The position numbers and the translations under genes were made by a program. 64,000 nucleotides of DNA from assembly GCA_032027085.1 (NCBI GenBank), contig JAVSMS010000001.1, positions 186,001 through 250,000 on the forward strand, in the 5' to 3' direction. Shown in pieces: positions 1-64,000 of the stretch (within the stretch, counting starts at the first letter, position 1; the number at the start of each line of letters is the position of its first letter). The stretch comes from Pseudorhodoplanes sp. Its GTDB lineage: Bacteria > Pseudomonadota > Alphaproteobacteria > Rhizobiales > Xanthobacteraceae. The notes beneath the pieces are model-generated. The model searched no databases, was not told where the DNA came from, and saw only the letters and a program-made list of their open reading frames with translations.

Positions 1-183
1 TTCCGCGAAATGAAGCTTCGCGGCCATTACGAAAAGCCCTCCGAGAAGAAAGCCCGGCAGAAGGCGGAAGCGGTGCGCCGCGCCCGCAAGCTCGCGCGCA
101 AGAAACTGCAGCGCGAAGGCCTGCTGCCGATGAAGCCGAAAGTTGATACACGTGGCCCCGGCGCGGCTCGCGGCCGCGGCTGA
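1..183 (+). CDS. rpsU: 30S ribosomal protein S21, C-terminal part
   Basis: The window opens inside a small basic gene; 60 codons and the stop are visible. The translation begins [20 protein letters not shown] and continues as a Lys/Arg-rich helix ending in an Arg-Gly tail, the hallmark of S21, a small-subunit protein that helps translation initiation. Its start lies before the window. The Gly/Arg-rich tail after the core is typical of alphaproteobacterial S21. Confidence 0.93.
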
Positions 184-321
184 TTCGATTTCCGATCGTG
201 AGTGTCCGGCGCGGGGCACGGCAAAGCCGGCTCCGCGTTGTTATTTTGCGGGGTCTGACACCGGCGCCTTACGCATCGTGGGACCCAACATCGTCTCGAA
301 CAAGCCACATCGAGAGCGCGC

Positions 322-1188
322 ATGACAATCGGGCTGTTTCAATCGCGCGCCGCCGTCTGCTTGTCTCTGCTCATTGCAGCCCTTGCCGCCGGCTGTTCGA
401 GCAGCGCCATCCACGGCAACGCGGTCCCGCTGACCGAGGAAGCCGCTTACGCCTCTTCGCCGGTCAATATCGTCTCGCTCACCGAGGTGATTCAGCGCAA
501 TCCCAAGGATCCGCAAGCCTACAATATGCGCGGCACCGTGTTCGGCCAGGCTGGCCGCCGCCGGGAAGCGCTTGAAGATTTCAACAAGGCGATCAGCCTC
601 GATCCCAATTATGCGCAGGCCTATGCCAATCGCGGCCTGCTTTATCGCCAGAACAATCAGCTCGATCTTGCGCTGGCCGATTATAACAAGTCGATTTCGA
701 TCGATGCCAATTATGCGGCGGCCTATCTTGGACGCGGCATGGTCAATCGGCTGAAAGGCCAGCTCATTCCCGCGCTGAACGATTTCAACAAGGCGATCGC
801 AATCCGCCCCGACAATACGCAGGCCTATTACAATCGTGGCCTGCTTTATCAGAGCCAGAAGCAGCACCAGTTTGCGATCGACGATCTGTCGACCGCGATC
901 ACGCTCTCGCAACGCGACGCCGAGCCTTTTGTTGCCCGCGCGCTGAGCTACCTGGCAGTAGGCGACGCAAAATCGGCCGCCGACGATCTCGACAACGCCG
1001 TCGCGCTCGACCCGCAAAACATCACCGCCTGGACCAGCCGCGGCCTTGCCTATGAACGGCTGGGCGATCGGGAAAAATCGGCGGGCTCTTACGCGAAGGC
1101 GCTCAACATCAGCCAGAATTACGAACCGGCCAATGCCGGCTTCAAACGGGTCGGCGGACAATTCGGAAAAACATATCAGGCATTTTGA
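322..1188 (+). CDS. TPR-repeat lipoprotein
   Basis: A 288-residue protein with a lipoprotein signal: hydrophobic segment then LAAGC with the lipidated Cys at about residue 25, so it is probably membrane-anchored in the envelope. From about residue 60 to 270 it is a run of tetratricopeptide repeats with the usual alanine/glycine/tyrosine spacing and repeated N-x-AYxNRG blocks. Such proteins are protein-protein scaffolds (NlpI-like in layout). It stands alone between rpsU and a convergent hydrolase; the partner is not deducible from sequence. Confidence 0.85.
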   Translation: MTIGLFQSRAAVCLSLLIAALAAGCSSSAIHGNAVPLTEEAAYASSPVNIVSLTEVIQRNPKDPQAYNMRGTVFGQAGRRREALEDFNKAISLDPNYAQAYANRGLLYRQNNQLDLALADYNKSISIDANYAAAYLGRGMVNRLKGQLIPALNDFNKAIAIRPDNTQAYYNRGLLYQSQKQHQFAIDDLSTAITLSQRDAEPFVARALSYLAVGDAKSAADDLDNAVALDPQNITAWTSRGLAYERLGDREKSAGSYAKALNISQNYEPANAGFKRVGGQFGKTYQAF

Positions 1189-1195
1189 TTTTCCC

Positions 1196-1215
1196 TCTCC
1201 CCACTTGCCGGGAGA
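1196..1215. terminator. Stem-loop between convergent genes
   Basis: TCTCCC (1196-1201) and GGGAGA (1210-1215) form a 6-bp stem with an 8-nt loop in the 37-nt gap between the convergent TPR lipoprotein and hydrolase genes. Placement suits a shared terminator, but neither side has a convincing T-run. Confidence 0.4.
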
Positions 1216-1225
1216 ATGAAGTGGC

Positions 1226-2029
1226 TCAATTGACCGTTTTCTCCAAAAACTCCCTCACGGCCACCTGAGCGCCGTGCTGATCGAGATTCTCATGCTCGCC
1301 CAGCGGAAACGGCACAAACCGCTTTGGCTCGGGCGCGAGTTCGAAAAGCCGCTGGCCGTAAGCGAAGGGAATGACGTTGTCGCGCATGCCGTGGAAAATC
1401 AGGATCGGCGCTTTGACCTGGCCGATACGCGTATCAGAGCGGAATTGGTCCTTCATCAGCAGGCTGACTGGAATGAAAGGATAAGCCGCGAAGGCAATGT
1501 CGGCGGTGGAGGTGTAAGGCGCTTCCAGAATCAGCGCATCGGCCTTGCGCTCAGCCGCCACCGCCACAGCAACCCCGGTGCCGAGCGACTCGCCCCAGAT
1601 CACGAGCTTTGCTTTCGGATATTGCGCACGGGCGAACGCGTAGGCCGCATCTCCATCGGCCAGCAGCCCCTCCTCGCTTGGCGAGCCGCCCGATCCGCCA
1701 TACCCGCGATAGGACAAGGCGACGAGCCCGCTGCCATCCGCGGTCAGATTTTTGAAGCGCGCCACGCGATGGCGCAACGCGCCGCCATTGCCGTGAAAAT
1801 AAAGGAAGACGGGCTTCTCCTCGCGCGGCGCCACGTGCCAGACGATAACGTCCGTGCCGTCGGAGGATTTCAGCACGTTCTCCCGAGCTTGCGAAAACCC
1901 CGTCATGGCAGGCGCGGTGCGCACGACCTCCGGGAAATACATCAGCGAGCGCTGGGCCAGATACATCAGGCCCACAATACCCCCATAGCAAACCAGCACG
2001 GTCAGCAGAATCGGTTTCAAGATCGCCAT
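1226..2029 (-). CDS. Alpha/beta hydrolase (ABHD13/BEM46-like), membrane-anchored
   Basis: A 267-residue serine hydrolase. An N-terminal hydrophobic helix (about residues 4-24) anchors it. HGNGG forms the oxyanion region, GESLG is the nucleophile elbow, and an Asp after IFHGMRD and a His in GEHENL complete the triad. The family includes esterases and peptidases with few known substrates. I chose the ATG at 2029 (MAILKPILL) because the alternative 17 residues upstream adds a non-hydrophobic, Cys-rich leader that would bury the anchor. Convergent with the TPR lipoprotein; divergent from the MgtC-like gene. Confidence 0.85.
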   Translation of the reverse strand: MAILKPILLTVLVCYGGIVGLMYLAQRSLMYFPEVVRTAPAMTGFSQARENVLKSSDGTDVIVWHVAPREEKPVFLYFHGNGGALRHRVARFKNLTADGSGLVALSYRGYGGSGGSPSEEGLLADGDAAYAFARAQYPKAKLVIWGESLGTGVAVAVAAERKADALILEAPYTSTADIAFAAYPFIPVSLLMKDQFRSDTRIGQVKAPILIFHGMRDNVIPFAYGQRLFELAPEPKRFVPFPLGEHENLDQHGAQVAVREFLEKTVN

Positions 2030-2111
2030 GCCCTGATATACAAAGGCCGTTGTGCAGTCTTTGCGGCAGTCGTGTCGCAATCAAGAAAAACATGACCTGG
2101 AGGACAGCACA

Positions 2112-2810
2112 ATGAGCCTTGGTCAGGAAGAACTGGTGATCGCCATCCGCATTCTGGCGGCACTGTTCACCGGTGCGGTCATTGGCCTGGAACGGAGCTT
2201 CCACGGGCGTCCGGCCGGCTTTCGCACCCATGCATTGGTTTGCGTCGCCTCGGCGCTGTTGATGCTGGTGACGGTCTATCAGGATACCTGGATGACACAT
2301 GTTTCGCCCGACGCCATCCGCACCGACCCCACGCGTATGGCGCAGGGCATCATGACCGGAATTGGCTTCCTGGGCGCCGGCGTGATCTTCAAGGAAGGTC
2401 TCACCGTCCGTGGCCTGACCACCGCCGCCTCGATCTGGATCACGTCAGCCATCGGCATTCTGATCGGCATCGGCTTCTATTTCGCCGCCATTCTTGGCGC
2501 GGCCTGCACGCTCGCCGTGCTCGGCATTTTCCGGGTCATCGAAAACAGACTGCCATCGGAATATTACGCGTACCATATCGTCGGCTTCAAACGCGACAAG
2601 GCAATGAGCGAGGACATGTTGCGGAAAGCGATCCGGGACTTTGGCTTCGACGTTTCCAATGTATCGTCGCGTCTGACCGATGGCGGCGAGATTTTCGAGT
2701 ATCGCATGATGATCAAGAGCCGCGACCGGTCAGCGACCGACAAGCTCTCGCAATTTCTGCGCGGCCTGCCGGAGGTCGCGGAATTTCGAATTTCGCCGAC
2801 CGGCGATTAA
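2112..2810 (+). CDS. MgtC/SapB family membrane protein
   Basis: A 232-residue inner-membrane protein. Four or five hydrophobic helices cover about residues 8-145, with the family signatures GLERSFHGRPAGFRTHALV and GIGFLGAGVIFKEG plus GLTTAASIW. A soluble C-terminal domain of about 75 residues follows, ending in an ACT-like segment. MgtC proteins modulate the F-type ATPase and phosphate or Mg2+ homeostasis in several bacteria; the role here is inferred from family only. The ATG at 2112 is preceded by GGAGGACAG, a good ribosome-binding site. Confidence 0.88.
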   Translation: MSLGQEELVIAIRILAALFTGAVIGLERSFHGRPAGFRTHALVCVASALLMLVTVYQDTWMTHVSPDAIRTDPTRMAQGIMTGIGFLGAGVIFKEGLTVRGLTTAASIWITSAIGILIGIGFYFAAILGAACTLAVLGIFRVIENRLPSEYYAYHIVGFKRDKAMSEDMLRKAIRDFGFDVSNVSSRLTDGGEIFEYRMMIKSRDRSATDKLSQFLRGLPEVAEFRISPTGD

Positions 2811-2836
2811 CCAACGACAATAGAGAATCAAGAAAT

Positions 2837-4027
2837 ATGCCTGACAAAACCCGCTGGGGCGCCGTACTGGCCCTGGTTCTGGCCGGCGCGGTTGCTGCGC
2901 TACAGATCGGCAAGGCCGCGATTGCGCTGCCCGCGCTGCAGACCGAATTGTCGTTGTCGCTGTTCGCGGCGGCCTGGATCGTCGGCGCCTACAGCACCCT
3001 CGGAGCGCTTGCCGGCCTGCCGGGCGGCATCCTGGTGTCGATGCTTGATGCTCGCCGCACCTTGCTGGCCGGGCTTGTCCTGGCCGGCGCGGCAAGCCTT
3101 GCCGGCGCCGCGGTATCCTCCGGCCCGCTGCTGATCGCGACGCGCATGCTGGAAGGATGCGGCTTTCTGGCCATCGCCATCGCGACGCCGCGCCTCATGC
3201 GCGCGGTTGTGGCGCCGCGCGACACCGAAATGGTTTTTGCGCTGTGGGGCGTCTATCTCCCGGCCGGTGCGGCCGCGATGATGCTCGCGGGCCCCTATCT
3301 CCTGGGCTTCGGATGGCAGGCTCTGTGGGTCGTCAATGGCGTGCTGGCGCTTCTGTACGCGGCCTTTCTCAGCCGTCTCGACATCCACGACTCTGCGGCG
3401 TCTGCGGGATCCATGAAGGATGTCCTGCCCAACATCCGGACCGTGCTGCACGCGCCTGGACCGCTCCTGCTCGCCATCATCTTCGGCATCTACACGTTTC
3501 AGTATTCCGCGCTCACGGGTTTGATGCCCACGTTGTTGGTGCAGCAACTCGGTCTGTCCATCCCTGCGGCCGGGTTCGTCAGCGCCCTGACGGTCCTCGC
3601 CAATGCCGTCGGCAATTTGTCGGCAAGCGCCATGATGCGACTCGGCGCGCCGATCTGGGCGGTGATCGCGGCCGCCTTCACGTTTCTGGGTTGCGCCAGC
3701 TTCGGCATTTTCTCGCAGGCCGTGCCCGTTGCCATCGTTGCTGGGCTGGCCTGTGCGAATCTAGTCTTCACCGGCCTGATTCCTGCTTCGATTTTTGCCG
3801 CAGCGCCGCGCCTTGCGCCGGGATCGGCCCTGCTTGCGATCGCAGTCGGGCTGGTCAACCAGACCAGTAATCTTGGCAATCTGATGGGGCCGGCGGCGCT
3901 CGGCGCTTTCGTGCAGGCCTTTGGCTGGGCGCGTGCCCCCTTCGTGTTTATCGGTGTCATGATCGCAGGCGTGACCGTGGCGCTTCTCCTGCGCCGCGAG
4001 CTGCGGCAAAAGGAGCGGCATGGCTGA
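2837..4027 (+). CDS. MFS transporter
   Basis: A 396-residue protein with about 12 predicted transmembrane helices, rich in Ala/Gly/Leu, with major-facilitator-like spacing. LDARRTLLAGL after helix 2 resembles the loop 2-3 motif. It most resembles the CynX/NimT-type drug and small-anion branch, but substrate is not readable. The open frame extends upstream into the MgtC-like gene; the ATG at 2837 fits the hydrophobic start. It overlaps the next gene by 8 nt, implying cotranscription with the acetyltransferase. Confidence 0.82.
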   Translation: MPDKTRWGAVLALVLAGAVAALQIGKAAIALPALQTELSLSLFAAAWIVGAYSTLGALAGLPGGILVSMLDARRTLLAGLVLAGAASLAGAAVSSGPLLIATRMLEGCGFLAIAIATPRLMRAVVAPRDTEMVFALWGVYLPAGAAAMMLAGPYLLGFGWQALWVVNGVLALLYAAFLSRLDIHDSAASAGSMKDVLPNIRTVLHAPGPLLLAIIFGIYTFQYSALTGLMPTLLVQQLGLSIPAAGFVSALTVLANAVGNLSASAMMRLGAPIWAVIAAAFTFLGCASFGIFSQAVPVAIVAGLACANLVFTGLIPASIFAAAPRLAPGSALLAIAVGLVNQTSNLGNLMGPAALGAFVQAFGWARAPFVFIGVMIAGVTVALLLRRELRQKERHG

Positions 4028-4526
4028 GGAGAGCGCGCCATACCTCAAGATCAGACCGGCATCAGACAGCAACCGCAAGGCCATCTGGCGCGTTCTTGAA
4101 CCGACCTTCCGTGCCGGCGAAACCTATCCGATCCCGCGCGACATCAGCGAAGCCGACGCACTCGCCTACTGGTTTGCACCGGGCCATGAGGTCTTTGTGG
4201 CCGAAAGCGGCGGCGCGCTTGTCGGCACCTATTATCTGCGCGCCAACAACCGCGGCGGCGGCGCACACGTGGCGAATTGCGGCTACGTCGTTGCGCCCGA
4301 CGCGATGCAGAAGGGCGTGGCGCGCGCGATGTGTGCGCATTCGCTCGATCGCGCGCGCGAGCGCGGCTTTCGCGCCATGCAGTTCAATTTTGTGATCAGT
4401 ACCAACACCCGCGCCGTGAAGCTGTGGCAGAGCTGCGGCTTCGAGATTTGCGGGGTGCTGCCAAATGCATTCGACCATCCCACGCGCGGGATGGTCGATG
4501 CCTTGGTCCTCTATCAGAAACTGTAG
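4020..4526 (+). CDS. GNAT family N-acetyltransferase
   Basis: A 168-residue protein with the GNAT fold: core strand GALVGTYYLRAN, then the acetyl-CoA pocket YVVAPDAMQKGVARAMCAHSLDRARERGF, and a C-terminal block FNFVISTNTRAVKLWQSCGF typical of the family. Acceptor substrate unknown; the closest style is YhhY/Mak3-like small-molecule or protein N-acetyltransferases. It overlaps the MFS gene, so the pair may modify and export the same compound, which is inference only. Confidence 0.85.
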   Translation: MAEESAPYLKIRPASDSNRKAIWRVLEPTFRAGETYPIPRDISEADALAYWFAPGHEVFVAESGGALVGTYYLRANNRGGGAHVANCGYVVAPDAMQKGVARAMCAHSLDRARERGFRAMQFNFVISTNTRAVKLWQSCGFEICGVLPNAFDHPTRGMVDALVLYQKL

Positions 4527-4529
4527 GGC

Positions 4530-4910
4530 TTATTTGCGCCTTGCAACTTTTCTCTTCTTGCCCTTCTTTTTGCGGGCAGCCTTTAGAAAAGTCGCAACCC
4601 TGGTCGATGAGCGACCGGCCTCGCTGACTGCGGATTTCAGCCGGGCCGGCGTGACCTTGAACTTCTTCGACCAGTAGCGGACCTCGTAGTCCTCTTTCAA
4701 GGAAATCATCGTACGGTCGCGCGCCTTGCGCTTGTGCAGCTTGATATAGGCTTCGACTTTCTTTGACGAACGGCCGACGACCTTCACCGCCGCCTTCAGC
4801 TTGGCCGGCGTCACCTTGAATTTCTTGCACCAGTAGCGGACCTCATAGGGCTCGCTCACCGCAATCAGCGCACGATCGGAACCGCCGCGCATTCGCTTGT
4901 TGTCCACCAT
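4530..4910 (-). CDS. Tandem DUF3606 protein
   Basis: A 126-residue, strongly basic protein made of two copies of one about 50-residue unit: EPYEVRYWCKKFKVTPAKLKAAVKVVGRSSKKV and then EDYEVRYWSKKFKVTPARLKSAVSEAGRSSTRV. This is the DUF3606 pattern, usually single-copy and about 60 residues in rhizobia. The Lys/Arg-rich tail (KAARKKKGKKRKVARRK) suggests nucleic-acid contact. Function is unknown. It is convergent with the GNAT gene (3-nt gap). Confidence 0.8.
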   Translation of the reverse strand: MVDNKRMRGGSDRALIAVSEPYEVRYWCKKFKVTPAKLKAAVKVVGRSSKKVEAYIKLHKRKARDRTMISLKEDYEVRYWSKKFKVTPARLKSAVSEAGRSSTRVATFLKAARKKKGKKRKVARRK

Positions 4911-4951
4911 GGCAATCTCCTGCTGCTGAAAATGATTCGGCAGCGGCGATT

Positions 4952-6346
4952 TTACATGCCTTTGACGATGCTCTCGGTCATTTTCTTGGCGTCGCCGAGA
5001 AGCATCATGGTGTTGTCGCGGTAGAACAGCGGGTTGTCGATGCCGGCATAGCCTGACGCCAGCGAGCGCTTGATGAACATCACAGTGCCCGCCTTCCAGA
5101 CCTGCAGCACCGGCATCCCGTAGATCGGCGAGGACTTGTCCTCTTCCGCCGCCGGATTGGTCACGTCGTTGGCACCGATGACAAAGGCGATGTCCGCCTG
5201 CGCGAATTCGGAATTGATGTCCTCGAGCTCGAATACCTCGTCATAGGGAACATTCGCTTCAGCCAGCAGCACGTTCATGTGCCCCGGCATGCGGCCGGCG
5301 ACCGGATGGATGGCGTATTTGACCTCGACGCCTTCCTTCTTCAGATGATCGGCCATCTCGCGCAGCGCATGCTGCGCCTGCGCCACCGCCATGCCGTAAC
5401 CCGGCACGATGATCACCTTGGAGGCGTTCTTCATGATATAGGCGGCGTCTTCCGCCGATCCCAGTTTCACCGGCCGCTGCTCCGCGGCGCCCGCAGCCGC
5501 GGCGGTTTCGCCGCCGAACCCGCCGAGGATGACGGAGATGAAGGAGCGGTTCATGCCCTTGCACATGATGTAGGACAGGATCGCACCGGACGAGCCGACC
5601 AAGGCGCCGGTGATGATCAGCGCCGAATTGCCGAGGGTGAAGCCGATGCCGGCCGCCGCCCAGCCGGAATAGGAATTCAGCATCGAGATCACGACCGGCA
5701 TGTCGGCGCCGCCGATCGGGATGATGATGAGGACACCGAGGACCAAAGCGATGATCGTGACCAGCCAGAAATCGATCTGGCTCTGCGACACGACCAGGCC
5801 ATAGATAAAGAAGATCATTGCGGCGGCGAGCGCGACATTGATGATGTGCCGTGCCGGCAGCAGGATCGGGGCGCCGCTCATGCGGCCGGAGAGTTTCAGG
5901 AAGGCGATGACCGACCCGGTAAAGGTCAGCGCACCGATGGCGACGCCAAGCGCCATCTCGACCAGGCTCGACTTGTGGATATTGCCGACCGTGCCGATGT
6001 CAAAAGCCCCCGGCGCGTAATAGGCGCCGGCCGCCACCAGCACCGCCGCCATGCCGACCAGCGAGTGAAAGGCGGCGACCAGTTCCGGCATCGAGGTCAT
6101 CGGCACCTTGCGCGCAATCACTGCGCCGACGCTGCCGCCGATCGCGAGGCCGCCGACCACCAGCACCCAGCCGATCGCATCCGCAGGCGGATGTGATCCA
6201 AGCGTCGTCAGGATGGCGATGGTCATGCCGATCATGCCGAACAGGTTGCCCTGGCGGCTGGTTTCCGGGCTCGACAAACCGCGCAGCGCCAGGATGAAGA
6301 GGACGCCGGCGACGAGATAAAGAAGAGCGACGATATTGGGGCTCAT
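4952..6346 (-). CDS. pntB: NAD(P) transhydrogenase subunit beta
   Basis: A 464-residue protein: about eight transmembrane helices in the N-terminal half (domain II, proton channel), then a soluble NADP(H)-binding domain III from about residue 285, with VIIVPGYGMAVAQAQH and HPVAGRMPGHMNVLLAEA as nucleotide-site motifs and GANDVTNPAA near the C-terminus. It couples proton re-entry to hydride transfer from NADH to NADP+. Last gene of the coxIV-pntA1-pntA2-pntB operon. Confidence 0.96.
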   Translation of the reverse strand: MSPNIVALLYLVAGVLFILALRGLSSPETSRQGNLFGMIGMTIAILTTLGSHPPADAIGWVLVVGGLAIGGSVGAVIARKVPMTSMPELVAAFHSLVGMAAVLVAAGAYYAPGAFDIGTVGNIHKSSLVEMALGVAIGALTFTGSVIAFLKLSGRMSGAPILLPARHIINVALAAAMIFFIYGLVVSQSQIDFWLVTIIALVLGVLIIIPIGGADMPVVISMLNSYSGWAAAGIGFTLGNSALIITGALVGSSGAILSYIMCKGMNRSFISVILGGFGGETAAAAGAAEQRPVKLGSAEDAAYIMKNASKVIIVPGYGMAVAQAQHALREMADHLKKEGVEVKYAIHPVAGRMPGHMNVLLAEANVPYDEVFELEDINSEFAQADIAFVIGANDVTNPAAEEDKSSPIYGMPVLQVWKAGTVMFIKRSLASGYAGIDNPLFYRDNTMMLLGDAKKMTESIVKGM

Positions 6347-6417
6347 TGCTGCGCTCCGTCATGCGCCGGCCCGACCCGCGCATCCATCCGAAAAAAAAGA
6401 ATCTTGCGAAGCGCGAT

Positions 6418-6443
6418 GGATTGCCGGATCAGGCCCGGCAATG
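6418..6443. repeat. REP-like palindrome
   Basis: ATTGCCGG-atcaggc-CCGGCAAT is an inverted repeat of the type scattered through Bradyrhizobium-like genomes. It sits in the gap between pntA2 and pntB, so it would form a hairpin in the operon mRNA. Confidence 0.6.
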
Positions 6444-6482
6444 GCGACGGCATCTTTCGAACAAATTTAGCCATGGTCGTCG

Positions 6483-6794
6483 TCACTTCTTTTTCTTCTG
6501 GTACATCGCCAGCATGCGCTGTGTGACGAGGAAGCCACCGAAGATATTGACGGAGGCGAAGACCAGCGCGATGAAACCAAGCGCGCGCGCGATGAAGGGT
6601 CCCTGGCTGTCGGTCGCCAGCGGGACACCGACCGCGAGCAGCGCGCCAACCACGATCACCGACGAGATCGCATTGGTCACCGACATCAGCGGCGTGTGCA
6701 GGGCCGGGGTCACCGACCAGACAACGTAATAGCCGACAAAGACGGCAAGCACGAAAATGGACAGACGGAAGACAAAAGGATCGACGGCTTCCAT
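6483..6794 (-). CDS. pntA2: NAD(P) transhydrogenase subunit alpha, part 2 (membrane)
   Basis: A 103-residue membrane subunit with three hydrophobic helices; [20 protein letters not shown] is the conserved stretch of the alpha-subunit membrane region and it ends in QKKKK. In enterobacteria this segment is fused to PntA; alphaproteobacteria carry it as a separate gene, as here. It forms part of the proton channel with PntB. Confidence 0.94.
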
Positions 6795-6819
6795 ACAGGC
6801 GGTCTCCTTTACTTTCCGG

Positions 6820-6922
6820 TCATTCCGGGACGCTCCGAAGGCGCGGACCCGAAATCCAGAGGCGGATGCTGAACGTGTTGCTGAATTGCGGCTTCGCGCG
6901 CTGCGCGCGTGCCCCGGAATGA
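6820..6922. repeat. Long REP-like palindromic element within the pnt operon
   Basis: TCATTCCGGG at 6820-6829 is mirrored by CCCCGGAATGA at 6912-6922, with further internal complementarity (GCTCCGAAGGCGCGGACCC against the later GC-rich block). Arms with ATTCCGGG ends and a GCGCGC core are typical of dispersed intergenic palindromes in Bradyrhizobium relatives. It fills most of the gap between pntA1 and pntA2. Confidence 0.65.
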
Positions 6923-6947
6923 TGAATCGCTAAGCGGGACCATTTGT

Positions 6948-8081
6948 TCAAGCAGCGGTCTTCGGCTGGAAATTCGGATGCACGACGGCGCCGTCGCGCG
7001 TCAGCGTAACCGCCTTCAGGATCTCGTCGTCCCAGTTTATCGCGAGCTTCTTCTCCTTCTTGTCGATCAGGATGTCGAGGAAGGTGAGCAGATTTTTCGC
7101 GTAGAGCGCCGACGATGACGCGGCGAGCCGTCCCGGCACATTGGCATAGCCCACGATCTTGACGGCGTTCACGTCAACGACCTCGTTGGCCTTGACCCCT
7201 TCGACATTGCCGCCGCGCTCGACTGCGAGATCGACGATCACCGAACCGGGCTTCATCGACGCCACCATTTCCCTGGAGACAAGGCGCGGCGCAGGGCGGC
7301 CGGGGATCAACGCCGTAGTGATAACGATGTCCTGCTTCTGGATATGTTCAGCAATGAGCGCCGCCTGCTTGGCCTGGTACTCCTTCGACATCTCCTTGGC
7401 GTAACCGCCGGCGGTCTCGGCCTGTTTGAATTCCTCGTCCTCGACTGCGATGAATTTGGCGCCGAGTGACTGAACCTGTTCCTTCACCGCCGGCCGCACG
7501 TCGGTTGCGGTGACGATTCCGCCGAGACGGCGCGCGGTGGCAATAGCCTGCAGCCCGGCAACGCCGACCCCCATGACGAAGACTTTCGCGGCGGGCACGG
7601 TGCCGGCCGCCGTCATCATCATCGGCAGCGCGCGGCCATACTCGGCGGCGGCATCGATCACCGCGCGATAACCGGCAAGGTTGGCCTGCGAAGAGAGGAC
7701 GTCCATCGACTGCGCACGCGTGATGCGCGGCATCAATTCCATCGCAAACGTGGTCAGACCAGCATCGGCCATCGCCTTCAGCGCCGCCTCGTTGCCATAA
7801 GGGTCCATGATGGCGACGACCAGCGCGCCTTTCTTGTAGGACTTGATCTCATCGGCCGTCGGACGACGCACCTTGAGGACAATGTCCGCGTCCCTCACCA
7901 CGCCGGTGCCGACCGTCGCGCCGGCCGCCTTGTAATCGGCATCGAGAACGCCGGACCTTACGCCCGCGCCCGCCTCCACCGCGACCTCGGCGCCAAGGCT
8001 GATGAACTTCTTGACGGTTTCCGGCGTGCCGGCCACGCGCGGCTCGGCGGTGTCGGTTTCTGCCGCCATTGCGATTTTCAT
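6948..8081 (-). CDS. pntA1: NAD(P) transhydrogenase subunit alpha, part 1 (NAD-binding)
   Basis: A 377-residue soluble subunit (domain I) that binds NAD(H). It belongs to the alanine-dehydrogenase/PNT superfamily: N-terminal MKIAMAAETDTAEPRVAGTP, and the central Rossmann motif VFVMGVGVAGLQAIATARRLG followed by VTATDVRP. It ends shortly after the Rossmann domain, as expected for the split form. It starts 30 nt after coxIV. Confidence 0.96.
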   Translation of the reverse strand: MKIAMAAETDTAEPRVAGTPETVKKFISLGAEVAVEAGAGVRSGVLDADYKAAGATVGTGVVRDADIVLKVRRPTADEIKSYKKGALVVAIMDPYGNEAALKAMADAGLTTFAMELMPRITRAQSMDVLSSQANLAGYRAVIDAAAEYGRALPMMMTAAGTVPAAKVFVMGVGVAGLQAIATARRLGGIVTATDVRPAVKEQVQSLGAKFIAVEDEEFKQAETAGGYAKEMSKEYQAKQAALIAEHIQKQDIVITTALIPGRPAPRLVSREMVASMKPGSVIVDLAVERGGNVEGVKANEVVDVNAVKIVGYANVPGRLAASSSALYAKNLLTFLDILIDKKEKKLAINWDDEILKAVTLTRDGAVVHPNFQPKTAA

Positions 8082-8111
8082 GAACGCCCCCCGACGCCAC
8101 AGCCTGGCGGG

Positions 8112-8264
8112 TTAGACGAGGAAATAGGCCATCAGGATGAGCAGGACGACAAGGAAGCCAACCGCCCATTTCGTGAGCGTCAGGAACATCGCATAAGTGG
8201 CCTCATGTGCCGGCAAGTCGTTGCCTTCAGCGGTGGAATACTGAATTTCGCCATGGTCCGCCAT
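8112..8264 (-). CDS. aa3-type cytochrome c oxidase subunit IV
   Basis: A 50-residue protein with an acidic head (MADHGEIQYSTAEGNDLPAHEATY) and one transmembrane helix (FLTLTKWAVGFLVVLLILMAYF). This matches the small bacterial aa3 oxidase subunit IV, which packs against the oxidase in Paracoccus and Rhodobacter. The open frame extends far upstream but the ATG at 8264 fits the family length. It heads the pnt operon, an association common in Hyphomicrobiales. Confidence 0.88.
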   Translation of the reverse strand: MADHGEIQYSTAEGNDLPAHEATYAMFLTLTKWAVGFLVVLLILMAYFLV

Positions 8265-8602
8265 GTCAAAGCCCCTTGCAGTCTCGGGTTTTGTTTCAAA
8301 GCAGGGGTATCGCAACAGCGCCGACCTTGCAATGCCGGCCGTGGCCGAAATGGGGATTCCGCCCTTATCGTTTGATCGTATGTCTCGATGGAATCCGCAT
8401 TTTCTAGGCTCGGTCAGGCGCGGCTCAGCAACCCGAAGCCATCCGCGCCGGATCAATTTTCGCCGGACAAAATCCGCAGGCTGAATTGGACAGGCGAAAA
8501 AAGTCAGCTCCGCTTTCAGGGAGAGAACAATGCGCAGAATTGCCATGTGGATCAGCATGCGGATCGGTGCAGCCTCCCGCCGGCTGCCGCGGCTGCAAAC
8601 CC
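8265..8602. other. Intergenic region upstream of the coxIV-pnt operon
   Basis: 338 nt without a convincing gene. It must hold the coxIV-pnt promoter (reading leftward). Frames here have no family resemblance and no ribosome-binding site that would persuade me. No clear -35/-10 pair recognised. Confidence 0.5.
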
Positions 8603-9964
8603 TCAGGACAGACCGGCCGCCACAAGCACGCGGCGCTGCTCGGCCTCCACCCTGGCGCTGGAGAAATCCCCGAGCATGTCCTGAAACAGGCGGCACCAGT
8701 TGAGCTCCGCCTTCAGATGAAGAAAGACGCCGCCAAGACCAATCGCCGCGCGATCCATGAAGACGAATTCACGCGGCACCGTCACCGGTCCCTTCTGCTT
8801 CAGCGCCTGGTGCACGCGGAAGGCTTCGCGGCGCCCATATTCGGATGGCTTCACGCCGTCGGCAATGGACCGCACGCGGTCATCCAGCAGCGGGCCATAG
8901 ATAAAGCGCGCCCAGATGTTGAGCACCTCGATCAGAGCGCGTGACAGATTCTTGAATCCCCAGGTCTCGTAGGCATTCACAATCAGCGCGTCGTCGCCGC
9001 GCTGCAGCCCGCGATACAGGTCGACCACTCCGCCGACAAAACGCGGCGGGAAAATCCGAATGCAGCCGTAATCGAGCAGGTTGATTCCCTGCGGCCCATC
9101 TTGCCCCTCGAACACCGAATAATTTCCGAGATGCGGGTCACCGTGAATGACACCGAAGCGGCTGAACGGAAGCCACCACGCGGTGAACATGGCCTGAGCA
9201 AGACGATTGCGTGCCTCAAGCGGCGCATCCTTGTACAAGAGAATGCGTTTGCCCTCCAGCCAGTCCAGCGTAAGCAGACGTCGCGTCGACAATTCCGGCC
9301 AGACGCGCGGGACGCGGATGCTGTCGATGCCGGAGAGCATGTCGCGATAGAGTGTGACATGCTTCGCCTCGCGCTCATAATCGAGCTCCTCGCGAATGCG
9401 GTCGGAAATCTCGCGGCCGATCTCGCTCGGATCGATAACAGGCTCCAGCCGGCGATAGAGCGCGAACAGCATCTGCAATTGCGTGAGATCGGCTTCGACC
9501 GCCGACTGCATGTCGGGATATTGCAGCTTGCACGCCAGTTCGCTGCCGTCATGCGCACGCGCTTTATGCACCTGGCCAAGCGAGGCCGCGGCGGCCGAAT
9601 GATGTTCGAAGGACGCGAATTTCTTTTGCCAGTCGGCACCCAACTCCGCGCTCATGCGCCGTTTTACAAAAGCCCAGCCCATGGGCGGCGCCTCGCTCTG
9701 CAGCTTGGCGAGTTCGATTGTGTATTCGGGCGGGATCGCTTCCGGAATGGTAGCGAGCAGTTGCGCCACCTTCATGATCGGGCCTTTCAGCCCGCCAAGC
9801 GCGGCACTCAGCGCCGCCGCGTTCTCCGCGCGGTCGAGCCCCATGCCGAGAAAACGCGCCGCCGCGAGCCGCGCGGCAATGCCGCCGACATTGGTGCCGA
9901 CGCGGGCATAGCGGGCGGCGCGCGCGGTGAAACGGTTGGCTTCGGGGTCTTCGGTCATGCTCAC
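8603..9964 (-). CDS. ABC1/AarF (UbiB-like) atypical kinase
   Basis: A 453-residue protein of the ABC1/UbiB family. GPIMKVAQLLATIPEAIPPEY is the KxGQ-type N-lobe block (here KVAQ), SAAAASLGQVHKA replaces the Gly-rich loop with the family's Ala-rich loop, LACKLQYP carries the ATP-site Lys, ELDYEREAKH the N-lobe Glu, GDPHLGNY the catalytic loop and LLDYG the metal-binding DFG equivalent. UbiB proteins support ubiquinone biosynthesis through ATPase activity. A soluble form lacking C-terminal transmembrane helices, so it may be a paralog rather than UbiB itself. Confidence 0.85.
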   Translation of the reverse strand: MSMTEDPEANRFTARAARYARVGTNVGGIAARLAAARFLGMGLDRAENAAALSAALGGLKGPIMKVAQLLATIPEAIPPEYTIELAKLQSEAPPMGWAFVKRRMSAELGADWQKKFASFEHHSAAAASLGQVHKARAHDGSELACKLQYPDMQSAVEADLTQLQMLFALYRRLEPVIDPSEIGREISDRIREELDYEREAKHVTLYRDMLSGIDSIRVPRVWPELSTRRLLTLDWLEGKRILLYKDAPLEARNRLAQAMFTAWWLPFSRFGVIHGDPHLGNYSVFEGQDGPQGINLLDYGCIRIFPPRFVGGVVDLYRGLQRGDDALIVNAYETWGFKNLSRALIEVLNIWARFIYGPLLDDRVRSIADGVKPSEYGRREAFRVHQALKQKGPVTVPREFVFMDRAAIGLGGVFLHLKAELNWCRLFQDMLGDFSSARVEAEQRRVLVAAGLS

Positions 9965-10079
9965 TCGTCGATAGCACTAAGATAGTGCCGTGCGGCAAAA
10001 AGGCGAGTCGCGAGGAAGCGGCCACAGATTCGCCGCCGCCAGCCGTTAACCGGCATCATCGCTTGACGGAGACATTTTC

Positions 10080-10781
10080 ATGAAGACCACGATTGCGGCA
10101 ATGCTGGCGACTTTTCTCCTTTTCCAGGCAGCCCCCTCCCCGGCACAACCGGCCAGTGATCGCGGTCCATCCATCACCGTTCGCGGTGACGGCCGCGCCG
10201 AGGTGCAGCCGGACATCGCCCGCATCTCGGTGGAAGTCGTGACGCGTGGAAAAACGCTGGAGACCGCCGGCAGCAGCCACAAGGAACGCGCGGCGAAAGC
10301 GACCGCTGCCTTGCGCGCGCTGGCCAAGGATGGCCTCACCATCGAGCAATCGAATTTCCGTCTCGATCAGGTGCGCCAGCCGGCCCCGCAGCAGGGACCT
10401 CGGCAGGAGACAGAGTATCAGGCGGTCACCTCCTATGAGCTCAAGACCAAGAAACTCGATACCATCGACGCGGTGATCACCGCGATTGCCGACACCGGCC
10501 TGTTCGAGATGCGCAATGTCCGCTTCGGCCTCGACGAGAAGAGCAACGCCCTCGACATGGCGCGACGCGACGCGGTCGCCGATGCCCGTCAGCGCGCCAA
10601 GATCTATGCGGAGGCGGCCGGCGTGCAGCTCGGCGACGTCATCGAGATCACCGATTCGGAGCCGCGCATGCTGCGCGAATTCGCAGCGCCGATGGCCGCG
10701 CGCGGCATGCAGGTTGCCCCGCCGGAGACGATCGCGGCGACGGCGCATGTCACGATGACATGGCGGCTGAAGCAGCCGTGA
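10080..10781 (+). CDS. SIMPL (DUF541) family periplasmic protein
   Basis: A 233-residue protein with a cleavable signal peptide (MKTTIAAMLATFLLFQAAPSPAQ). The mature part starts ITVRGDGRAEVQPDIARISV, the SIMPL signature, and has DMARRDAVADARQRAKIYAEAAGVQLG late in the domain. Related proteins include BP26/OMP28 of Brucella and YggE; they form periplasmic oligomers and are tied to oxidative stress. Stands alone. Confidence 0.88.
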   Translation: MKTTIAAMLATFLLFQAAPSPAQPASDRGPSITVRGDGRAEVQPDIARISVEVVTRGKTLETAGSSHKERAAKATAALRALAKDGLTIEQSNFRLDQVRQPAPQQGPRQETEYQAVTSYELKTKKLDTIDAVITAIADTGLFEMRNVRFGLDEKSNALDMARRDAVADARQRAKIYAEAAGVQLGDVIEITDSEPRMLREFAAPMAARGMQVAPPETIAATAHVTMTWRLKQP

Positions 10782-10811
10782 CAGTTAGCTCTTCGGCAGG
10801 TTGTCGCCGAT

Positions 10812-11129
10812 TCAGCGGGCGAGACTTTGCTCGCTCAATTCGCCTGCGGCCAGTGCGAGCATGATCGTTGTCGCCTGCGCGGGATCGGGCGCGAAATCGA
10901 CGCCGTTCTTGCGCAAGAAGACCATTATTGCCATGAACGCGATGCGTTTGTTGCCGTCGACGAACGCGTGATTCTTGGCTAGGCCGAACGCGTCAGCTGC
11001 GGCCAGGTCAGGTAGCGCCGCATTCTCGTATTGCCATTTGTTGAGCGGACGCTCGGTTGTGGGGCGCAACATGCCCTCGTCGCGCAAGCCGACCGCTCCG
11101 CCGAAGCGGCGCAGTTGCCGGCTATGCAT
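10812..11129 (-). pseudogene. Doc-type (Fic fold) death-on-curing toxin, degraded at both ends
   Basis: The reading frame contains HAFVDGNKRIAF, the HxFxDGNKR active site of Doc toxins, which AMPylate or phosphorylate elongation factor Tu. The first ATG (11129) falls inside the domain: codons before it read AAKEPAWLTYEQIVA in frame, as in intact Doc proteins, but no ATG, GTG or TTG precedes them. At the C-terminus the stop TGA (10812-10814) comes where a Trp is expected (SLAR-stop-IGDN), so TGG to TGA is likely. The partner antitoxin is frameshifted. Confidence 0.7.
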
Positions 11130-11176
11130 GGCAACGATCTGCTCGTAAGTCAGCCAGGCCGGCTCTTTCGCCGCGT

Positions 11177-11396
11177 TTATTTGGCGAGCGTCGCGAGTGT
11201 GTCGCGATACTCGTCCATGATGTCGTCGGCAATATCCATCGTCTTTTCGAAATCAGGATCGTAGGGCAGCACCTGAAAGCCGCCGCCTGCCAGTTCCACG
11301 ACATGCCATGTCTGACCGCGCTTGAGGTCGAGCCGCTGCATCAAGCGGCAGAATCAGGCCGTCGGAATTGCCGATTTTCTTGATTTCCAGCTTCAT
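11177..11396 (-). pseudogene. AbrB/MazE-type antitoxin, frameshifted
   Basis: From the ATG at 11396 the frame reads MKLEIKKIGNSDGLILPL, the canonical start of the antitoxin partnered with Doc toxins. Homology then jumps frame at about 11342 to QRLDLKRGQTWHVVELAGGG and on to DEYRDTLATLAK, stopping at 11177. A net +1 (or -2) shift separates the DNA-binding N-terminus from the toxin-binding tail. The original frame would stop after about 47 residues. Confidence 0.78.
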
Positions 11397-11456
11397 GACG
11401 GGCCTCCGCATCCGCATTATACAATCCGTATAACGCTATTTTACGTTCCGTACACG

Positions 11457-11939
11457 TCAGCTTTTGGCCCGCCTCTGCCACCACAGCAGCCCAAAAATTG
11501 CGAGCGGCGTCAGGAAATCCGTAAACAGGATCGGCCCGGCATTGCCCGGCGCCAGATTGCCAGCCTGCAGGATGTCGCGGATATGGCCGACTCCGGCGCC
11601 GCCGAGGAAACCGGCGACCACGAGATTGGTCGCCAGCCGCGCCTCGAATCCGCGAAAGGCGGCGTAGAGCCCGGCGAGCCCAATGCCGAGATTGGCGACG
11701 CCGACCTCGAACTGGAACGGTGACGTCTGCCAGCCGATCGCCGCCGCCGCGCGTTCGGCGAAAAAGATATGACCGGTCGCGGCCCAGAGACTCATCAGCC
11801 CGACCGGGAATAAGAAGATGTAGCGCAGCAGCGTGTCAGCGATTGTTCCGCGCGTCAGCGGGCGCGGCGCCCGCGACAATGAAAGGCCCGCGAACACAAG
11901 CGCGCAGATCCAGGCGAGAATCGGAATCAGCGTCACCAT
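11457..11939 (-). CDS. DUF6790-like membrane protein
   Basis: A 160-residue hydrophobic protein with four or five transmembrane segments. The features VGLMSLWAATGHIFF, GWQTSPFQFEVGVANLGIGL and a late NAGPILFTDFLTP block match a small uncharacterised inner-membrane family seen across Proteobacteria (annotated DUF6790 in my recollection). Function unknown. It lies 18 nt from the end of the oligopeptidase gene transcribed the same way. Confidence 0.65.
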   Translation of the reverse strand: MVTLIPILAWICALVFAGLSLSRAPRPLTRGTIADTLLRYIFLFPVGLMSLWAATGHIFFAERAAAAIGWQTSPFQFEVGVANLGIGLAGLYAAFRGFEARLATNLVVAGFLGGAGVGHIRDILQAGNLAPGNAGPILFTDFLTPLAIFGLLWWQRRAKS

Positions 11940-11957
11940 GACGATCTTCTGTCTGCG

Positions 11958-13805
11958 TCAGACAGACTTGTCCAGCGACTCTAGCTCGCCGATCATGCGG
12001 TCGATCACGCCAAGCCCGCTTTGCCAGAAATTCGGATCGCGCGCGTCAAGGCCGAAGGGCTTCAGCAATTCCGAATAATGCTTGGTGCCGCCGGCGGCGA
12101 GCATGTCGAGATAGCGCTCGGCAAAACCGGCTTCCGCCTTCTCGTAGACCGCATAGAGCGAATTCACCAGGCAGTCGCCGAAGGCATAGGCGTAGACATA
12201 GAACGGCGAATGGATGAAGTGCGGGATATAGGTCCAGAACACCTCATAACCCGGCTTGAGCTCAATCGTCGGCCCCAGGCTCTCGGTCTGCACTTCCATC
12301 CAGAGCTCATTGATACGTTCGGCAGTGAGTTCGCCGTCCTTGCGCTCGAGATGCACCTTGCGCTCGAAGGAATAGAACGCGATCTGCCGCACCACCGTAT
12401 TGATCATGTCCTCGACCTTGGCGGCAAGCATCGCCTTGCGCTCGGCCGGATTGGCCGTTGACCCGAGCAGCTTCTTGAAGGTCAGCATTTCGCCGAACAC
12501 GCTCGCCGTCTCCGCCAGCGTCAGCGGCGTCGGCGCCATCAGGGGCCCGTTCGGCGCCGCCAGCACCTGATGCACGCCATGGCCGAGTTCATGCGCAAGC
12601 GTCATCACATCGCGCGGCTTGCCCTGATAATTGAGCAGCACGTAAGGGTGCGCCGATGGCACGGTCGGGTGCGCGAAGGCGCCCGGCGCCTTGCCCGGCC
12701 GCACCGGCGCATCGATCCAGCGATCGTCGAAGAAGCGCTTGGCGATCTCCTTCATCTTCGGCGAGAACGCGCCGTAGGCGGAGAGCACGGTGTCGCGCGC
12801 CTCATCCCATTTGAACGAGCGCATCGGAACCTGCGGCAGCGGCGCATTGCGATCCCAGTGCGGCAGCTTGTCCTTGCCGAACCAGTGCGCCTTCAGCTTG
12901 TAATAGCGGTGCGACAGCCGTGGATAGGCGGAGCGCACCGCGCTCACCAATGCATCCACCACTTCGCGTTCGACGCGGTTGGACAGATGGCGCGCATCGG
13001 CCACGTCCTGGAAGCCGCGCCAACGATCGGAGATGTCCTTGTCCTTGGCGAGCGTGTTGGTGATCAGCGTGAATAGCCGCACATTGTCCTGGAACGTCGC
13101 CGCCAGCGCCTCCGCGGCGGCGCGACGCTTGTTCTCGTTTTGGTCCTGCAGAAAGTTCAGCGTCGGCTCGATCGCGAGCTCCTGCCCGTCGACCTTGAAG
13201 CGCAGGGCCGCCATGGTCTCGTCGAACAGGCGGTTCCAGGCGGAATAGCCGCTCACCGATTTCTCGTGGAACAACTGCTCGATGCGGTCTTCGAGCTGAT
13301 ACGGCTTCTCCTTGCGGATGTCTTCAAGCCACGGCCGGTAATGACCAAGCGCGGGATCGGCCATCGCCGCTTCCAGCGCGGCATCGTCGATGCGGTTCAG
13401 CTCCAGCGTAAAGAACAGAAGGTGTAGCGAGATCGAGGTGATGCGTTCCTGCACGTCGCCATAGAATTTCGCGCGCACCGGATCGGTCGTGTTGCCGGAA
13501 TAGACGAGGCCCGCATACGAGATCAGTCGCCCGAGCAGATCCTCGATCTTCTCATAACGGCGTACCGGCTCGGCCAAAGCCGCGCCCGCATCCGCACCCG
13601 CCGCCAGCTCGTTCAGCTTGCCCTTATAGTCCTTTTCGAAGGCGATGCATTCGGCTTCGGCCTTTTCCAGATCGCTCTTGATTCGCGGGTCATCGATGGA
13701 GGCGTAAAGGTCCGTCAGGTTCCATTCCGGCAGACTGCCGAGACCGAACGCGTCGGCGGGCTTCGATGCGGCTTTGGCGGGGGCAGTGCTGGTTGGGCTG
13801 GCCAT
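11958..13805 (-). CDS. pepF: M3 family oligoendopeptidase F
   Basis: A 615-residue cytosolic zinc metallopeptidase. TLAHELGHGVHQ carries HEXXH with a downstream Glu in LAETASVFGE as third zinc ligand; the long helical N-terminal half and GYEVFWTYIPHFIHSPFYVYAYAFG near the end are typical of PepF. It cuts 7-17-residue peptides. The start at 13805 (MASPTSTAPAKAA) is preferred over the ATG 35 codons upstream, whose leader is Arg-rich and unlike the family. Confidence 0.92.
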   Translation of the reverse strand: MASPTSTAPAKAASKPADAFGLGSLPEWNLTDLYASIDDPRIKSDLEKAEAECIAFEKDYKGKLNELAAGADAGAALAEPVRRYEKIEDLLGRLISYAGLVYSGNTTDPVRAKFYGDVQERITSISLHLLFFTLELNRIDDAALEAAMADPALGHYRPWLEDIRKEKPYQLEDRIEQLFHEKSVSGYSAWNRLFDETMAALRFKVDGQELAIEPTLNFLQDQNENKRRAAAEALAATFQDNVRLFTLITNTLAKDKDISDRWRGFQDVADARHLSNRVEREVVDALVSAVRSAYPRLSHRYYKLKAHWFGKDKLPHWDRNAPLPQVPMRSFKWDEARDTVLSAYGAFSPKMKEIAKRFFDDRWIDAPVRPGKAPGAFAHPTVPSAHPYVLLNYQGKPRDVMTLAHELGHGVHQVLAAPNGPLMAPTPLTLAETASVFGEMLTFKKLLGSTANPAERKAMLAAKVEDMINTVVRQIAFYSFERKVHLERKDGELTAERINELWMEVQTESLGPTIELKPGYEVFWTYIPHFIHSPFYVYAYAFGDCLVNSLYAVYEKAEAGFAERYLDMLAAGGTKHYSELLKPFGLDARDPNFWQSGLGVIDRMIGELESLDKSV

Positions 13806-14072
13806 TCGAGATCGCTGTCCAAATCGGTCAGGTGAAACAATGCGAATACGATGTGGCGATGCGATGACGGCACGGTCAAGGGGGCTGATGCCCCGCGCAT
13901 CCGTTCTCACCCAGAAACTGCCGGTCCTGCCAAGGGTGCCGCCGGTGCCGCGCCGGCATTGCGGCGCCTTGGCGCACTTAACGCCCCATTAAGTGAAAGC
14001 GACCAGAGTGCCCCGAAACGGCACACCCCTGCCGCCGCATATTGGCGCCCGGTCGCTTGCAAGGCATCCACC

Positions 14073-15581
14073 ATGGCTGAATGCGTTCTCATCGTTGATG
14101 ACGATCCGGTCCAGCGCCGGCTCCTGGAAAACATGGCGCGCAAGGCCGGCTACGATGTGCTGCTCGCCACGGGCGGCGACGATGCGCTGAGTATGCTCGC
14201 CGCCGACAGCCCGCCTGTCGATTGCGTGGTGCTCGATCTTGTCATGCCGGGACTCGACGGCCTCGGTTTCCTCGCCCGCATGCGCGAGGACGGCCGCAAG
14301 ATTCCGGTGATCGTGCAGACCGCGCATGGTGGGATCGACAACGTGGTCTCGGCGATGCGCGCCGGCGCCGTTGATTTCGTGGTGAAGCCGGTCGGCTTCG
14401 AGCGCCTGCAGGTCTCGATCCGGAACGCGCTCAACAACAGTGCGCTGACGAACGAGCTGGCGCGCGCCAAGCGCAGCCGCGACGGCACCCTCACCTTCAA
14501 GGATATCGTGACACGCTCAGCCCCGATGCGGACGGTGCTGCGCAATGCCGAAAAAACCATCGCCTCGCACATTCCGGTGCTGATTGAGGGCGAATCCGGC
14601 GTCGGCAAGGAATTGATCGCGCGCGCCATCCACGGGTCCGGCGAGCGCAGGAGCAAGCCTTTCGTCGCGGTGAATTGCGGCGCCATTCCCGACAATCTTG
14701 TCGAATCGATTCTCTTCGGTCACGAGAAGGGCGCATTCACCGGCGCCACCGAGCGCCACACCGGCAAGTTCGTCGAAGCGGACGGCGGCACGCTCTTCCT
14801 CGACGAAGTCGGCGAATTGCCGCTGGCCGCCCAAGTGAAATTGCTGCGCGCGGTACAGGAAAGCGAAGTCGAGCCGGTCGGCGCCCGCAAGCCGGTCAAG
14901 ATCAATGTGCGGCTGATCTCGGCGACCAATCGCAATCTCACAGAGGATGTGAAAGCCGGCCGCTTCCGCGAGGATTTGTTTTATCGCCTGCACGTTTTCC
15001 CGATCGCGGTGCCGCCGCTGCGCGAGCGGCCCGAGGACATTCCCGAACTGATGCGGCATTTCCTGGCGCGGTTCTCCGCCGAAGAAGGCAAAACCGTCCG
15101 CACGGTGTCCGGCGAGGCCGTGGCCTTGCTGTCGCGGCACCGCTGGCCCGGCAATGTTCGTCAGCTCGAAAACGCGATGTTCCGTGCCGTGGTGCTGGCC
15201 GAGAATGACACCATCGGTGTCGATGAGTTTCCGCAGATTGCGGCGCAAATGTCGGACAGACCGGCTGCGGCCGATACCGACTCGTCTGAGCTCACCCTGC
15301 TGGCAGATGCGCCGGCCATGGTCGTGGAGCCGGACCACCCGGCCGGCCCCTCCTGGCATCAGGGCGGATTGCCGCTGCTCGACTCGGCGGGCCATGTGCG
15401 CCCGCTGGAGGAGATTGAAGCCGAACTGATTCGGTTCGCCATCACCCATTACCGCGGACAGATGTCGGAAGTAGCGCGCCGTCTCAGGATTGGGCGGTCA
15501 ACTCTCTATCGCAAGCTTGAAAGTCTCGGCTATGCCGAATCTGACGGTAAAAAGGATGCCGAATCCGTGGCCTTCGAGTAA
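14073..15581 (+). CDS. NtrC-family sigma-54-dependent response regulator
   Basis: A 502-residue three-domain regulator. Receiver: residues 1-120 with LIVDDDP, phospho-acceptor Asp in VVLDLVMPG, and Lys in VVKPVGF. Central AAA+ domain: Walker A GESGVGKE, the sigma-54-contacting GAFTGA, Walker [12 protein letters not shown] and the R-finger region. C-terminal Fis-type helix-turn-helix: [24 protein letters not shown]. No sensor kinase sits beside it. An insertion of about 50 residues separates the AAA+ domain and HTH. The ATG at 14073 directly starts the receiver. Confidence 0.93.
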
Positions 15582-15750
15582 CGGCGAGCGACGAATCGGC
15601 TCGGAACTACCGGCAAATAACGGAAATTTGGCCTGACTACGCTGGGCCCGTCGCTTTTTTGAAGTGTTTTCCAGTCATCGAACGCTATAACGCAGCATGC
15701 GTTGTCTCGGCAGACCGGCACTTAAGTCCGGGCAATCAGGAGAGAATTCG

Positions 15751-17748
15751 ATGCGCGGCCTGAAATTCGACCGCCTTATTACGACGACCGCACTGGTATT
15801 GGCCCTGAGCGTTTCGGCTCAGGCGCAAGTCTTCACCGAAACCCCTTCGTCCGCTGCCGTCGAATCCAAAATCCCGATGCCGGAGCCGGCCAATGTACCA
15901 CCGCCGTCCGCCGCCGACGTAGCCCAGCCCGCAACCGGAAGCACGCCGCCTCCGCAGAACAAGCCGGACAAGCCGGCCCCTGCCGCATCGGTGCCGGCGG
16001 CAGCGCCTGTGGATACCGCTGCGCCGGCCGCAAGTCCGGCCCCTGCTCCCGCGACCGCCCCGGCGCCTGCAACCTCACCGGCCGTCGCCGCCACGCTCGA
16101 TCCGGTCGGGGAAAAGCTGCGTGACCTGCTGCCGAAGGCGGATCGCTATTTCAGCCGCCGCAACGAACGCGCCGCCGCCGAAGACTTTTACAAGGCTCGC
16201 AATTACCAGCCGCTCTGGATCGAGAACGGTGCGCTCTCCGCACGGGCAAAATCGGCTGTTGCCTATCTGAAGGGCGTCGATGCCGACGGGCTTGAACCCG
16301 AGGATTATCCCGCGCCCGACCTGAGGGCGGCGACGCCGGACGATCTGGCGCAGGCCGAACTCCGCTATACCGGCGAGATCCTGGATTTCGCCCGCCACGC
16401 CCAGAGCGGCCGCGTGCATTTCTCGCGCATCAGCGGCGATATCGGTTTCGATCTGCAGATGCTGGAGCCGTCCGAAATTCTTGCCAAGGTCGCGAATGCC
16501 ACCGACGTCGCGTCGGTGCTCGCCTCCTACCAGCCGCAGCATCCGCAATACAAGGCACTGAAAAAAGCGCTCGCCGAAGCGCGCGGCATCAAGACCGAAG
16601 AGCCGGAGATCGTGCGTGTGCCGGAGGGGCCGTCGCTGAAGCCCGGCATGAATGATCCGCGCGTTACGGTTCTGCGCAAGCGGCTAAAGATCGCAGGCGA
16701 CCAGAACGACACTGCCTATGACGCGAGCGTCGTCGAAGCGGTGAAAGCCTTTCAAAAAGGCGCCGGGCTGAACGCCGACGGCCTGGTCGGACCCGCCACC
16801 TTGCGTGCACTGAACGGCGCGCCTAAGCGCGAACGCACGGCCGACATCATTATCGCCAATATGGAGCGCTGGCGCTGGTTGCCCCACGATCTCGGCACCC
16901 GTTACGTGATGGTCAACATTCCCGACTTCACGCTGAAGATCGTGAGCAACAATGCGACCTACTGGAAGACCAAGATCGTTGTCGGCAAACCATCGCAGCC
17001 GACGCCGATCACCGCCGCGGCGATGAAGTTCATCACCGTCAATCCAACCTGGAACGTTCCGCCGTCGATCATCGCCAACGAATATCTGCCTGCGGTCCGG
17101 CAGGATCCCGGCGTGCTCGAGCGCATGGGCCTTCGCATGGAGCAGAACCGCGACGGCACGGTGCGCATCTATCAGCCGCCGGGCGACCGCAATGCGCTCG
17201 GCCGCATCCGCTTCAATTTCCCCAACAAGTTCCTCGTCTATCAGCACGACACGCCGGACAAGCATCTGTTCGCGCATGACCGGCGCGCTTACAGCCATGG
17301 GTGCATGCGCGTTGAAAATCCGCTGATGTATGGTGAGAAGCTGCTGTCGCTGGTGCGGCCAAGTGAAGGCTACACGCAGGAGAAGCTGCGCAGCATGTAC
17401 GGCAGTTCGGAAATCAATATTGATTTTCCAAAGACCTTGCCGGTCTACCTCACCTATCAAACCGCCTTTGTCGACGACAGCGGGAAGCTGGTGATCCGCG
17501 ATGACATCTATGGGCGTGACGCTGCCGTCATTGCCCAGTTCAAGGATGAGAACCGCAAGGTCGCGGACCTCGCCATCCAGCGATCACACACCGGTAGCGG
17601 AGTAAGCCGGGATTCGCTGCAATATCAGGTCCGCGAGGACACGGCCTTTGCCGACTGGTTCTCCTCCTCCCGCGGAGGGGTGCGCGGCGGTCCCCGCTAT
17701 TCCGGCCGCGACCCGATCGGCGACTTTTTCGGCAGACTTTTCCGCTAG
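15751..17748 (+). CDS. L,D-transpeptidase (YkuD) with peptidoglycan-binding domain
   Basis: A 665-residue YcbB-like envelope enzyme. Signal peptide (LITTTALVLALSVSAQA), then a Pro/Ala-rich linker (about 30-130), a scaffold domain, a PG_binding_1 repeat (VVEAVKAFQKGAGLNADGLVGPATLRALN) and a YkuD catalytic domain with FAHDRRAYSHGCMRVENP; the Cys is the nucleophile. It makes 3-3 peptide crosslinks in peptidoglycan. Start at the ATG 15751 preceded by AGGAGAG. A strong terminator follows. Confidence 0.92.
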   Translation: MRGLKFDRLITTTALVLALSVSAQAQVFTETPSSAAVESKIPMPEPANVPPPSAADVAQPATGSTPPPQNKPDKPAPAASVPAAAPVDTAAPAASPAPAPATAPAPATSPAVAATLDPVGEKLRDLLPKADRYFSRRNERAAAEDFYKARNYQPLWIENGALSARAKSAVAYLKGVDADGLEPEDYPAPDLRAATPDDLAQAELRYTGEILDFARHAQSGRVHFSRISGDIGFDLQMLEPSEILAKVANATDVASVLASYQPQHPQYKALKKALAEARGIKTEEPEIVRVPEGPSLKPGMNDPRVTVLRKRLKIAGDQNDTAYDASVVEAVKAFQKGAGLNADGLVGPATLRALNGAPKRERTADIIIANMERWRWLPHDLGTRYVMVNIPDFTLKIVSNNATYWKTKIVVGKPSQPTPITAAAMKFITVNPTWNVPPSIIANEYLPAVRQDPGVLERMGLRMEQNRDGTVRIYQPPGDRNALGRIRFNFPNKFLVYQHDTPDKHLFAHDRRAYSHGCMRVENPLMYGEKLLSLVRPSEGYTQEKLRSMYGSSEINIDFPKTLPVYLTYQTAFVDDSGKLVIRDDIYGRDAAVIAQFKDENRKVADLAIQRSHTGSGVSRDSLQYQVREDTAFADWFSSSRGGVRGGPRYSGRDPIGDFFGRLFR

Positions 17749-17768
17749 TTCTCGCGGGTTGTGGAAAG

Positions 17769-17808
17769 AGGCCGTTCGTTAACCACAGGGTTGACGAGCG
17801 GCCTTTTT
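17769..17808 (+). terminator. Rho-independent terminator of the L,D-transpeptidase gene
   Basis: A 16-bp stem starting AGGCCGTTCGTTAACC, closed by a 4-nt loop and pairing with GGTTGACGAGCGGCCT (two G-U wobbles), followed by TTTTT. It lies 20 nt after the stop codon. Confidence 0.9.
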
Positions 17809-17981
17809 GCATCAGGCAAGGCCATTTTTCGCCATCATCCGCGGTTACGCACGTCTCCAGGGACAGGGACGGGGTGATAATCTGCCATTAACTCATCACG
17901 ATAACACTGCGTTCACTATGACCCGCAGCTGCGGACGGGCTGCGGATCCCTGCCTGAGTGGACCCGTAAACGGACTTCGAC

Positions 17982-19646
17982 GTGCCAGCTGGTAAAGCGC
18001 GCAGAGCTGGATTCACGCGCGCGCTGCGTATGACGCGGCGCGTCGGCCTGTCGGCGGTCATCATCCTGGCCGGAAGCAAGGGCCTGCAGACCGCGGTCGC
18101 CAATGGCGACACCCGCACCGTCTCGATGCATCACACGCATCGCGGCGACGACATCACTGTCACCTTCAAGCGCAACGGCCGTTACGACTCGGACGGCCTG
18201 AAGAAGCTCAATCACTTCCTGCGCGACTGGCGGACCGACGACGAAACCCAGATGGACCCGCAATTGTTCGATGCGGTCTGGGAGGTTTCGCGCGAATTCG
18301 GCCCCGACAAGACCATCCACATTATCTCATCCTATCGTTCGCCCAACACCAACGCCATGTTGCGCCGCCGCTCCAGCGGAGTCGCGCGCAACTCACTGCA
18401 CGTGCAGGGCAAGGCGATGGACTTCTTCATTCCCGGCGTGCCGCTCGACCAGATCCGCACCGCCGGTCTCAGGCTGCAGCGCGGCGGCGTCGGCTTCTAT
18501 CCGACCTCGGGCTCGCCCTTTGTGCACATGGATGTCGGCAACGTCCGCCACTGGCCGCGCATGACGCGCGAGCAACTGGTGAAGGTTTTCCCGGACCAGC
18601 GCACCGTGCATATCCCGACCGATGGTCGGCCGCTCGCCGGCTATGACCTCGCGCTGGCCGATATCAGCAAGCACGGCGGCTCGCCGTCTTCGATGTCGCT
18701 TGCTGCGCGTGGAAGCGGCAGCAACACGAATATCTTCGCCAAGCTGTTCGGCTTCGGCAAGAAGCAGGAGGCCGAAGAAGACGAGGCTGACAAGACGCCT
18801 CGCGCCCGGTCGCAAGTCGCCGCGCGCACGCCGAGCGTGCGCACGAACAGCTACACCCAGACCACCACGCCGAAACCGGACACCGACGCGCCGGCGCAGG
18901 TCGCGGCCAATATCCCGCTGCCGAAGGGGCGGCCTGCGAATATCCAGGTTGCGTCAGTGCAGTCCGTCTCGGCGGAGCACCCCGTCGCTCCGATCAAGCC
19001 GTCCGCTTTCCGTGCGCTGGTCGCGATCACGCCCAACGACATCATCCGTTCGCGCGGCTATTGGCGGGGTTTGCCGGACATTCCCGCTGAGACCTCCGCC
19101 GCCCGCCGCCGCCCCGCCGATATCGCCTCGTCCGATCCGGCGTCGGTCACCACGGCCAGCATCGGCCCCTTCGCCCTGCCGGAAGGCTACAAACCGAAAT
19201 CCAACGAATACACCTTGGCCTACGCCTCGGCGCAGCCCGACTTGTCGCCGGAGCGAGCGAAGCCTGTGCCGTCGGTTCCGCGCCACGCGGCGATCAGCGC
19301 CAACACCACCGTCGCGACCAAGGCGACGGCAGCCGAACCGTCCCGGGTGCGGTCGCTGGTCGATTCGGCGACGATGCAGGCCTCCCTTCCGGCTGATCGC
19401 CTCGACACGCCGTGGCTGCGCGCCACGATGGTCACGCCGAGCGTCGAAAGCTTCATGAACACGACGCTTCTTGGCGCGCCCGATTTCATCGGCCTGCGCA
19501 CCTTCATGGTGAAGCCGTCGACGGCGGTGCTGATGACCTTCTCCGCCGATCCCTATCGCGGCATGACGCACAATGCCTTCAGCGGCAGTGCGGTGAATTT
19601 CCTGGCGACCGTGAGCGTCGGCCAGCGCACTGCGGCGTTGCGGTAG
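17982..19646 (+). CDS. DUF882 (M15/YcbK-like) envelope protein
   Basis: A 554-residue protein. After an N-terminal hydrophobic leader comes the DUF882 domain (about residues 50-215): IHIISSYRSPNTNAML, ARNSLHVQGKAMDFFIPG and GGVGFYPTSGSPFVHMDVGN supply the His/Asp zinc ligands seen in M15-type peptidases that trim peptidoglycan. The remaining about 340 residues are low-complexity Ala/Pro/Thr-rich with no known domain. GTG start at 17982; the ATG at 18030 is an alternative. Sits directly after the L,D-transpeptidase, a fitting cell-wall pair. Confidence 0.85.
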   Translation: MPAGKARRAGFTRALRMTRRVGLSAVIILAGSKGLQTAVANGDTRTVSMHHTHRGDDITVTFKRNGRYDSDGLKKLNHFLRDWRTDDETQMDPQLFDAVWEVSREFGPDKTIHIISSYRSPNTNAMLRRRSSGVARNSLHVQGKAMDFFIPGVPLDQIRTAGLRLQRGGVGFYPTSGSPFVHMDVGNVRHWPRMTREQLVKVFPDQRTVHIPTDGRPLAGYDLALADISKHGGSPSSMSLAARGSGSNTNIFAKLFGFGKKQEAEEDEADKTPRARSQVAARTPSVRTNSYTQTTTPKPDTDAPAQVAANIPLPKGRPANIQVASVQSVSAEHPVAPIKPSAFRALVAITPNDIIRSRGYWRGLPDIPAETSAARRRPADIASSDPASVTTASIGPFALPEGYKPKSNEYTLAYASAQPDLSPERAKPVPSVPRHAAISANTTVATKATAAEPSRVRSLVDSATMQASLPADRLDTPWLRATMVTPSVESFMNTTLLGAPDFIGLRTFMVKPSTAVLMTFSADPYRGMTHNAFSGSAVNFLATVSVGQRTAALR

Positions 19647-19686
19647 CCACTCATCACTTTCGTCTGCGTATTTCTGTGACTGATGT

Positions 19687-20382
19687 TCAGGTCAGTAGCC
19701 AGCCGTTGTCGATGTTCAGATTGACACCGTTCACCGACTGATTTTCGAGCAGGAACAAGGTCGCACCCGCAACATCCTTCATCGTCGCCAGCCGTTTCGT
19801 TGGAGTGCGAGCGATGACGCGGTCGAGGGTTTCTTGCTTCTCGGACCAGGCCGGGCTGTCGCCGATGATGCCTGGGTGGATGGCATTGACGCGAATCGGG
19901 GCAAGCTCGAGGGCCAGGGTATGCACCATCGTCGAGACCGCTCCATTGATCGCGCTCACGGTCGTCGATCCCGGATACGGACGCTCCTTGGCCAGCCCCC
20001 CGAAGAGAACGATCGACGAGTCGTCCGCCAGCTTCGGCAGCAGGGAATGGATCACCTCCGTGTAGCCAACCAGCTTGAGCGTCACCAGATTGATTGCGCG
20101 ATCAATGTCGTAATCGCGCGCGGTGTTCATGTCGCGCTGGATGGCGGAGAGCACGACATGGCGCAGAGGCCCAACATCGGCCAGCGATTTCGCGATGGAA
20201 TGCGGTTTCGTGAGGTCGACCGAGATTCCCCTCACATTGGATCCCAATTTCTTCGCGACAGTCTCTGCGCGCTGCTGATCACGCCCGGCAATGACCACGC
20301 GGTCACCGCGCGCAGCCATGATTTCGGCAAGCATCAAACCGAGACCTTGCGTTCCTCCAACGATAATCGCACCGTTTGCCAT
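19687..20382 (-). CDS. SDR-fold oxidoreductase lacking the YxxxK catalytic pair
   Basis: A 231-residue protein with a short-chain dehydrogenase fold: cofactor motif IIVGGTQGLGLMLAE, RD after the second strand, and C-terminal LALELAPIRVNAIHPG. At the position of the catalytic YxxxK it reads VSAIN (in STTVSAINGAVSTMV), so both Tyr and Lys are missing. It may bind NAD(P) with altered chemistry or act as a binding protein. It follows the bicupin gene on the same strand. Confidence 0.8.
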   Translation of the reverse strand: MANGAIIVGGTQGLGLMLAEIMAARGDRVVIAGRDQQRAETVAKKLGSNVRGISVDLTKPHSIAKSLADVGPLRHVVLSAIQRDMNTARDYDIDRAINLVTLKLVGYTEVIHSLLPKLADDSSIVLFGGLAKERPYPGSTTVSAINGAVSTMVHTLALELAPIRVNAIHPGIIGDSPAWSEKQETLDRVIARTPTKRLATMKDVAGATLFLLENQSVNGVNLNIDNGWLLT

Positions 20383-20429
20383 TGTTCTTAGCTCTCCTCA
20401 CATTCCTGATGTCACGCCTGCACGAGACG

Positions 20430-21326
20430 TCATCTGCCTGAAAGCTTCTGCTTCAGGTACTCCCAATCCCGATTGAACCGATACGAATGTCGTGCAGGCG
20501 GCTGCGGAGATTGCGTTTCGAGCCAGCGAACGGTCGTGTTCGTTCTATTGAAAAAGGCGTGGATCGAGCCGACGGCGGTCCACAGAACGTCGCCTTCCTT
20601 CAGAACGTAGATCTCGCCGTCGGCATGGGCTTCGACCTCGCCCTGCAAAATGCAATAGGCTTCTTCGAGAGGATGATCGTGAAAATGCGCGGCGCCACCG
20701 GGCTGATACTCCACCATAAACATGGTTCCGAGAGCGGCGGACAGCCGCTGATCCACCAGCATCTTCACGGCGATTCCGCTGTAAGCGAGCAGCGCCGTGG
20801 CCATGCTTGCGGACACGGTGGGCGCATCGATCCGCGCGCCGACCTTCAGCTTGTCCAGGGTGATGTCGTCATCCGTCATGCGGAAAAGATGTCGCGAGCG
20901 CGGATCGCGGATATCCAGCGGCCCGGTCTCGTAAGTCTTCGGCGCCCCGAGAAAGAAGATGTCCTCCGGTTCTCCAGGGCCGCGCGGGATCGGAGTCACC
21001 ATGTCGATCCATTTCGCCGGAGCGTTCGGCGAGCCAAGCCAGGCATGGGGCGTTCCGACCGGAATGACGCCGCAGGCGCCGGCAATAAGCGGATAGCCGC
21101 GTCCTTCGAGGATCAGCGTCGGCTCTCCTTCGGTGATGTAGAAATATTCCTCAAAGGACTGAACATGCGTGTCGATGCGGCCACCGGCTTCCAGCAAACA
21201 AAGGCCGAGACCCGTATGCGTTGATCCGACCGAACGGTCGATGACGGAGTGGCGCTTAAAGCCGACGCTATACTCGGGATAAGCGGGCACGTAACTGATG
21301 GCGGCAGCGCGGACAACGTGATGCAC
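20430..21326 (-). CDS. Bicupin protein (ureidoglycine aminohydrolase-like)
   Basis: A 298-residue protein of two cupin domains. Cupin 1 has DTHVQSFEEYFYITEGEPTL and IPVGTPHAW; cupin 2 has HFHDHPLEEAYCILQGEVEAHADGE and a late SIHAFFN, giving a His/His/Glu/His metal site. The layout matches (S)-ureidoglycine aminohydrolase (AllE/UGlyAH), but no other purine-degradation gene is nearby. First gene leftward from the divergent promoter shared with the XRE regulator. Confidence 0.75.
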   Translation of the reverse strand: MHHVVRAAAISYVPAYPEYSVGFKRHSVIDRSVGSTHTGLGLCLLEAGGRIDTHVQSFEEYFYITEGEPTLILEGRGYPLIAGACGVIPVGTPHAWLGSPNAPAKWIDMVTPIPRGPGEPEDIFFLGAPKTYETGPLDIRDPRSRHLFRMTDDDITLDKLKVGARIDAPTVSASMATALLAYSGIAVKMLVDQRLSAALGTMFMVEYQPGGAAHFHDHPLEEAYCILQGEVEAHADGEIYVLKEGDVLWTAVGSIHAFFNRTNTTVRWLETQSPQPPARHSYRFNRDWEYLKQKLSGR

Positions 21327-21360
21327 GCTTGTAATCTCCTCGGTCGGTCCTTACAGATGT

Positions 21361-21397
21361 TGTTTATCTTTAATGAACTGTTTAGTTCTAATAAACA
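21361..21397. promoter_or_regulatory. Nested palindromes in the divergent control region
   Basis: Two inverted repeats share one centre region: outer TGTTTAT (21361-21367) / ATAAACA (21391-21397) and inner GAACT (21375-21379) / AGTTC (21384-21388). They fill the 73-nt gap between the bicupin and XRE-cupin genes. A similar GAATTGTTTAGAAC string occurs inside the regulator gene. This is a probable operator for the neighbouring regulator. Confidence 0.65.
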
Positions 21398-21399
21398 CG

Positions 21400-22116
21400 A
21401 TGAGTCAATCGCCCCGTCAACGTCGGACGACAAAGACTGACATGGCATCGGCGCCGGGACCTGCGTCGCGAAAGCCCGCTGGCGCCGTGAACTTGCCGCC
21501 GAACGGCGCGATGCTCGGCGAAAAACTGCGTGCTGAACGCGAAAAACAGGGGATCACTGTCCGCGAGATGGCGCGCCGGGTCGGAGTGTCCCCGAGCCTG
21601 GTCTCACAGATCGAGCGCGGTCTTGTCATGCCCTCGGTCGGGACCTTGTGGTCCATGGCGACCGGACTCGGGTTGATCATCGATGAATTGTTTAGAACGA
21701 CTGAACAGTCTCGTCCTGCATCCGGCCCGATAACGCACAGCTCGCCCGAGCGTGCCAACTGTCCGATCCAGCGGGCCCATAATCGTCAGCGCATTCGCCT
21801 GGCCGGTGGCGTCGAATGGGAGCGCCTCACTCCGCAGGCCGACGACGATATCGAGTTCCTCTATGTGAAATACGACGCGAAGGCCGAATCCTGCCCGAAG
21901 GATTCGCTGTTCCGGCATGGCGGCAAGGAATACGCCTATATCCTCTCTGGACGACTCGGCGTGCAGATCGGCTTTGAGCGCTACGAGCTCGGCCCCGGCG
22001 ATTCGCTCTCGTTCAATTCTCAGATTCCACATCGGTTGTGGGCGATCGGCGACGAGCCGGCCATCGCGATCTGGGCTGTGGTCCACCGCACCAACGACGA
22101 TCGCAATGGAAACTGA
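21400..22116 (+). CDS. XRE-family regulator with C-terminal cupin
   Basis: A 238-residue regulator: Helix-turn-helix LRAEREKQGITVREMARRVGVSPSLVSQIERG (about residues 45-95) followed by a cupin domain (HGGKEYAYILSGRLGV, LGPGDSLSFNSQIPHRLW). Such proteins (PuuR/SutR-like) sense a small ligand in the cupin. ATG at 21400 sits right after the nested palindromes; the ATG at 21442 is an alternative start. Divergent from the bicupin/SDR pair and upstream of the dehydrogenase, so it likely controls both. Confidence 0.85.
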   Translation: MSQSPRQRRTTKTDMASAPGPASRKPAGAVNLPPNGAMLGEKLRAEREKQGITVREMARRVGVSPSLVSQIERGLVMPSVGTLWSMATGLGLIIDELFRTTEQSRPASGPITHSSPERANCPIQRAHNRQRIRLAGGVEWERLTPQADDDIEFLYVKYDAKAESCPKDSLFRHGGKEYAYILSGRLGVQIGFERYELGPGDSLSFNSQIPHRLWAIGDEPAIAIWAVVHRTNDDRNGN

Positions 22117-22144
22117 CACCACTCCGTTCACCAAGGAGATCCGC

Positions 22145-23026
22145 GTGAAGACTGGCTTCATTGGGCTGGGTCGCATGGGTCGCGCCATCGCGACGCGCTT
22201 TGTCAACGCGGGCCACGACCTCTCTGTCTATAATCGCACGCCCGGAAAGACCGGCGAGCTTGCCGCTGCCGGTGCAGCGGTCGCCGCCAGCATCGCGGAC
22301 GCCTGCCGGGGACGCGAGGTTGTGGTCAGCATGCTGTCCGACGACGCCGCGCTCGAACAGGTCGCCTTCGCCGCCGGCGGCGTGTGCGAGTCGCTCGGCG
22401 CCGGCGGCATTCACATGGTGATGGGCACCCACGGCACCGCCGCGATCCGCTGCGCGCAGGAGCGCCATGCGCGGGCCGGCCAGCACCTCGTCAGCGCGCC
22501 CGTGCTCGGCAGACCGGACGTGGCGGCGGCGGGACAATTGGGTGTCGTGCTGGCCGGACCGCCGGATGCCACCGAGAGATGCCGGCCGCTGATCGCCGCG
22601 ATTGCGCGCCGCGTGTTCGAGGCCGGCAACAAGCCCGAGCATGCCGCAGCTGTGAAGCTCGCCAACAGCCTGGTGCTCGGCTGCGCGATCGAGGCCATGG
22701 CCGAGGGATTTTCCCTGATCCGGAAATACGGTGTGAAAGCCGATGTTCTCTACGATGTCTTGACAGAAGGGCTGTTCTCGGCGCCGGCTTACAAGGGATA
22801 CGGAAAGCTGATCGCGGATCGCGATTATCTGAATGTGGGATTCACGGTTCAGCTGGGACTCAAGGACGTCAAGCTGGTCCTTGGAGCGGCGGGCGCCGAG
22901 AACGTGCCGCTTCCGGCGGTCAATGTGCTGCATGACCATCTGCTCAGCGCCATCGCGCACGGCAGCGCGCACAAGGACTGGGCTGCCGTAGCCGAAGAGC
23001 AGGCGCAGTCGGCCGGTCTCGACTAG
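22145..23026 (+). CDS. Beta-hydroxyacid dehydrogenase (3-hydroxyisobutyrate dehydrogenase family)
   Basis: A 293-residue NAD(P)-dependent enzyme. N-terminal Rossmann motif FIGLGRMGRAIATRFVNAGH, VSMLSDDAALEQVAF, the substrate-binding region and the catalytic Lys in AAAVKLANSLVLG. Family members reduce or oxidise hydroxyisobutyrate, tartronate semialdehyde and related acids; substrate unknown. GTG start at 22145 is set by AAGGAG six bases upstream; the longer open frame overlapping the regulator is out of character. Likely cotranscribed with the regulator. Confidence 0.87.
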   Translation: MKTGFIGLGRMGRAIATRFVNAGHDLSVYNRTPGKTGELAAAGAAVAASIADACRGREVVVSMLSDDAALEQVAFAAGGVCESLGAGGIHMVMGTHGTAAIRCAQERHARAGQHLVSAPVLGRPDVAAAGQLGVVLAGPPDATERCRPLIAAIARRVFEAGNKPEHAAAVKLANSLVLGCAIEAMAEGFSLIRKYGVKADVLYDVLTEGLFSAPAYKGYGKLIADRDYLNVGFTVQLGLKDVKLVLGAAGAENVPLPAVNVLHDHLLSAIAHGSAHKDWAAVAEEQAQSAGLD

Positions 23027-23029
23027 CCG

Positions 23030-23317
23030 TCAGATCATCCCCAAGGCCTGCTTGTACAGGTCAAGAATGGCTTCTTCTTCCTGCAGCTCCGCCTTGTCGC
23101 GCTTGCGCAGCCGAAGAAGCTGCCGCACCACTTTGACGTCAAATCCGCGCCCCTTCATCTCCGCGAAGACTTCCTTGATATCGTCGGAGATCGTCTTCTT
23201 CTCTTCTTCCAGGCGCTCGATCCGTTCAACGAATTGCCGCAACTCATTGGCGGCCACAGTGGGAGCGTTGGCGGTATCCGGCTTTTCGGCGACGGCTGTT
23301 GCGGGCATTGTGCTCAC
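23030..23317 (-). CDS. gapR: GapR family DNA-binding protein (DUF2312)
   Basis: A 95-residue protein with the whole DUF2312 domain: [68 protein letters not shown]. In Caulobacter GapR tetramers clamp overtwisted AT-rich DNA and aid topoisomerases in replication and transcription. The charged coiled coil is intact. A shorter relative lies 27 nt upstream. Confidence 0.92.
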
Positions 23318-23344
23318 TTTCAGTTCGTTGGGTGCTTGTTCTTG

Positions 23345-23560
23345 TTAGGCTGCCGGCAATCCGGCCAAGCGGTTGATGTTAGTGCCACGCTGATGACGAG
23401 GGCCAATTTTGAAACCGTTTGCCTTCGACTCGGCATAGACGCCGCAAATGCCGCTGAAGATCGCCTTCTTTTCCCCTTCCAGCTTTTCCGCGCGCTCGAC
23501 GAACGCCTTTACTGGTCCGGCCGTTCCTTCTTGGGCGGCAGCACCGGCGGTGGCTGGCAT
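23345..23560 (-). CDS. Truncated GapR-like paralog
   Basis: A 71-residue protein sharing the N-terminal half of GapR (GPVKAFVERAEKLEGEKKAIFSGICGVYAESKANGFKI) but ending in GPRHQRGTNINRLAGLPAA instead of the Arg/Lys-rich DNA-contacting second helix. ATG at 23560 follows GAGGAG. It may be a decayed tandem duplicate or a small protein that can still form GapR-like coiled coils. Confidence 0.6.
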   Translation of the reverse strand: MPATAGAAAQEGTAGPVKAFVERAEKLEGEKKAIFSGICGVYAESKANGFKIGPRHQRGTNINRLAGLPAA

Positions 23561-23710
23561 TGCAAGCTTCTCCTCATGACGCGCACGTGCGTAAGCGACG
23601 TTTTCCGGAAGCGCGCCGCAAGGGTCAAGGCAAGTGCCCGGGAACACCCGTCATCCACAGGCTGCCGTAAAAAGCGGAGAAAAATCCGGTTTGTTCTTGT
23701 CTGCGGCCTT

Positions 23711-24520
23711 TTATTGCACGCCGTCGAGCCGCGCCGCGAAGACCGCGATGGTCTTCTGATAGACCGGCGACTTGTTCCACTCTTTCAGAACCTGGAAATT
23801 GCGCGAGCCCTCGGTATAGGCCGCGCCGCGCTGCCAGCCATAACCGCGCAGGTAATTGGCGGTGGAGCCGAGCACGTCCGGCACCGAGCGGATTAGATCG
23901 CGCTTGCCGTTGCCGTCGAAATCGACGGCGAATTTGTAATAGGACGACGCCAGGAACTGCGTCTGGCCGAGTTCGCCCGCCCAGGCGCCGCGCATTTCCT
24001 GCGGCGAGAGATCGCCGCGATCGAGAATGCGCAGGGCGTCCATTAATTCATTCTGAAAGCGCTCGGTACGCCGGCAATCATGCGCAAGCGTCGCCAGCGA
24101 CCGCAGCACCGGCTGCCGCCCTTGCACCGCGCCGAAATCGGTTTCCAATCCCCAGATCGCGATCACCACCGATCCCGGCACGCCGTATTGCTGCTCGATG
24201 TGTTTCAGCAACGCGCCGTGCCGCTGCATCATGCTTCTGGCCTTGCCGATACGCTGTGCGATGCGCGGTAGGCCAAATGCCTCAAAGCTGCGCTTGAAAT
24301 GCCCCTGCCGTCGGTCGAGGGAGATCACCTGCGGATCCGGTGCCAGCCCGGACAGCGCCGAAATAGACCGTTGCGAAATTCCCTTGCCTGCCGCTTCCCG
24401 CTGGAAACTTGCGAGCCAGGCGTTGAAATCACCGCCGCATTGTGCGGCCAAGGCCGGCGTCGCTTGCAAAACACCTAGGCAGAACGCCAATGCCGTTATC
24501 CGAGAAGCGGTGAAGTCCAC
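23711..24520 (-). CDS. Lytic murein transglycosylase (MltB-like)
   Basis: A 269-residue periplasmic enzyme. Signal peptide (ITALAFCLGVLQATPALA), then the family 103 lytic transglycosylase fold: IWGLETDFG carries the catalytic Glu; AWAGELGQTQFLASSYYKFAVDFDGNGKRDL and the SVPDVLGSTANYLRGYGW block are characteristic. It cleaves glycan strands with 1,6-anhydro product. GTG at 24520 is chosen for the AGGAGG upstream; the ATG 27 codons earlier would give a non-signal leader. Confidence 0.9.
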   Translation of the reverse strand: MDFTASRITALAFCLGVLQATPALAAQCGGDFNAWLASFQREAAGKGISQRSISALSGLAPDPQVISLDRRQGHFKRSFEAFGLPRIAQRIGKARSMMQRHGALLKHIEQQYGVPGSVVIAIWGLETDFGAVQGRQPVLRSLATLAHDCRRTERFQNELMDALRILDRGDLSPQEMRGAWAGELGQTQFLASSYYKFAVDFDGNGKRDLIRSVPDVLGSTANYLRGYGWQRGAAYTEGSRNFQVLKEWNKSPVYQKTIAVFAARLDGVQ

Positions 24521-24759
24521 GTCACCCTCCTGAAATGAATAGCGAGCACAACCCCTGAAAAACTGTCCAAAGCGACGGTCGAAATCAGTCTGTTTCCACA
24601 CATACTCTTTATGGCCAAATCAGACGAAAAGCCGGCAAAACGTCTTCACGAAGCCGTTAAATCCGCCGCTGGCTCGGCTAGACTGGCATAGCTCGGCACA
24701 AGCCGGGCCGCGCGGCGGCGTCATGTCCGGCGCGCATAAACATGACCGGAGGAAATCCC

Positions 24760-25743
24760 ATGCGGACTTTTGCGGTCGTTTTCACCGTGCTGGCCTCTCT
24801 TGCAGCCTTCATCTCGCCATCGGCCGCGCAGACCTATCCGGATCGCGCGATCACAGTGATCGTGCCCTATCCGCCCGGCGGCAATACCGACGTGATTGCC
24901 CGCATCGTGCTGGAAGGCATGGGCCAGAATCTTGGCCAACGTTTTGTGATAGAGAATGTCGGAGGCGCCGGCGGCACGACAGGCTCGGCGCGTGCAGCTC
25001 GCGCTGCGCCCGACGGTTACACCCTGCTGGTTGGCCAGATGGGAACGCACGCCGCAAGCGTTGGCCTCTATGGCAGCAAGCTGCCTTATCATCCGCTGAA
25101 CGACTTCGAGCATGTGACACAATTCACCGACACCCCGATCGGCGTGTTCGTGAAGAAGGATTTCCCCGCGCGCACGTTGCAGGAGCTGGCGGACATTCTG
25201 AAGAAGGATGCGTCGAGGCTCAGCAACGGCCACGGCGGCGTCGGCGCGACATCGCATGTGAGCTGCCTGCTGTTCACGTCGCTGGTCGGCGCGCGCTCGC
25301 CGATGGTCGCCTATCGCGGCTCGGGGCCGGCGCTGAACGATCTCATCACCGGCCAATACGATTTCCTGTGCGACCAGATCCCGCACACCATCGGCCATGT
25401 CGAAGCGGGCTCGATCCGCATTCTGGCGGTAGCGCAAACCGAGCGCGCAACTGTTCTGCCGAATGTCCCGACCACCACCGAAGCCGGTCTGCCGCAATTC
25501 CAGGCGTCGGGCTGGAACGCCATGTTCGCGCCCAAGGGCACGCCGCAGCACGTGATCGACAAGCTTGCCGCCGCCGCCAGCAAGGCGCTCGACGATCCGG
25601 CTGTGCGCAAGCGGCTGCAGGATATCGGCGCCATCGTGCCGCCGCCGGAGCGCCGCGGCCCGCAAGCCTTGCGCGATTTCGTAGCGGCGGAGATCGACAA
25701 ATGGACGCCGGTGATCAAGGCGGCGGGTGTGGGGCTTAACTGA
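24760..25743 (+). CDS. Bug-family (TctC) solute-binding protein
   Basis: A 327-residue periplasmic protein: signal peptide ending SPSAAQ, then YPDRAITVIVPYPPGGNTDVIARI, the Bug family signature, and GGAGGTTGSARAARAAPDGYTLL. These bind carboxylates or aromatics for tripartite tricarboxylate transporters, whose membrane subunits are not here. ATG at 24760 is preceded by GGAGG. It is 15 nt from the frameshifted hydratase, suggesting a catabolic unit. Confidence 0.9.
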   Translation: MRTFAVVFTVLASLAAFISPSAAQTYPDRAITVIVPYPPGGNTDVIARIVLEGMGQNLGQRFVIENVGGAGGTTGSARAARAAPDGYTLLVGQMGTHAASVGLYGSKLPYHPLNDFEHVTQFTDTPIGVFVKKDFPARTLQELADILKKDASRLSNGHGGVGATSHVSCLLFTSLVGARSPMVAYRGSGPALNDLITGQYDFLCDQIPHTIGHVEAGSIRILAVAQTERATVLPNVPTTTEAGLPQFQASGWNAMFAPKGTPQHVIDKLAAAASKALDDPAVRKRLQDIGAIVPPPERRGPQALRDFVAAEIDKWTPVIKAAGVGLN

Positions 25744-25758
25744 AACGGGAATTTTGCC

Positions 25759-26587
25759 ATGGATGCGCAAGCTGCAAGCAACCGCGATGCCGCAGGAATT
25801 GCCGGCGAAGTCATTGCGGCCATCGATTCGACCAGCCAGATTCCGCCATTCACCACGCGCGATCCCGACTTCGATGTCGTGCAGGCTTATGCAGTCACCG
25901 CTGAGTTGCGGAAGCGAAGAATACAGCGCGGCGAGAGACAGGCCGGACGCAAGATCGGCTTCACCAATCGCAACATTTGGGAGGAATACAACGTTCGCGC
26001 TCCGATCTGGGGCGACATGTACGACACCACGGTTCACGACCTGGCCGCGTCCGGACATATATCAGTGGCGCAATTCGCCGAGCCGCGTATCGAGCCCGAA
26101 ATCGCGTTCAAGCTGTCTGCTGATGTCGGCCCCGGCATCGACGAGCAGGGACTATGCGACGCCATCGACTGGGTCGCATGGCTTTGAAATTGTGCAATCG
26201 ATCTTTCCGGGCTGGCGCTTTCAGGGACCCGACACGATTGCAGCGAACGGCTTTCATGCCGCGCTGCTGCTCGGCCCGCACCAGCCGATTGCCGGTCTGC
26301 ACGCGACGAATCTGCTCGACACCTTTGCGAATTTCGACGTCACGCTATTTTGCGACGGAAAGGTCGTGGATCGCGGGAAAGGCTCGAACGTGCTCGGGAG
26401 CCCGCTCTCGGCCCTGCGTCATCTTGTCGACGTGCTGGCGGGCGATGCAGTCAACCCGCCGCTGCGCGCCGGCGAAATCATTACCACCGGCACCCTGACG
26501 CGGGCATTTCCTGTTGCCGCCGGCCAGGTATGGACGACCCGTATCGACCGCCTTGCGCTCGAGGGCCTCAAGCTCGCGATCGTCTGA
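25759..26587 (+). pseudogene. 2-keto-4-pentenoate hydratase family, frameshifted
   Basis: Frame one (25759-26187) encodes a hydratase N-terminus (GRKIGFTNRNIWEEYNV, EPRIEPEIAFKL) and reads AIDWVA then WL-stop. In the next frame the family continues HGFEIVQSIFPGW through ANGFHAALLLGP and TLFCDGKVVDRGKGSNVLG to a natural end at 26587. A two-base loss near 26177 (GCGCAT to GCAT is the simplest) would account for it. The enzyme hydrates 2-hydroxypenta-2,4-dienoate-type compounds in aromatic catabolism. Confidence 0.85.
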
Positions 26588-26890
26588 CATGCAAAGAAGA
26601 AGGGCCGCCCTTGCGGACGGCCCTTCCATTGTCAGGCCGCAGTCCACGCATGGACTGGCGGAGCCACGTCGGCGTTACGCGCTCAGGACCTCGATCGAGG
26701 GGGTCCAGCTCACGAAAGCCACCGCTCTGGTCCGCACTTGCGGCGATAGACAATGAGACACTGGATCACCTCCTTTCGGTTGTTGACGACGCCCCGAGCC
26801 TAAATCGGATGTCATTGATTCGGAAAGACAAAAGCCCGATCAGCCATGCCCGTATTGGCGGCAGCCGAAAGCCTGACGAAAATCAGCACC
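26588..26890. other. Intergenic region with a stem-loop
   Basis: 303 nt between the hydratase pseudogene and DUF1244 gene. It holds the stem-loop at 26599-26626 but no supported gene. The longer frames are Arg/Cys-rich shadows. Confidence 0.5.
26599..26626 (+). terminator. Stem-loop after the hydratase pseudogene
   Basis: GAAGGGCCG (26599-26607) pairs perfectly with CGGCCCTTC (26618-26626) around a 10-nt loop. It starts 12 nt after the hydratase stop. The following bases (CATTG) lack a real T-run, so efficiency is uncertain. Confidence 0.6.
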
Positions 26891-27184
26891 TTAATGCTGC
26901 CGGCCCTTCTCGAAAGCGGCCTTCTGTTCCGGACGTGCCTCTTTCTGGTGCTTCGCCCGCCACTCATCATAAGGCATGCCGTAGACCATCTCCCGGCTCT
27001 CATCCTTGCTCATGGGGAGCCCCCTGGCGTCGGCGGCCTCCTTCATCCAGTTGGAGAGGCAGTTGCGGCAGAAGCCGGCGAGATTCATCAGCTCGATATT
27101 CTGCACATCGGTGCGCTCGCGCAGATGCTCAATCAGGCGGCGATAGACGGCGGCTTCCAGTTCCGTGCGAGTCTTGTCGTCCAT
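26891..27184 (-). CDS. DUF1244 family protein
   Basis: A 97-residue alphaproteobacterial protein with the family features VYRRLIEHLRERTDVQNIELMNLAGFCRNCLSNW, two Cys (CRNC) and YGMPYDEWRAKHQKEA. Known members form small helical dimers of unknown function. ATG at 27184 matches the family length; the upstream frame is Arg-rich. Confidence 0.88.
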   Translation of the reverse strand: MDDKTRTELEAAVYRRLIEHLRERTDVQNIELMNLAGFCRNCLSNWMKEAADARGLPMSKDESREMVYGMPYDEWRAKHQKEARPEQKAAFEKGRQH

Positions 27185-27286
27185 GCGAAGTCCTTCCGGC
27201 GATATTCGTCGTTTAACATAAGCATGGCCTTGGCCCGACGCCACTCGCTTGCCCGAGCGCCCGCGCGGCCTCTGCCTGCAGGAACA

Positions 27287-27328
27287 CAAAAAAGATAAAG
27301 CCCCGCCGCATCACCGCGGCGGGACTTT
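27287..27328 (-). terminator. Terminator of the molybdenum hydroxylase operon
   Basis: On the minus strand AAAGTCCCGCCGC pairs with GCGGCGGGGCTTT around a short loop, followed by an ATCTTTTTT tract. It lies just after the stop of the molybdopterin-binding subunit (27336). Confidence 0.85.
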
Positions 27329-27335
27329 GAGCAGA

Positions 27336-29546
27336 TCAGGAGCGCGCGAGCGCCACCCGGACGCGGTCCGGTGTGAACGGCATCGCACGGAGCGTCTGTC
27401 CAGTCATTGCCATGAAGGCGTTGGCCACAGCCGGCACAGTGCCGCCAATGCCGAGTTCGCCGACGGGAAGCGGGATGTCGCCGCTGCGGATCACTTCCAC
27501 ATGGATCTGTGGAATCTCCGACATCCGCATGATCTGATAGTCATGCAGATTGGTCTGCTCGACCTGTCCATCCTTGATCGTGATCCGCTCCTTGAGTGCG
27601 CTTCCCAAGGCGTAGATGATCGACCCTTCGACCTGCGCGACGATATTCACCGGCTGGACCGGCAGGCCGACATCCACAGCGCACCAGATGTTATGGACGC
27701 GAATTGATGCATTGCGGCGATCAATCGAGATCTCCGCTACCGTGCCAGACATGGAGAAGCCGATCGGCGGCAATCCCAGCTTGTTGAAGGCGATGCCGAG
27801 CGCTCGGCCATCGCGCTTGCGGCTCCATTCCGCCATCCGCGCGGCCGTCTCGACCACTTTCTTCGCGCGCGGATCCTTGAGCAGGGCCAGACGATAGGCG
27901 AACGGATCCTGCTTGGATTGCCGTGCCAGTTCGTCAAGCACAACCTCGATGGCGTAGTTGGTGTAACCCGCCCCGATGCCGCGCCAGGCTGCCGTGCGCA
28001 CGCCGCGCTCTTCGTAGATGTGGTCAGTTGTATGCGCGGGGATGTCGTAGAATGGAACATCGGCTCCGGCGACGACAATGTGATCGACGCCCTTCTGCGC
28101 ATCCATGCGTGCCTGGCCGTAGACATACGGCACGACGGTTTCCGCCGCGATGCGGTGCCGCCAGCCGGTCACTTTGTTGTTGGCATCGAGAGCCACGTCG
28201 ATACGCTGAGCCGTCATGGGCCGGAAGCGCCCCGCCACAACGTCGTCCTCGCGGCTCTGGATCATCTTGAGCGGCTTCTGCACTACTTTCGAAAGCAGCA
28301 CAGCATCCGTGACGTACTCGACGAAGGCATTGCGTCCATAGGCGCCGCCCATCTGCAGCGGATTTATCTTTACCTTGTCAGGCGACACGCCAGCTGCCGT
28401 CGCGGCGAGCGTCACCGCCTTGGTCGGCCATTGCGTGCCTGTCCACACTTCGACGCCGTCCGGCGTCACCGACGCAGTGCAGGAGTGCGGCTCCATTTGC
28501 GCGTGATAGACATGGTCGTTGGTGAATTCGCTGGTATGTCTGCGCGCAGCCGATTTGAAAGCCGCGTTCGCATCGCCGGTCTTTCGGGCAGTCACTCCCT
28601 TCTTTTCCGGATCACGAACATCGGCAAGATATTCGCGCAGATCTGCCTCGGAATTGACCTTCGCGCCCGGCGCATCGCGCCACTCCACTTTCACCTTCTG
28701 ACGCGCATTGAACACCGCGGGAACGCTTTCACCGATGATGCCGATGGCATGGTCGAAGGCCACCGCATCGACAATTCCCGGCTGCTTCTTGATCTCGTCC
28801 CGATTGAAGGATTTCGGGCCCGAGCCTTTGAATGGCGGGCGCACGATCGTCCCGTACAACATTCTGGGCAGCTGAACATCGATTGCGTAAAGGGGCTTGC
28901 CCGAGACCTTGTCCGGAACGTCGACACGCGGAACATCGGTGCCAATCAGCCGGAACTTGCTTGGCGGCTTGAGCTCTTCCGGCTTCACCGCCGGCAGTGT
29001 CTCCGGAACCTTGGCGAAACTTGCAATCTCGCCGTAACTCATCTTCCGGTCCGACGCGGCATGAACGACCATGCTCGGCTCGGTCGTCAATTCGCTCGCA
29101 GGCACGTCCCATTTTTCCGCTGCCGCGTCGATGAGGACGCGCCGAGCCTGAGCTCCGGCGGTCCGGATGACCGGCCAATAACCGCGCAACGTGACACTGC
29201 CGACGACGAACTGTGACTTGAAGATGGGATGGGCATATTCCGGCGCAATCGGCGATTGCTGGATCCTGACCATGGACCAGTCCGCATCCAGCTCCTCGGC
29301 GATAATCAACGGAATGGATGTGATCACTGCCTGCCCCATCTCGGGTGCTGGCGCCATAATGGTGATCGTGCCGTCGGTCGCGATATTCACGTACGCATTC
29401 AGTTTGCCGGGGGTCGACGCATACGCCTGTGCACCTTCGAGCAGAGGTGCGCTCAGGACGAACGCGAATGACAATCCGGCACCACCTCTCAGAACATCGC
29501 GGCGGCTGGGTCCCTGCATATCGACGCGCTTTTCTGCAGCTGTCAT
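27336..29546 (-). CDS. Xanthine dehydrogenase-family molybdopterin-binding subunit, Tat-exported
   Basis: A 736-residue large subunit of a molybdenum hydroxylase. An SRRDVLRG twin-arginine signal leads to a hydrophobic stretch, so it is periplasmic. The body has GYWPVIRTAGAQARR, QMEPHSCTA, GGAYGRNAFVEY, RGIGAGYTNYAIE and a late GELGIGGTVPAVANA, the molybdopterin and active-site Glu region. It groups with IorB-type isoquinoline 1-oxidoreductase and membrane-side aldehyde dehydrogenases rather than cytosolic XdhB. Two nt from its Fe-S partner. Confidence 0.92.
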   Translation of the reverse strand: MTAAEKRVDMQGPSRRDVLRGGAGLSFAFVLSAPLLEGAQAYASTPGKLNAYVNIATDGTITIMAPAPEMGQAVITSIPLIIAEELDADWSMVRIQQSPIAPEYAHPIFKSQFVVGSVTLRGYWPVIRTAGAQARRVLIDAAAEKWDVPASELTTEPSMVVHAASDRKMSYGEIASFAKVPETLPAVKPEELKPPSKFRLIGTDVPRVDVPDKVSGKPLYAIDVQLPRMLYGTIVRPPFKGSGPKSFNRDEIKKQPGIVDAVAFDHAIGIIGESVPAVFNARQKVKVEWRDAPGAKVNSEADLREYLADVRDPEKKGVTARKTGDANAAFKSAARRHTSEFTNDHVYHAQMEPHSCTASVTPDGVEVWTGTQWPTKAVTLAATAAGVSPDKVKINPLQMGGAYGRNAFVEYVTDAVLLSKVVQKPLKMIQSREDDVVAGRFRPMTAQRIDVALDANNKVTGWRHRIAAETVVPYVYGQARMDAQKGVDHIVVAGADVPFYDIPAHTTDHIYEERGVRTAAWRGIGAGYTNYAIEVVLDELARQSKQDPFAYRLALLKDPRAKKVVETAARMAEWSRKRDGRALGIAFNKLGLPPIGFSMSGTVAEISIDRRNASIRVHNIWCAVDVGLPVQPVNIVAQVEGSIIYALGSALKERITIKDGQVEQTNLHDYQIMRMSEIPQIHVEVIRSGDIPLPVGELGIGGTVPAVANAFMAMTGQTLRAMPFTPDRVRVALARS

Positions 29547-29548
29547 GA

Positions 29549-30007
29549 TCAGGCCTCCTTTGCTGCGCGTTCGATGGCGCGCACAATGCGCGAATAGGTA
29601 CCGCAGCGGCAGAGATTGCCGTCCATATGCTCGATGATCTGCTCGCGCGTCGGCGTCTTGGTTTTCGCCAGCAGCTCTGCCGCCTGCATGATTTGGCCGG
29701 ACTGGCAATAGCCGCATTGCGGCACCTGTTCGGCGATCCAGGCCTTCTGCAAAGGATGATCGCCCTTCTCCGACAGGCCCTCGATTGTCGTCACCTTGCG
29801 GCCGGCGACCTGCGACAGCTTGATCTGACAAGAGCGGACCGCCTTGCCGTCGACATGCACGGTGCAGGCGCCGCAGGCGGCGACTCCGCATCCGTATTTT
29901 GATCCTGTGAGCTTGAGATGCTCTCGCACCACCCAAAGCAATGGCGTGTCCGGCTCGGCTGTCACGCGCACCGCCTTGCCATTGACCGTTAACATGACCT
30001 CCGTCAT
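29549..30007 (-). CDS. (2Fe-2S)-binding subunit of molybdenum hydroxylase
   Basis: A 152-residue two-cluster ferredoxin-like subunit. Plant-type cluster at [23 protein letters not shown], second cluster at [13 protein letters not shown] plus [12 protein letters not shown]. It passes electrons from the Mo site (partner 27336-29546) to a cytochrome or quinone. The partner carries a Tat signal and this subunit has none, so it probably travels as a preassembled complex. Confidence 0.94.
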
Positions 30008-30138
30008 GTGCGTCTCCCTGACAATCGGTTGATTTATTTTGTCTATTGGCGGGCCCCACCCGCATCTGGAATTATAGCTAATAAGAAAGTTCCCGCATCA
30101 CCGTAGCGTCCAGCCCACTCACAAAGGTATGACTTGCG

Positions 30139-31458
30139 ATGGGCTTGCCGCTCAGGACAGACGACGTGACACATCCCTCTTCGCGTGAATTTTTGGACGG
30201 TCTTTTCCGCACAGCGATTGCTGCGGCGCACCCCAAGCAGTGTCTCACGTCGCATTTGCCGAAGCCGCCGGGTGGCCGCTTGATCATTTTGGCGGCGGGG
30301 AAGGCCGCCGGCTCCATGGCTGAGGTGGCCGAGCAATTTTATCTGCAGACATGCATGCTGCCGTCAGAAAGGATTTGCGGCATTGCAGTCGCGCGTCACG
30401 GCTACGGCCGGCCAACCAAAGTGGTCCGCCTCGTCGAAGCCGGACACCCGGTGCCGGACCAGGCCGGCATTGCCGCGACTACCGACACGCTCGCGCTGGC
30501 AAAGACTGCGACGGCCGACGATATTGTCCTGGTGCTGATCTCCGGCGGCGCGTCGGCAAACTGGATCGCGCCCATCCCGCCGCTCTCGCTGAACGAAAAA
30601 CAGGCGGTAACGCGCGCCTTGCTCCGCTCCGGTGCGGCAATCGGCGAGATCAATACCGTGCGAAAGCATCTCTCGCAGATCAAGGGCGGACGGCTGGCGC
30701 GCCTCGCGCATCCGGCGCGCGTTGTCACGCTCGGCATTTCCGACGTGCCGGGCGATGATCCGGCGGTGATCGGTTCAGGCCCGACGGTTCCCGATCCGTC
30801 GACGCTCGCCGACGCGCGCGCCATCATCGAGCGCTATCGTCTCGATATTCCAGAGAGCGTGCATCGCATACTGGCCGACCCGGCGAGCGAATCTCCAAAG
30901 CCCGGCGACGATGTTTTCAGGAACACGGAATTCCATCTGGTCGCGCGGCCGGCAGATTCCTTTCACGCAGCCGAGAAGGCGATCAAGGCGGCCGGATATG
31001 AGTACATCTTTCTTGGAGATCAGGTCGAAGGCGAGGCGCGCGAGGTCGCGGCTGCGCAGGCAATGCTGGCACGCGAGATCGCGGCACAGAAGCGCCGCGC
31101 CGTCATCGTGTCGGGCGGCGAATTGACCGTCACGATAAAAGGTCAAGGGCGCGGCGGCCCTAATCAGGAATATGCGCTGGCACTGGCCATTGCTATCGAT
31201 GGCATGCCCGACATCGCGGCGCTGGCCGGCGACACCGACGGCACCGATGGCGGCGGCGGTTCGGCCAGCGATCCGGCCGGCGCCTTTGTCACTGGCGGCA
31301 CTGTCACCCGCGCCCGGGCCCTCGGCCTCGATCCCGCCGCCTTTGTCGCCGACAACAATTCCACGGCGTTTTTCACCGCCTTGGGCGACCTCGTGGCGCC
31401 CGGCCCAACTTTCACGAACGTCAATGATTTCCGCGCCATTGTCGTTGACACTCCATAA
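30139..31458 (+). CDS. Glycerate 2-kinase (MOFRL type)
   Basis: A 439-residue kinase: N-terminal DUF4147 domain with ILAAGKAAGSMAE, VLISGGASANWIAP, EINTVRKHLSQIKGGRLA and DVPGDDPAVIGSGPTVPDPST, then a C-terminal MOFRL domain with SGGELTVTIKGQGRGGPNQEYAL and AGDTDGTDG. It phosphorylates D-glycerate in the serine cycle, glyoxylate or tartrate pathways (GckA/TtuD). Pyruvate kinase follows on the same strand, as in many rhizobia. Confidence 0.92.
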   Translation: MGLPLRTDDVTHPSSREFLDGLFRTAIAAAHPKQCLTSHLPKPPGGRLIILAAGKAAGSMAEVAEQFYLQTCMLPSERICGIAVARHGYGRPTKVVRLVEAGHPVPDQAGIAATTDTLALAKTATADDIVLVLISGGASANWIAPIPPLSLNEKQAVTRALLRSGAAIGEINTVRKHLSQIKGGRLARLAHPARVVTLGISDVPGDDPAVIGSGPTVPDPSTLADARAIIERYRLDIPESVHRILADPASESPKPGDDVFRNTEFHLVARPADSFHAAEKAIKAAGYEYIFLGDQVEGEAREVAAAQAMLAREIAAQKRRAVIVSGGELTVTIKGQGRGGPNQEYALALAIAIDGMPDIAALAGDTDGTDGGGGSASDPAGAFVTGGTVTRARALGLDPAAFVADNNSTAFFTALGDLVAPGPTFTNVNDFRAIVVDTP

Positions 31459-31521
31459 AAAATCACGGCAGAACAGCGACTTAGTCGGGCCGCGCGTGAC
31501 GGAACAGGATCCCTGACGATC

Positions 31522-32085
31522 GTGAACTGGCTTCACTCTCTCTTCGCTGGCCGTTTTTTTAAGGCCCGGACCGCGCTCGCTGGCGCCGGTTTGGCCGTGC
31601 TGTGTATCGCCTGGGCCGAGCCCGCAGCGGCAGATTTCCGGCTCTGCAACAACACCTCCGGCCGGGTCGGCGTAGCCATCGGCTACAAGGACAACGAGGG
31701 TTGGGTCACCGAAGGCTGGTGGAATCTGCCGTCGCGGTCCTGCGAGACGCTGATGCGCGGCAATCTCGTCGCACGATATTATTATATCTATGCCATCGAC
31801 TATGACCGCGGCGGGGAATGGTCGGGGCAGGCCTACATGTGCACGCGCGACAAGGAATTCACCATCCGCGGCACGGAAGATTGCCTGGCGCGCGGCTTCG
31901 ACCGCACCGGCTTCTTTGAAGTCGACACGCTGGAGCAGAAGGCCTGGACCGTTCAACTCACCGAAACGAGCGAACAGACGCCCGCCTCGCCGCTGCAGCC
32001 GAATTCGCCGATGGTGACCATGCCGCCATCCGGCACCCGCACGCCGCCACCTTCCAATCCCTCGACAGGAAATTCTCGCCGATGA
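31522..32085 (+). CDS. DUF1036 secreted protein
   Basis: A 187-residue protein with an N-terminal signal (AGLAVLCIAWAEPAAA). The mature part starts DFRLCNNTSGRVGVAIGYKDNEGWVTEGWW and contains several Cys (RSCETL, MCTRD, EDCLARG) spaced as in DUF1036 proteins. Ends in a Pro/Ser/Thr-rich tail. Function unknown. GTG start at 31522; overlaps pyruvate kinase by 4 nt (ATGA). Confidence 0.85.
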   Translation: MNWLHSLFAGRFFKARTALAGAGLAVLCIAWAEPAAADFRLCNNTSGRVGVAIGYKDNEGWVTEGWWNLPSRSCETLMRGNLVARYYYIYAIDYDRGGEWSGQAYMCTRDKEFTIRGTEDCLARGFDRTGFFEVDTLEQKAWTVQLTETSEQTPASPLQPNSPMVTMPPSGTRTPPPSNPSTGNSRR

Positions 32086-33521
32086 GGCGCCTCCGCCGCA
32101 CCAAGATCGTCGCGACTCTCGGTCCCTCCTCGTCAGACCGCGCGATGATTGAGCGGCTGTTCGAAGCCGGTGCCGATGTGTTCCGCATCAATATGAGTCA
32201 CACGCCGCATGACCGCATGCGCGACCTTGTCGGCATGATCCGCGACATCGAAAAGCAGTATGAGCGGCCGATCGGCATTCTGGTCGATCTACAGGGACCG
32301 AAATTGCGGCTCGGCACTTTTGCCGGCGGCTCGGCGATGCTGAAGAAGGGCGACAGCTTCATTCTCGATTCCAATCCGGCCGAAGGCGATGCCGGTCGCG
32401 TCTATCTTCCGCACCCGGAAATTCTGCAGGCCGCGGGCCCGAAACAGACCTTGCTGCTCGACGACGGCAAGGTGCGCCTCACGACGCTCGAAACCAGTCC
32501 GCAAAAGCTCGTCACCCGCGTCGAAGTCGGGGGCAAATTGTCCGACCGCAAGGGCGTCAGCCTGCCCGAAACCATTTTGCCGTTGACGGCGCTGGTCGAG
32601 AAAGATCGCTCCGATCTCGAAGCCGCGCTCAATGCCGGCATCGACTGGCTGGCCTTGTCGTTCATTCAGCGCCCGGAGGACATCGCCGAGGCGAAAAAGA
32701 TCACGCGCGGCCGCGCCGCCATCATGGCCAAGATCGAGAAGCCGCAAGCGGTGACCCGTCTTGATGACATCATGGATGCGACCGACGCATTGATGGTGGC
32801 GCGCGGCGACCTCGGCGTGGAATTGCCGCTCGAGAAAGTCCCCGGCATCCAGAAGCAGATCACCCGCGCCGCCCGCCGCGCCGGCAAGCCCGTCGTCGTC
32901 GCGACGCAGATGCTGGAATCGATGATCGCGAGCCCGGTGCCGACGCGCGCGGAAGTTTCCGACGTGGCCACCGCGATTTTCGAAGGCGCCGACGCGGTCA
33001 TGCTGTCGGCGGAATCTGCGGCCGGGCAATATCCGGCGGAAGCCGTCGCCACCATGGACCGCATCGCGCAGGAAGTGGAACGCGACCCGATCTATCGCAC
33101 CATCATCAGCGGCCAGCGCGCCGAGCCCGAACCGACCGGCTCCGACGCCATTGCCGCAGCGGCGCGCGAGATCGCCGAGACGCTCGATCTGTCGGCGGTG
33201 ATCTGCTGGACGAGCTCCGGCTCGACGGCGTTGCGCATGGCGCGCGAGCGGCCGGAGCCGCCTATCGTCGCGATCTCGCCCAACCTCTCAACCGGACGCA
33301 AATTGTCGCTGGCCTGGGGCGTGCATTGCGTCGTCGCCGAGGACGCGCACGATCTCGACGACATGGTCGAGCGCGCCTGCCGCATCGCCTTCAAGGACGG
33401 CTTCGCCAAGGCCGGCCGCCGCGTCATCATCGTCGCCGGCGTTCCGCTCGGCACGCCGGGCGCGACCAACATGCTGCGCATCGCCTTTGTGGGTGGCGAT
33501 CAGGACGCGAGCGGCGATTGA
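32082..33521 (+). CDS. pyk: Pyruvate kinase
   Basis: A 479-residue glycolytic enzyme. RTKIVATLGPSSSD, FRINMSHTPHDRM, DLQGPKLRLG, the metal-binding IMAKIEKPQAV, ARGDLGVELP and VATQMLESMI are the canonical sites; the C-terminal regulatory domain ends with GATNMLRIAFVG. It converts PEP and ADP to pyruvate and ATP. Translationally coupled to the DUF1036 gene. Confidence 0.97.
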   Translation: MRRLRRTKIVATLGPSSSDRAMIERLFEAGADVFRINMSHTPHDRMRDLVGMIRDIEKQYERPIGILVDLQGPKLRLGTFAGGSAMLKKGDSFILDSNPAEGDAGRVYLPHPEILQAAGPKQTLLLDDGKVRLTTLETSPQKLVTRVEVGGKLSDRKGVSLPETILPLTALVEKDRSDLEAALNAGIDWLALSFIQRPEDIAEAKKITRGRAAIMAKIEKPQAVTRLDDIMDATDALMVARGDLGVELPLEKVPGIQKQITRAARRAGKPVVVATQMLESMIASPVPTRAEVSDVATAIFEGADAVMLSAESAAGQYPAEAVATMDRIAQEVERDPIYRTIISGQRAEPEPTGSDAIAAAAREIAETLDLSAVICWTSSGSTALRMARERPEPPIVAISPNLSTGRKLSLAWGVHCVVAEDAHDLDDMVERACRIAFKDGFAKAGRRVIIVAGVPLGTPGATNMLRIAFVGGDQDASGD

Positions 33522-33524
33522 TGA

Positions 33525-34142
33525 TCAGATATCCCGGCCCTCGACCTTTTCGGTCAGCGACTTGATCAGGTCGGGAATTTTCGGCAGGTGCGGATGCACC
33601 TGCAGCGCGCGGCGATAGATTTCCAGTGCACGCCTGTCGTCGCCGAGATCCTGCATGATCAGCCCCAGCCCCGCGAGCGCGCCGAAATGGCGCGGTTCGC
33701 GCGCCAGAATCTGGCGGATGTCCGCCAGCGAATGGTTGTAGTCCTTGCGCATGTAATGGATCGTGGCGCGCCGGTTCCAGGCTTCCACGTAATCCGGTTT
33801 GATGGCGATGATCGCGTCCAGCAGCTTGAGCGCGAGATCGAGATCGTGTGCCTCGATCGCCGTCTTCACGCGCGTCATCAGCAGATTGGCGGTGTCGCTC
33901 GGCGAGATGATCCACACCGCCCAAATGCGGTCCTCGATCGCCTTGGCGGCTGTCGCATCAGGCGCGGCTTTCAGCGCGCCGAACAGGAAATCAAGATCGT
34001 TCAGGCGGTCGGCGCGCGAGACGCGTGGCAGCTTGTCCGGCGCTTCGACAAAGCCGCCCTTCTGGGCGGAGGCCGGCGCGGACACGCCCAAACAGGCGGC
34101 GCAAACCGCCGCCGCAGCCATGATGCGGAATCGTTGCGACAT
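33525..34142 (-). CDS. Periplasmic TPR protein
   Basis: A 205-residue protein: signal peptide (MAAAAVCAACLGVSAPASAQ), an N-terminal helical domain and two or three TPR units (LLDAIIAIKPDYVEAWNRRATIHYMRKDYNHSLADI, HFGALAGLGLIMQDLGDDRRALEIY). Scaffold role only. ATG at 34142 chosen since it starts the signal. Convergent with pyk. Confidence 0.82.
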   Translation of the reverse strand: MSQRFRIMAAAAVCAACLGVSAPASAQKGGFVEAPDKLPRVSRADRLNDLDFLFGALKAAPDATAAKAIEDRIWAVWIISPSDTANLLMTRVKTAIEAHDLDLALKLLDAIIAIKPDYVEAWNRRATIHYMRKDYNHSLADIRQILAREPRHFGALAGLGLIMQDLGDDRRALEIYRRALQVHPHLPKIPDLIKSLTEKVEGRDI

Positions 34143-34190
34143 GCCGGTCAGTGTAGACTTCGGCACCACAGCCGCAAGACAGGGACAGGT

Positions 34191-34208
34191 AAAAGGCTCG
34201 CGAGAGCC
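34191..34208 (-). terminator. Terminator of rpmJ
   Basis: On the minus strand GGCTC-tcgc-GAGCC is followed by TTTT. A second hairpin (34206-34224, GCCAGGGC/GCCCTGGC) overlaps the rpmJ stop codon just before it. Confidence 0.65.
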
Positions 34209-34213
34209 AGGGC

Positions 34214-34339
34214 TCAGCCCTGGCGCGCCTTGAAGCGCTTCTGGGTCTTGTTGATCACATAGACCCGGCCCTTCCGCCGCACGAGACGGTTGTCACGGTG
34301 GCGACCACGCAGCGATTTCAATGAGTTACGGACCTTCAT
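34214..34339 (-). CDS. rpmJ: 50S ribosomal protein L36
   Basis: A 41-residue protein too short for most gene finders: [18 protein letters not shown] then [20 protein letters not shown]. The zinc-ligand Cys residues of the standard form are absent, matching the Cys-less L36 used by alphaproteobacteria. It sits alone and is followed by a hairpin terminator. Confidence 0.95.
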
Positions 34340-34535
34340 GGCTGACCTCTGAGGCCGCCCTGCGGCCGTCTTCCAAAATTTGCGCGGAAACTAGGGGCCA
34401 CGGCGCCCGAAGTCAACGCACACGGCCCATTCCGGCCGTCATTGGTGACAATGGCCTCCATCCCGCTCGGGCACGGGAGTGGAGGCCCTGTTCAGAACGC
34501 TGTCCGGTCCGGATCAGCCCAAAATCAACCCTTGA

Positions 34536-34790
34536 TCAGCCTTTGGGGCAGAACGGCTCGGCGCAGACCAGGAGCGAGGGATACCATTTGCCGTCCAGTC
34601 CGCACCATTGCATACGGCAGACGCCTCCGGCGCAGGCGGCGGTGGTGTATTTCGGCGCGACGCAGGTGGCGGCGGCAACCGGCGCAGCCTTGGCCTTCTT
34701 CTTGGCGGCGTGTGACAAGGTCGTGGTTCCGGCCAGCGCGAAAGATGCAACGGCGGCGACCAGCACGCATTTCGACAGCAGCTTGATCAT
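34536..34790 (-). CDS. Small secreted cysteine-rich protein
   Basis: An 84-residue protein: signal peptide (MIKLLSKCVLVAAVASFALA), a Lys/Ala-rich spacer (AAKKKAKAAP) and a mature domain with five Cys (ATCVAPKYTTAACAGGVCRMQWCGLDGKWYPSLLVCAEPFC has six including the last). The pattern suggests disulfide folding in the periplasm. I do not recognise a named family. ATG at 34790 starts the signal. Confidence 0.6.
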   Translation of the reverse strand: MIKLLSKCVLVAAVASFALAGTTTLSHAAKKKAKAAPVAAATCVAPKYTTAACAGGVCRMQWCGLDGKWYPSLLVCAEPFCPKG

Positions 34791-34947
34791 TGTGTAGCTC
34801 CCCCATTCGTAGAAAACCCCGGTGAATAAAGGATTGCACAAAGAAAATTCCCCCACAAGCAGCCCTGTGCCATGTGAATTGGGCGGCAGATGCCGGGCGC
34901 GCGGGTCCGAATTCCGTGACCTCGCCCTGTCGGCGCGTGGCGGAGCG

Positions 34948-36066
34948 TTATTTCAGGAACGTCCTGAAGTGACGCAATGCGAAGAAGAAAAGAACCGATC
35001 CGATGCCCGCCAGCGCCAGGAGCTGCGGCCAGACCACGGACAGCCCGGCCCCGCGGAACAGGACCGACTGTGCCAGGATGATGAAATGCGTGTTGGGCGC
35101 GGCGAGCATGAGGGTCTGGATGACCTCCGGCATGCTTTCACGCGGCGTCATCGCGCCTGAAAGCACCTGGAGCGGAACGAGAACCAATATGATGAGCATG
35201 CCGAACTGCGGCATGGAACCGGCCATCGTCGCGAGGAAGATGCCCATCGAGGTGGTGGCGAAAAGATGCAGCACCGTCCCGACCATGAAGAGCAGTAGCG
35301 AACCCTGAAGGGGCACTGCCAGCAGCCCCTGCACCACGCCAATGAGGGCGACGGCGGACGCCAGCAGAACGACGAGCCCCATCGACCACACCTTGCTGAC
35401 CATGATTTCAAACGGCGTTACCGGCATGACGAGCAGGTGCTCGACGGTGCCGTGCTCCCGCTCGCGGATGAGAGCCGCGCCGGTCAGAACGATGGACAGC
35501 ATCGTGATCTGATCGATAACCTCCATGATCGCGCCGAACCAGCTCTTGTTCAGTTCCGGATTGAAACGGGAGCGCAGGACGAGTTCGATGGGCGTTTCGC
35601 TCACGCCGCGCTGGCGTTTTAGAAACTCGCTGATCTCGCTCGACACGATGGATTGTATGTGACCGCCGCCGATGAAAGCCTGCGACATGCGGGTCGCATC
35701 GATGTTGAGCTGGATCGTCGGCGACCGGCCCGCCAGCAGATCGCGCTGGAAATTCGGCGGAATATCGATGGCAAAGGTGTCGAGGCCGGAATCCATGCGG
35801 CTGTCCATTTCCACCGGCGCGATCAATTGAGGCACCAGGAAATACGGCGGATAGAAGGCCGTGACGATGCGGGAGGAAACCGGCGAACCGTCCTCGTCGA
35901 CGATCGCGATCACGGCGCGATTGAGCGTCTCCGGCATTGCCGTGGCCGCCGTGTAGATCGCCAGCGTGAAGGCGTAGACGATCAGCGCGAGCAGCACCGG
36001 ATCGCGCCGAAGCCCGCGCAGTTCCTTGATCCCGAGATGACCGATATTGGCGATGCGCATGCTCAA
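34948..36066 (-). CDS. ABC-2 type permease (YhhJ-like)
   Basis: A 372-residue inner-membrane protein: N-terminal helix ([18 protein letters not shown]), a periplasmic domain of about 130 residues, then five helices with [33 protein letters not shown], the conserved ABC-2 coupling region. Third gene of an HlyD / dual-ATPase / permease operon; it overlaps the ATPase gene by 4 nt. Confidence 0.9.
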
Positions 36067-38852
36067 CGTGCCTGCTTTCGAAGGAGGGCCACGCCGAGGC
36101 CAAGGAGCACTGGAAAAGCGATGAAAAGCGGCAGGAACGAACCCGCAAGATCGCCGAAATCAAGTCCCTTGGAGAAAGTGCCGCGGGAAATCGTCATGAA
36201 ATAGGTGGTCGGATAGATTCGCCCTATCAGGGCGCCCATCCCCTCCAGCGAGGACACCGGCTCCATCATTCCGGAATATTGCACGGCGGGAATGAGGGTG
36301 ATCAGCGTCGTTCCGAATATCGCGGCGATTTGGCTTTTTATGAACGTCGATATCACCAGCCCCATGCCGGTTGCGAAAATGACGTAGAGCAGTGCCGCTG
36401 CGGCAAAGGCTGGAAAGCTGCCGGTAAAGGGCACACGGAAGACGAAGATGGCAAAAGCCGACAGCAGCAGGAAATTCAGCATGCCCAGCACGACATAGGG
36501 AATTTGCTTGCCGACAAGGAATTCCAGGCGGGTGACGGGCGTCACATAGAAGTTGATGATCGAGCCGAGCTCCTTCTCGCGCACGACGCTGAGAACAGCG
36601 AGCATCGCCGGAATCATGAGTAGCAGCAGCGGGATGACTGCCGGCACCATCGCCACGAGGCTCTCGATGCCGGGATTGTACCGATAGCGGATCTCGATCC
36701 GGAAATCGCCGATTGTCGCCGCCTTGCCGTAAAGCTCGCGTGCCTTCTGGGTCAGCCAGTTCGCGTGCATTCCCTGCACGTAGCCGCGCGCGGTCTCAGC
36801 GCGCATCGGCATCGCGCCGTCGATCCAGGCGCCAATCTCGACATTGTGGCCGCGCGCCACATCGCGCCCGAAACCGGGCGGAATCTCGATGGCGAGGCTC
36901 AGTTCGCCGTTTCGCATGCGGCGGTCGAGTTCGGCATAGTCGAGAATGGGCGCCTTCTCGGTGAAATAGCGCGACCCGGAGAGTTGCAGCGCATAGTCGC
37001 GGCTGACCGTCGTATCGTCGCGGTCGAGCACCGCGAAGGAGAGGTTCTCGACATCCATATTGATACCGTAGCCCAGGACGAGCATCAGGATGAGGCTGCC
37101 GATGGTGGCGAGCGTGCCGCGGATCGGATCGCGGTAAAGTTCGAGCGCCTCGCGCCGCGTATAGGCCAGCATCCGGCGCGGATCGAAGCGACGGGGTGAA
37201 AAATGCGTCGGGCCAACGTTCCGCTCATCGTCAACAACAGCCGGAACGGCCGGCTCGGTGACCGGAGCGGCCGGTTTCTCGCCGACAATTGCGTCTTCCA
37301 GATAGGCCACGAACGAGTCATCAAGCGTTGCGGCGGAGCGCCTTTCAATGATTGCGGCCGGCGTGTCGCTGACCAGCACCTTGCCGGCATGCATGAGCGA
37401 GATGCGGTCGCAGAGCTCAGCCTCATTCATGAAGTGCGTCGAGACGAAGATCGTCACATTGTCCCTGCGGGACAGATCGGACAGGATCTGCCAGAAGCCG
37501 TCGCGCGCGACCGGATCAACGCCCGAAGTCGGCTCGTCAAGGATCAGGATGTCCGGCCCGTGGATCATCGCGACCGCAAGTGACAGCCGCTGGCGAATGC
37601 CGAGCGGAAGCGCGTCCGGCAGTACGTCCAGGACTGCGGTTAGCTCGAAACGCTGCGCCATTTCGGCCACCCGAGCGGGGATGGCGGCTTTCGGCATGCC
37701 GAACAGACGCGCATGCAGATCGAGATTCTGTCGCACCGTCAGCTCGGAATAGAGCGAAAAGGCCTGCGACATGTAACCGACGCGTCGGCGGACTTCGATG
37801 TCGTTGGGATCGACCTCGCGCCCGAACAGCCGTGCCCTGCCTTCGCTCGCCGCCAGAAGGCCGGTCAGCATCTTCATCGTCGTGGTCTTGCCGCAGCCAT
37901 TCGAGCCGAGGAATCCGAAAATCTCGCCGCGGCCGATGCGGAAACTGACATCATCAACCGCGATGAAATCACCGAACTGCATGGTCAGGTGCTCGGCCTC
38001 GATGGCGATTTCCTCGTTCGGCCCGTCGGGTCGCGGCGGAATGACAACCGCGCGATGTCCGCGGCGTTTCTCCTCCGGCAGCAACGCGATGAAGGCGGCG
38101 TCGAGCGTCGCCGCACTGGTTCGCGCCAGCAGGTCTTCCGGTGTGCCGGTGGCCAGCACATGCCCGGCATCCATTGCCACCAGCCAGTCAAAGCGCGCCG
38201 CCTCCTCCATATAGGCGGTTGCGACAATGACGCTCATGCCGGGATGATCGGCCCGGATATCCTCGATCAGTTCCCAGAATTGCCGGCGCGACAGCGGATC
38301 GACGCCGGTCGTCGGCTCATCAAGGATCAGGAGGTCGGGATCGTGGATCAGCGCGCAGCACAGGCCGAGCTTCTGCTTCATGCCGCCCGAAAGCTTGCCC
38401 GCTGGCCGCTGCGCGAACGGCGCGAGGGCCGTGCGTTGCAGGAGTGCGCGGATGCGGCGTTCGCGCTCCCGCCTGTCGTGACCGAACAGGCGGCCGAAGA
38501 AATCGACATTCTCGAACACCGACAACGTCGGATAGAGATTCTTGCCTAGGCCCTGAGGCATGTAGGCGATGCGCGGGCAGGTCTGCTGCCGGTGCGCTGC
38601 ATTGGCCATGTCGCCGCCGAGCACCTCGACCCGCCCGTCCTGGACGGCGCGGGCGCCGGCGATCAGCGACAGCAGCGTCGACTTGCCGACGCCATCGGGC
38701 CCGATAAGCCCGACAATGCAGCCAGCCGGCAAATCCAGCGTGACATCCTCGAGCGCACGCGTTTTCCCGTATGACAATCCCGTTGCCTGCAAGCGCGCGA
38801 CAGGGCGGTCAAACGGCGGAGACAAGACCCCGGCACTGCGCCACTTGCTCAT
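36063..38852 (-). CDS. RbbA-type fused ABC ATPase/permease
   Basis: A 929-residue protein with two ATP-binding domains and one ABC-2 permease. NBD1: Walker [10 protein letters not shown], signature [10 protein letters not shown], Walker [17 protein letters not shown]2: Walker [10 protein letters not shown], signature degenerate (LPLGIRQRL), Walker [14 protein letters not shown] linker with a membrane anchor (about residue 560) and a C-terminal six-helix permease follow. E. coli RbbA/YhiH has this layout. ATG at 38852 overlaps the HlyD stop (ATGA). Confidence 0.93.
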
Positions 38853-39919
38853 TGCACCAGTGTTCCGCTCAGATTGGCCGGCCAATCTGCTTTCGGATCA
38901 AGCCGGACATAGGCACGGCCGGGAAGGCCCGTTTTGACGTGCTGGATGTATTTGCGCAGCAATTCCGGTGGAATCTGAGCCTTGATCCGGAACATGAGTT
39001 TTTGTCGCTCGTCTTCGGTCTCGACCGTCTTGGGCGTGAACTGGGCGACGTCGGCGACAAAGCTTACTCGGGCGGGAATGACATATTGCGGCACCGCATC
39101 GAGGACAATGCGCGCCTCACTGCCGATCGCGACGCGGCCAGCCTGCGCGGTCGGAAGAAAAAACGTCATATAGACGTCTCCGAGATCCACGAGATTGAGC
39201 ACGCGCCCGCCGGCCGACAGAACCTCTCCCGGCTGTGCGACGCGATACTGCACGCGCCCATCGCGGGGTGACTTCAGCGCCGAGTCGTTGATGTCGGCGG
39301 TGACGCTCTCGATCGCCGCGCGCGCCGCCTCAACGGCTGCCTCGGCATCGACCACTAGCGCCTTGGCTGCGTTGATCGCGGCTTCCGTAGCCGCACGCTG
39401 AGCCTTCGCCGCGCCGACCGCCGCTCTCGCGCCTTCGGCTGACGCACGGTCGTCATCGAGAATCTGCTGGGATATGGCCGCGGTCTTTATCAGTTGCTCC
39501 GAGCGCTCCAGCTTTCTCTGCGCCGAATCAAGCTGCGCCTCGCGCTGCGCCACCACTGCGACGGACGCCGACTGTTCCGCCTCCCTTTGCACCACAAGAC
39601 TTTTCGCGGTGTCGACGTTGATGATTGCCCGCCGCAATTGAGCTTCCGCCTGTCGGCGTTGCGCTTCCAGTTGCTCGGTATCCATGCGCCCCAGCAGCTG
39701 TCCTGCGCGGACGAAGTCGCCTTCATTGACAAGAATGTCCTTGATCCGTCCCGGAATCCTGGTCGAAACGTCGATCTCGACGGCTTCGATCCGGCCGTTG
39801 CCGCTGGCGATCCCCTCCGGCAGACCGCTATCTGCGGACCTCTCCCAGGCGTAATAGCCGCCGCCGGCCAGTATGAGAGCAAGCACAATCCAAAGCCATG
39901 GTTTGCCGGATATGACCAT
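38849..39919 (-). CDS. HlyD-family membrane-fusion protein
   Basis: A 356-residue periplasmic adaptor: one N-terminal transmembrane helix ([17 protein letters not shown]), lipoyl half [39 protein letters not shown], a long Ala/Glu-rich coiled coil (about residues 75-200) and a beta-barrel ([17 protein letters not shown]). It links the RbbA/YhhJ exporter to an outer-membrane channel. First gene of the operon. Confidence 0.93.
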
Positions 39920-40310
39920 GAATGAAAACCTCTGCGCGGTCCCTGGGTGAAAGTTACGGCCGTGATCTCACTAGCAACAGCGCATTTCTCTGGCCATGAA
40001 TCTTCGCAAAGATTTGATGACGCAATCTGTCGGGCGTCCTTGCAAACAAATTGACGCGATTTCGTTTCGAGAAGGCACGATGTCTGCCACCAACGATCGA
40101 AATTTGATCTAATCAAAATTCGATCCAAGCATGCCGCATGTCTTCCATGTTGCACTTTGCAGCCTCGATGACATGCAGGCCTTGAGGCAAGTCAACCGCC
40201 CGTTGACGCTTGCCGCGCCAGAGGCTTTCACGAGTAAAGGAACGACGCAACAGCCCGGAACTACGCCGCTCCGCAGCGATTGACACAATCCAGCATCCCG
40301 GGAGATAGCA
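39920..40310. other. Divergent intergenic region between exporter operon and alcohol dehydrogenase
   Basis: 391 nt without a supported gene. It contains promoters for both flanking units and the perfect-looking palindrome at 40095-40125. AT content is above that of neighbouring genes. Confidence 0.6.
40095..40125. promoter_or_regulatory. 31-bp palindrome, probable operator
   Basis: GATCGAAATTTGAT (40095-40108) and ATCAAAATTCGATC (40112-40125) are inverted copies with one mismatch and a 3-bp centre. Size and symmetry suit a dimeric regulator. It lies about 175 bp from the HlyD start and 185 bp from the alcohol dehydrogenase start. Confidence 0.7.
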
Positions 40311-41381
40311 ATGCGGAAAATGAAGGCTGCTATTCTTGCCGAGAAGGGACGCATCGTCCTCGACGAGAAGCCCGTTCCGGATGTCGGCCCGCTCGATGCG
40401 CTCATCCGCGTGACCACGACGACGATCTGCGGCACCGACATCCATATCCTCAAGGGCGAATACCCTGTGGCCCGCGGGCTCACCATCGGCCATGAGCCGG
40501 TCGGCGTGATCGAGAAACTGGGCTCGGCTGTCACCGGCTATACAGAGGGCCAACGCGTCATTGCCGGCGCGATCACGCCCAGCGGGCACAGTTATGCCTC
40601 TCAGTGCGGCTGCGGCTCGCAGGATGGACCGGGCAAGCGCCACGGCTTCAAGCTCATGGGCGGCTGGAAATTTGGCAACACTGTCGATGGCTGCCAAGCC
40701 GAATATGTCCTCGTCAACGACACCATGGCGAATCTCGGCCCGGTGCCGGATCACCTCACCGACGAGGAAGTCCTGATGTGCCCCGACATCATGTCGACCG
40801 GCTTTTCCGGGGCGGAAAGCGGCAACGTCAAGATCGGCGATCTGGTCGCGGTCTTTGCGCTCGGCCCCATCGGACTTTGCGCGGTCGCCGGTGCAAAGCT
40901 GATGGGAGCGGCAACAATCATCGGCGTGGACACGGTGCCCGAACGCATCGCGGCGGCCCGCGCGCTCGGGGCCGATCATGTTGTCGACTTCAAGGCCGAT
41001 AATCCGGTCGAGCAGATCATGGCGTCGACAGAGGGTCGCGGCGTCGATGTCGCCATCGAGGCTCTTGGAACACAGGGCACCTTCGAATCGGCGCTGCGCG
41101 TCTTGCGGCCGGGCGGAACGCTTTCAAGTCTTGGAGTCTATTCCTCGGATTTGCGTATTCCGAACGATGCGTTTGCCGGGCTCGGCGACTTCAAGATCGC
41201 GACCACGCTCTGTCCCGGCGGCAAGGAACGCATGCGGCGCCTGATGGGCGTGATCGGCTCCGGCCGCGTCGACCTCAAGCCGCTGGTCACGCACCGCTTC
41301 CGCCTCGACCAGATCGAGGAGGCCTATGAGCTGTTCGCCAACCAGCGCGATGGCGTGCTCAAGGTCGCCATCACGCCCTGA
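40311..41381 (+). CDS. Zinc-dependent alcohol dehydrogenase family protein
   Basis: A 356-residue medium-chain dehydrogenase. Catalytic zinc region TTTICGTDIHILKGEYP and GHEPVGVIEKLG; the structural zinc lobe is reduced (SQCGCGSQDGPGKRHG), as in the Clostridium isopropanol dehydrogenase branch. Rossmann motif FALGPIGLCAVAGAKLMGA. NAD(P)-linked; substrate probably a secondary or short alcohol. GGAG precedes the ATG. The last ordinary gene before the integrative element. Confidence 0.9.
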   Translation: MRKMKAAILAEKGRIVLDEKPVPDVGPLDALIRVTTTTICGTDIHILKGEYPVARGLTIGHEPVGVIEKLGSAVTGYTEGQRVIAGAITPSGHSYASQCGCGSQDGPGKRHGFKLMGGWKFGNTVDGCQAEYVLVNDTMANLGPVPDHLTDEEVLMCPDIMSTGFSGAESGNVKIGDLVAVFALGPIGLCAVAGAKLMGAATIIGVDTVPERIAAARALGADHVVDFKADNPVEQIMASTEGRGVDVAIEALGTQGTFESALRVLRPGGTLSSLGVYSSDLRIPNDAFAGLGDFKIATTLCPGGKERMRRLMGVIGSGRVDLKPLVTHRFRLDQIEEAYELFANQRDGVLKVAITP

Positions 41382-41578
41382 GCTGGGCACTGGGTTTCGT
41401 CGCGAAGATGACGCTCGGAATATCTTGCGGCGGGCGCGAAACCCGCTGACGCTCCTGTTCCCGGAACGTTCGGACAACGTTGGCGTCTGCAACGTTGGCA
41501 TCATCGCGACTACGTGTCAGGAACTCTGGGGGCCGCCTCTCCCGGCGGTTCGTAATTCGCTCAAAACCCGGTCGAAGA

Positions 41579-41623
41579 TGGTGGGCGCGACAGGGATCGA
41601 ACCTGTGACCCCTACCATGTCAA
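41579..41623 (-). tRNA. 3' fragment of tRNA-Val(GAC), probable att site
   Basis: The minus strand reads from the anticodon loop TTGACAT through GGTAG, the T arm ACAGGTTCGATCCCTGT, the acceptor strand CGCGCCC and encoded CCA. The anticodon is GAC (Val). The 5' half is missing: upstream bases (CGTCC) do not pair with GGTAG. A break at the anticodon loop is a classical integrase crossover site, so this is read as the displaced 3' end left by an integrative element to the right. Confidence 0.85.
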
Positions 41624-41644
41624 GGACGGGCCGCGAGGCTCATC

Positions 41645-42313
41645 TTGGCTATTTTCAAAGACTTACCGCAACTGCGAACGACCGCTGACAAGCGGGATTC
41701 TTCAGCAAATTCAACACCGCTTGGGATTTGCGTGGGATGCGGCTTGCTGCCCGCGGATGCACCTCCCGCACACAAGAAGGGCGAGCCGGGCGGCACATTG
41801 CTCGCAAGTCTTAACCACGAAACGCAGGCGCGGCTGCGCGAAATGGGCGCCGGCCATCGCACCGAGTTCGGCACCAGCCGGCGCATCCAGGCGACCTTCG
41901 ATCAGTATATCGGCTTAATCGACGAACTGATCAGTCGCGGCGCCGACCACAACACCATCGGAGAATTGTTGGCCGCGGTCGGCATCGATCGCGGCAACGG
42001 CTCACCCCTGCCGCTCGGCACCATCTCCGGGGCGCTGAGCCGCGCGCGGGAACGCGCCCGCGCGAGCACCAACCAGCCGGCCTCCACGCTGCAGCCTCCT
42101 GCCGCGCAATGCATGCCACTGCAGGACACTGCAGGATCGCGCACGACAGCGCCGGTCCGGGACGCACAGTCAAGCACACCGCCGGACCCGCGGGGCCGTG
42201 GCCTGTCGAGGCCGCTCCCCCGTCGCCGCAAACCAGCGATCCCTGCCGCACGCGATGCGGCCGACCTCCTCAATCGTCTCAGATCCACATCGCAGGAGAA
42301 GATCAATGAGTGA
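41645..42313 (+). CDS. Uncharacterised accessory protein
   Basis: A 222-residue open frame, first on the element. The middle (LNHETQARLREMGAGHRTEFGTSRRIQATFDQYIGLIDELISRGADHNTIGELLAAVGI) is predicted helical and resembles small partition/relaxosome-type helical domains only in composition; the C-terminal half is Pro/Arg-rich. The start is uncertain: 41645 is TTG; a GTG about 30 codons later is possible. It overlaps the next gene (ATGAGTGA), suggesting a real cotranscribed gene. Confidence 0.55.
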   Translation: MAIFKDLPQLRTTADKRDSSANSTPLGICVGCGLLPADAPPAHKKGEPGGTLLASLNHETQARLREMGAGHRTEFGTSRRIQATFDQYIGLIDELISRGADHNTIGELLAAVGIDRGNGSPLPLGTISGALSRARERARASTNQPASTLQPPAAQCMPLQDTAGSRTTAPVRDAQSSTPPDPRGRGLSRPLPRRRKPAIPAARDAADLLNRLRSTSQEKINE

Positions 42314-43148
42314 TGCAAACAAGCTCACACTGACCGGCACTGGGATGCCGCAGGTCATCGAGTTTTCCGCCGATGCTACCGGCGTCGGAAAAACCACGGC
42401 AGCATGGCGCTTCCGCCACCACTGCGATCAGCATGGCGTCAAGACCGCAATGGTGACGATCGAGTCGCGAGGCGTCACCCGCTCGCAGGCACAGCGTCAG
42501 CGCCAGCAGGACGTCATCATCGAAACCGAGGATTTCAAGCGCGCACGCGAGTTGCCGGGCGGCCTCGTCGGTGTGCTTCAGCCGCTTTACCTAAAGATCG
42601 AAAAGGCCGCCGAGACCCACAGCATCGTGATTGTCGATTGGGCCGGTGGACAGGCGCAGGCGCGCCTCGAGGCATTGGCTGCGACGCAATTCGACGAGCG
42701 TCTCGCCGAACTGGACCTCGTCGGCCTCGCAGTGATTGTCAGCACCTGCGCGATTGAGAAGATGGACCAGGCATCCAATAACCTCCTCCGCACGCGGGAA
42801 GTGGCGCCAGGCCTGCAGCGCGCGTTGCTGCTCAACGCACGCGGCGGCGCTTTCGAGTTCATCCCAGGCTCCGCTGCGGCCATTGCTTACAAGTCGCTGC
42901 TGAAATCGGCGCAGGGAGCCAGCATCATCCGCTTCCCCCCGATAGAGGGCGAGAGCTGGCAGGAATGCCAGCAGGCGGGCCTGTCGATGCCGCAGGTGAT
43001 CAAATCAAAGCCGGCCGAGGTTGCGGCAAAAACCGGAATGAACCGCTTTACGGCAGCCGCCTGCCGTAACGAGATCGCGGCCTGGTACCTGCGGACGAAG
43101 GCTTCGATCAATCAGGTGCTGCCCTTTCGCGCTGCGGACGCGGTCTGA
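42306..43148 (+). CDS. P-loop NTPase, ParA/TraL-like
   Basis: A 280-residue protein. VIEFSADATGVGKTTAAWRFRHHC holds a Walker A of the deviant ParA/SIMIBI style; SIVIVDWAGGQAQARLEAL replaces Walker B; strand order fits a MinD-type fold. The C-terminal part (VIKSKPAEVAAKTGMNRFTAAACRNEIAAWY) is helical. Such genes on plasmids and ICEs act in partition or conjugation. ATG at 42306 overlaps the upstream stop. Confidence 0.65.
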   Translation: MSDANKLTLTGTGMPQVIEFSADATGVGKTTAAWRFRHHCDQHGVKTAMVTIESRGVTRSQAQRQRQQDVIIETEDFKRARELPGGLVGVLQPLYLKIEKAAETHSIVIVDWAGGQAQARLEALAATQFDERLAELDLVGLAVIVSTCAIEKMDQASNNLLRTREVAPGLQRALLLNARGGAFEFIPGSAAAIAYKSLLKSAQGASIIRFPPIEGESWQECQQAGLSMPQVIKSKPAEVAAKTGMNRFTAAACRNEIAAWYLRTKASINQVLPFRAADAV

Positions 43149-43158
43149 TGCGCAGCTG

Positions 43159-43365
43159 GTGTGGCTCCTCGTGCAGCGCCGTCGGATTCAGCGCATCGCC
43201 GCGCGGCACTTGCTCACGCATTATCGTGTCCATCGCGCGCTCAACCGGCGCTGGTTCTGGCTGCTGGATGACCGCACCCTCGCGCGCATCGTCGTCCGGG
43301 GCGAGATCGAATGGCTGTTGCGAGAGTGCCTCTATCGCCTGCGTCGCCTGGCTGGCTTGGGTTGA
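43159..43365 (+). CDS. Small basic hypothetical protein
   Basis: A 68-residue Arg/Trp/Leu-rich protein (RRRIQRIAARHLLTHYRVHRALNRRWFWLLDDRTLARI) with GTG start. Codon third positions are G/C rich as in real genes here, and the overlapping frame at 43148 is Ser/Cys-rich, so I prefer this one. Function not recognisable. Confidence 0.4.
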   Translation: MWLLVQRRRIQRIAARHLLTHYRVHRALNRRWFWLLDDRTLARIVVRGEIEWLLRECLYRLRRLAGLG

Positions 43366-43431
43366 TAAGCAATGGTTAACCTAGCTCCAAATTGCATGCG
43401 CCACTTATTTGACTCGCTCAACGCTGATCAG

Positions 43432-43447
43432 ATATGGTGCGCCATAT
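43432..43447. promoter_or_regulatory. Inverted repeat upstream of the excisionase-like gene
   Basis: ATATGG (43432-43437) and CCATAT (43442-43447) flank a 4-bp centre, 24 bp before the ATG of the small HTH protein. Possible autoregulatory site; overlaps a plausible -10 region. Confidence 0.45.
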
Positions 43448-43470
43448 ATTTGGTTCAGAGAGAGGACATC

Positions 43471-43674
43471 ATGACATGCAAAGACATCTCACCAGAGCAC
43501 CCGGACAGCGAATGCCGTCTGCTGAGCTGCGCGGAGACAGCCGCTTATCTGCACGTGTGCCAGGAGACAGTGCGCCGTCTCAAACGCGCCAACAAGCTGC
43601 GCGCGGTGCCGGGCTTGCGAAAACTTCTGTTCACGAGCGAGGCCATCAACGACTTCCTGCGGGGCGAGCCGTGA
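43471..43674 (+). CDS. Excisionase-like HTH protein
   Basis: A 67-residue protein with a MerR/excisionase-type winged helix: LLSCAETAAYLHVCQETVRRLKRANKLRAVPGLRKLLFTSEAINDFL. Proteins of this kind (HTH_17) act as recombination directionality factors or regulators of integrase genes. ATG at 43471 has AGAGAGG upstream. Stop overlaps the next start (GTGA). Confidence 0.75.
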   Translation: MTCKDISPEHPDSECRLLSCAETAAYLHVCQETVRRLKRANKLRAVPGLRKLLFTSEAINDFLRGEP

Positions 43675-43874
43675 GTGAAAACACACACAACGTCCCGCGC
43701 CCGCGCCGACGCAACCACCACTGGATCGAATGGAACTTGAAGCGTGGGACAGAGCACGTTTGCTGGCTCGACGAAGACACGGGGCAGGTCGTTCGCCATA
43801 TCGTCCAGAATGTTTGTGTCGAGACGGTTCTCAAGAGGGCCAAAAAGCTGCGCGCCATGCGGAGGAAGCCGTGA
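43671..43874 (+). CDS. Small protein homologous to the integrase N-terminus
   Basis: A 67-residue protein: NHHWIEWNLKRGTEHVCWLDEDTGQVVRHIV aligns with KHHWVVRDVKRGTLHVCWYDAATRQVGRRSL of the following integrase. It is a free-standing copy of that DNA-binding or regulatory module. GTG at 43671 and the next GTG at 43871 each overlap the preceding stop, so three genes are tightly coupled. Confidence 0.6.
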   Translation: MSENTHNVPRPRRRNHHWIEWNLKRGTEHVCWLDEDTGQVVRHIVQNVCVETVLKRAKKLRAMRRKP

Positions 43875-45019
43875 GCCGTTACGAGCGTGTCGACCCGCCG
43901 CATGTGCAGCGATTCAAGCACCACTGGGTCGTTCGAGACGTGAAGCGCGGAACACTGCACGTGTGCTGGTACGATGCAGCTACTCGTCAGGTTGGCAGGC
44001 GCAGCCTGGGCACTGTGGATATTGAAGTCGCGTTCACGAAAGTGCGCAGCTACGAGGACAGAGGAATAATAGGCGATCCGGGCGAACTCCTTGATCAAGC
44101 ACTTATTGAAACAGTCGAGCAGTTGCTCGACTGGCACTTGCCGTACACGTTGAAACTGGCATCGGCGGAGGCTGAAGGAATTCATATACGTCGTCTGAAA
44201 CAACATATTGGCCAGCGCCGCATCGCCTCGCTCGTACAAAGCGACTTCGAAAAATTCCGTGATGATCTTACTGGTGAAGGCCTCAGCATCGGTACGGTGT
44301 CGCGTACACTCACAACTTTGCGCTCGGCGTTGAAACGAGCGGCGAAAGATCGCCTGATCAAGCCAGACAAGGTCCTCTTCGTACCTGAATTCGCCAAGAA
44401 GAATTACTGGCGCAGCGTGCAGCCAAAAGGCCGCATCATGAAGCTCGCAGAGCTTGCAAGGTTGATTGACCAGATCGCCGATCTGCATCTGCTCATCTTC
44501 GTCATCTTCATGCTTAACACCGCCGCGCGGCCGGGTGCGATCCTGGATATGACTGGCGCGCAAATCGATCTGTCGCGCGGCGTGCTTATGCTTAATCCGG
44601 TGGGTCGAATTCAGACGAGCAAATTCCGACCCGCCCTGCCGATCACCGACACCTTGTTGCCATGGTGCGAGAACGTTCCGCCCGGACATCTGATTACGTG
44701 GCGCGGCAAGCCGGTCACAAAGATCAAGAGCGGCTTTGCGAACGCGGCCAAGCGCGCCGGTCTTCCTGGGCATGAGGCCGCCTACAGCATCCGGCACATG
44801 CTCGGTCGCCATATGCGTGCGAGCGGAGTCTCAATCGAGGAAATCGGTGTCTGGCTTGGTCATATACAGCCGCCAACATCGCCGGAAACGACGCTGATCT
44901 ATTCGCCTGACTCGCCGGACTACTTGGGCGAGGCCAAGGCCGCCGTCGAAGACTTCGTGGGTGAGATCAATGCTCTCACCAAACACGATCTCCTATTGCC
45001 GCCGGGGCGCTGGTCATGA
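43871..45019 (+). CDS. Tyrosine recombinase (integrase)
   Basis: A 382-residue site-specific recombinase. Short N-terminal module (residues 1-60), a SAM-like core-binding domain (SLVQSDFEKFRDDLTGEGLSIGTVSRTLTTLRSAL) and a catalytic domain with Arg in NTAARPGAILD, a YSIRHMLGRHM box in place of HxLRH, then VWLGH and a late Tyr (TTLIYSPD). It is the likely integrase acting at the tRNA fragment 2.3 kb away. Confidence 0.82.
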   Translation: MSRYERVDPPHVQRFKHHWVVRDVKRGTLHVCWYDAATRQVGRRSLGTVDIEVAFTKVRSYEDRGIIGDPGELLDQALIETVEQLLDWHLPYTLKLASAEAEGIHIRRLKQHIGQRRIASLVQSDFEKFRDDLTGEGLSIGTVSRTLTTLRSALKRAAKDRLIKPDKVLFVPEFAKKNYWRSVQPKGRIMKLAELARLIDQIADLHLLIFVIFMLNTAARPGAILDMTGAQIDLSRGVLMLNPVGRIQTSKFRPALPITDTLLPWCENVPPGHLITWRGKPVTKIKSGFANAAKRAGLPGHEAAYSIRHMLGRHMRASGVSIEEIGVWLGHIQPPTSPETTLIYSPDSPDYLGEAKAAVEDFVGEINALTKHDLLLPPGRWS

Positions 45020-46044
45020 CCAAGCCAACCCGCACAAAGGAGACGGAAGCCGCGTACCTTCGGCGATTCGCGCAGCTCAAGAGCAGAGTTGAAAAATCGC
45101 TCAGCCGAAAATGCACGGTCATGGAATTCGCGACCGCGCTGGTCGAAAGGATACGCCCGCAATTGTCGCCCCAATCGTGGCGCCAGTATCGCGCTGCAGC
45201 TTGTTATGGGCTTGAATTAAAGCGCGTCGCCTTCCCTGATAGCAAAGACCCCGTTGATACAGCCGTGTTGCTGCTGAGGAACACACCGCCTGCTGGTCGC
45301 CCGCCCGACCGCACACTGCGTACGTCGCAGAAGAAGGCCAAAAAGGTGCCCATTGACGACCTCACTGCCATTCAACGCCACGTCCTGGCTGGCCAGTCTC
45401 CCAGACGCCAGAATTTGGCAGATTACTTGGCTGCCGCTGATCTGACCGGCTTGCGACCGTGTGAATGGCGACGGTCGCAGTTGCGGCCAAGCACGACGCC
45501 TGGCCTTCAGTGGGAGCTGATTGTAGCCTGTGCGAAGCGAACGAACGGACGCGCACATGGCAACGAGCGCACGCTGCGCTATCAGAAACTCGAAGCAGAG
45601 CTCGTTGTTACCCTCATGCGCTGGATCGCCGTCGCCCGCGAAGCTGAATTGAACGGTCGATATGGCAAGTTGATGAAGGCGCTCGGCTCGCTCATGCGCA
45701 ATTGCTGCGCGGAAGTGTTCAGGCGACGCAAGCAACGGCCGACACTTTACACACCGCGCCACCAGGCCGCCGCCCGCTGGAAAGCGTTCTTCGTCAGAAC
45801 CGACGACACCCCTGAAAAGCAGGAACACGGCCGTGCCATCGTCGCCACTTTGCTTGGACACGCCACCGACGTGACCGCGACACACCACTATGCCCGACCC
45901 GATTCCGACGAGCGCGGGTCAAGGGGCCTAGCGATTCCGGTAGCCGATCCCAGCGAGGTCGCGCGGATTCGCCGGAAATATGCAGTCAAGCTGGAAATGA
46001 AAGCGGCACGTGAATTGCTGCCGGCGTCCGGCCGACGGACCTGA
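45016..46044 (+). CDS. Second tyrosine-recombinase-like protein
   Basis: A 342-residue protein overlapping the integrase by 4 nt (ATGA). Although less obvious, it keeps recombinase landmarks: Arg in LTGLRPCEWRRSQL, LYTPRHQAAARW in place of HxLRH, and VATLLGHATDVTATHHYARP carrying LGH and the Tyr. Paired recombinases of unequal type occur on some ICEs; partner function in excision or in regulation is inference. Confidence 0.7.
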   Translation: MTKPTRTKETEAAYLRRFAQLKSRVEKSLSRKCTVMEFATALVERIRPQLSPQSWRQYRAAACYGLELKRVAFPDSKDPVDTAVLLLRNTPPAGRPPDRTLRTSQKKAKKVPIDDLTAIQRHVLAGQSPRRQNLADYLAAADLTGLRPCEWRRSQLRPSTTPGLQWELIVACAKRTNGRAHGNERTLRYQKLEAELVVTLMRWIAVAREAELNGRYGKLMKALGSLMRNCCAEVFRRRKQRPTLYTPRHQAAARWKAFFVRTDDTPEKQEHGRAIVATLLGHATDVTATHHYARPDSDERGSRGLAIPVADPSEVARIRRKYAVKLEMKAARELLPASGRRT

Positions 46045-46177
46045 CTGCGATGCACGTGATGCGTCAATTGCCAACCCTAGCTTCTAACGCAAGGTTGGCG
46101 ACCTGAATTGTTGACCTCACCAACCGACAGACCTGGATTGAGCACGCGGAGTTTCGAGCTGTCATCGGCATCGGACT

Positions 46178-46690
46178 TTAACCCTCATCGGCGTCCAATA
46201 TTGACCCCTTCGAGCGACGGGTTTTGGCGCTAGCGCTCGCGCCGTCGGAGTTGGTCGGGGTTGCGCAGCCGATCGTCCGTTGCGGTGAGATGGGCGTAGG
46301 CCGCGGCGTGAGGTAGGCCAACGCCGAATGCGGGCGGCGCAAGTTGTAGTTGCCGATCCATCTGGCGATCACGGATCGCGCATAGTCGAGGTCGGAGAAG
46401 ATCGTCTCGTTCAAGAGCTCATCTCGCGGGTACGCCCGTCGAAGGCTTCGCAGATGCATTCTGCATAATCTTGCCGGGCGCGATGAAGTGCCATGCGACC
46501 TTGGAGGCCTGCGTCCAGGCGACCAGGGCGCTGGAGGTGAACTCCGTCCCTGATCGGGGACGATCAGGTCCGGCTTCCCGCGTCGAGCGATGATGGCGTC
46601 GAGTTCGCGCGCCACCCGCCGCCCGGAGATCGATGTGTTCGCGATCGCAGCCAGGCATTCTTCGGTCACATCATCGACGACGTTCACGGG
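46178..46690 (-). mobile_element. IS3-family orfB remnant
   Basis: Pieces of an IS3-type DDE transposase in two frames: NVVDDVTEECLAAIANTSISGRRVARELDAII, then TEFTSSALVAWTQASKVAWHFIAPG in another frame, then DELLNETIFSDLDYARSVIARWIGNYNLRRPHSALAYLTP. At least two frameshifts, no start and no first half. It abuts a broken yggS at about 46688. Confidence 0.82.
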
Positions 46691-46925
46691 CCTCCTGAAG
46701 CTTGTTTTCCCCGAAGTCGGAGATTCCTGCAGCGTATGCCAGCCGCAGAACATGGGCCGGCACCGTCTTGGTGACGGACAGCAACCGCACATCGGCAGGA
46801 TGCGGTCCGCAGCGATGGCAGGCAGCGGCGATACGCTCATGAACAGCTTTCAGGTTCACTGCGAAAGCCGACGCAGGATTATCACCAAAGCGAGCAATCT
46901 CTTCGGGTGAAAGCTCGATCGTCAT
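46671..46925 (-). pseudogene. yggS: PLP homeostasis protein, N-terminal fragment
   Basis: Starting at ATG 46925 (MTIELSPEEIARFGDNP) the frame runs into AVHERIAAACHRCG then VRLLSVTKTVPAHVLRLAYAAGISDFGENKLQEAR, the YggS/PLPBP signature including the PLP-Lys region (SVTKTV). Homology stops at about 46686, where the IS3 remnant begins, so about two-thirds of the gene is lost. It follows glyA by 24 nt. YggS binds free PLP and buffers it. Confidence 0.88.
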
Positions 46926-46949
46926 CTCGGACCCACCTCCCGCCTTCAA

Positions 46950-48254
46950 TCAATAGGGCAGCGGAAAACGCGCCACGAGCTGGCGTACGCGAGCGTTGAT
47001 CGATTGCCGTTCTGCATCGAGCGTTCCGTCACAGACAGCATGGAGGGTTGCGAGAATGAGGGCAGCGACCTCGCGATACTCGTCCATTCCGAAGCCGCGC
47101 GACGTTCCGGCCGCAGAGCCGACACGGATGCCCGACGTCACCATAGGTTTCTCCGGGTCGTTCGGGATCGCGTTCTTATTGACAGTGATGCCAACCGATT
47201 CAAGTGCCTTTTCGGCGATATTGCCGGTCACGCCGAAGGGGCGCAGATCGATGACGGCCAGATGGCAATCCGTGCCGCCAGACGTTATTTTTAGTCCGCC
47301 GTCGGAAAGAGCCTGCGCGAGCACCCGACAATTCTCGACGACTGCGCGCGTGTAGGTTTTGAAGGACGGTTGCAGCGCCTCACCGAACGCGACGGCCTTC
47401 GCGGCGATGACGTGCATGAGCGGGCCGCCCTGAAGGCCGGGGAATGTCGCGGAATTAATCTTCTTCGCGATCCCGGCGTCATTGGTCAGGACAAACCCGC
47501 CGCGCGGTCCGCGCAAGGTCTTGTGCGTGGTCGATGTAACGACATCGGCGAAGGGCACGGGCGACGGATAGACGCCGCCGGCGACGAGCCCCGCGAAATG
47601 CGCCATGTCGACGAGCAGGATTGCGCCCACCTCGTCGGCAACCCCGCGGAAGCGCGCAAAGTCTATGATGCGCGGATAGGCCGAGCCGCCGGCGATTAGG
47701 AGTTTGGGCCGATGCTGGCGCGCGAGTTGCGCCACCTGATCCATGTCGATGAGATGTGTCTCCGCGTCGACACCGTAGCTCACGGCGTTGAACCAGCGGC
47801 CGGACATATTGACCGGCGCGCCGTGCGTGAGGTGCCCCCCAGCCTTCAGGTCTAGACCGAGGATTGTGTCGCCGGGAGTGAGCAACGCGAGGAAGACTGC
47901 CTGATTGGCCTGACTGCCTGAATGGGGCTGGACATTGGCATGAGTGCTGCCAAAGAGTTGGTTCACGCGCGCGAGCGCCAAATCCTCAACGACATCCACA
48001 TTCGTGCAGCCGCCATAGTAGCGGCGATTCGGATAACCTTCGGCATATTTGTTGGTGAGCACAGAACCCTGCACGTCGAGTACCGCCTGGCTCACGAAAT
48101 TCTCCGATGCGATCAATTCGATGGACTCGCGCTGCCTGACTTTCTCGTTTGCGATCGCGAGGGCAACCGCAGCATCGGCGGAGGTTAGGCCGACAGCGCT
48201 CACGCCTGCGCTCGCTATTGTCTGAATTGCGCGCGGCGCGACCGATGTTTCCAT
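46950..48254 (-). CDS. glyA: Serine hydroxymethyltransferase
   Basis: A 434-residue PLP enzyme: [60 protein letters not shown]-Lys in [16 protein letters not shown]. It converts serine and THF to glycine and 5,10-methylene-THF. Sequence looks intact. It lies between a MocR gene and a yggS remnant, unlike the usual glyA-nrdR context, so it is probably an accessory copy acquired with the cluster. Confidence 0.95.
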
Positions 48255-48331
48255 CGTTGATCTCCTTCAAAGTGCTGGCAACTAACCGACAGCTACGCCC
48301 TGGGCTGGGTGTTAGTCAGCGCCTACCATAA

Positions 48332-48380
48332 ATTTGGTCTGATGAACCCTGCCATTTTACGAAGTATGGCCAGACCAAAT
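48332..48380. promoter_or_regulatory. Inverted-repeat operator upstream of glyA
   Basis: ATTTGGTCTG (48332-48341) and CAGACCAAAT (48371-48380) are perfect inverted 10-mers about 39 bp apart centre to centre, in the 133-nt gap between the MocR stop and the glyA start. MocR proteins bind paired half-sites, so this is a likely target for the neighbour. Confidence 0.7.
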
Positions 48381-48387
48381 GCCGGTG

Positions 48388-49923
48388 CTATGACTGCATC
48401 GCGTCCCGAAATGCATTCGCCAGTTTCCTGACCGCGATTTGGATTTCGGCCGGCGTGTAGGCGGCAAAACCCATCAGAAATCCCGCCTTGCCGTCACCGG
48501 TCACATGGAGCGCCGATAGCCCCAGAAGCTCGATCCCGGCACGCCGCGCGGCATCGATGGCGGCCCGTTCGGGTAAGTCGCAGGTCAGCACGCACGGCAT
48601 TTGCAGGCCGCCAATCGGAACGCGTGGCTCAACAAAATCCGCAAGATGCTTGCCAACGAGGCTCACCAGCAGGTCGAGCCGTCCGGCATAAACGCCGCGC
48701 ATGGTGCGTACATGTGCCCCGAAATGTCCGCCTTCCATGAACCGCGCCAGCGTCAGTTGAGCTATTGACGCCGTGTGCCCGTCCAGCAGCGTGCGCGCCA
48801 CGGTCATCGGCTTGACGAGCTGGGACGGCAGAACGACGTAGCCAATCCGCAAGCCTGGAAAGAGCGATTTGGTGAAGGTGCCGATGTAGATCGTCCGCTC
48901 ATGCGGATCGAGCCCTTGCACGCAGGCAGTCGGCTTTCCAGCGTAGTGGAACTCACTGTCGTAATCGTCTTCGATGATCCACGCCTGATGCCGGACCGCC
49001 CATTCGATCAGGGCGAGGCGGCGATCGAGCGCCAACGTTGCACCGGTCGGGAACTGGTGGGAGGGCGTCAGGAAAATGGCCCTGGCCTTGCGTGGTTCGG
49101 CCATGATCTGCTCAACCATGATACCCTGGCGGTCGACACGGATCGGAACGCATTCGAGCCCCGCCGCGTCGAACGCCTTGCGCGCGCCGTAATAGGCCGG
49201 GTCTTCGATGAAGATGCGATCGCCAGGATCGAGTAGCATGTTTGCGCACAAGATCATCGCCTGCTGCGAGCTTGTGAGGATCAGTACACGATCGGCGGTG
49301 GCGCGCGCGCCGCGCTCAAGATTCACATAGTCGGCGATCGCTCGCCTTAGCGGCACGGTGCCTTGCGGATCACCGTGAAGCAGGGCCTGCGTTCCGGTTT
49401 CCTTCAGCACCTGCCGTCCCAGACGTTCCCAGAGCTGAAGTGGGAAGCTGCGCGTGTCCGGCACGCCATGCGCGAACGGCCGGGGCGACAACATCTCGCG
49501 TACGCCGCCGCCGCGGAACATGGCGTTCCCGCGCTTGCTGAGGTTGGGGGCCTGCTTGCGCAAAAGCGTATCGCGCTGTGAGAGCCGGCGACCGGGCGTG
49601 AACTCCGTCATCTCCGCAACGAAACTGCCGCTCCCAATGCGCCGATCAATGAAGCCTTCGGCATGGAGCTGTGCATAGGCTGCCTCGATCGTGTCGCGGG
49701 AGACGCTGAGCGATTTGGCGAGCATGCGCGAGGCCGGCAGCGGCTTTCCTGGGCCAAGCGCACCGTCGAGGATCAGTTGCCGGATGGCCCGCTGTATCCG
49801 CGCATGAAGCGGCATTGCCGCATGTGCGGGGTGAGCAAGCCATGCCTTTACGGACTCCAGTTGAGAATGCTTGAACAAATGGTCTGAACCTCTCGAATAA
49901 AGTGGATGGAAACACCGGACCAT
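48388..49923 (-). CDS. MocR-family (GntR/aminotransferase) regulator, PdxR-like
   Basis: A 511-residue regulator: winged helix LHARIQRAIRQLILDGALGPGKPLPASRMLAKSLSVSRDTIEAAYAQLHAEGFI at about residues 40-95, then a fold-type I aminotransferase domain with the PLP Lys in IGTFTKSLFPGLRIGYVV and DDYDSEFHY. MocR proteins sense PLP or amino-acid imines; PdxR controls PLP synthesis. Neighbours glyA, yggS and pdxY fit that role. Confidence 0.88.
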   Translation of the reverse strand: MVRCFHPLYSRGSDHLFKHSQLESVKAWLAHPAHAAMPLHARIQRAIRQLILDGALGPGKPLPASRMLAKSLSVSRDTIEAAYAQLHAEGFIDRRIGSGSFVAEMTEFTPGRRLSQRDTLLRKQAPNLSKRGNAMFRGGGVREMLSPRPFAHGVPDTRSFPLQLWERLGRQVLKETGTQALLHGDPQGTVPLRRAIADYVNLERGARATADRVLILTSSQQAMILCANMLLDPGDRIFIEDPAYYGARKAFDAAGLECVPIRVDRQGIMVEQIMAEPRKARAIFLTPSHQFPTGATLALDRRLALIEWAVRHQAWIIEDDYDSEFHYAGKPTACVQGLDPHERTIYIGTFTKSLFPGLRIGYVVLPSQLVKPMTVARTLLDGHTASIAQLTLARFMEGGHFGAHVRTMRGVYAGRLDLLVSLVGKHLADFVEPRVPIGGLQMPCVLTCDLPERAAIDAARRAGIELLGLSALHVTGDGKAGFLMGFAAYTPAEIQIAVRKLANAFRDAMQS

Positions 49924-49989
49924 TCATCCGCTAAATGTCAAGGCATGTCCATTGGGCCTTGGCCCCGATTCAGGAGCCCTTTCAAGGTT

Positions 49990-51222
49990 ATGTCGTCCAG
50001 ATCCTCACCAGCGTCCATTCGCCTGATTGATCTCACCCACCCCACTGTCGCGGGGTTGATTTCCGTCATCGTCAACTATGGCGGAACCTTCATCCTGGTC
50101 TTTCAGGCGGCGAAGGTTGCGGGTCTGAGCCCGGAACTGACGGCATCGTGGGTCTGGTCCGTATCCATCGGCGTGGGACTGACGGGACTGTTCCTGAGCT
50201 TGCGCTACCGCGAGCCGATCATCACCGCCTGGTCGACGCCGGCAGCGGCTTTTCTCGTCACCGCCCTGGCAACGACACCCTATGCAGAAACTGTCGGCGC
50301 CTACATGATTTCGGCATTGGCTTTCGTTCTGCTCGGTCTCTCGGGCTATTTCGAGAAAGTGATCCAACTGATCCCGCCGGGCATCGCGTCTGGCCTGCTT
50401 GCGGGCATTCTGCTCCAATTCGGCATCGGGGCATTCGACGGCGCAAGCATCGAGCCTCTCCTGGTCGGGCTGCTGATCGTCGCCTATGTTCTGCTGAAAC
50501 GCTTTTCTGCTCGTTACGCCGTGGTCGGCATCCTCGTTCTCGGACTGGCCTTCCTTCTCGTACAGGGTCGCGTTGACCTGTCGGGGCTCCAACTGCAGTT
50601 TGCCGCTCCGGTCTTCACCATGCCCGAATTATCGCTCAATATGCTGCTGAGCGTCGCACTGCCCTTGTTCCTCATCACGCTGACCGGGCAATACATGCCA
50701 GGAATGCTCGTTCTGCGAAACGACGGCTTCAAGACCAGTGCCAATCCCATCGTCACCGTGACCGGCCTTGGTTCGCTGCTCATGGCTCCGTTCGGCTCCC
50801 ACGCGTTCAACATCGCGGCCATTACGGCGGCGATCGCCACTGGCAAGGAAGCGCACCAAGACCCGACGAAGCAGTGGATCGCGGGTATTGCGGCGGGCTG
50901 CTTCTATATCCTCGTCGGCGCATTCGGCGTGACCCTCGCCGCCGTGTTCATGGCGTTTCCCGCAACCTTTATCACAACCCTCGCCGGTCTGGCACTGCTC
51001 GGCACGATTGGCGGCAGCCTCGCAGGGGCGATGGCCGACCCAATCTCACGCGAAGCGGCGCTGATTACGTTTCTGGCTTCGGCCGCAAATATCAACCTGC
51101 TCGGCATCGGCGGCGCATTTTGGGGACTGGTGATTGGCCTTATCGCCCACATTATGCTGAACGGCCGCTTGCCGCGCCGTGAACGCGCCGATCTGGCCGT
51201 GCGCGAAAGCGCCGCGAAGTGA
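49990..51222 (+). CDS. BenE-family membrane transporter
   Basis: A 410-residue protein with about 11-12 transmembrane helices. IVNYGGTFILVFQAAKVAGLSPELTASWVW and YREPIITAWSTPAAAFLVTAL are BenE hallmarks; YMPGMLVLRNDGFKTSANPI and a late FGSHAFNIAAITAAI fit the family. Named members import benzoate with protons. Sitting between a MocR gene and pdxY, it may carry a pyridine-like vitamer instead, which is inference. ATG at 49990 chosen; an earlier ATG overlaps the MocR start. Confidence 0.82.
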   Translation: MSSRSSPASIRLIDLTHPTVAGLISVIVNYGGTFILVFQAAKVAGLSPELTASWVWSVSIGVGLTGLFLSLRYREPIITAWSTPAAAFLVTALATTPYAETVGAYMISALAFVLLGLSGYFEKVIQLIPPGIASGLLAGILLQFGIGAFDGASIEPLLVGLLIVAYVLLKRFSARYAVVGILVLGLAFLLVQGRVDLSGLQLQFAAPVFTMPELSLNMLLSVALPLFLITLTGQYMPGMLVLRNDGFKTSANPIVTVTGLGSLLMAPFGSHAFNIAAITAAIATGKEAHQDPTKQWIAGIAAGCFYILVGAFGVTLAAVFMAFPATFITTLAGLALLGTIGGSLAGAMADPISREAALITFLASAANINLLGIGGAFWGLVIGLIAHIMLNGRLPRRERADLAVRESAAK

Positions 51223-51239
51223 TGGCCCAGGGGATACCC

Positions 51240-51476
51240 ATGTCCATCATTTCAATTCAGGGCCAGGTCCTGCATGGGCGCGTCGGCAATAGTGCCGCCG
51301 TCCTGCCCATGGAGGTTCACGGCCTGAATGTCGCGGTAATCAGCTTTGACGTTGCAGGAACGGCGGCATTCTTTGGAATGAAGGCGGAGTTGCAGAACGT
51401 CTATCAGCGCGTTGCCAAGATCGAACGCACTCCAGCAACTTGCGAGTGTCGTGGTACAATCCGCGCGCCAGGATGA
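51240..51476 (+). pseudogene. pdxY: Pyridoxal kinase, N-terminal fragment
   Basis: ATG at 51240 begins MSIISIQGQVLHGRVGNSAAVLPMEV, the signature start of PdxY, which phosphorylates pyridoxal in salvage. Similarity is lost after about 34 residues (near 51342), where the frame turns into unrelated sequence. Six-sevenths of the kinase is missing. It follows the BenE-like gene by 17 nt. Confidence 0.85.
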
Positions 51477-51780
51477 ACTGCTCAATGCAATAGAGCGGCG
51501 TGTCGATCGCCTTGAGCAAATCCAAGCCCTAAGACCCCCTGAAACCGATCGGCGATTCCAACGCGTACCCTCTCGGCCGAGCAAGTAGCTACCTGCGCGT
51601 TTTGCCGTTTTGCAAGCATGAGCGACGCAGGCAGCTACGGACACACCAGCAAAGTAGTTTCCTGTCAGAAATAGTCCTGGCTGACGTTCGAAACCGTCAT
51701 TCAAGGCCGCGACGAGGGCATGATGCCCGATTCGGTATTGCGGCAGTCCGCGTGACCAATGTCGCACGCGAGCGTGCACC
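51343..51780. other. Gene debris between pdxY fragment and IS
   Basis: About 440 nt with no whole gene. A plus-strand string QQLASVVVQSARQDELLN then AIERRVDRLEQIQALRPP ends at a stop near 51588 and looks like the coiled-coil tail of a lost protein, frameshifted from QNVYQRVAKIER. The rest is unrecognisable. Confidence 0.5.
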
Positions 51781-52836
51781 TGTCCTTTCCGAAAATCATA
51801 TCCGGACGTATTGGTGATGCAGGCCGGCCAAGATCGGGGCGGCGACAATGGCGCCGGAGCGCTGGACAGCTCGGTGCCAAGGCGCATCTTTCTGTAACGC
51901 CAGGACGCGCCGCAGGTGCACCTCTCCGACAATCAACAGGTAATCCAGACACTCGCGACGCAAGGTGCCGATCAGTCGTTCCGCAATCCCGTTCTGCCAG
52001 GGTGATTGAGGTGAGATCGGACGGTCCCGTATCCCTATGGTCCTGACTCGCGACACAAAGACGTGCCCGTAACAGCCATCATTGTCGCGCACCAGATAGG
52101 TCGGCGCCGATGTCCAAGGGAAGGCTTCCGTGATCTGTTGGGCCAGCCAAGCCGCCGTCGGATGTCGGGTCACCTCGACCCAGATCAACTGCCGACGGCC
52201 GTGGCCGAGGACCAGAAAGGCAAACAGGCGGTCAAAGCTCACGGTCGGGACGACCACCATATCGATAGCCGCTATCGTATCGGCGTGATTGCGAAGAAAT
52301 GTTCGCCAACTTTGTGACGGCGGCCTGCTGCCTCGCACGAGGTATTTTGAGACCGTGGATTGGGCGACTTCGAACCCGAGCATCAACAACTCGCCATGGA
52401 TACGCGGAGCGCCCCACAGCGGATTTTCCCGGCTGATCCACCGGATCAGCTCCCGCAGCCGGCGATCAATCCGTGGCCGCCCTGCCCTCCAGCGCGACTT
52501 CCAGCGCCAGAACATACGAAATCCAACACGATGCCAGCGCAGGACCGTCTCCGGCTGCACGACCCTGACAACTCCAAGCAGGCGCGGCCACAGCCTGGTC
52601 ATCAACATGAGAAGAAAGCGGTCACCGTTACAAAGCCGAGGTTGTGCCCGACGCAGAGCGATATTGAGCTGATGCCGAAGCATCAGATTCTCGGCTTCGA
52701 GCCGGCGCCGCGACTTGAACAGGTCGCGAACGAACAATGCGAGCGAATGGAGGACAGCAATCATCGCCTGACAAAGATGCGACGATTCTGGCTCACAAGG
52801 CTAATTCCGTGCCGGATAGAATTTTCCGAAAGGACA
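51781..52836 (-). mobile_element. Insertion sequence, copy 1
   Basis: Ends TGTCCTTTCCGAAAAT (51781-51796) and its inverted mate ATTTTCCGAAAGGACA (52821-52836) bracket a single transposase gene. No matching target duplication was seen (ACC versus ACG). Confidence 0.75.
51796..52764 (-). CDS. DDE transposase with internal deletion
   Basis: A 322-residue rve-superfamily transposase: N-terminal helical leader (ENLMLRHQLNIALRR), HTH-like GRPRIDRRLRELIRW then NPLWGAPRIHGELLMLGFEVAQSTVSKYL, catalytic DDE core with DMVVVPTVSFDRLFAF, LVRDNDGCYG and SPWQNGIAERLIGTLRREC. Compared with copy 2, about 15 residues covering AYYNEIRTHWSL are missing between VLAL and QKDAP, so activity is doubtful. Confidence 0.82.
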   Translation of the reverse strand: MIAVLHSLALFVRDLFKSRRRLEAENLMLRHQLNIALRRAQPRLCNGDRFLLMLMTRLWPRLLGVVRVVQPETVLRWHRVGFRMFWRWKSRWRAGRPRIDRRLRELIRWISRENPLWGAPRIHGELLMLGFEVAQSTVSKYLVRGSRPPSQSWRTFLRNHADTIAAIDMVVVPTVSFDRLFAFLVLGHGRRQLIWVEVTRHPTAAWLAQQITEAFPWTSAPTYLVRDNDGCYGHVFVSRVRTIGIRDRPISPQSPWQNGIAERLIGTLRRECLDYLLIVGEVHLRRVLALQKDAPWHRAVQRSGAIVAAPILAGLHHQYVRI

Positions 52837-52987
52837 ACGTGTTTCGGCAATTTCCGGAGAGCGGTTTCGATAATTCGCGGACAGCGATTTCAATAATTCC
52901 GGAACGGGATTCCGAAGTGAGGAAATCCGCCGAAAAACCGATTTCAAATCTAGACCACACCCCCAAGGACGCCTCAAGATAAGTGAG
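52837..52987. other. AT-rich spacer between IS copy 1 and the aldehyde dehydrogenase fragment
   Basis: 151 nt, no gene. It holds two imperfect copies of a TTTCaATAATTCcgGga-like motif (around 52863-52900), possibly an old IS end. Confidence 0.4.
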
Positions 52988-53090
52988 TTATTGCAAGCTG
53001 ATATGAATGTTCTTCTCCTGGGTGAAGCTGATCAGCTCCTCAAAACACTCTTCACGGCCGATTCCCGACTGTTTGTACCCGCCAAACGGG
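52988..53090 (-). pseudogene. Aldehyde dehydrogenase, C-terminal fragment
   Basis: The frame ending at the stop 52988-52990 reads HPFGGYKQSGIGREECFEEL then ISFTQEKNIHISLQ, the closing segment of the aldehyde dehydrogenase superfamily (PFGGxKxSGxGRE). Everything upstream is cut by IS copy 2 at 53091. Too short for the usual gene callers. Confidence 0.85.
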
Positions 53091-54182
53091 TGTCTGTACC
53101 GAAAACCTAACTCCGACCATATTGGTGATGAAGGCCACCGAGGATCGCACGTGAGGTGATACGCCCTATTCGCTGGATCGGACGAGACAACGGCGCGTCT
53201 TTACCCAATGACCAGTGCGTGCGGATTTCATTGTAATAAGCCGCATAGGCGCGCAACACGCGGCGCAAGTGCGATTCTCCAAGCACGATCACGTGGTCGA
53301 GACACTCGCGCCGGACAGACCCGATCAACCGTTCCGCATAGCCATTCTGCCAAGGTGACGATGCGGCAATGGGCCTGTCCCGAATGCCCATCGCCTGCAA
53401 ACGACGTGTTACGATGGCGCCATAGATCTGGTCGCGGTCACGAACCATGTACCTTGGGGCTTCGTCCCAGGGGAATGCCTCCGTGATCTGTCGGGCAACC
53501 CACTCCGCCGTAGGGTTCGTGGTCACAGCGATCCAGACAAGGTGTCTGCGATCCAGACGGACAATAATAAACGCATATAGCAATTCAAAGCCGATGGTGG
53601 GAACGACGAACAGATCCATTACCGCAATCTCAGGCGTGTGATTGCGCAGGAACGTCCGCCAGCCCTGATCTCCTGGCCCACGCCGCTTGATCATGTATTT
53701 GGCGACGCTCGATTGGGCGACGTCGAAGCCGAGCTTGAGCAGTTCGCCATGGATCCTTGGCGCGCCCCAGATCGGGTTCGCGATGCTCATCTGCCGGATC
53801 AGCGCCCGAAGGTCCGCGTCGATCCGAGGCCGCCCTCCTTGCGAACGCGACTTCCAGCGCCAATAGAGACGGAAGCCGGTCCGATGCCATCGGATCAGCG
53901 TTTCCGGCCTGATCACGACAAGGGAGCCAAGGATCGACGGAAACCAACGATTGAGCTGCACAAAGAACCAGCGATCGCCGTTGGTCAGCGGGACACGGCC
54001 TTTGACCTTGCGCCGCAGCACAACAACCTGATGACGCAACAACGCATTTTCGGCGAGCAGGCTGCTATTCGACCTGAAAGGCGAGACCAGAACGGCCAGC
54101 AAGAACGAGAGCAGCCGATCATCGCCTGTTTATAGGCGATTCCATCAGCTCAGAGGGCTGAATCGAGTTTTCGGTATAGATA
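53091..54182 (-). mobile_element. Insertion sequence, copy 2
   Basis: Terminal repeats TGTCTGTACCGAAAAC (53091-53106) and GTTTTCGGTATAGATA (54167-54182) are inverted with two mismatches. GGG lies just outside both ends, a possible 3-bp target duplication. The flanks are different genes (aldehyde dehydrogenase tail and PhaC-like gene), so a deletion or recombination followed insertion. Confidence 0.8.
53107..54102 (-). CDS. DDE transposase
   Basis: A 331-residue rve-superfamily transposase, relative of the copy 1 enzyme: ENALLRHQVVVLRRKV, GRPRIDADLRALIRQ, NPIWGAPRIHGELLKLGFDVAQSSVAKYM, VVPTIGFELLYAF, MVRDRDQIYG and SPWQNGYAERLIGSVRRECLDHV, then the intact AYYNEIRTHWSLGKDAP end that copy 1 lacks. 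No ATG is available at the front: the frame opens with TTG at 54102 after a stop near 54130. Confidence 0.82.
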   Translation of the reverse strand: MLAVLVSPFRSNSSLLAENALLRHQVVVLRRKVKGRVPLTNGDRWFFVQLNRWFPSILGSLVVIRPETLIRWHRTGFRLYWRWKSRSQGGRPRIDADLRALIRQMSIANPIWGAPRIHGELLKLGFDVAQSSVAKYMIKRRGPGDQGWRTFLRNHTPEIAVMDLFVVPTIGFELLYAFIIVRLDRRHLVWIAVTTNPTAEWVARQITEAFPWDEAPRYMVRDRDQIYGAIVTRRLQAMGIRDRPIAASSPWQNGYAERLIGSVRRECLDHVIVLGESHLRRVLRAYAAYYNEIRTHWSLGKDAPLSRPIQRIGRITSRAILGGLHHQYGRS

Positions 54183-54853
54183 GGGTTTCGCCCGCATCCG
54201 TATCGATGGGAGAGCCTGCCAGAACAAGCGTACGTACTCTTGCTGGGAAACGTGCCGTATACATTGCCGCGAGCCATCCCCCCTGGCACAATTCCACGAG
54301 GTTGACTCGATCGCCAAGGTCGTCGATGCACACATTGAGTTCGGCGAGATAATTTGTCGATGTCATAGGATTTCGTCACCCTGTTGGCGGACTTCCAGTC
54401 AATTGCGCAGAGCCGCCCAATTCCATGGGCGAGCACCGTCTCAATGAGGCTTTGCCCCGTTCGGAAATCAGCGATCGTAGAAGAATGTCCGGCATAGGGC
54501 GGAACCACCAGTGTGAACGGTCCATCTGCCATCCGCGAGTACTCTCGCAGCTTGCTTGTTGACCAGGTCGGCGCTGGCCGTTGCACTTGGGTTCGTTGCA
54601 CAACCTCTGCAAATGTCAGGTTTCTCCTCAATGCATCTATCCGCGCCGATGTGAGCGTTTTGGACAATGACAGCGGCCAAAACCAGGGAACGAACCCACT
54701 GGCATGCGCCCCGCTACCTACCAGGTTTCGAGCCCCCTGCTTTGTTGGAACCCGAGCGCTTTGGGGGAGAGTCTCCGCTGGTTCTTCATTCTGAGCGCCT
54801 TCTGTTTTTTGGCAAAGATAGTGACTAATTACTAATACTGCCTTGGATTCCAC
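54145..54853 (-). pseudogene. PhaC-like alpha/beta hydrolase, frameshifted and 3'-truncated
   Basis: Frame one from 54853 holds GPFTLVVPPYAGHSSTIADFRTGQSLIETVLAHGIGRLCAIDWKSA, a polyhydroxyalkanoate synthase/DUF3141-type lead. A one-base insertion near 54348 moves the family to another frame: NYLAELNVCIDDLGDRVNLVELCQGGWLAAMYTARFPARVRTLVLAGSPIDTDAG, with a Cys nucleophile (ELCQGG). Family similarity ends at IS copy 2, so the second half is gone. Confidence 0.75.
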
Positions 54854-55041
54854 GCAAGCTTGTTAAATTTAGGCAGATCCTTCCCCTTGATTTCTTAGAT
54901 AAATGCTCATTCAGCTTGCATACTATCCACTTTAACACCGTATCGTCCTATCCGGTCCGCCTCGCGCAAAGTCGGTATCTTGACAGCCCATTTCATTCAT
55001 AATAAGTGATTACTAACTATCTAATAAGTGAGGCTTTGCCG
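54854..55041. promoter_or_regulatory. Promoter region of the TetR/exporter operon
   Basis: AT-rich. TTGACA at 54980-54985 with 17 nt to TAAGTG is a plausible promoter. TAATAAGTGA occurs twice (55000-55009 and 55022-55031), 22 bp apart, that is two helical turns, and AGTNNNNACT strings (AGTGATTACT at 55005; AGTGACTAATTACT near 54822) look like half-palindromes for a TetR protein. Confidence 0.5.
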
Positions 55042-55704
55042 ATGCCTATAGAGCCGATCGACGCTGATGACGCGGACATTGCCGTGGCGACTATTCAGTT
55101 GGTCGGCGAGCTCGGGGCCGACAAGGTCACCGTCACAGACGTGAGGAAACATCTTGGGATCGGCGAAGGCGCAATGGAGCGCCTTTGTTCGAGCGAGGAA
55201 GATTTGTGGCACACCACGATCCGCTTCATCACCCAGGGCATGTATCAATCTTGGGATAATTGTATCGCAAGCGCCCTTCCGCCTAGGCAGCGCCTGCGAG
55301 CCCTGTTGACGAATCAAATTGAGCTGGTCACGGGAACGCCCGCGCTCCGCGACATCTTATTTTCTCGCCGCCTTAATCAAAATCATACAGCGATCGCGCG
55401 TGAGCTTCGGAACGCAAGAGACAAATTTGAACAGTTGATCGCTGATATCGTTGCGGAGGGAAAAGCGTCAGGCGATTTCCCCGATGTTCCGGACCCCGAC
55501 ATCATCGTTCGCGGCATTACGGAGTTGCTCCAAGGATTCATTCTAAATTGGTCACTTGCACTTCAGCCCGACATCTCTCTCGATGAAATCTGGTCTCGAC
55601 TAGATGGCCTCTTGGAAGGAACAACCACAATCCAGAATGTCGCGCTAATTTTTGATGAAATTACGGCCCGAGATGACATCAAGATTCATCTTGAGAGGAG
55701 CTAA
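55042..55704 (+). CDS. TetR-family regulator 1
   Basis: A 220-residue regulator: N-terminal HTH is weakly conserved (GADKVTVTDVRKHLGIGEGAMERLCSSEEDLWHTTIRFI), then a helical C-terminal ligand domain (ELLQGFILNWSLALQPDISLDEIW) like exporter-linked TetRs. ATG at 55042. Codon usage is more AT-rich than in the 1-41 kb genes. First gene of the exporter operon. Confidence 0.78.
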   Translation: MPIEPIDADDADIAVATIQLVGELGADKVTVTDVRKHLGIGEGAMERLCSSEEDLWHTTIRFITQGMYQSWDNCIASALPPRQRLRALLTNQIELVTGTPALRDILFSRRLNQNHTAIARELRNARDKFEQLIADIVAEGKASGDFPDVPDPDIIVRGITELLQGFILNWSLALQPDISLDEIWSRLDGLLEGTTTIQNVALIFDEITARDDIKIHLERS

Positions 55705-55710
55705 GAGCGC

Positions 55711-56355
55711 ATGCGAATCCGCAGAACGGCAGAGGAACGCAAATCCGAGATCGTCGAGACGACCCTGCGGCTTGCGGACAAGGTCGGGCCTGATCGACTC
55801 ACGACCGATGAAATCGCACGAGGCGTGGGCGTAACGCAGGCTGCGATCTTCCGTCACTTCCCCAGTAAGAAAGATTTATGGACTGCGGTCGCGACCAGAA
55901 TTGGTGAAAAATTCCAGCAGCGTTGGTTTGCAATCGAACAGGCGGGGGCCGAACCGACCGTACAACTACGCGAGCTTTTGCTCGGTCAATTAAAGCTGAT
56001 CCAATTGACGCCGGCTATTCCCGCCATTTTGCTTTCGCGCGAATTGCACGTGGAGAACAAGATCCTGCGCACGATCTTCTGGCAGTTCATGCAGCAATTG
56101 CTCGGCCGCGTCGAACGCCTGATCGCCGCTGGTCAACGCGAGGGTGTTTACCGAAACGATGTCGAAGCAAAGGACGCGGCATTTCTTATGATTGGGCTTA
56201 TCCAGGGTCTTGTTCTTCGTTGGTCCTTGAGTGGTCGAGCGTTCAATCTGCCGGCAGAAGGTAATCGTTTACTCGATATCCAGCTTGAACTTTTTGCCGG
56301 ACAGTCTCAGCAACATCGCGCAGAGAAGTCTCCTCAATCCGAGAGGGATTCATGA
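55711..56355 (+). CDS. TetR-family regulator 2
   Basis: A 214-residue regulator with a clear HTH: RKSEIVETTLRLADKVGPDRLTTDEIARGVGVTQAAIFRHFPSKKDLWTAV. The C-terminal domain has IGLIQGLVLRWSLSGRAFNL, matching regulator 1 and CerR/YbiH-like exporter regulators. Six nt after regulator 1, overlaps the membrane-fusion gene by 4 nt. Two tandem TetRs before one exporter suggest dual control or a heterodimer. Confidence 0.9.
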   Translation: MRIRRTAEERKSEIVETTLRLADKVGPDRLTTDEIARGVGVTQAAIFRHFPSKKDLWTAVATRIGEKFQQRWFAIEQAGAEPTVQLRELLLGQLKLIQLTPAIPAILLSRELHVENKILRTIFWQFMQQLLGRVERLIAAGQREGVYRNDVEAKDAAFLMIGLIQGLVLRWSLSGRAFNLPAEGNRLLDIQLELFAGQSQQHRAEKSPQSERDS

Positions 56356-57362
56356 ACAAGCGGTTGCTGTTCATTCCGGTCATTATCGTTGCTGCTGCTA
56401 CCGCACTTTATGCCTATTTCCAGCTTCGGCCGCAGCCCGATCCCAACCTCATCCGTGTGTCGGGCAACATTGAGTTGAATGACGTCGAAGTTAGTTTCAG
56501 AATTCCTGGCTGGGTCGAGGCACGTCCGGCCTCCGAGGGCAAAACGATAAAGGCTGGCGAGATCGTTGCTCGCCTGGAAACGACAGAACTTGCCCAGGAA
56601 GTGGCGCTGCGCGAGGCCGAGGTTCGCGCCTATACCGCCGAACTCGCCGCACTACATGCAGGATCGCGCCCCCAGGAAATTTCTGTCGCGCAAGCAGCCG
56701 TCCGCCTTGCCCAAGCTGAAGTGGAGCGTCTTGCCGCTGAATTCGAACGGCAGAAAGATCTGTTTGAGCGCAAGACTGCGTCTCAAGCTGTCTATGAGCG
56801 TGCCAAGGCCGAGCACGAAGTGGCGCGAAGCCGACTGCAAGAAGCCAAGGAGCGATTGAAGCTTGCCGAGGAAGGACCGCGTCAGGAAGACATTGCCCGC
56901 GCCCAGGCGCGTCTCGACCAAGTGAAACAAAGCCTCGCTATCGCAAAAACGCGATTGGGCTACGCAACGTTACGCTCGCCGATCCCGGGTATCGTTCTGT
57001 CGGAAAATATCCAGGCCGGCGAATATGTCGTTCCCGGCGTTCCCGTGGTGACAATTGGCAATCTCGCCGAGGTTTGGCTGCGCGCCTACGTAAACGAGAC
57101 CAACCTCGGTCGTGTCAAGCTTGGTCAACGGGTCTGCGTACGTACGGATACCTATCCGGACAAAACCTATGCGGGGGAGCTGTCGTTTATTGCGTCTGCG
57201 GCGGAATTCACGCCGAAGAACGTCCAAACGACCGAGGAACGCGTCAAGCTCGTCTACCGGATCAAGATCGATATCGCCAATCGGGAGTTTGAGCTCAAGC
57301 CGGGCATGCCCGCCGACGCCGAGATCTGGCTCGGCGAAGGAGAGCCGCCATGCCTGCGATAA
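56352..57362 (+). CDS. HlyD-family membrane-fusion protein (YbhG-like)
   Basis: A 336-residue adaptor: N-terminal helix (LLFIPVIIVAAATALYAYF), lipoyl half SGNIELNDVEVSFRIPGWVEARPASEGKTIKAGEIVARLE, coiled coil (about residues 85-200, repeated AEVERLAAEFERQ-type heptads), barrel end YPDKTYAGELSFIASAAEFTPKNVQTTEER. Periplasmic link of the exporter. Overlaps the ATPase by 13 nt. Confidence 0.93.
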   Translation: MNKRLLFIPVIIVAAATALYAYFQLRPQPDPNLIRVSGNIELNDVEVSFRIPGWVEARPASEGKTIKAGEIVARLETTELAQEVALREAEVRAYTAELAALHAGSRPQEISVAQAAVRLAQAEVERLAAEFERQKDLFERKTASQAVYERAKAEHEVARSRLQEAKERLKLAEEGPRQEDIARAQARLDQVKQSLAIAKTRLGYATLRSPIPGIVLSENIQAGEYVVPGVPVVTIGNLAEVWLRAYVNETNLGRVKLGQRVCVRTDTYPDKTYAGELSFIASAAEFTPKNVQTTEERVKLVYRIKIDIANREFELKPGMPADAEIWLGEGEPPCLR

Positions 57363-58285
57363 GGGCCGAGAACCTGTCCAAATCCTTTGGCAACCTGAAA
57401 GCGGTCGATGACCTCACGCTCTCCGTCGAAGAGGGCGAGATATTTGGCCTAGTGGGTCCGGACGGTGCCGGCAAAACAACCACCATGCGGCTGCTGACCG
57501 GGATCATGGACCCGACCGCGGGCGACGCCTGGGTCGCGGGTCGACACGTTGTCGAGGAAGCTGAGGCCGTCAAGGACGACATCGCCTATATGAGCCAGCG
57601 CTTCGGCCTCTATCCCGACCTTACGGTCATGGAGAACATCGATTTTTACGCCGACCTTTACGGTATGCCGCGCCGCGGGCGGGCGACACACATCGAGGAA
57701 CTCCTCGCCTTCAGCAATCTCACACCCTTTAAGAAGCGTCAGGCCGGCAAGCTCTCCGGTGGCATGAAGCAAAAGCTCGGCCTCGCCTGCGCACTTATTC
57801 ATACGCCGAAGGTGCTGTTCCTGGACGAACCGACCAATGGCGTCGATCCGGTCTCGCGCCGGGACTTTTGGCGCATCCTTTACCAACTCCTGCGTGAGAA
57901 CGTGACCATCTTCGTCTCGACCGCCTATCTCGACGAAGCCGAGCGCTGTGCGCGTGTCGCGCTCATGCACAAGGGGCGGCTCATTGCCGTTGGGACGCCG
58001 GACGAGGCAAAGCAGCTGATGCAGGGCACACTGATCGAGGTTCGGGCAGCCGAGCCGCGTCAATCCGCGGCACTGTTGCGCGCGCGTCTGGAGTCCGCAA
58101 GCGTCGGTCTGTTCGGTGATCGTGTCCACATCGTCGCGCAAGACCCCGACACGGCAATGACGAAAGCCGCCGAGATCCTCAGGCACGCGGGGCTCGCAGT
58201 TGCGAGCATCCGCGTCGTCGAGCCGTCGCTTGAAGATGTGTTTGTGTCGGTGTTGTCGCAGGAGGCGGAGGGTGGAAACGCCTGA
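57350..58285 (+). CDS. ABC transporter ATPase 1
   Basis: A 311-residue ATPase: Walker A GPDGAGKTT, signature [11 protein letters not shown], Walker B VLFLDEPTNGVDP, H-loop replaced by STAYLDEAERC. The C-terminal about 90 residues resemble the accessory domain of ABC-2 drug exporters. Equivalent to NBD1 of RbbA/YbhF, here a separate gene. Overlaps ATPase 2 by 14 nt. Confidence 0.95.
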   Translation: MPAIRAENLSKSFGNLKAVDDLTLSVEEGEIFGLVGPDGAGKTTTMRLLTGIMDPTAGDAWVAGRHVVEEAEAVKDDIAYMSQRFGLYPDLTVMENIDFYADLYGMPRRGRATHIEELLAFSNLTPFKKRQAGKLSGGMKQKLGLACALIHTPKVLFLDEPTNGVDPVSRRDFWRILYQLLRENVTIFVSTAYLDEAERCARVALMHKGRLIAVGTPDEAKQLMQGTLIEVRAAEPRQSAALLRARLESASVGLFGDRVHIVAQDPDTAMTKAAEILRHAGLAVASIRVVEPSLEDVFVSVLSQEAEGGNA

Positions 58286-59243
58286 GCGAAGCATCGCCGT
58301 GTCCGTCAGGAATTTGGAGCGCCGGTTTGGCAGCTTCGTCGCCGTCAACCGTGTGTCGTTTGACGTGGCGAGAGGCGAGATTTTCGGCTTCCTCGGCCCG
58401 AACGGATCCGGCAAGTCGACGACCATCCGGATGCTGACCGGCATTCTTGCGCCGAGCGCTGGTACCGGAACCGTTGCCGGCTTTGACGTTAACACCGAGG
58501 CCGAAAAGATCAAATCCCATATCGGCTATATGAGCCAGCGCTTCTCTCTCTACGAGGATCTGACGGTCGAGGAGAATATCGACTTCTATAGCGGCATCTA
58601 CCGCATCGCGAAGGAGAGACGGCAAGAACGCAAGGAGTGGGTCATTGAAATGGCGGGTCTCGCGGAGCATCGGGCCTCGCGCACAGCGATCCTTTCGGGC
58701 GGCTGGAAACAGCGCCTCGCCCTTGGCTGCGCGGTCCTGCACGAGCCGCCCGTAATCTTCCTCGACGAGCCGACCTCAGGTGTGGACCCGCTGAGTCGCC
58801 GGCGCTTCTGGGACCTGATTTACGACCTGTCGGCCAAAGGTGTCACGGTGTTCGTGACCACCCATTACATGGAAGAGGCCGAATATTGCGACCGGATCGG
58901 CCTCATTCACCGCGGCGACCTCATCGCTGTCGGTACGCCACATGAGCTCAAGACGACGCTGATGCAGGAAGATGTCCTCGAGGTCGTCTGTGAGCGTCCC
59001 CAGGAGGCCATGAACGAGATCGAGGGAATCGACGTCGTAAAGGAGGTGGCGCTGTTCGGCAAAGACCTCCATGCTGTGGCTGCAGACGGCGAGGCTGCTG
59101 CGGCCGCGATCCGCCAGCAGCTCGAGACGCGCGGCTATCGTATCAACAGGGTCGAAAAGATCACCCCATCACTTGAGGACGTCTTTGTCTCCCTTGTCGA
59201 GGCGCGCGATCGGGCGCACCAGTCCGAAGAGGTCGCGGCATGA
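58272..59243 (+). CDS. ABC transporter ATPase 2
   Basis: A 323-residue ATPase: Walker A GPNGSGKST, signature LSGGWKQRLALG, Walker [14 protein letters not shown]-loop TTHYMEEAEYC. Equivalent to NBD2 of YbhF. GTG start at 58272 (METPERSIAV) lies within the previous gene's tail; a frame upstream of it is Arg/Ser-rich. Overlaps the LOG gene by 4 nt. Confidence 0.95.
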   Translation: METPERSIAVSVRNLERRFGSFVAVNRVSFDVARGEIFGFLGPNGSGKSTTIRMLTGILAPSAGTGTVAGFDVNTEAEKIKSHIGYMSQRFSLYEDLTVEENIDFYSGIYRIAKERRQERKEWVIEMAGLAEHRASRTAILSGGWKQRLALGCAVLHEPPVIFLDEPTSGVDPLSRRRFWDLIYDLSAKGVTVFVTTHYMEEAEYCDRIGLIHRGDLIAVGTPHELKTTLMQEDVLEVVCERPQEAMNEIEGIDVVKEVALFGKDLHAVAADGEAAAAAIRQQLETRGYRINRVEKITPSLEDVFVSLVEARDRAHQSEEVAA

Positions 59244-60109
59244 GCAAGCGATTGCAAATGTCGACGGCCTGGCCGCCTCAATCGAACACGGCCCCGACTG
59301 CAAGTCCTTCTTATCGACTCGCCTTTGAGGATGTCGACTTCCTTGGCAAGCAGGATCTTCGCCCACTCCGGCTTCAGTTAGAACTGCTCAAGCCTGAATG
59401 GTATCTGCGACAGGAAGCAATCACCTCGACCATCGTCGTGTTCGGCAGCGCACGTCTCTTATCACCGGAGATTGCCAGCAAGCAGCTTACGGAACTCAAA
59501 ACCGCCCTGCGCAAGAAGCCGCAGAATAAAGCACTGCAGTCGGCATTAAGGCGGGCCGAAAAGCAGTTGGACTATTCTCGCTACTATGCCGAAGCACGTC
59601 GGTTTTCCGCGCTCGTGTCGCGGCGTTTCCAGCAAGAAGGTCGGTGCGACTTCATGATCGTAACCGGTGGTGGCCCCGGCATCATGGAAGCCGCCAATAG
59701 AGGCGCTCACGATGTCAATGGGCGAAGCATCGGGTTCAATATCACCTTGCCTCGCGAGCAAGTCCCCAATCCATTTGTCACTCCAGATCTCTGCTTTCGA
59801 TTTCGATATTTTGCAATCCGCAAGATGCACTTCCTGCTCCGCGCAAAGGCTCTGGTGGTCTTCCCCGGCGGATTGGGAACGATGGATGAGCTCTTTGAGG
59901 TCTTGACCCTGATCCAGACCGGGAAGATTGCACGAATGCCCGTCGTTCTCATCGGTCGCGATTTCTGGACCAGCGCCATCGATTTCAATTTCCTCGTCGA
60001 GGAAGGTGTCATCGACCCTGATGACATTGCTTTGTTTCAGATCGCGGATTGTTCCGAGCAGGCAATCCAGATTGTCCAAAAATTCTATGGCGGGAGGCCG
60101 CCTGAATGA
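59240..60109 (+). CDS. LOG-family phosphoribohydrolase
   Basis: A 289-residue protein of the lysine-decarboxylase-like/LOG family. TIVVFGSARLL, MIVTGGGPGIMEAANRGA, RYFAIRKMHFL and VVFPGGLGTMDELFEVL are the nucleotide-binding landmarks (PGGxGTxxE). LOG proteins cleave nucleoside 5'-monophosphates to base plus ribose 5-phosphate. An N-terminal extension of about 60 residues is longer than in plant-type LOG. Inside the exporter operon. Confidence 0.88.
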   Translation: MSKRLQMSTAWPPQSNTAPTASPSYRLAFEDVDFLGKQDLRPLRLQLELLKPEWYLRQEAITSTIVVFGSARLLSPEIASKQLTELKTALRKKPQNKALQSALRRAEKQLDYSRYYAEARRFSALVSRRFQQEGRCDFMIVTGGGPGIMEAANRGAHDVNGRSIGFNITLPREQVPNPFVTPDLCFRFRYFAIRKMHFLLRAKALVVFPGGLGTMDELFEVLTLIQTGKIARMPVVLIGRDFWTSAIDFNFLVEEGVIDPDDIALFQIADCSEQAIQIVQKFYGGRPPE

Positions 60110-60158
60110 AATGGCTCCGTGCTAATCCAGCGAACAATTACTCAGAAGAGGTGCGATA

Positions 60159-60575
60159 ATGAAGGCGCGTGGGGAAGGCACGCTCTGGCTACGGTCGGCG
60201 AGCATCATCGCCGTCCTGTTCGGACTTCTGACAATCCAAGAAGGTGGCGCGGTCATATTTTGGAGCGAGACGGCGCGCCGTGCGGCCGGTCAGTACGTTC
60301 CCTTCGTCGTCTGGTTCAACTTCCTGGCAGGATTCGCCTACGTTATCGCTGGCATCGGCCTTTGGCTTCGACAGCGTTGGACGACGGCAGTTGCGGCCGC
60401 GATCGCGGCGTCAACACTAGTTGTCTTCGTTGCTTTCGGCCTGCACGTTGCAGGCGGTGGCGCCTATGAGCTGCGCACCGTCGTCGCGATGAGCCTGCGT
60501 AGTGCTGTGTGGATTGCCATTGCGTTTGTCGCGTACCGCTTCATCCGGCAGACACGCAGGAGGGCAGGCCTGTGA
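60159..60575 (+). CDS. Small four-helix membrane protein
   Basis: A 138-residue protein with four hydrophobic helices (SIIAVLFGLLTIQEGGAVIF, YVPFVVWFNFLAGFAYVIAGIGLWL, AVAAAIAASTLVVFVAFGLHVAGG, SAVWIAIAFVAYRF). No named domain recognised. Coupled by a 4-nt overlap to the beta-CASP gene. Confidence 0.7.
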   Translation: MKARGEGTLWLRSASIIAVLFGLLTIQEGGAVIFWSETARRAAGQYVPFVVWFNFLAGFAYVIAGIGLWLRQRWTTAVAAAIAASTLVVFVAFGLHVAGGGAYELRTVVAMSLRSAVWIAIAFVAYRFIRQTRRRAGL

Positions 60576-61990
60576 AGATCGCGTTTCACGGCGCAGCGCA
60601 GGAGGTCACCGGTTCCTGCACCATGATCGAGACCAAAGAGGTTCGCTTTCTGGTCGATTGTGGGATGTTCCAGGGTGGGCGCGAAGCCGACGGTCGAAAT
60701 CGCGCACCCTTTGCGTTCGATCCTCGCACCATCAATTTTGTGCTCCTGACCCATGCCCATATCGACCATAGCGGGCTTCTCCCGAAACTTTGGCGAGACG
60801 GCTTCCGCGGTCCGATCTACACGACCCCGGCAACCGCCGAACTCCTCGCAATCATGCTCCGCGACAGTGCGAGCATTCAAGGCTCCGAGGCCGAGCGGGC
60901 AAAACGCAAAAGTCGCACCCGCGGGGCGGCAGAGCCCATCTACAGCATGGCCGACGCTGAAGCCGTGCTGGGCCTGCTCAGTGTCGTGCATTATGACACC
61001 CTTCACAATCCGCACGACTCCATCCGTATTCGCCTGCGCGACGCGGGCCACATTCTCGGCTCGGCGATCCTGGAGATATGGGTCAAAGAGAGCCCTCGCG
61101 AACGGAAACTGGTGTTCTCAGGCGATCTTGGTCAACCGGGACGTCCCATCCTCCGCGATCCGTCGCCGATTGAGGACGCCGATATCTTGTTTGTTGAATC
61201 GACCTATGGCGACCGGCGTCACAAGAGCCTCGCAGAAACCCTCGATGAATTCGTCGCGGTGGTGAATGAGACACTGGAGGTTAAAAAAGGAAATGTCATC
61301 GTTCCGGCTTTTGCCATCGGCCGAACGCAGGAGCTGATCTACTATTTCCATCATTTGACCTGCCGGGGCCGGTTCCGCCACCTCAGCATTTTCATCGACT
61401 CGCCGATGGCCACCGCCGTCACCCGGGTTACTCGGAGCAACCTTGCGCTGTTCGACGAAGAGGCCAAAAAGCTTGTCGCATGGCATGCGGCTGGAAAAGG
61501 ACTCCCCAACCTTACATTCGTTGGCTCGGTCGATGAGTCGCGCGCCCTCAACACCATTCGATCCGGCGCCGTCATTATTGCCGGAAGCGGCATGTGCACG
61601 GCGGGCCGCATCAAGCACCATTTGCTGCACAACCTGGGGCGCCGCGAGAACGCGGTCCTGATCACGGGGCTCCAGGCCCAGGGGACGCTTGGCCGCCGGC
61701 TTGTGGATGGCGCCGAGCGCGTGCGCATCTTCGATCAGGATGTGGCAGTGCGGGCCAGCATTCATACGCTCGGCGGATTTTCTGCGCATGCGGATCAATC
61801 TGCACTTCTGCACTGGCTTGGCGCCTTCCGGCGTGCACCCACGCGCACCTTCGTGATGCACGGCGAGCCCCGCTCCTCCACCGCCCTTGCCGGCGAAATT
61901 TCTCGTCGGCCGGGTTGGAATATGCAAACGCCCAAGACCGGACAAATGGTCGAGGTTGCGGCGGGCGACGCCGGAAAGCGGCTGCCATGA
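60572..61990 (+). CDS. Beta-CASP metallo-hydrolase (MBL fold)
   Basis: A 472-residue MBL-fold enzyme with a beta-CASP domain. Zinc site LLTHAHIDHSGLLP (HxHxDH), DAGHILGSA, VFSGDLGQPGRPI; beta-CASP region VPAFAIGRTQELIYYF, SGMCTAGRIKHHLLHNL and LGGFSAHADQ. Related to CPSF73/YSH1-like RNA nucleases, so the substrate may be RNA. GTG start at 60572. Overlaps the permease by 4 nt. Confidence 0.92.
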   Translation: MKIAFHGAAQEVTGSCTMIETKEVRFLVDCGMFQGGREADGRNRAPFAFDPRTINFVLLTHAHIDHSGLLPKLWRDGFRGPIYTTPATAELLAIMLRDSASIQGSEAERAKRKSRTRGAAEPIYSMADAEAVLGLLSVVHYDTLHNPHDSIRIRLRDAGHILGSAILEIWVKESPRERKLVFSGDLGQPGRPILRDPSPIEDADILFVESTYGDRRHKSLAETLDEFVAVVNETLEVKKGNVIVPAFAIGRTQELIYYFHHLTCRGRFRHLSIFIDSPMATAVTRVTRSNLALFDEEAKKLVAWHAAGKGLPNLTFVGSVDESRALNTIRSGAVIIAGSGMCTAGRIKHHLLHNLGRRENAVLITGLQAQGTLGRRLVDGAERVRIFDQDVAVRASIHTLGGFSAHADQSALLHWLGAFRRAPTRTFVMHGEPRSSTALAGEISRRPGWNMQTPKTGQMVEVAAGDAGKRLP

Positions 61991-63129
61991 CAAGAATGAA
62001 ACCCTTCCGGGTCTGGGCGATCGCCCGCAAGGAGACCATCCATATCCTTCGCGACCCGCGCAGCCTCGGCATGGCAATCGCCATCCCAATGCTGCTCTTG
62101 CTGTTGTTCGGCTACGCGCTGTCGCTCGACGTGGACAACGTACCGACTGTCGTCTGGGATCAGAGCGCCTCGCACGAGAGTCGCGAGTTCGTAAGTCATT
62201 TCGACGGCTCGCGGTATTTTTCAGTCACCGGCCACGTCCATAGCTACCGGGAGGTCGAGCGGGAGATCGATTCCGGCCGGGCGCTGGTCGCGCTCGTCAT
62301 TCCGACCGACTTCGCCGGCCGCATCGAGGCCGGGAGACCGGCACCCGTCCAGGCCATCGTCGATGGCAGCGATCCCAACACCGCAACAATTGCCATGGGC
62401 TATCTCGATGTGGTCGCCTTCAGCTATTCCCAGGACGTGGCGCTGCGCGCAATCCGTCGTACCACCGGTCAGACTGTTCACCCGCCCGTCGATCTGCGCG
62501 CCCGGGCCTGGTTCAATGCCGACCTCGAATCGAAGAACTACATAATTCCCGGCCTCATCGCCGTGATCATGATGGTGATCGCAGCCCTCCTCACCTCGCT
62601 CACGATAGCTCGCGAATGGGAGCAGGGCACGATGGAGCAGCTCATCGCAACGCCGGTGAGAGGCAACGAGCTGATCCTTGGCAAGCTGCTGCCCTACTTC
62701 ACCATCGGCATGCTCGACGTCGCACTCGCCGTCCTGATGGGCGAGTTCCTGTTCAATGTGCCGTTACGTGGAAGCGTCGCGCTTCTCTTCGCCATGGCGG
62801 CGGTTTTCCTTGCCGGCGCCCTCTCGCTCGGCATGGTAATCAGCATCCTTACCCGCGGCCAGCTCCTCGCCAGCCAACTCGCGATGGTACTGACCTTCCT
62901 GCCCTCGTTCCTGCTCTCCGGTTTCATGTACGCGATCGCCAACATGCCGGTGCCGATTCAGGTGATCACTCATCTGGTCCCAGCCTCGTATTTCGTCACC
63001 ATGCTCAAGGGCATCTACCTCAAGGGTGTCGGCCTCCAGATCCTTGCGACAGAAGCAGGCCTCCTCACCCTCTTCGGAGTGGCCCTCGTGGTGCTCGCCA
63101 ACCGCAAGTTCCGAAAAAAGCTGGTGTAG
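61987..63129 (+). CDS. ABC-2 permease 1 (YbhS-like)
   Basis: A 380-residue permease: first helix AIAIPMLLLLLFGYALSLDV, periplasmic domain, then a five-helix bundle with LTIAREWEQGTMEQLIATPVRGNELILGKLLPYF (ABC-2 coupling element). ATG at 61987 overlaps the beta-CASP stop. One half of the transmembrane unit. Confidence 0.94.
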   Translation: MTRMKPFRVWAIARKETIHILRDPRSLGMAIAIPMLLLLLFGYALSLDVDNVPTVVWDQSASHESREFVSHFDGSRYFSVTGHVHSYREVEREIDSGRALVALVIPTDFAGRIEAGRPAPVQAIVDGSDPNTATIAMGYLDVVAFSYSQDVALRAIRRTTGQTVHPPVDLRARAWFNADLESKNYIIPGLIAVIMMVIAALLTSLTIAREWEQGTMEQLIATPVRGNELILGKLLPYFTIGMLDVALAVLMGEFLFNVPLRGSVALLFAMAAVFLAGALSLGMVISILTRGQLLASQLAMVLTFLPSFLLSGFMYAIANMPVPIQVITHLVPASYFVTMLKGIYLKGVGLQILATEAGLLTLFGVALVVLANRKFRKKLV

Positions 63130-63131
63130 CG

Positions 63132-64000
63132 ATGTTCGAGCGCATCAAACACATGCTGATCAAGGAGTTCATTCAGGTCTTTCGCGACCCGAAGATGCGC
63201 GGAATCATCTTCGTGATGCCGGTCTTGCAGGTTCTCATCTTTGGCTACGCCGTGACATTGGACGTCAATAACATCGCCACAGCCGTCTACGACCTCGACA
63301 ACAGCGTGGCGAGCCGCGAGCTAGTCGCGCGATTCGAAAAATCGGGTTATTTCGACATCGTCGAGCATGTCGACAATATTGAGCGTGTTCGCGGCTTGCT
63401 TGACCGTGGCCAAGCGAGCGCCGTGCTCCAGATTAACCGGGGTTTCGCCGATGCGCTCCGCGCCGGGCGTACGGCCGAGTTGCAGCTGATTGTGGACGGT
63501 ACCGACTCAAATACCGCCGGCGTTGTCCTCGACTACAGCGCCAAGATCACAAAGGCCCTGTCCGAGAAGGTGCTGATCACCCGATTCACGCGCGTGAAGG
63601 GCTCGTTCGAAAAGCCGGGTCGCGTGGAGCTAGAGACGCGCGCCTGGTTCAATGACAATCTGGAGAGTCGCAATTTCTATGTTCCGGGCGTCATCGCAAT
63701 CGTCGTCATGCTGATCACCCTCATGCTGACCAGCATGGCAGTCGTACGTGAGAAGGAGATCGGCACCATCGAGCAGATGATGGTGACGCCGATCACCCCC
63801 GCGGAGTTTATCCTGGGTAAGACCCTGCCCTTCGCGCTTATCGGTTTCGTCGACGTTGTCCTGGTAACCGTGGTTGGCGTGTTCTGGTTCGGGGTGCCGA
63901 TCTACGGAAGCCTGCTGCTGCTGTTTTTCGCCACGGCACTTTATCTGATGACCACTCTCGGCATCGGGCTCCTCATTTCGACGGTGAGTCAAACGCAACA
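63132..64000 (+). CDS. ABC-2 permease 2 (YbhR-like), 3' end outside the window
   Basis: At least 289 residues visible, running off the end. IIFVMPVLQVLIFGYAVTLDVNN, a periplasmic domain, then MAVVREKEIGTIEQMMVTPITPAEFILGKTLPFALIGFVDVVLVTVVGVFWFG. Pairs with permease 1 as the membrane heterodimer. Start ATG 63132, 2 nt after the previous stop. Confidence 0.93.
   Translation, partial: MFERIKHMLIKEFIQVFRDPKMRGIIFVMPVLQVLIFGYAVTLDVNNIATAVYDLDNSVASRELVARFEKSGYFDIVEHVDNIERVRGLLDRGQASAVLQINRGFADALRAGRTAELQLIVDGTDSNTAGVVLDYSAKITKALSEKVLITRFTRVKGSFEKPGRVELETRAWFNDNLESRNFYVPGVIAIVVMLITLMLTSMAVVREKEIGTIEQMMVTPITPAEFILGKTLPFALIGFVDVVLVTVVGVFWFGVPIYGSLLLLFFATALYLMTTLGIGLLISTVSQTQ

Follow-up and report, generated by a model that had tools for sequence, protein, structure and literature searches.

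At 41577..41625 on the minus strand of the window, by which we mean the whole 64-kb stretch of DNA analysed, lies the 3' half of tRNA-Val(GAC), running from the anticodon loop to the CCA end plus TC. These 49 bp are identical to G000:2679440-2679488, the 3' half of an intact tRNA-Val(GAC) located 2.45 Mb away on the opposite strand of the source genome (G000, a single contig of 4,968,360 b). The initial annotation had given the half as 41579-41623 on the basis of the window alone; these coordinates are correct, and the identity extends a little beyond them. Two exact copies of the 45-nt half exist in the genome, one at 227579-227623 (minus strand) and one inside the intact gene at 2679412-2679486 (plus strand), which is the only tRNA-Val(GAC) found there, and the sole further match at E<=0.001 is tRNA-Val(CAC) at 4.04 Mb with 92% identity. 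The window itself contains no intact tRNA gene, no intact tRNA-Val is present across genome positions 126001-490000 on either side of the half, and no second tRNA-Val half was found at 33.0-41.5 kb of the window. No intact copy of the same tRNA adjoins the half on its left, the arrangement that would have spoken against an att end.

To the right of the half, a series of plus-strand genes begins with ORF222 (41645..42313), which lies between the att core and an ATPase gene. It has homologues in L191, L192, L196-L201 and L203, and because the majority of these are shorter, its real start is probably further inside than annotated. ORF222 has no assigned function and gave no match in Pfam (at 0.1), NCBIfam (at 1) or PHROGs (at 0.1). 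The next gene (42306..43148) codes for a ParA-like ATPase, recognised by its modelled fold (mean pLDDT 85.4; top Foldseek match TP228 ParA, E 6.6e-7, TM 0.50/0.64) and, by eye, by a Walker A motif, GVGKTT, while its NCBIfam ParA match (0.0047) stays below the cut-off. It is followed by a small basic protein of 68 aa (43159..43365), which is matched only in L197 and L203 and by nothing in NCBIfam or PHROGs, and by an excisionase-like HTH protein (43471..43674, assuming an ATG start within ORF 43372-43674; Pfam HTH_17 6.8e-8), whose match to the NCBIfam family 'excise' (1.3e-4) falls under the family cut-off. A small ORF with an inferred start (43671..43874) resembles a duplicated Int1 N-terminal domain, and the match of the enclosing ORF 43434-43874 to a profile built from Int1 plus two homologues is weak (E 0.005). 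Int1 (43871..45019, 382 aa) is a tyrosine recombinase with matches to Phage_integrase (Pfam, 2.3e-7) and phrog_1 (8.9e-31); its residues R220, R308, H331 and Y344, which we take from general knowledge to be catalytic, are invariant in three sequences, namely that of the window and two homologues. The end of Int1 is overlapped by the gene for a second, 342-aa protein, Int2 (45016..46044), which has no significant family match (Pfam 0.019, phrog_31181 0.059, none in NCBIfam). Residues R147, K174, R248, H282 and Y292 of Int2 are invariant in six sequences (that of the window and five homologues), and its model (pLDDT 79.7, pTM 0.63) is nearest to Cre/Tre (Foldseek E 4.5e-4, TM 0.46/0.49), suggesting that Int2 is a Cre-like tyrosine recombinase. 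Int1 and Int2 lie 2.2-4.4 kb from the att core, which, judged by sequence and model, would place the recombinases near one end of an element. The neighbours named in the initial annotation, an excisionase-like HTH protein, two tyrosine-recombinase-like genes and a ParA-like NTPase, are therefore all borne out by family matches and models.

Beside this module, a minus-strand transposase ORF (46178..46840; Pfam rve_3 4.7e-13) is probably an IS remnant. The presumed cargo inside the window spans 46950..64000 and starts, according to Pfam matches, with an SHMT (46950-48254) and a MocR-type regulator (48388-49923), after which further ORFs follow. BenE, ABC, HlyD and RND families occur within a set of 23 ORFs covering 46-64 kb of the window and 250-270 kb of the genome, as members of the set and not at individual places. 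The earlier proposal that the PLP and efflux genes are cargo agrees with their position inside the element by geometry and with the mostly atypical composition of this DNA, and their status as cargo is a presumption. Among the Pfam matches (1e-10) listed for 83 ORFs, there is no relaxase or T4SS family, which leaves the route of transfer unexplained; these ORFs are 81 of the 92 listed for 46-64 kb of the window and 250-390 kb of the genome plus two others, with small ORFs and 390-450 kb outside the sample, and for one of the four ORF sets 25 of 29 families are listed. A serine-recombinase family occurs in the set for 270-310 kb.

The same module is found in a related genus. Of 265 Bradyrhizobium genomes, 13 have homologues of the ATPase (E<=1e-12), at 14 places in all. 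The tRNA-Val half and Int1 accompany the ATPase at five of these places; Int1 is missing from the remaining nine, where no more than 18 bp of the half lies within 1.5 kb. In the five genomes with the half, its orientation and the order of the genes (ORF222, ParA-like ATPase, HTH protein, Int1) are the same as in the window, and Int2 is also present in two of them, where the flanks extended far enough. Sequence comparison thus establishes a module family and its association with tRNA-Val. Outward of the half, two of the five match native DNA that follows an intact tRNA-Val in a different genome, a third does so partly and the other two do not: L192/L198 show 90% identity over 94 columns and L200 86% over 157 columns, both counted from the CCA end, and on the element side these loci have no long match. 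The corresponding outward DNA of L201, L203 and our window showed no match to the native downstream DNA used. At least two Bradyrhizobium relatives therefore look like ordinary displaced-half integrations. Searches of plasmids by tblastn yielded distant relatives only, and scanning genome contigs with Int1 alone gave no match.

The history of the locus becomes clearer when it is compared with same-genus relatives. In five out of six, tRNA-Val(GAC) sits uninterrupted between the chromosome found left in the window and the chromosome upstream of the distant G000 tRNA, as expected of relatives lacking the insert; four of these have the tRNA in the G000 orientation, and G006 has it flipped against the same two flanks. 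The sixth, G003, shows only one side, the upstream-side orthologue being absent from the 7 kb available. Orthologues of the native flank at 30139..34262 (plus strand) adjoin tRNA-Val(GAC) in all six relatives, on its 3' side in five and on its 5' side in G006. This flank is colinear in G005:C4, and on a single G005 contig G000 190-220 kb is followed by tRNA-Val and then, reversed, by G000 2673-2630 kb. A stretch of 7.3 kb separates the conserved flank from the half; it is not found next to tRNA-Val in the flanking DNA of the relatives that was compared. Relative to its genus, the tRNA-Val locus is split in G000. Since both chromosomal sides flank one tRNA-Val(GAC) in five of the six relatives, the fragment in the window is a displaced att end whose locus was split later. 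The five same-genus relatives and the five Bradyrhizobium genomes support what had been proposed from the window alone, an att end with the element to its right and recombinases of its own. The intact tRNA-Val(GAC) was expected at the far right end, and the lack of a matching repeat within 200 kb was to count as a refutation. No such repeat is there and the intact gene lies 2.45 Mb away and inverted, so that no single contiguous element joins the two ends; taken at its word, the rule would refute the proposal, but the relatives point to a rearrangement after integration. Reading the distance and inversion of the ends in this way, we class the element as a derived, split island.

A likely site for such an inversion is a pair of inverted 6-kb blocks at 381-387 and 2682-2688 kb of the genome, which contain chemoreceptor and GGDEF/EAL genes and are 91.9% identical over 5,983 columns. 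According to GC skew, the replichores are divided about 35:65 as assembled and 49:51 with the inversion undone, the shorter arc rising in GC-skew samples from about 35% (31-40) to 49% (45-54); with the att sites as breakpoints instead, the balance gains almost as much (53%). Composition becomes atypical around 227-230 kb and again at 2679 kb, and beyond 2703 kb it is still patchily atypical (11 of 50 windows). The other inversion junction could not be read across by synteny in G005, G006, G003 or six further genomes: in G005 the contigs stop at this point, G006 has undergone rearrangement, and synteny is missing from the other six. G003:C4:180-184 kb, which matches G000 2893-2898 kb, was rejected as that junction, as it belongs to a paralogous cluster with the true orthologue on G003:C10.

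We propose, as the probable though by no means certain history, that an island integrated at tRNA-Val(GAC) and was later split by an inversion through the 6-kb blocks. An island with its own module (ORF222, ParA-like ATPase, excisionase-like HTH protein, Int1 and Int2) would have entered the 3' half of tRNA-Val(GAC) site-specifically, leaving a restored tRNA at one end and pushing the original 3' half, now at 41577-41625, to the other, from where the island would extend rightward. Later homologous recombination between inverted chemoreceptor and GGDEF/EAL copies, one in the island and one elsewhere, would have inverted about 2.3 Mb, nearly half the chromosome, and moved the restored tRNA, the upstream chromosome and some 3-9 kb of the island to the opposite side of the genome. 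We infer that the recombinases acted on the tRNA-Val site, that the 6-kb block was the place of homologous recombination and that the events came in this order, and we infer the cargo as well. As the att sites are now inversely oriented, recombination between them would invert the chromosome and not excise the island. One might speculate that Int1, Int2 and the inverted att sites form a chromosome-scale switch flipping 2.45 Mb back and forth, which we regard as doubtful; in that case, replichore balance would change and one island would exist in a contiguous-attP or a split state.

Bacterial genomes commonly contain partial tRNA genes, and the half might on that ground be a pseudogene or chance remnant next to an unrelated recombinase pair. 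This is hardly credible given that the same half, orientation and gene order recur in five Bradyrhizobium genomes and that the locus is split at tRNA-Val relative to the genus. Another source of the geometry could be the assembly: the segment is bounded by inverted repeats, and the replichores, unbalanced as assembled, are nearly balanced when it is flipped, as if the island were contiguous at tRNA-Val and the assembler had turned the segment between the repeats. The genome is a single contig, however, and 8% divergence between the repeats is sufficient for long reads to separate them, which makes such an artefact improbable. We give equally little credence to a reversed order of events, in which the element entered by homology at the chemoreceptor block and Int1/Int2 then joined its free attP to tRNA-Val in inverted orientation, which would itself invert 2.45 Mb. 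Such a route yields the same product, with breakpoints at the two att ends, where composition shifts too, but it requires an element already integrated and carrying an unused attP in its middle, and at least two Bradyrhizobium relatives resemble the ordinary product of displaced-half integration.

Somewhat less remote, though still unlikely, is a route like that of bipartite ICEs, in which a circular element recombined at tRNA-Val through Int1/Int2 and at a second att site, the second step inverting the chromosome. This gives the same end geometry and follows a model published for tRNA-Val elements of Bradyrhizobium (PMC9174649, PMC9239051). Yet a comparison of 227-480 with 2679-2900 kb, which short cores would escape, gave no second att repeat that convinces. 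Besides the 49-bp core and the 6-kb block, the shared words listed are of 18-29 nt, and none of them was accepted as an att site; the longest inverted one (27 nt, 468.7/2827.9 kb) overlaps a word that occurs at many places in relatives. Among 20 collected tRNAs, tRNA-Gln included, a displaced half exists only for tRNA-Val. The tRNA-Gln(TTG) at 441.7 kb, also considered as a second att site, has no displaced half in either island stretch and lies in the corresponding place in G003. The tyrosine-recombinase pattern in the two regions is fitted only by Int1 and Int2, a search that other recombinase types, such as the serine-recombinase family in the 270-310 kb set, would escape.

Integration followed by inversion would leave a tRNA-Val island with its ends half a chromosome apart and both att ends surviving, and a nearby search for a matching repeat would miss such an island. 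In two genera, the conserved and mostly unnamed module is tied to one definite target, tRNA-Val(GAC); it includes a ParA-fold ATPase and a putative Cre-like recombinase without significant family match in Pfam, NCBIfam or PHROGs. On the 49-bp substrate, the part played by each recombinase can be tested directly.

Islands that target tRNA genes with a single tyrosine integrase duplicate the 3' half of the tRNA and restore an intact gene at one end. The present island shares both traits, but differs in that its conserved module combines two recombinases with an ATPase and that its ends are 2.45 Mb apart and inverted. GInts, the ginABCD islands, have three recombinases and imperfect repeats of 10-17 nt, and the word 'tRNA' is absent from the main text describing them (PMC5385486). 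Similar to GInts, several tyrosine recombinases, one of which is often annotated as hypothetical in GInts, and a small protein are found at one end of a cargo island; two recombinases and a 49-bp tRNA core, in place of three consecutive recombinase genes with ginD and short imperfect repeats, place it outside that class. Bradyrhizobium symbiosis islands have tRNA-Val at one end and a 'Recombinase', of unstated type for most strains shown, at the other (PMC11837538). Here, too, tRNA and recombinase gene are at opposite ends and G+C is under the chromosomal level, whereas the recombinases form a tyrosine-recombinase pair with a ParA-like ATPase and an HTH protein. The bipartite tRNA-Val symbiosis ICEs of Bradyrhizobium have symbiosis genes, T4SS loci and two att sites, each with an integrase (Weisberg et al., 2022; PMC9174649, PMC9239051). 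Unlike in these, we found no second att site and recognised no T4SS among the 83 ORFs scanned, and the second crossover likely took place in a homologous block. Both share tRNA-Val as the target, foreign DNA at two chromosomal places, a large inversion between the parts and an effect on replichore balance, and 'locked-in' variants are described for the bipartite ICEs when an att site is displaced. The island described here is likely a homology-based counterpart to them.

The 49 bp at window positions 41577-41625 (-) are identical to the 3' half of an intact tRNA-Val(GAC), in line with the half tRNA noted in the initial annotation, and ARAGORN found no intact tRNA in the window. The genome of this Pseudorhodoplanes sp. 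is a single contig of 4,968,360 b, in which the exact 45-mer occurs in two places only, namely in the half and in the intact tRNA-Val(GAC) at 2679412-2679486 (+), 2.45 Mb away; tRNA-Val(CAC) at 4.04 Mb matches the half at 92%. The annotation had also placed the element to the right of the half, which we judge to be the correct side, but its further prediction of an intact tRNA-Val at the far right end of the element did not hold, as there is none between genome positions 126001 and 490000. The sole tRNA detected in that interval is tRNA-Gln(TTG) at 441717-441791. Because the DNA on its 3' side (left of 441717) is compositionally atypical, and the DNA on the 3' side of tRNA-Gln(TTG) in a same-genus relative (G003:C4) lacks core matches, this tRNA may be a second island site. 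In another genus, two contigs start at, or within 2 bp of, the same 49-bp tRNA-Val repeat (G024:C271:1-49 and C123:3-51), which an island at the same tRNA in a draft assembly could have caused.

The flanks of tRNA-Val(GAC) were compared in six same-genus genomes (G002-G007; G001 was left out at this locus). Window genes from 27336 to 34262 (D) have orthologues next to the tRNA in all six, on its 3' side in five. In G002, G004, G005 and G007, the 5' side of the tRNA holds orthologues of the genes that precede the distant intact tRNA on its upstream side (U). In G006, both flanks are present and the tRNA (G006:C1:3411854-3411928) has the opposite orientation, flipped in place relative to the flanks common to G005 and others, while in G003 D alone was observed, and the contig extends only some 7 kb on the other side of the tRNA. 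D and U therefore surround one tRNA-Val in five of the six relatives. One contig of G005 runs through the equivalent of 190-220 kb, tRNA-Val and then 2673-2630 kb, reversed. In the Pseudorhodoplanes sp. genome, the sides that belong together lie 2.45 Mb apart, one with the half and the other with the intact tRNA, which bears out the reading of the fragment as a displaced att end.

An inverted block of 5,983 columns with 91.9% identity is found at 381233-387196 and 2682263-2688235, at distances of 154 kb from the displaced half and 2.8 kb from the intact tRNA, respectively; the second copy holds a chemoreceptor gene and a GGDEF/EAL gene. We propose that a crossover between the two copies would have inverted the segment separating the two ends. 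The opposite order of the same two crossovers, integration and block recombination, would result in a similar map, and so would a further site-specific crossover like that of bipartite symICEs, although searches for a second att site yielded nothing convincing. The other inversion junction was unreadable across any relative tried, and the inverted arrangement might instead be an assembly flip. In 20-kb samples, every GC-skew value between 3.75 Mb and 1.77 Mb (by way of 0) is negative, and every one between 2.0 and 3.52 Mb is positive. With switch points set at the middle of the gaps, the shorter arc at present spans 35% of the chromosome (31-40% over the gaps). Undoing the inversion at the blocks would bring it to 49% (45-54%), and undoing it at the att sites to 53%. 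Tetranucleotide composition, in 8-kb windows, is native-like up to about 226 kb; between 230 and about 437 kb most windows exceed the 95% core limit, as do all six windows that start at 2679-2699 kb and 11 of the 50 farther on.

The 7.3 kb between the conserved flank and the half (window 34262-41577) contain genes for ABC transporters and for a zinc alcohol dehydrogenase, and are not next to tRNA-Val in the relatives' flanks compared. The G005 orthologue of the zinc alcohol dehydrogenase adjoins RND genes that in the source genome follow the distant 6-kb block (2688.9-2694.3 kb). A 1.2-kb repeat in direct orientation (376473-377707 and 2965687-2966920, 99.7% identity) is probably an IS.

The presumed cargo was scanned with Pfam at 1e-10 in 83 ORFs (81 of 92 listed and two more) from window 46-64 kb and genome 250-390 kb, with single checks besides; we infer that the scanned stretch is all one island. 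SHMT and MocR-type regulator families were found in the window part. Further families include BenE, RND/HlyD and ABC transporters, SMODS, SAVED (CBASS-like) and ResIII, N6_N4 methylases in two ORF sets, a Tle1-like phospholipase domain, hydantoinase subunits, chemoreceptors, a serine recombinase, transposases, and BadFG and HGD-D proteins, which we take to be benzoyl-CoA reductase families. No relaxase or T4SS family is among those listed for the 83 ORFs (25 of 29 families in one set). The SAVED-domain gene (284829-286457; L007:14829-16457), with SMODS in the same ORF set, marks a CBASS-like defence locus inside the presumed island. At 350-390 kb (L011, L012), two BadFG and two HGD-D proteins occur with AMP-binding, enoyl-CoA hydratase and thiolase families, a possible anaerobic aromatic degradation cargo of the benzoyl-CoA reductase type.

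Rightward from the half follow ORF222, a ParA-like ATPase, a 68-aa protein, an excisionase-like HTH protein and the tyrosine recombinases Int1 and Int2. Int1 matches Phage_integrase in Pfam; for Int2, Pfam and PHROGs give insignificant matches only, and NCBIfam gives none. The Int2 residues R147, K174, R248, H282 and Y292, presumably catalytic, are invariant in six sequences. Among known structures, the Int2 model (mean pLDDT 79.7, pTM 0.63) most resembles Cre and its derivative Tre, with six matches at E<=0.001 (best 4.5e-4, TM 0.46/0.49), and the model of the ATPase (pLDDT 85.4) most resembles ParA/ParF (E 6.6e-7). On a weak profile match (E 0.005), the small ORF at window 43671-43874 resembles a second copy of the N-terminal domain of Int1. 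Over 200-480 and 2660-2900 kb, no ORF besides Int1 and Int2 fits the tyrosine-recombinase pattern.

Int1 is present at E<=1e-30 in three of 391 genomes of the family sample, the source genome counted. An alignment-based scan of genome contigs found Bradyrhizobium sp. RP6, B. cytisi CTAW11, Bradyrhizobium sp. CCBAU 51627 and a distant Chromatiales MAG, the last with a 27% match to Int1 and nothing else of the module. RP6 and CTAW11 carry ORF222, ATPase, HTH, Int1 and Int2 in the window's order, with the same tRNA-Val half directly ahead of ORF222, and in CCBAU 51627 a relative of Int1 occurs with an HTH gene but without that half. A search with the ATPase matched 13 of 265 Bradyrhizobium genomes, in 14 places (L195-L208, each with about 1.5 kb of flank). 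Five of these (L198, L199, L200, L201 and L203) have the tRNA-Val half, ORF222, HTH and Int1 and stop short of Int2; within their flanks, none of the other nine matches Int1, and no piece of the half longer than 18 bp is seen. Int2 follows the ATPase in L195, L196, L197 and L202, with a short match in L205, and L195 and L202 each have a half that reads by eye as tRNA-Pro(CGG). L199 is the same place as that of RP6 and near-identical to L200, and L198 is apparently that of B. cytisi; therefore, the five loci represent fewer than five independent events. In RP6, a second tRNA-Val half stands 1.9 kb from the first (L191:5941-5992 and 7856-7908), suggesting tandem integrations at one tRNA. In CCBAU 51627, tRNA-Pro(CGG)-like halves lie by the Int1 relative (L193 near 11235; G357:C83 about 766.5 kb) and, about 223 kb away, by ATPase-Int2 (L202 near 3187; about 989.6 kb), possibly as related ends of one or two elements.

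Past the CCA end, L192/L198 (94 columns, 90%) and L200 (157 columns, 86%) match the DNA that natively lies downstream of intact tRNA-Val in G031. L191/L199 match it in shorter, shifted pieces, and L201, L203 and the window have no such match. On the element side, the sole match is 14 bp, in L201. In two genera, then, the module goes together with integration at tRNA-Val(GAC).

None of the open-access papers that literature searches brought up is recognisably on this module by title or start of abstract, which is weak evidence of absence. GInts (PMC5385486) differ from this element, several symbiosis islands have tRNA-Val at one end and a 'Recombinase' at the opposite end (PMC11837538), and bipartite tRNA-Val symICEs are predicted to invert the chromosome upon integration (PMC9174649, PMC9239051).
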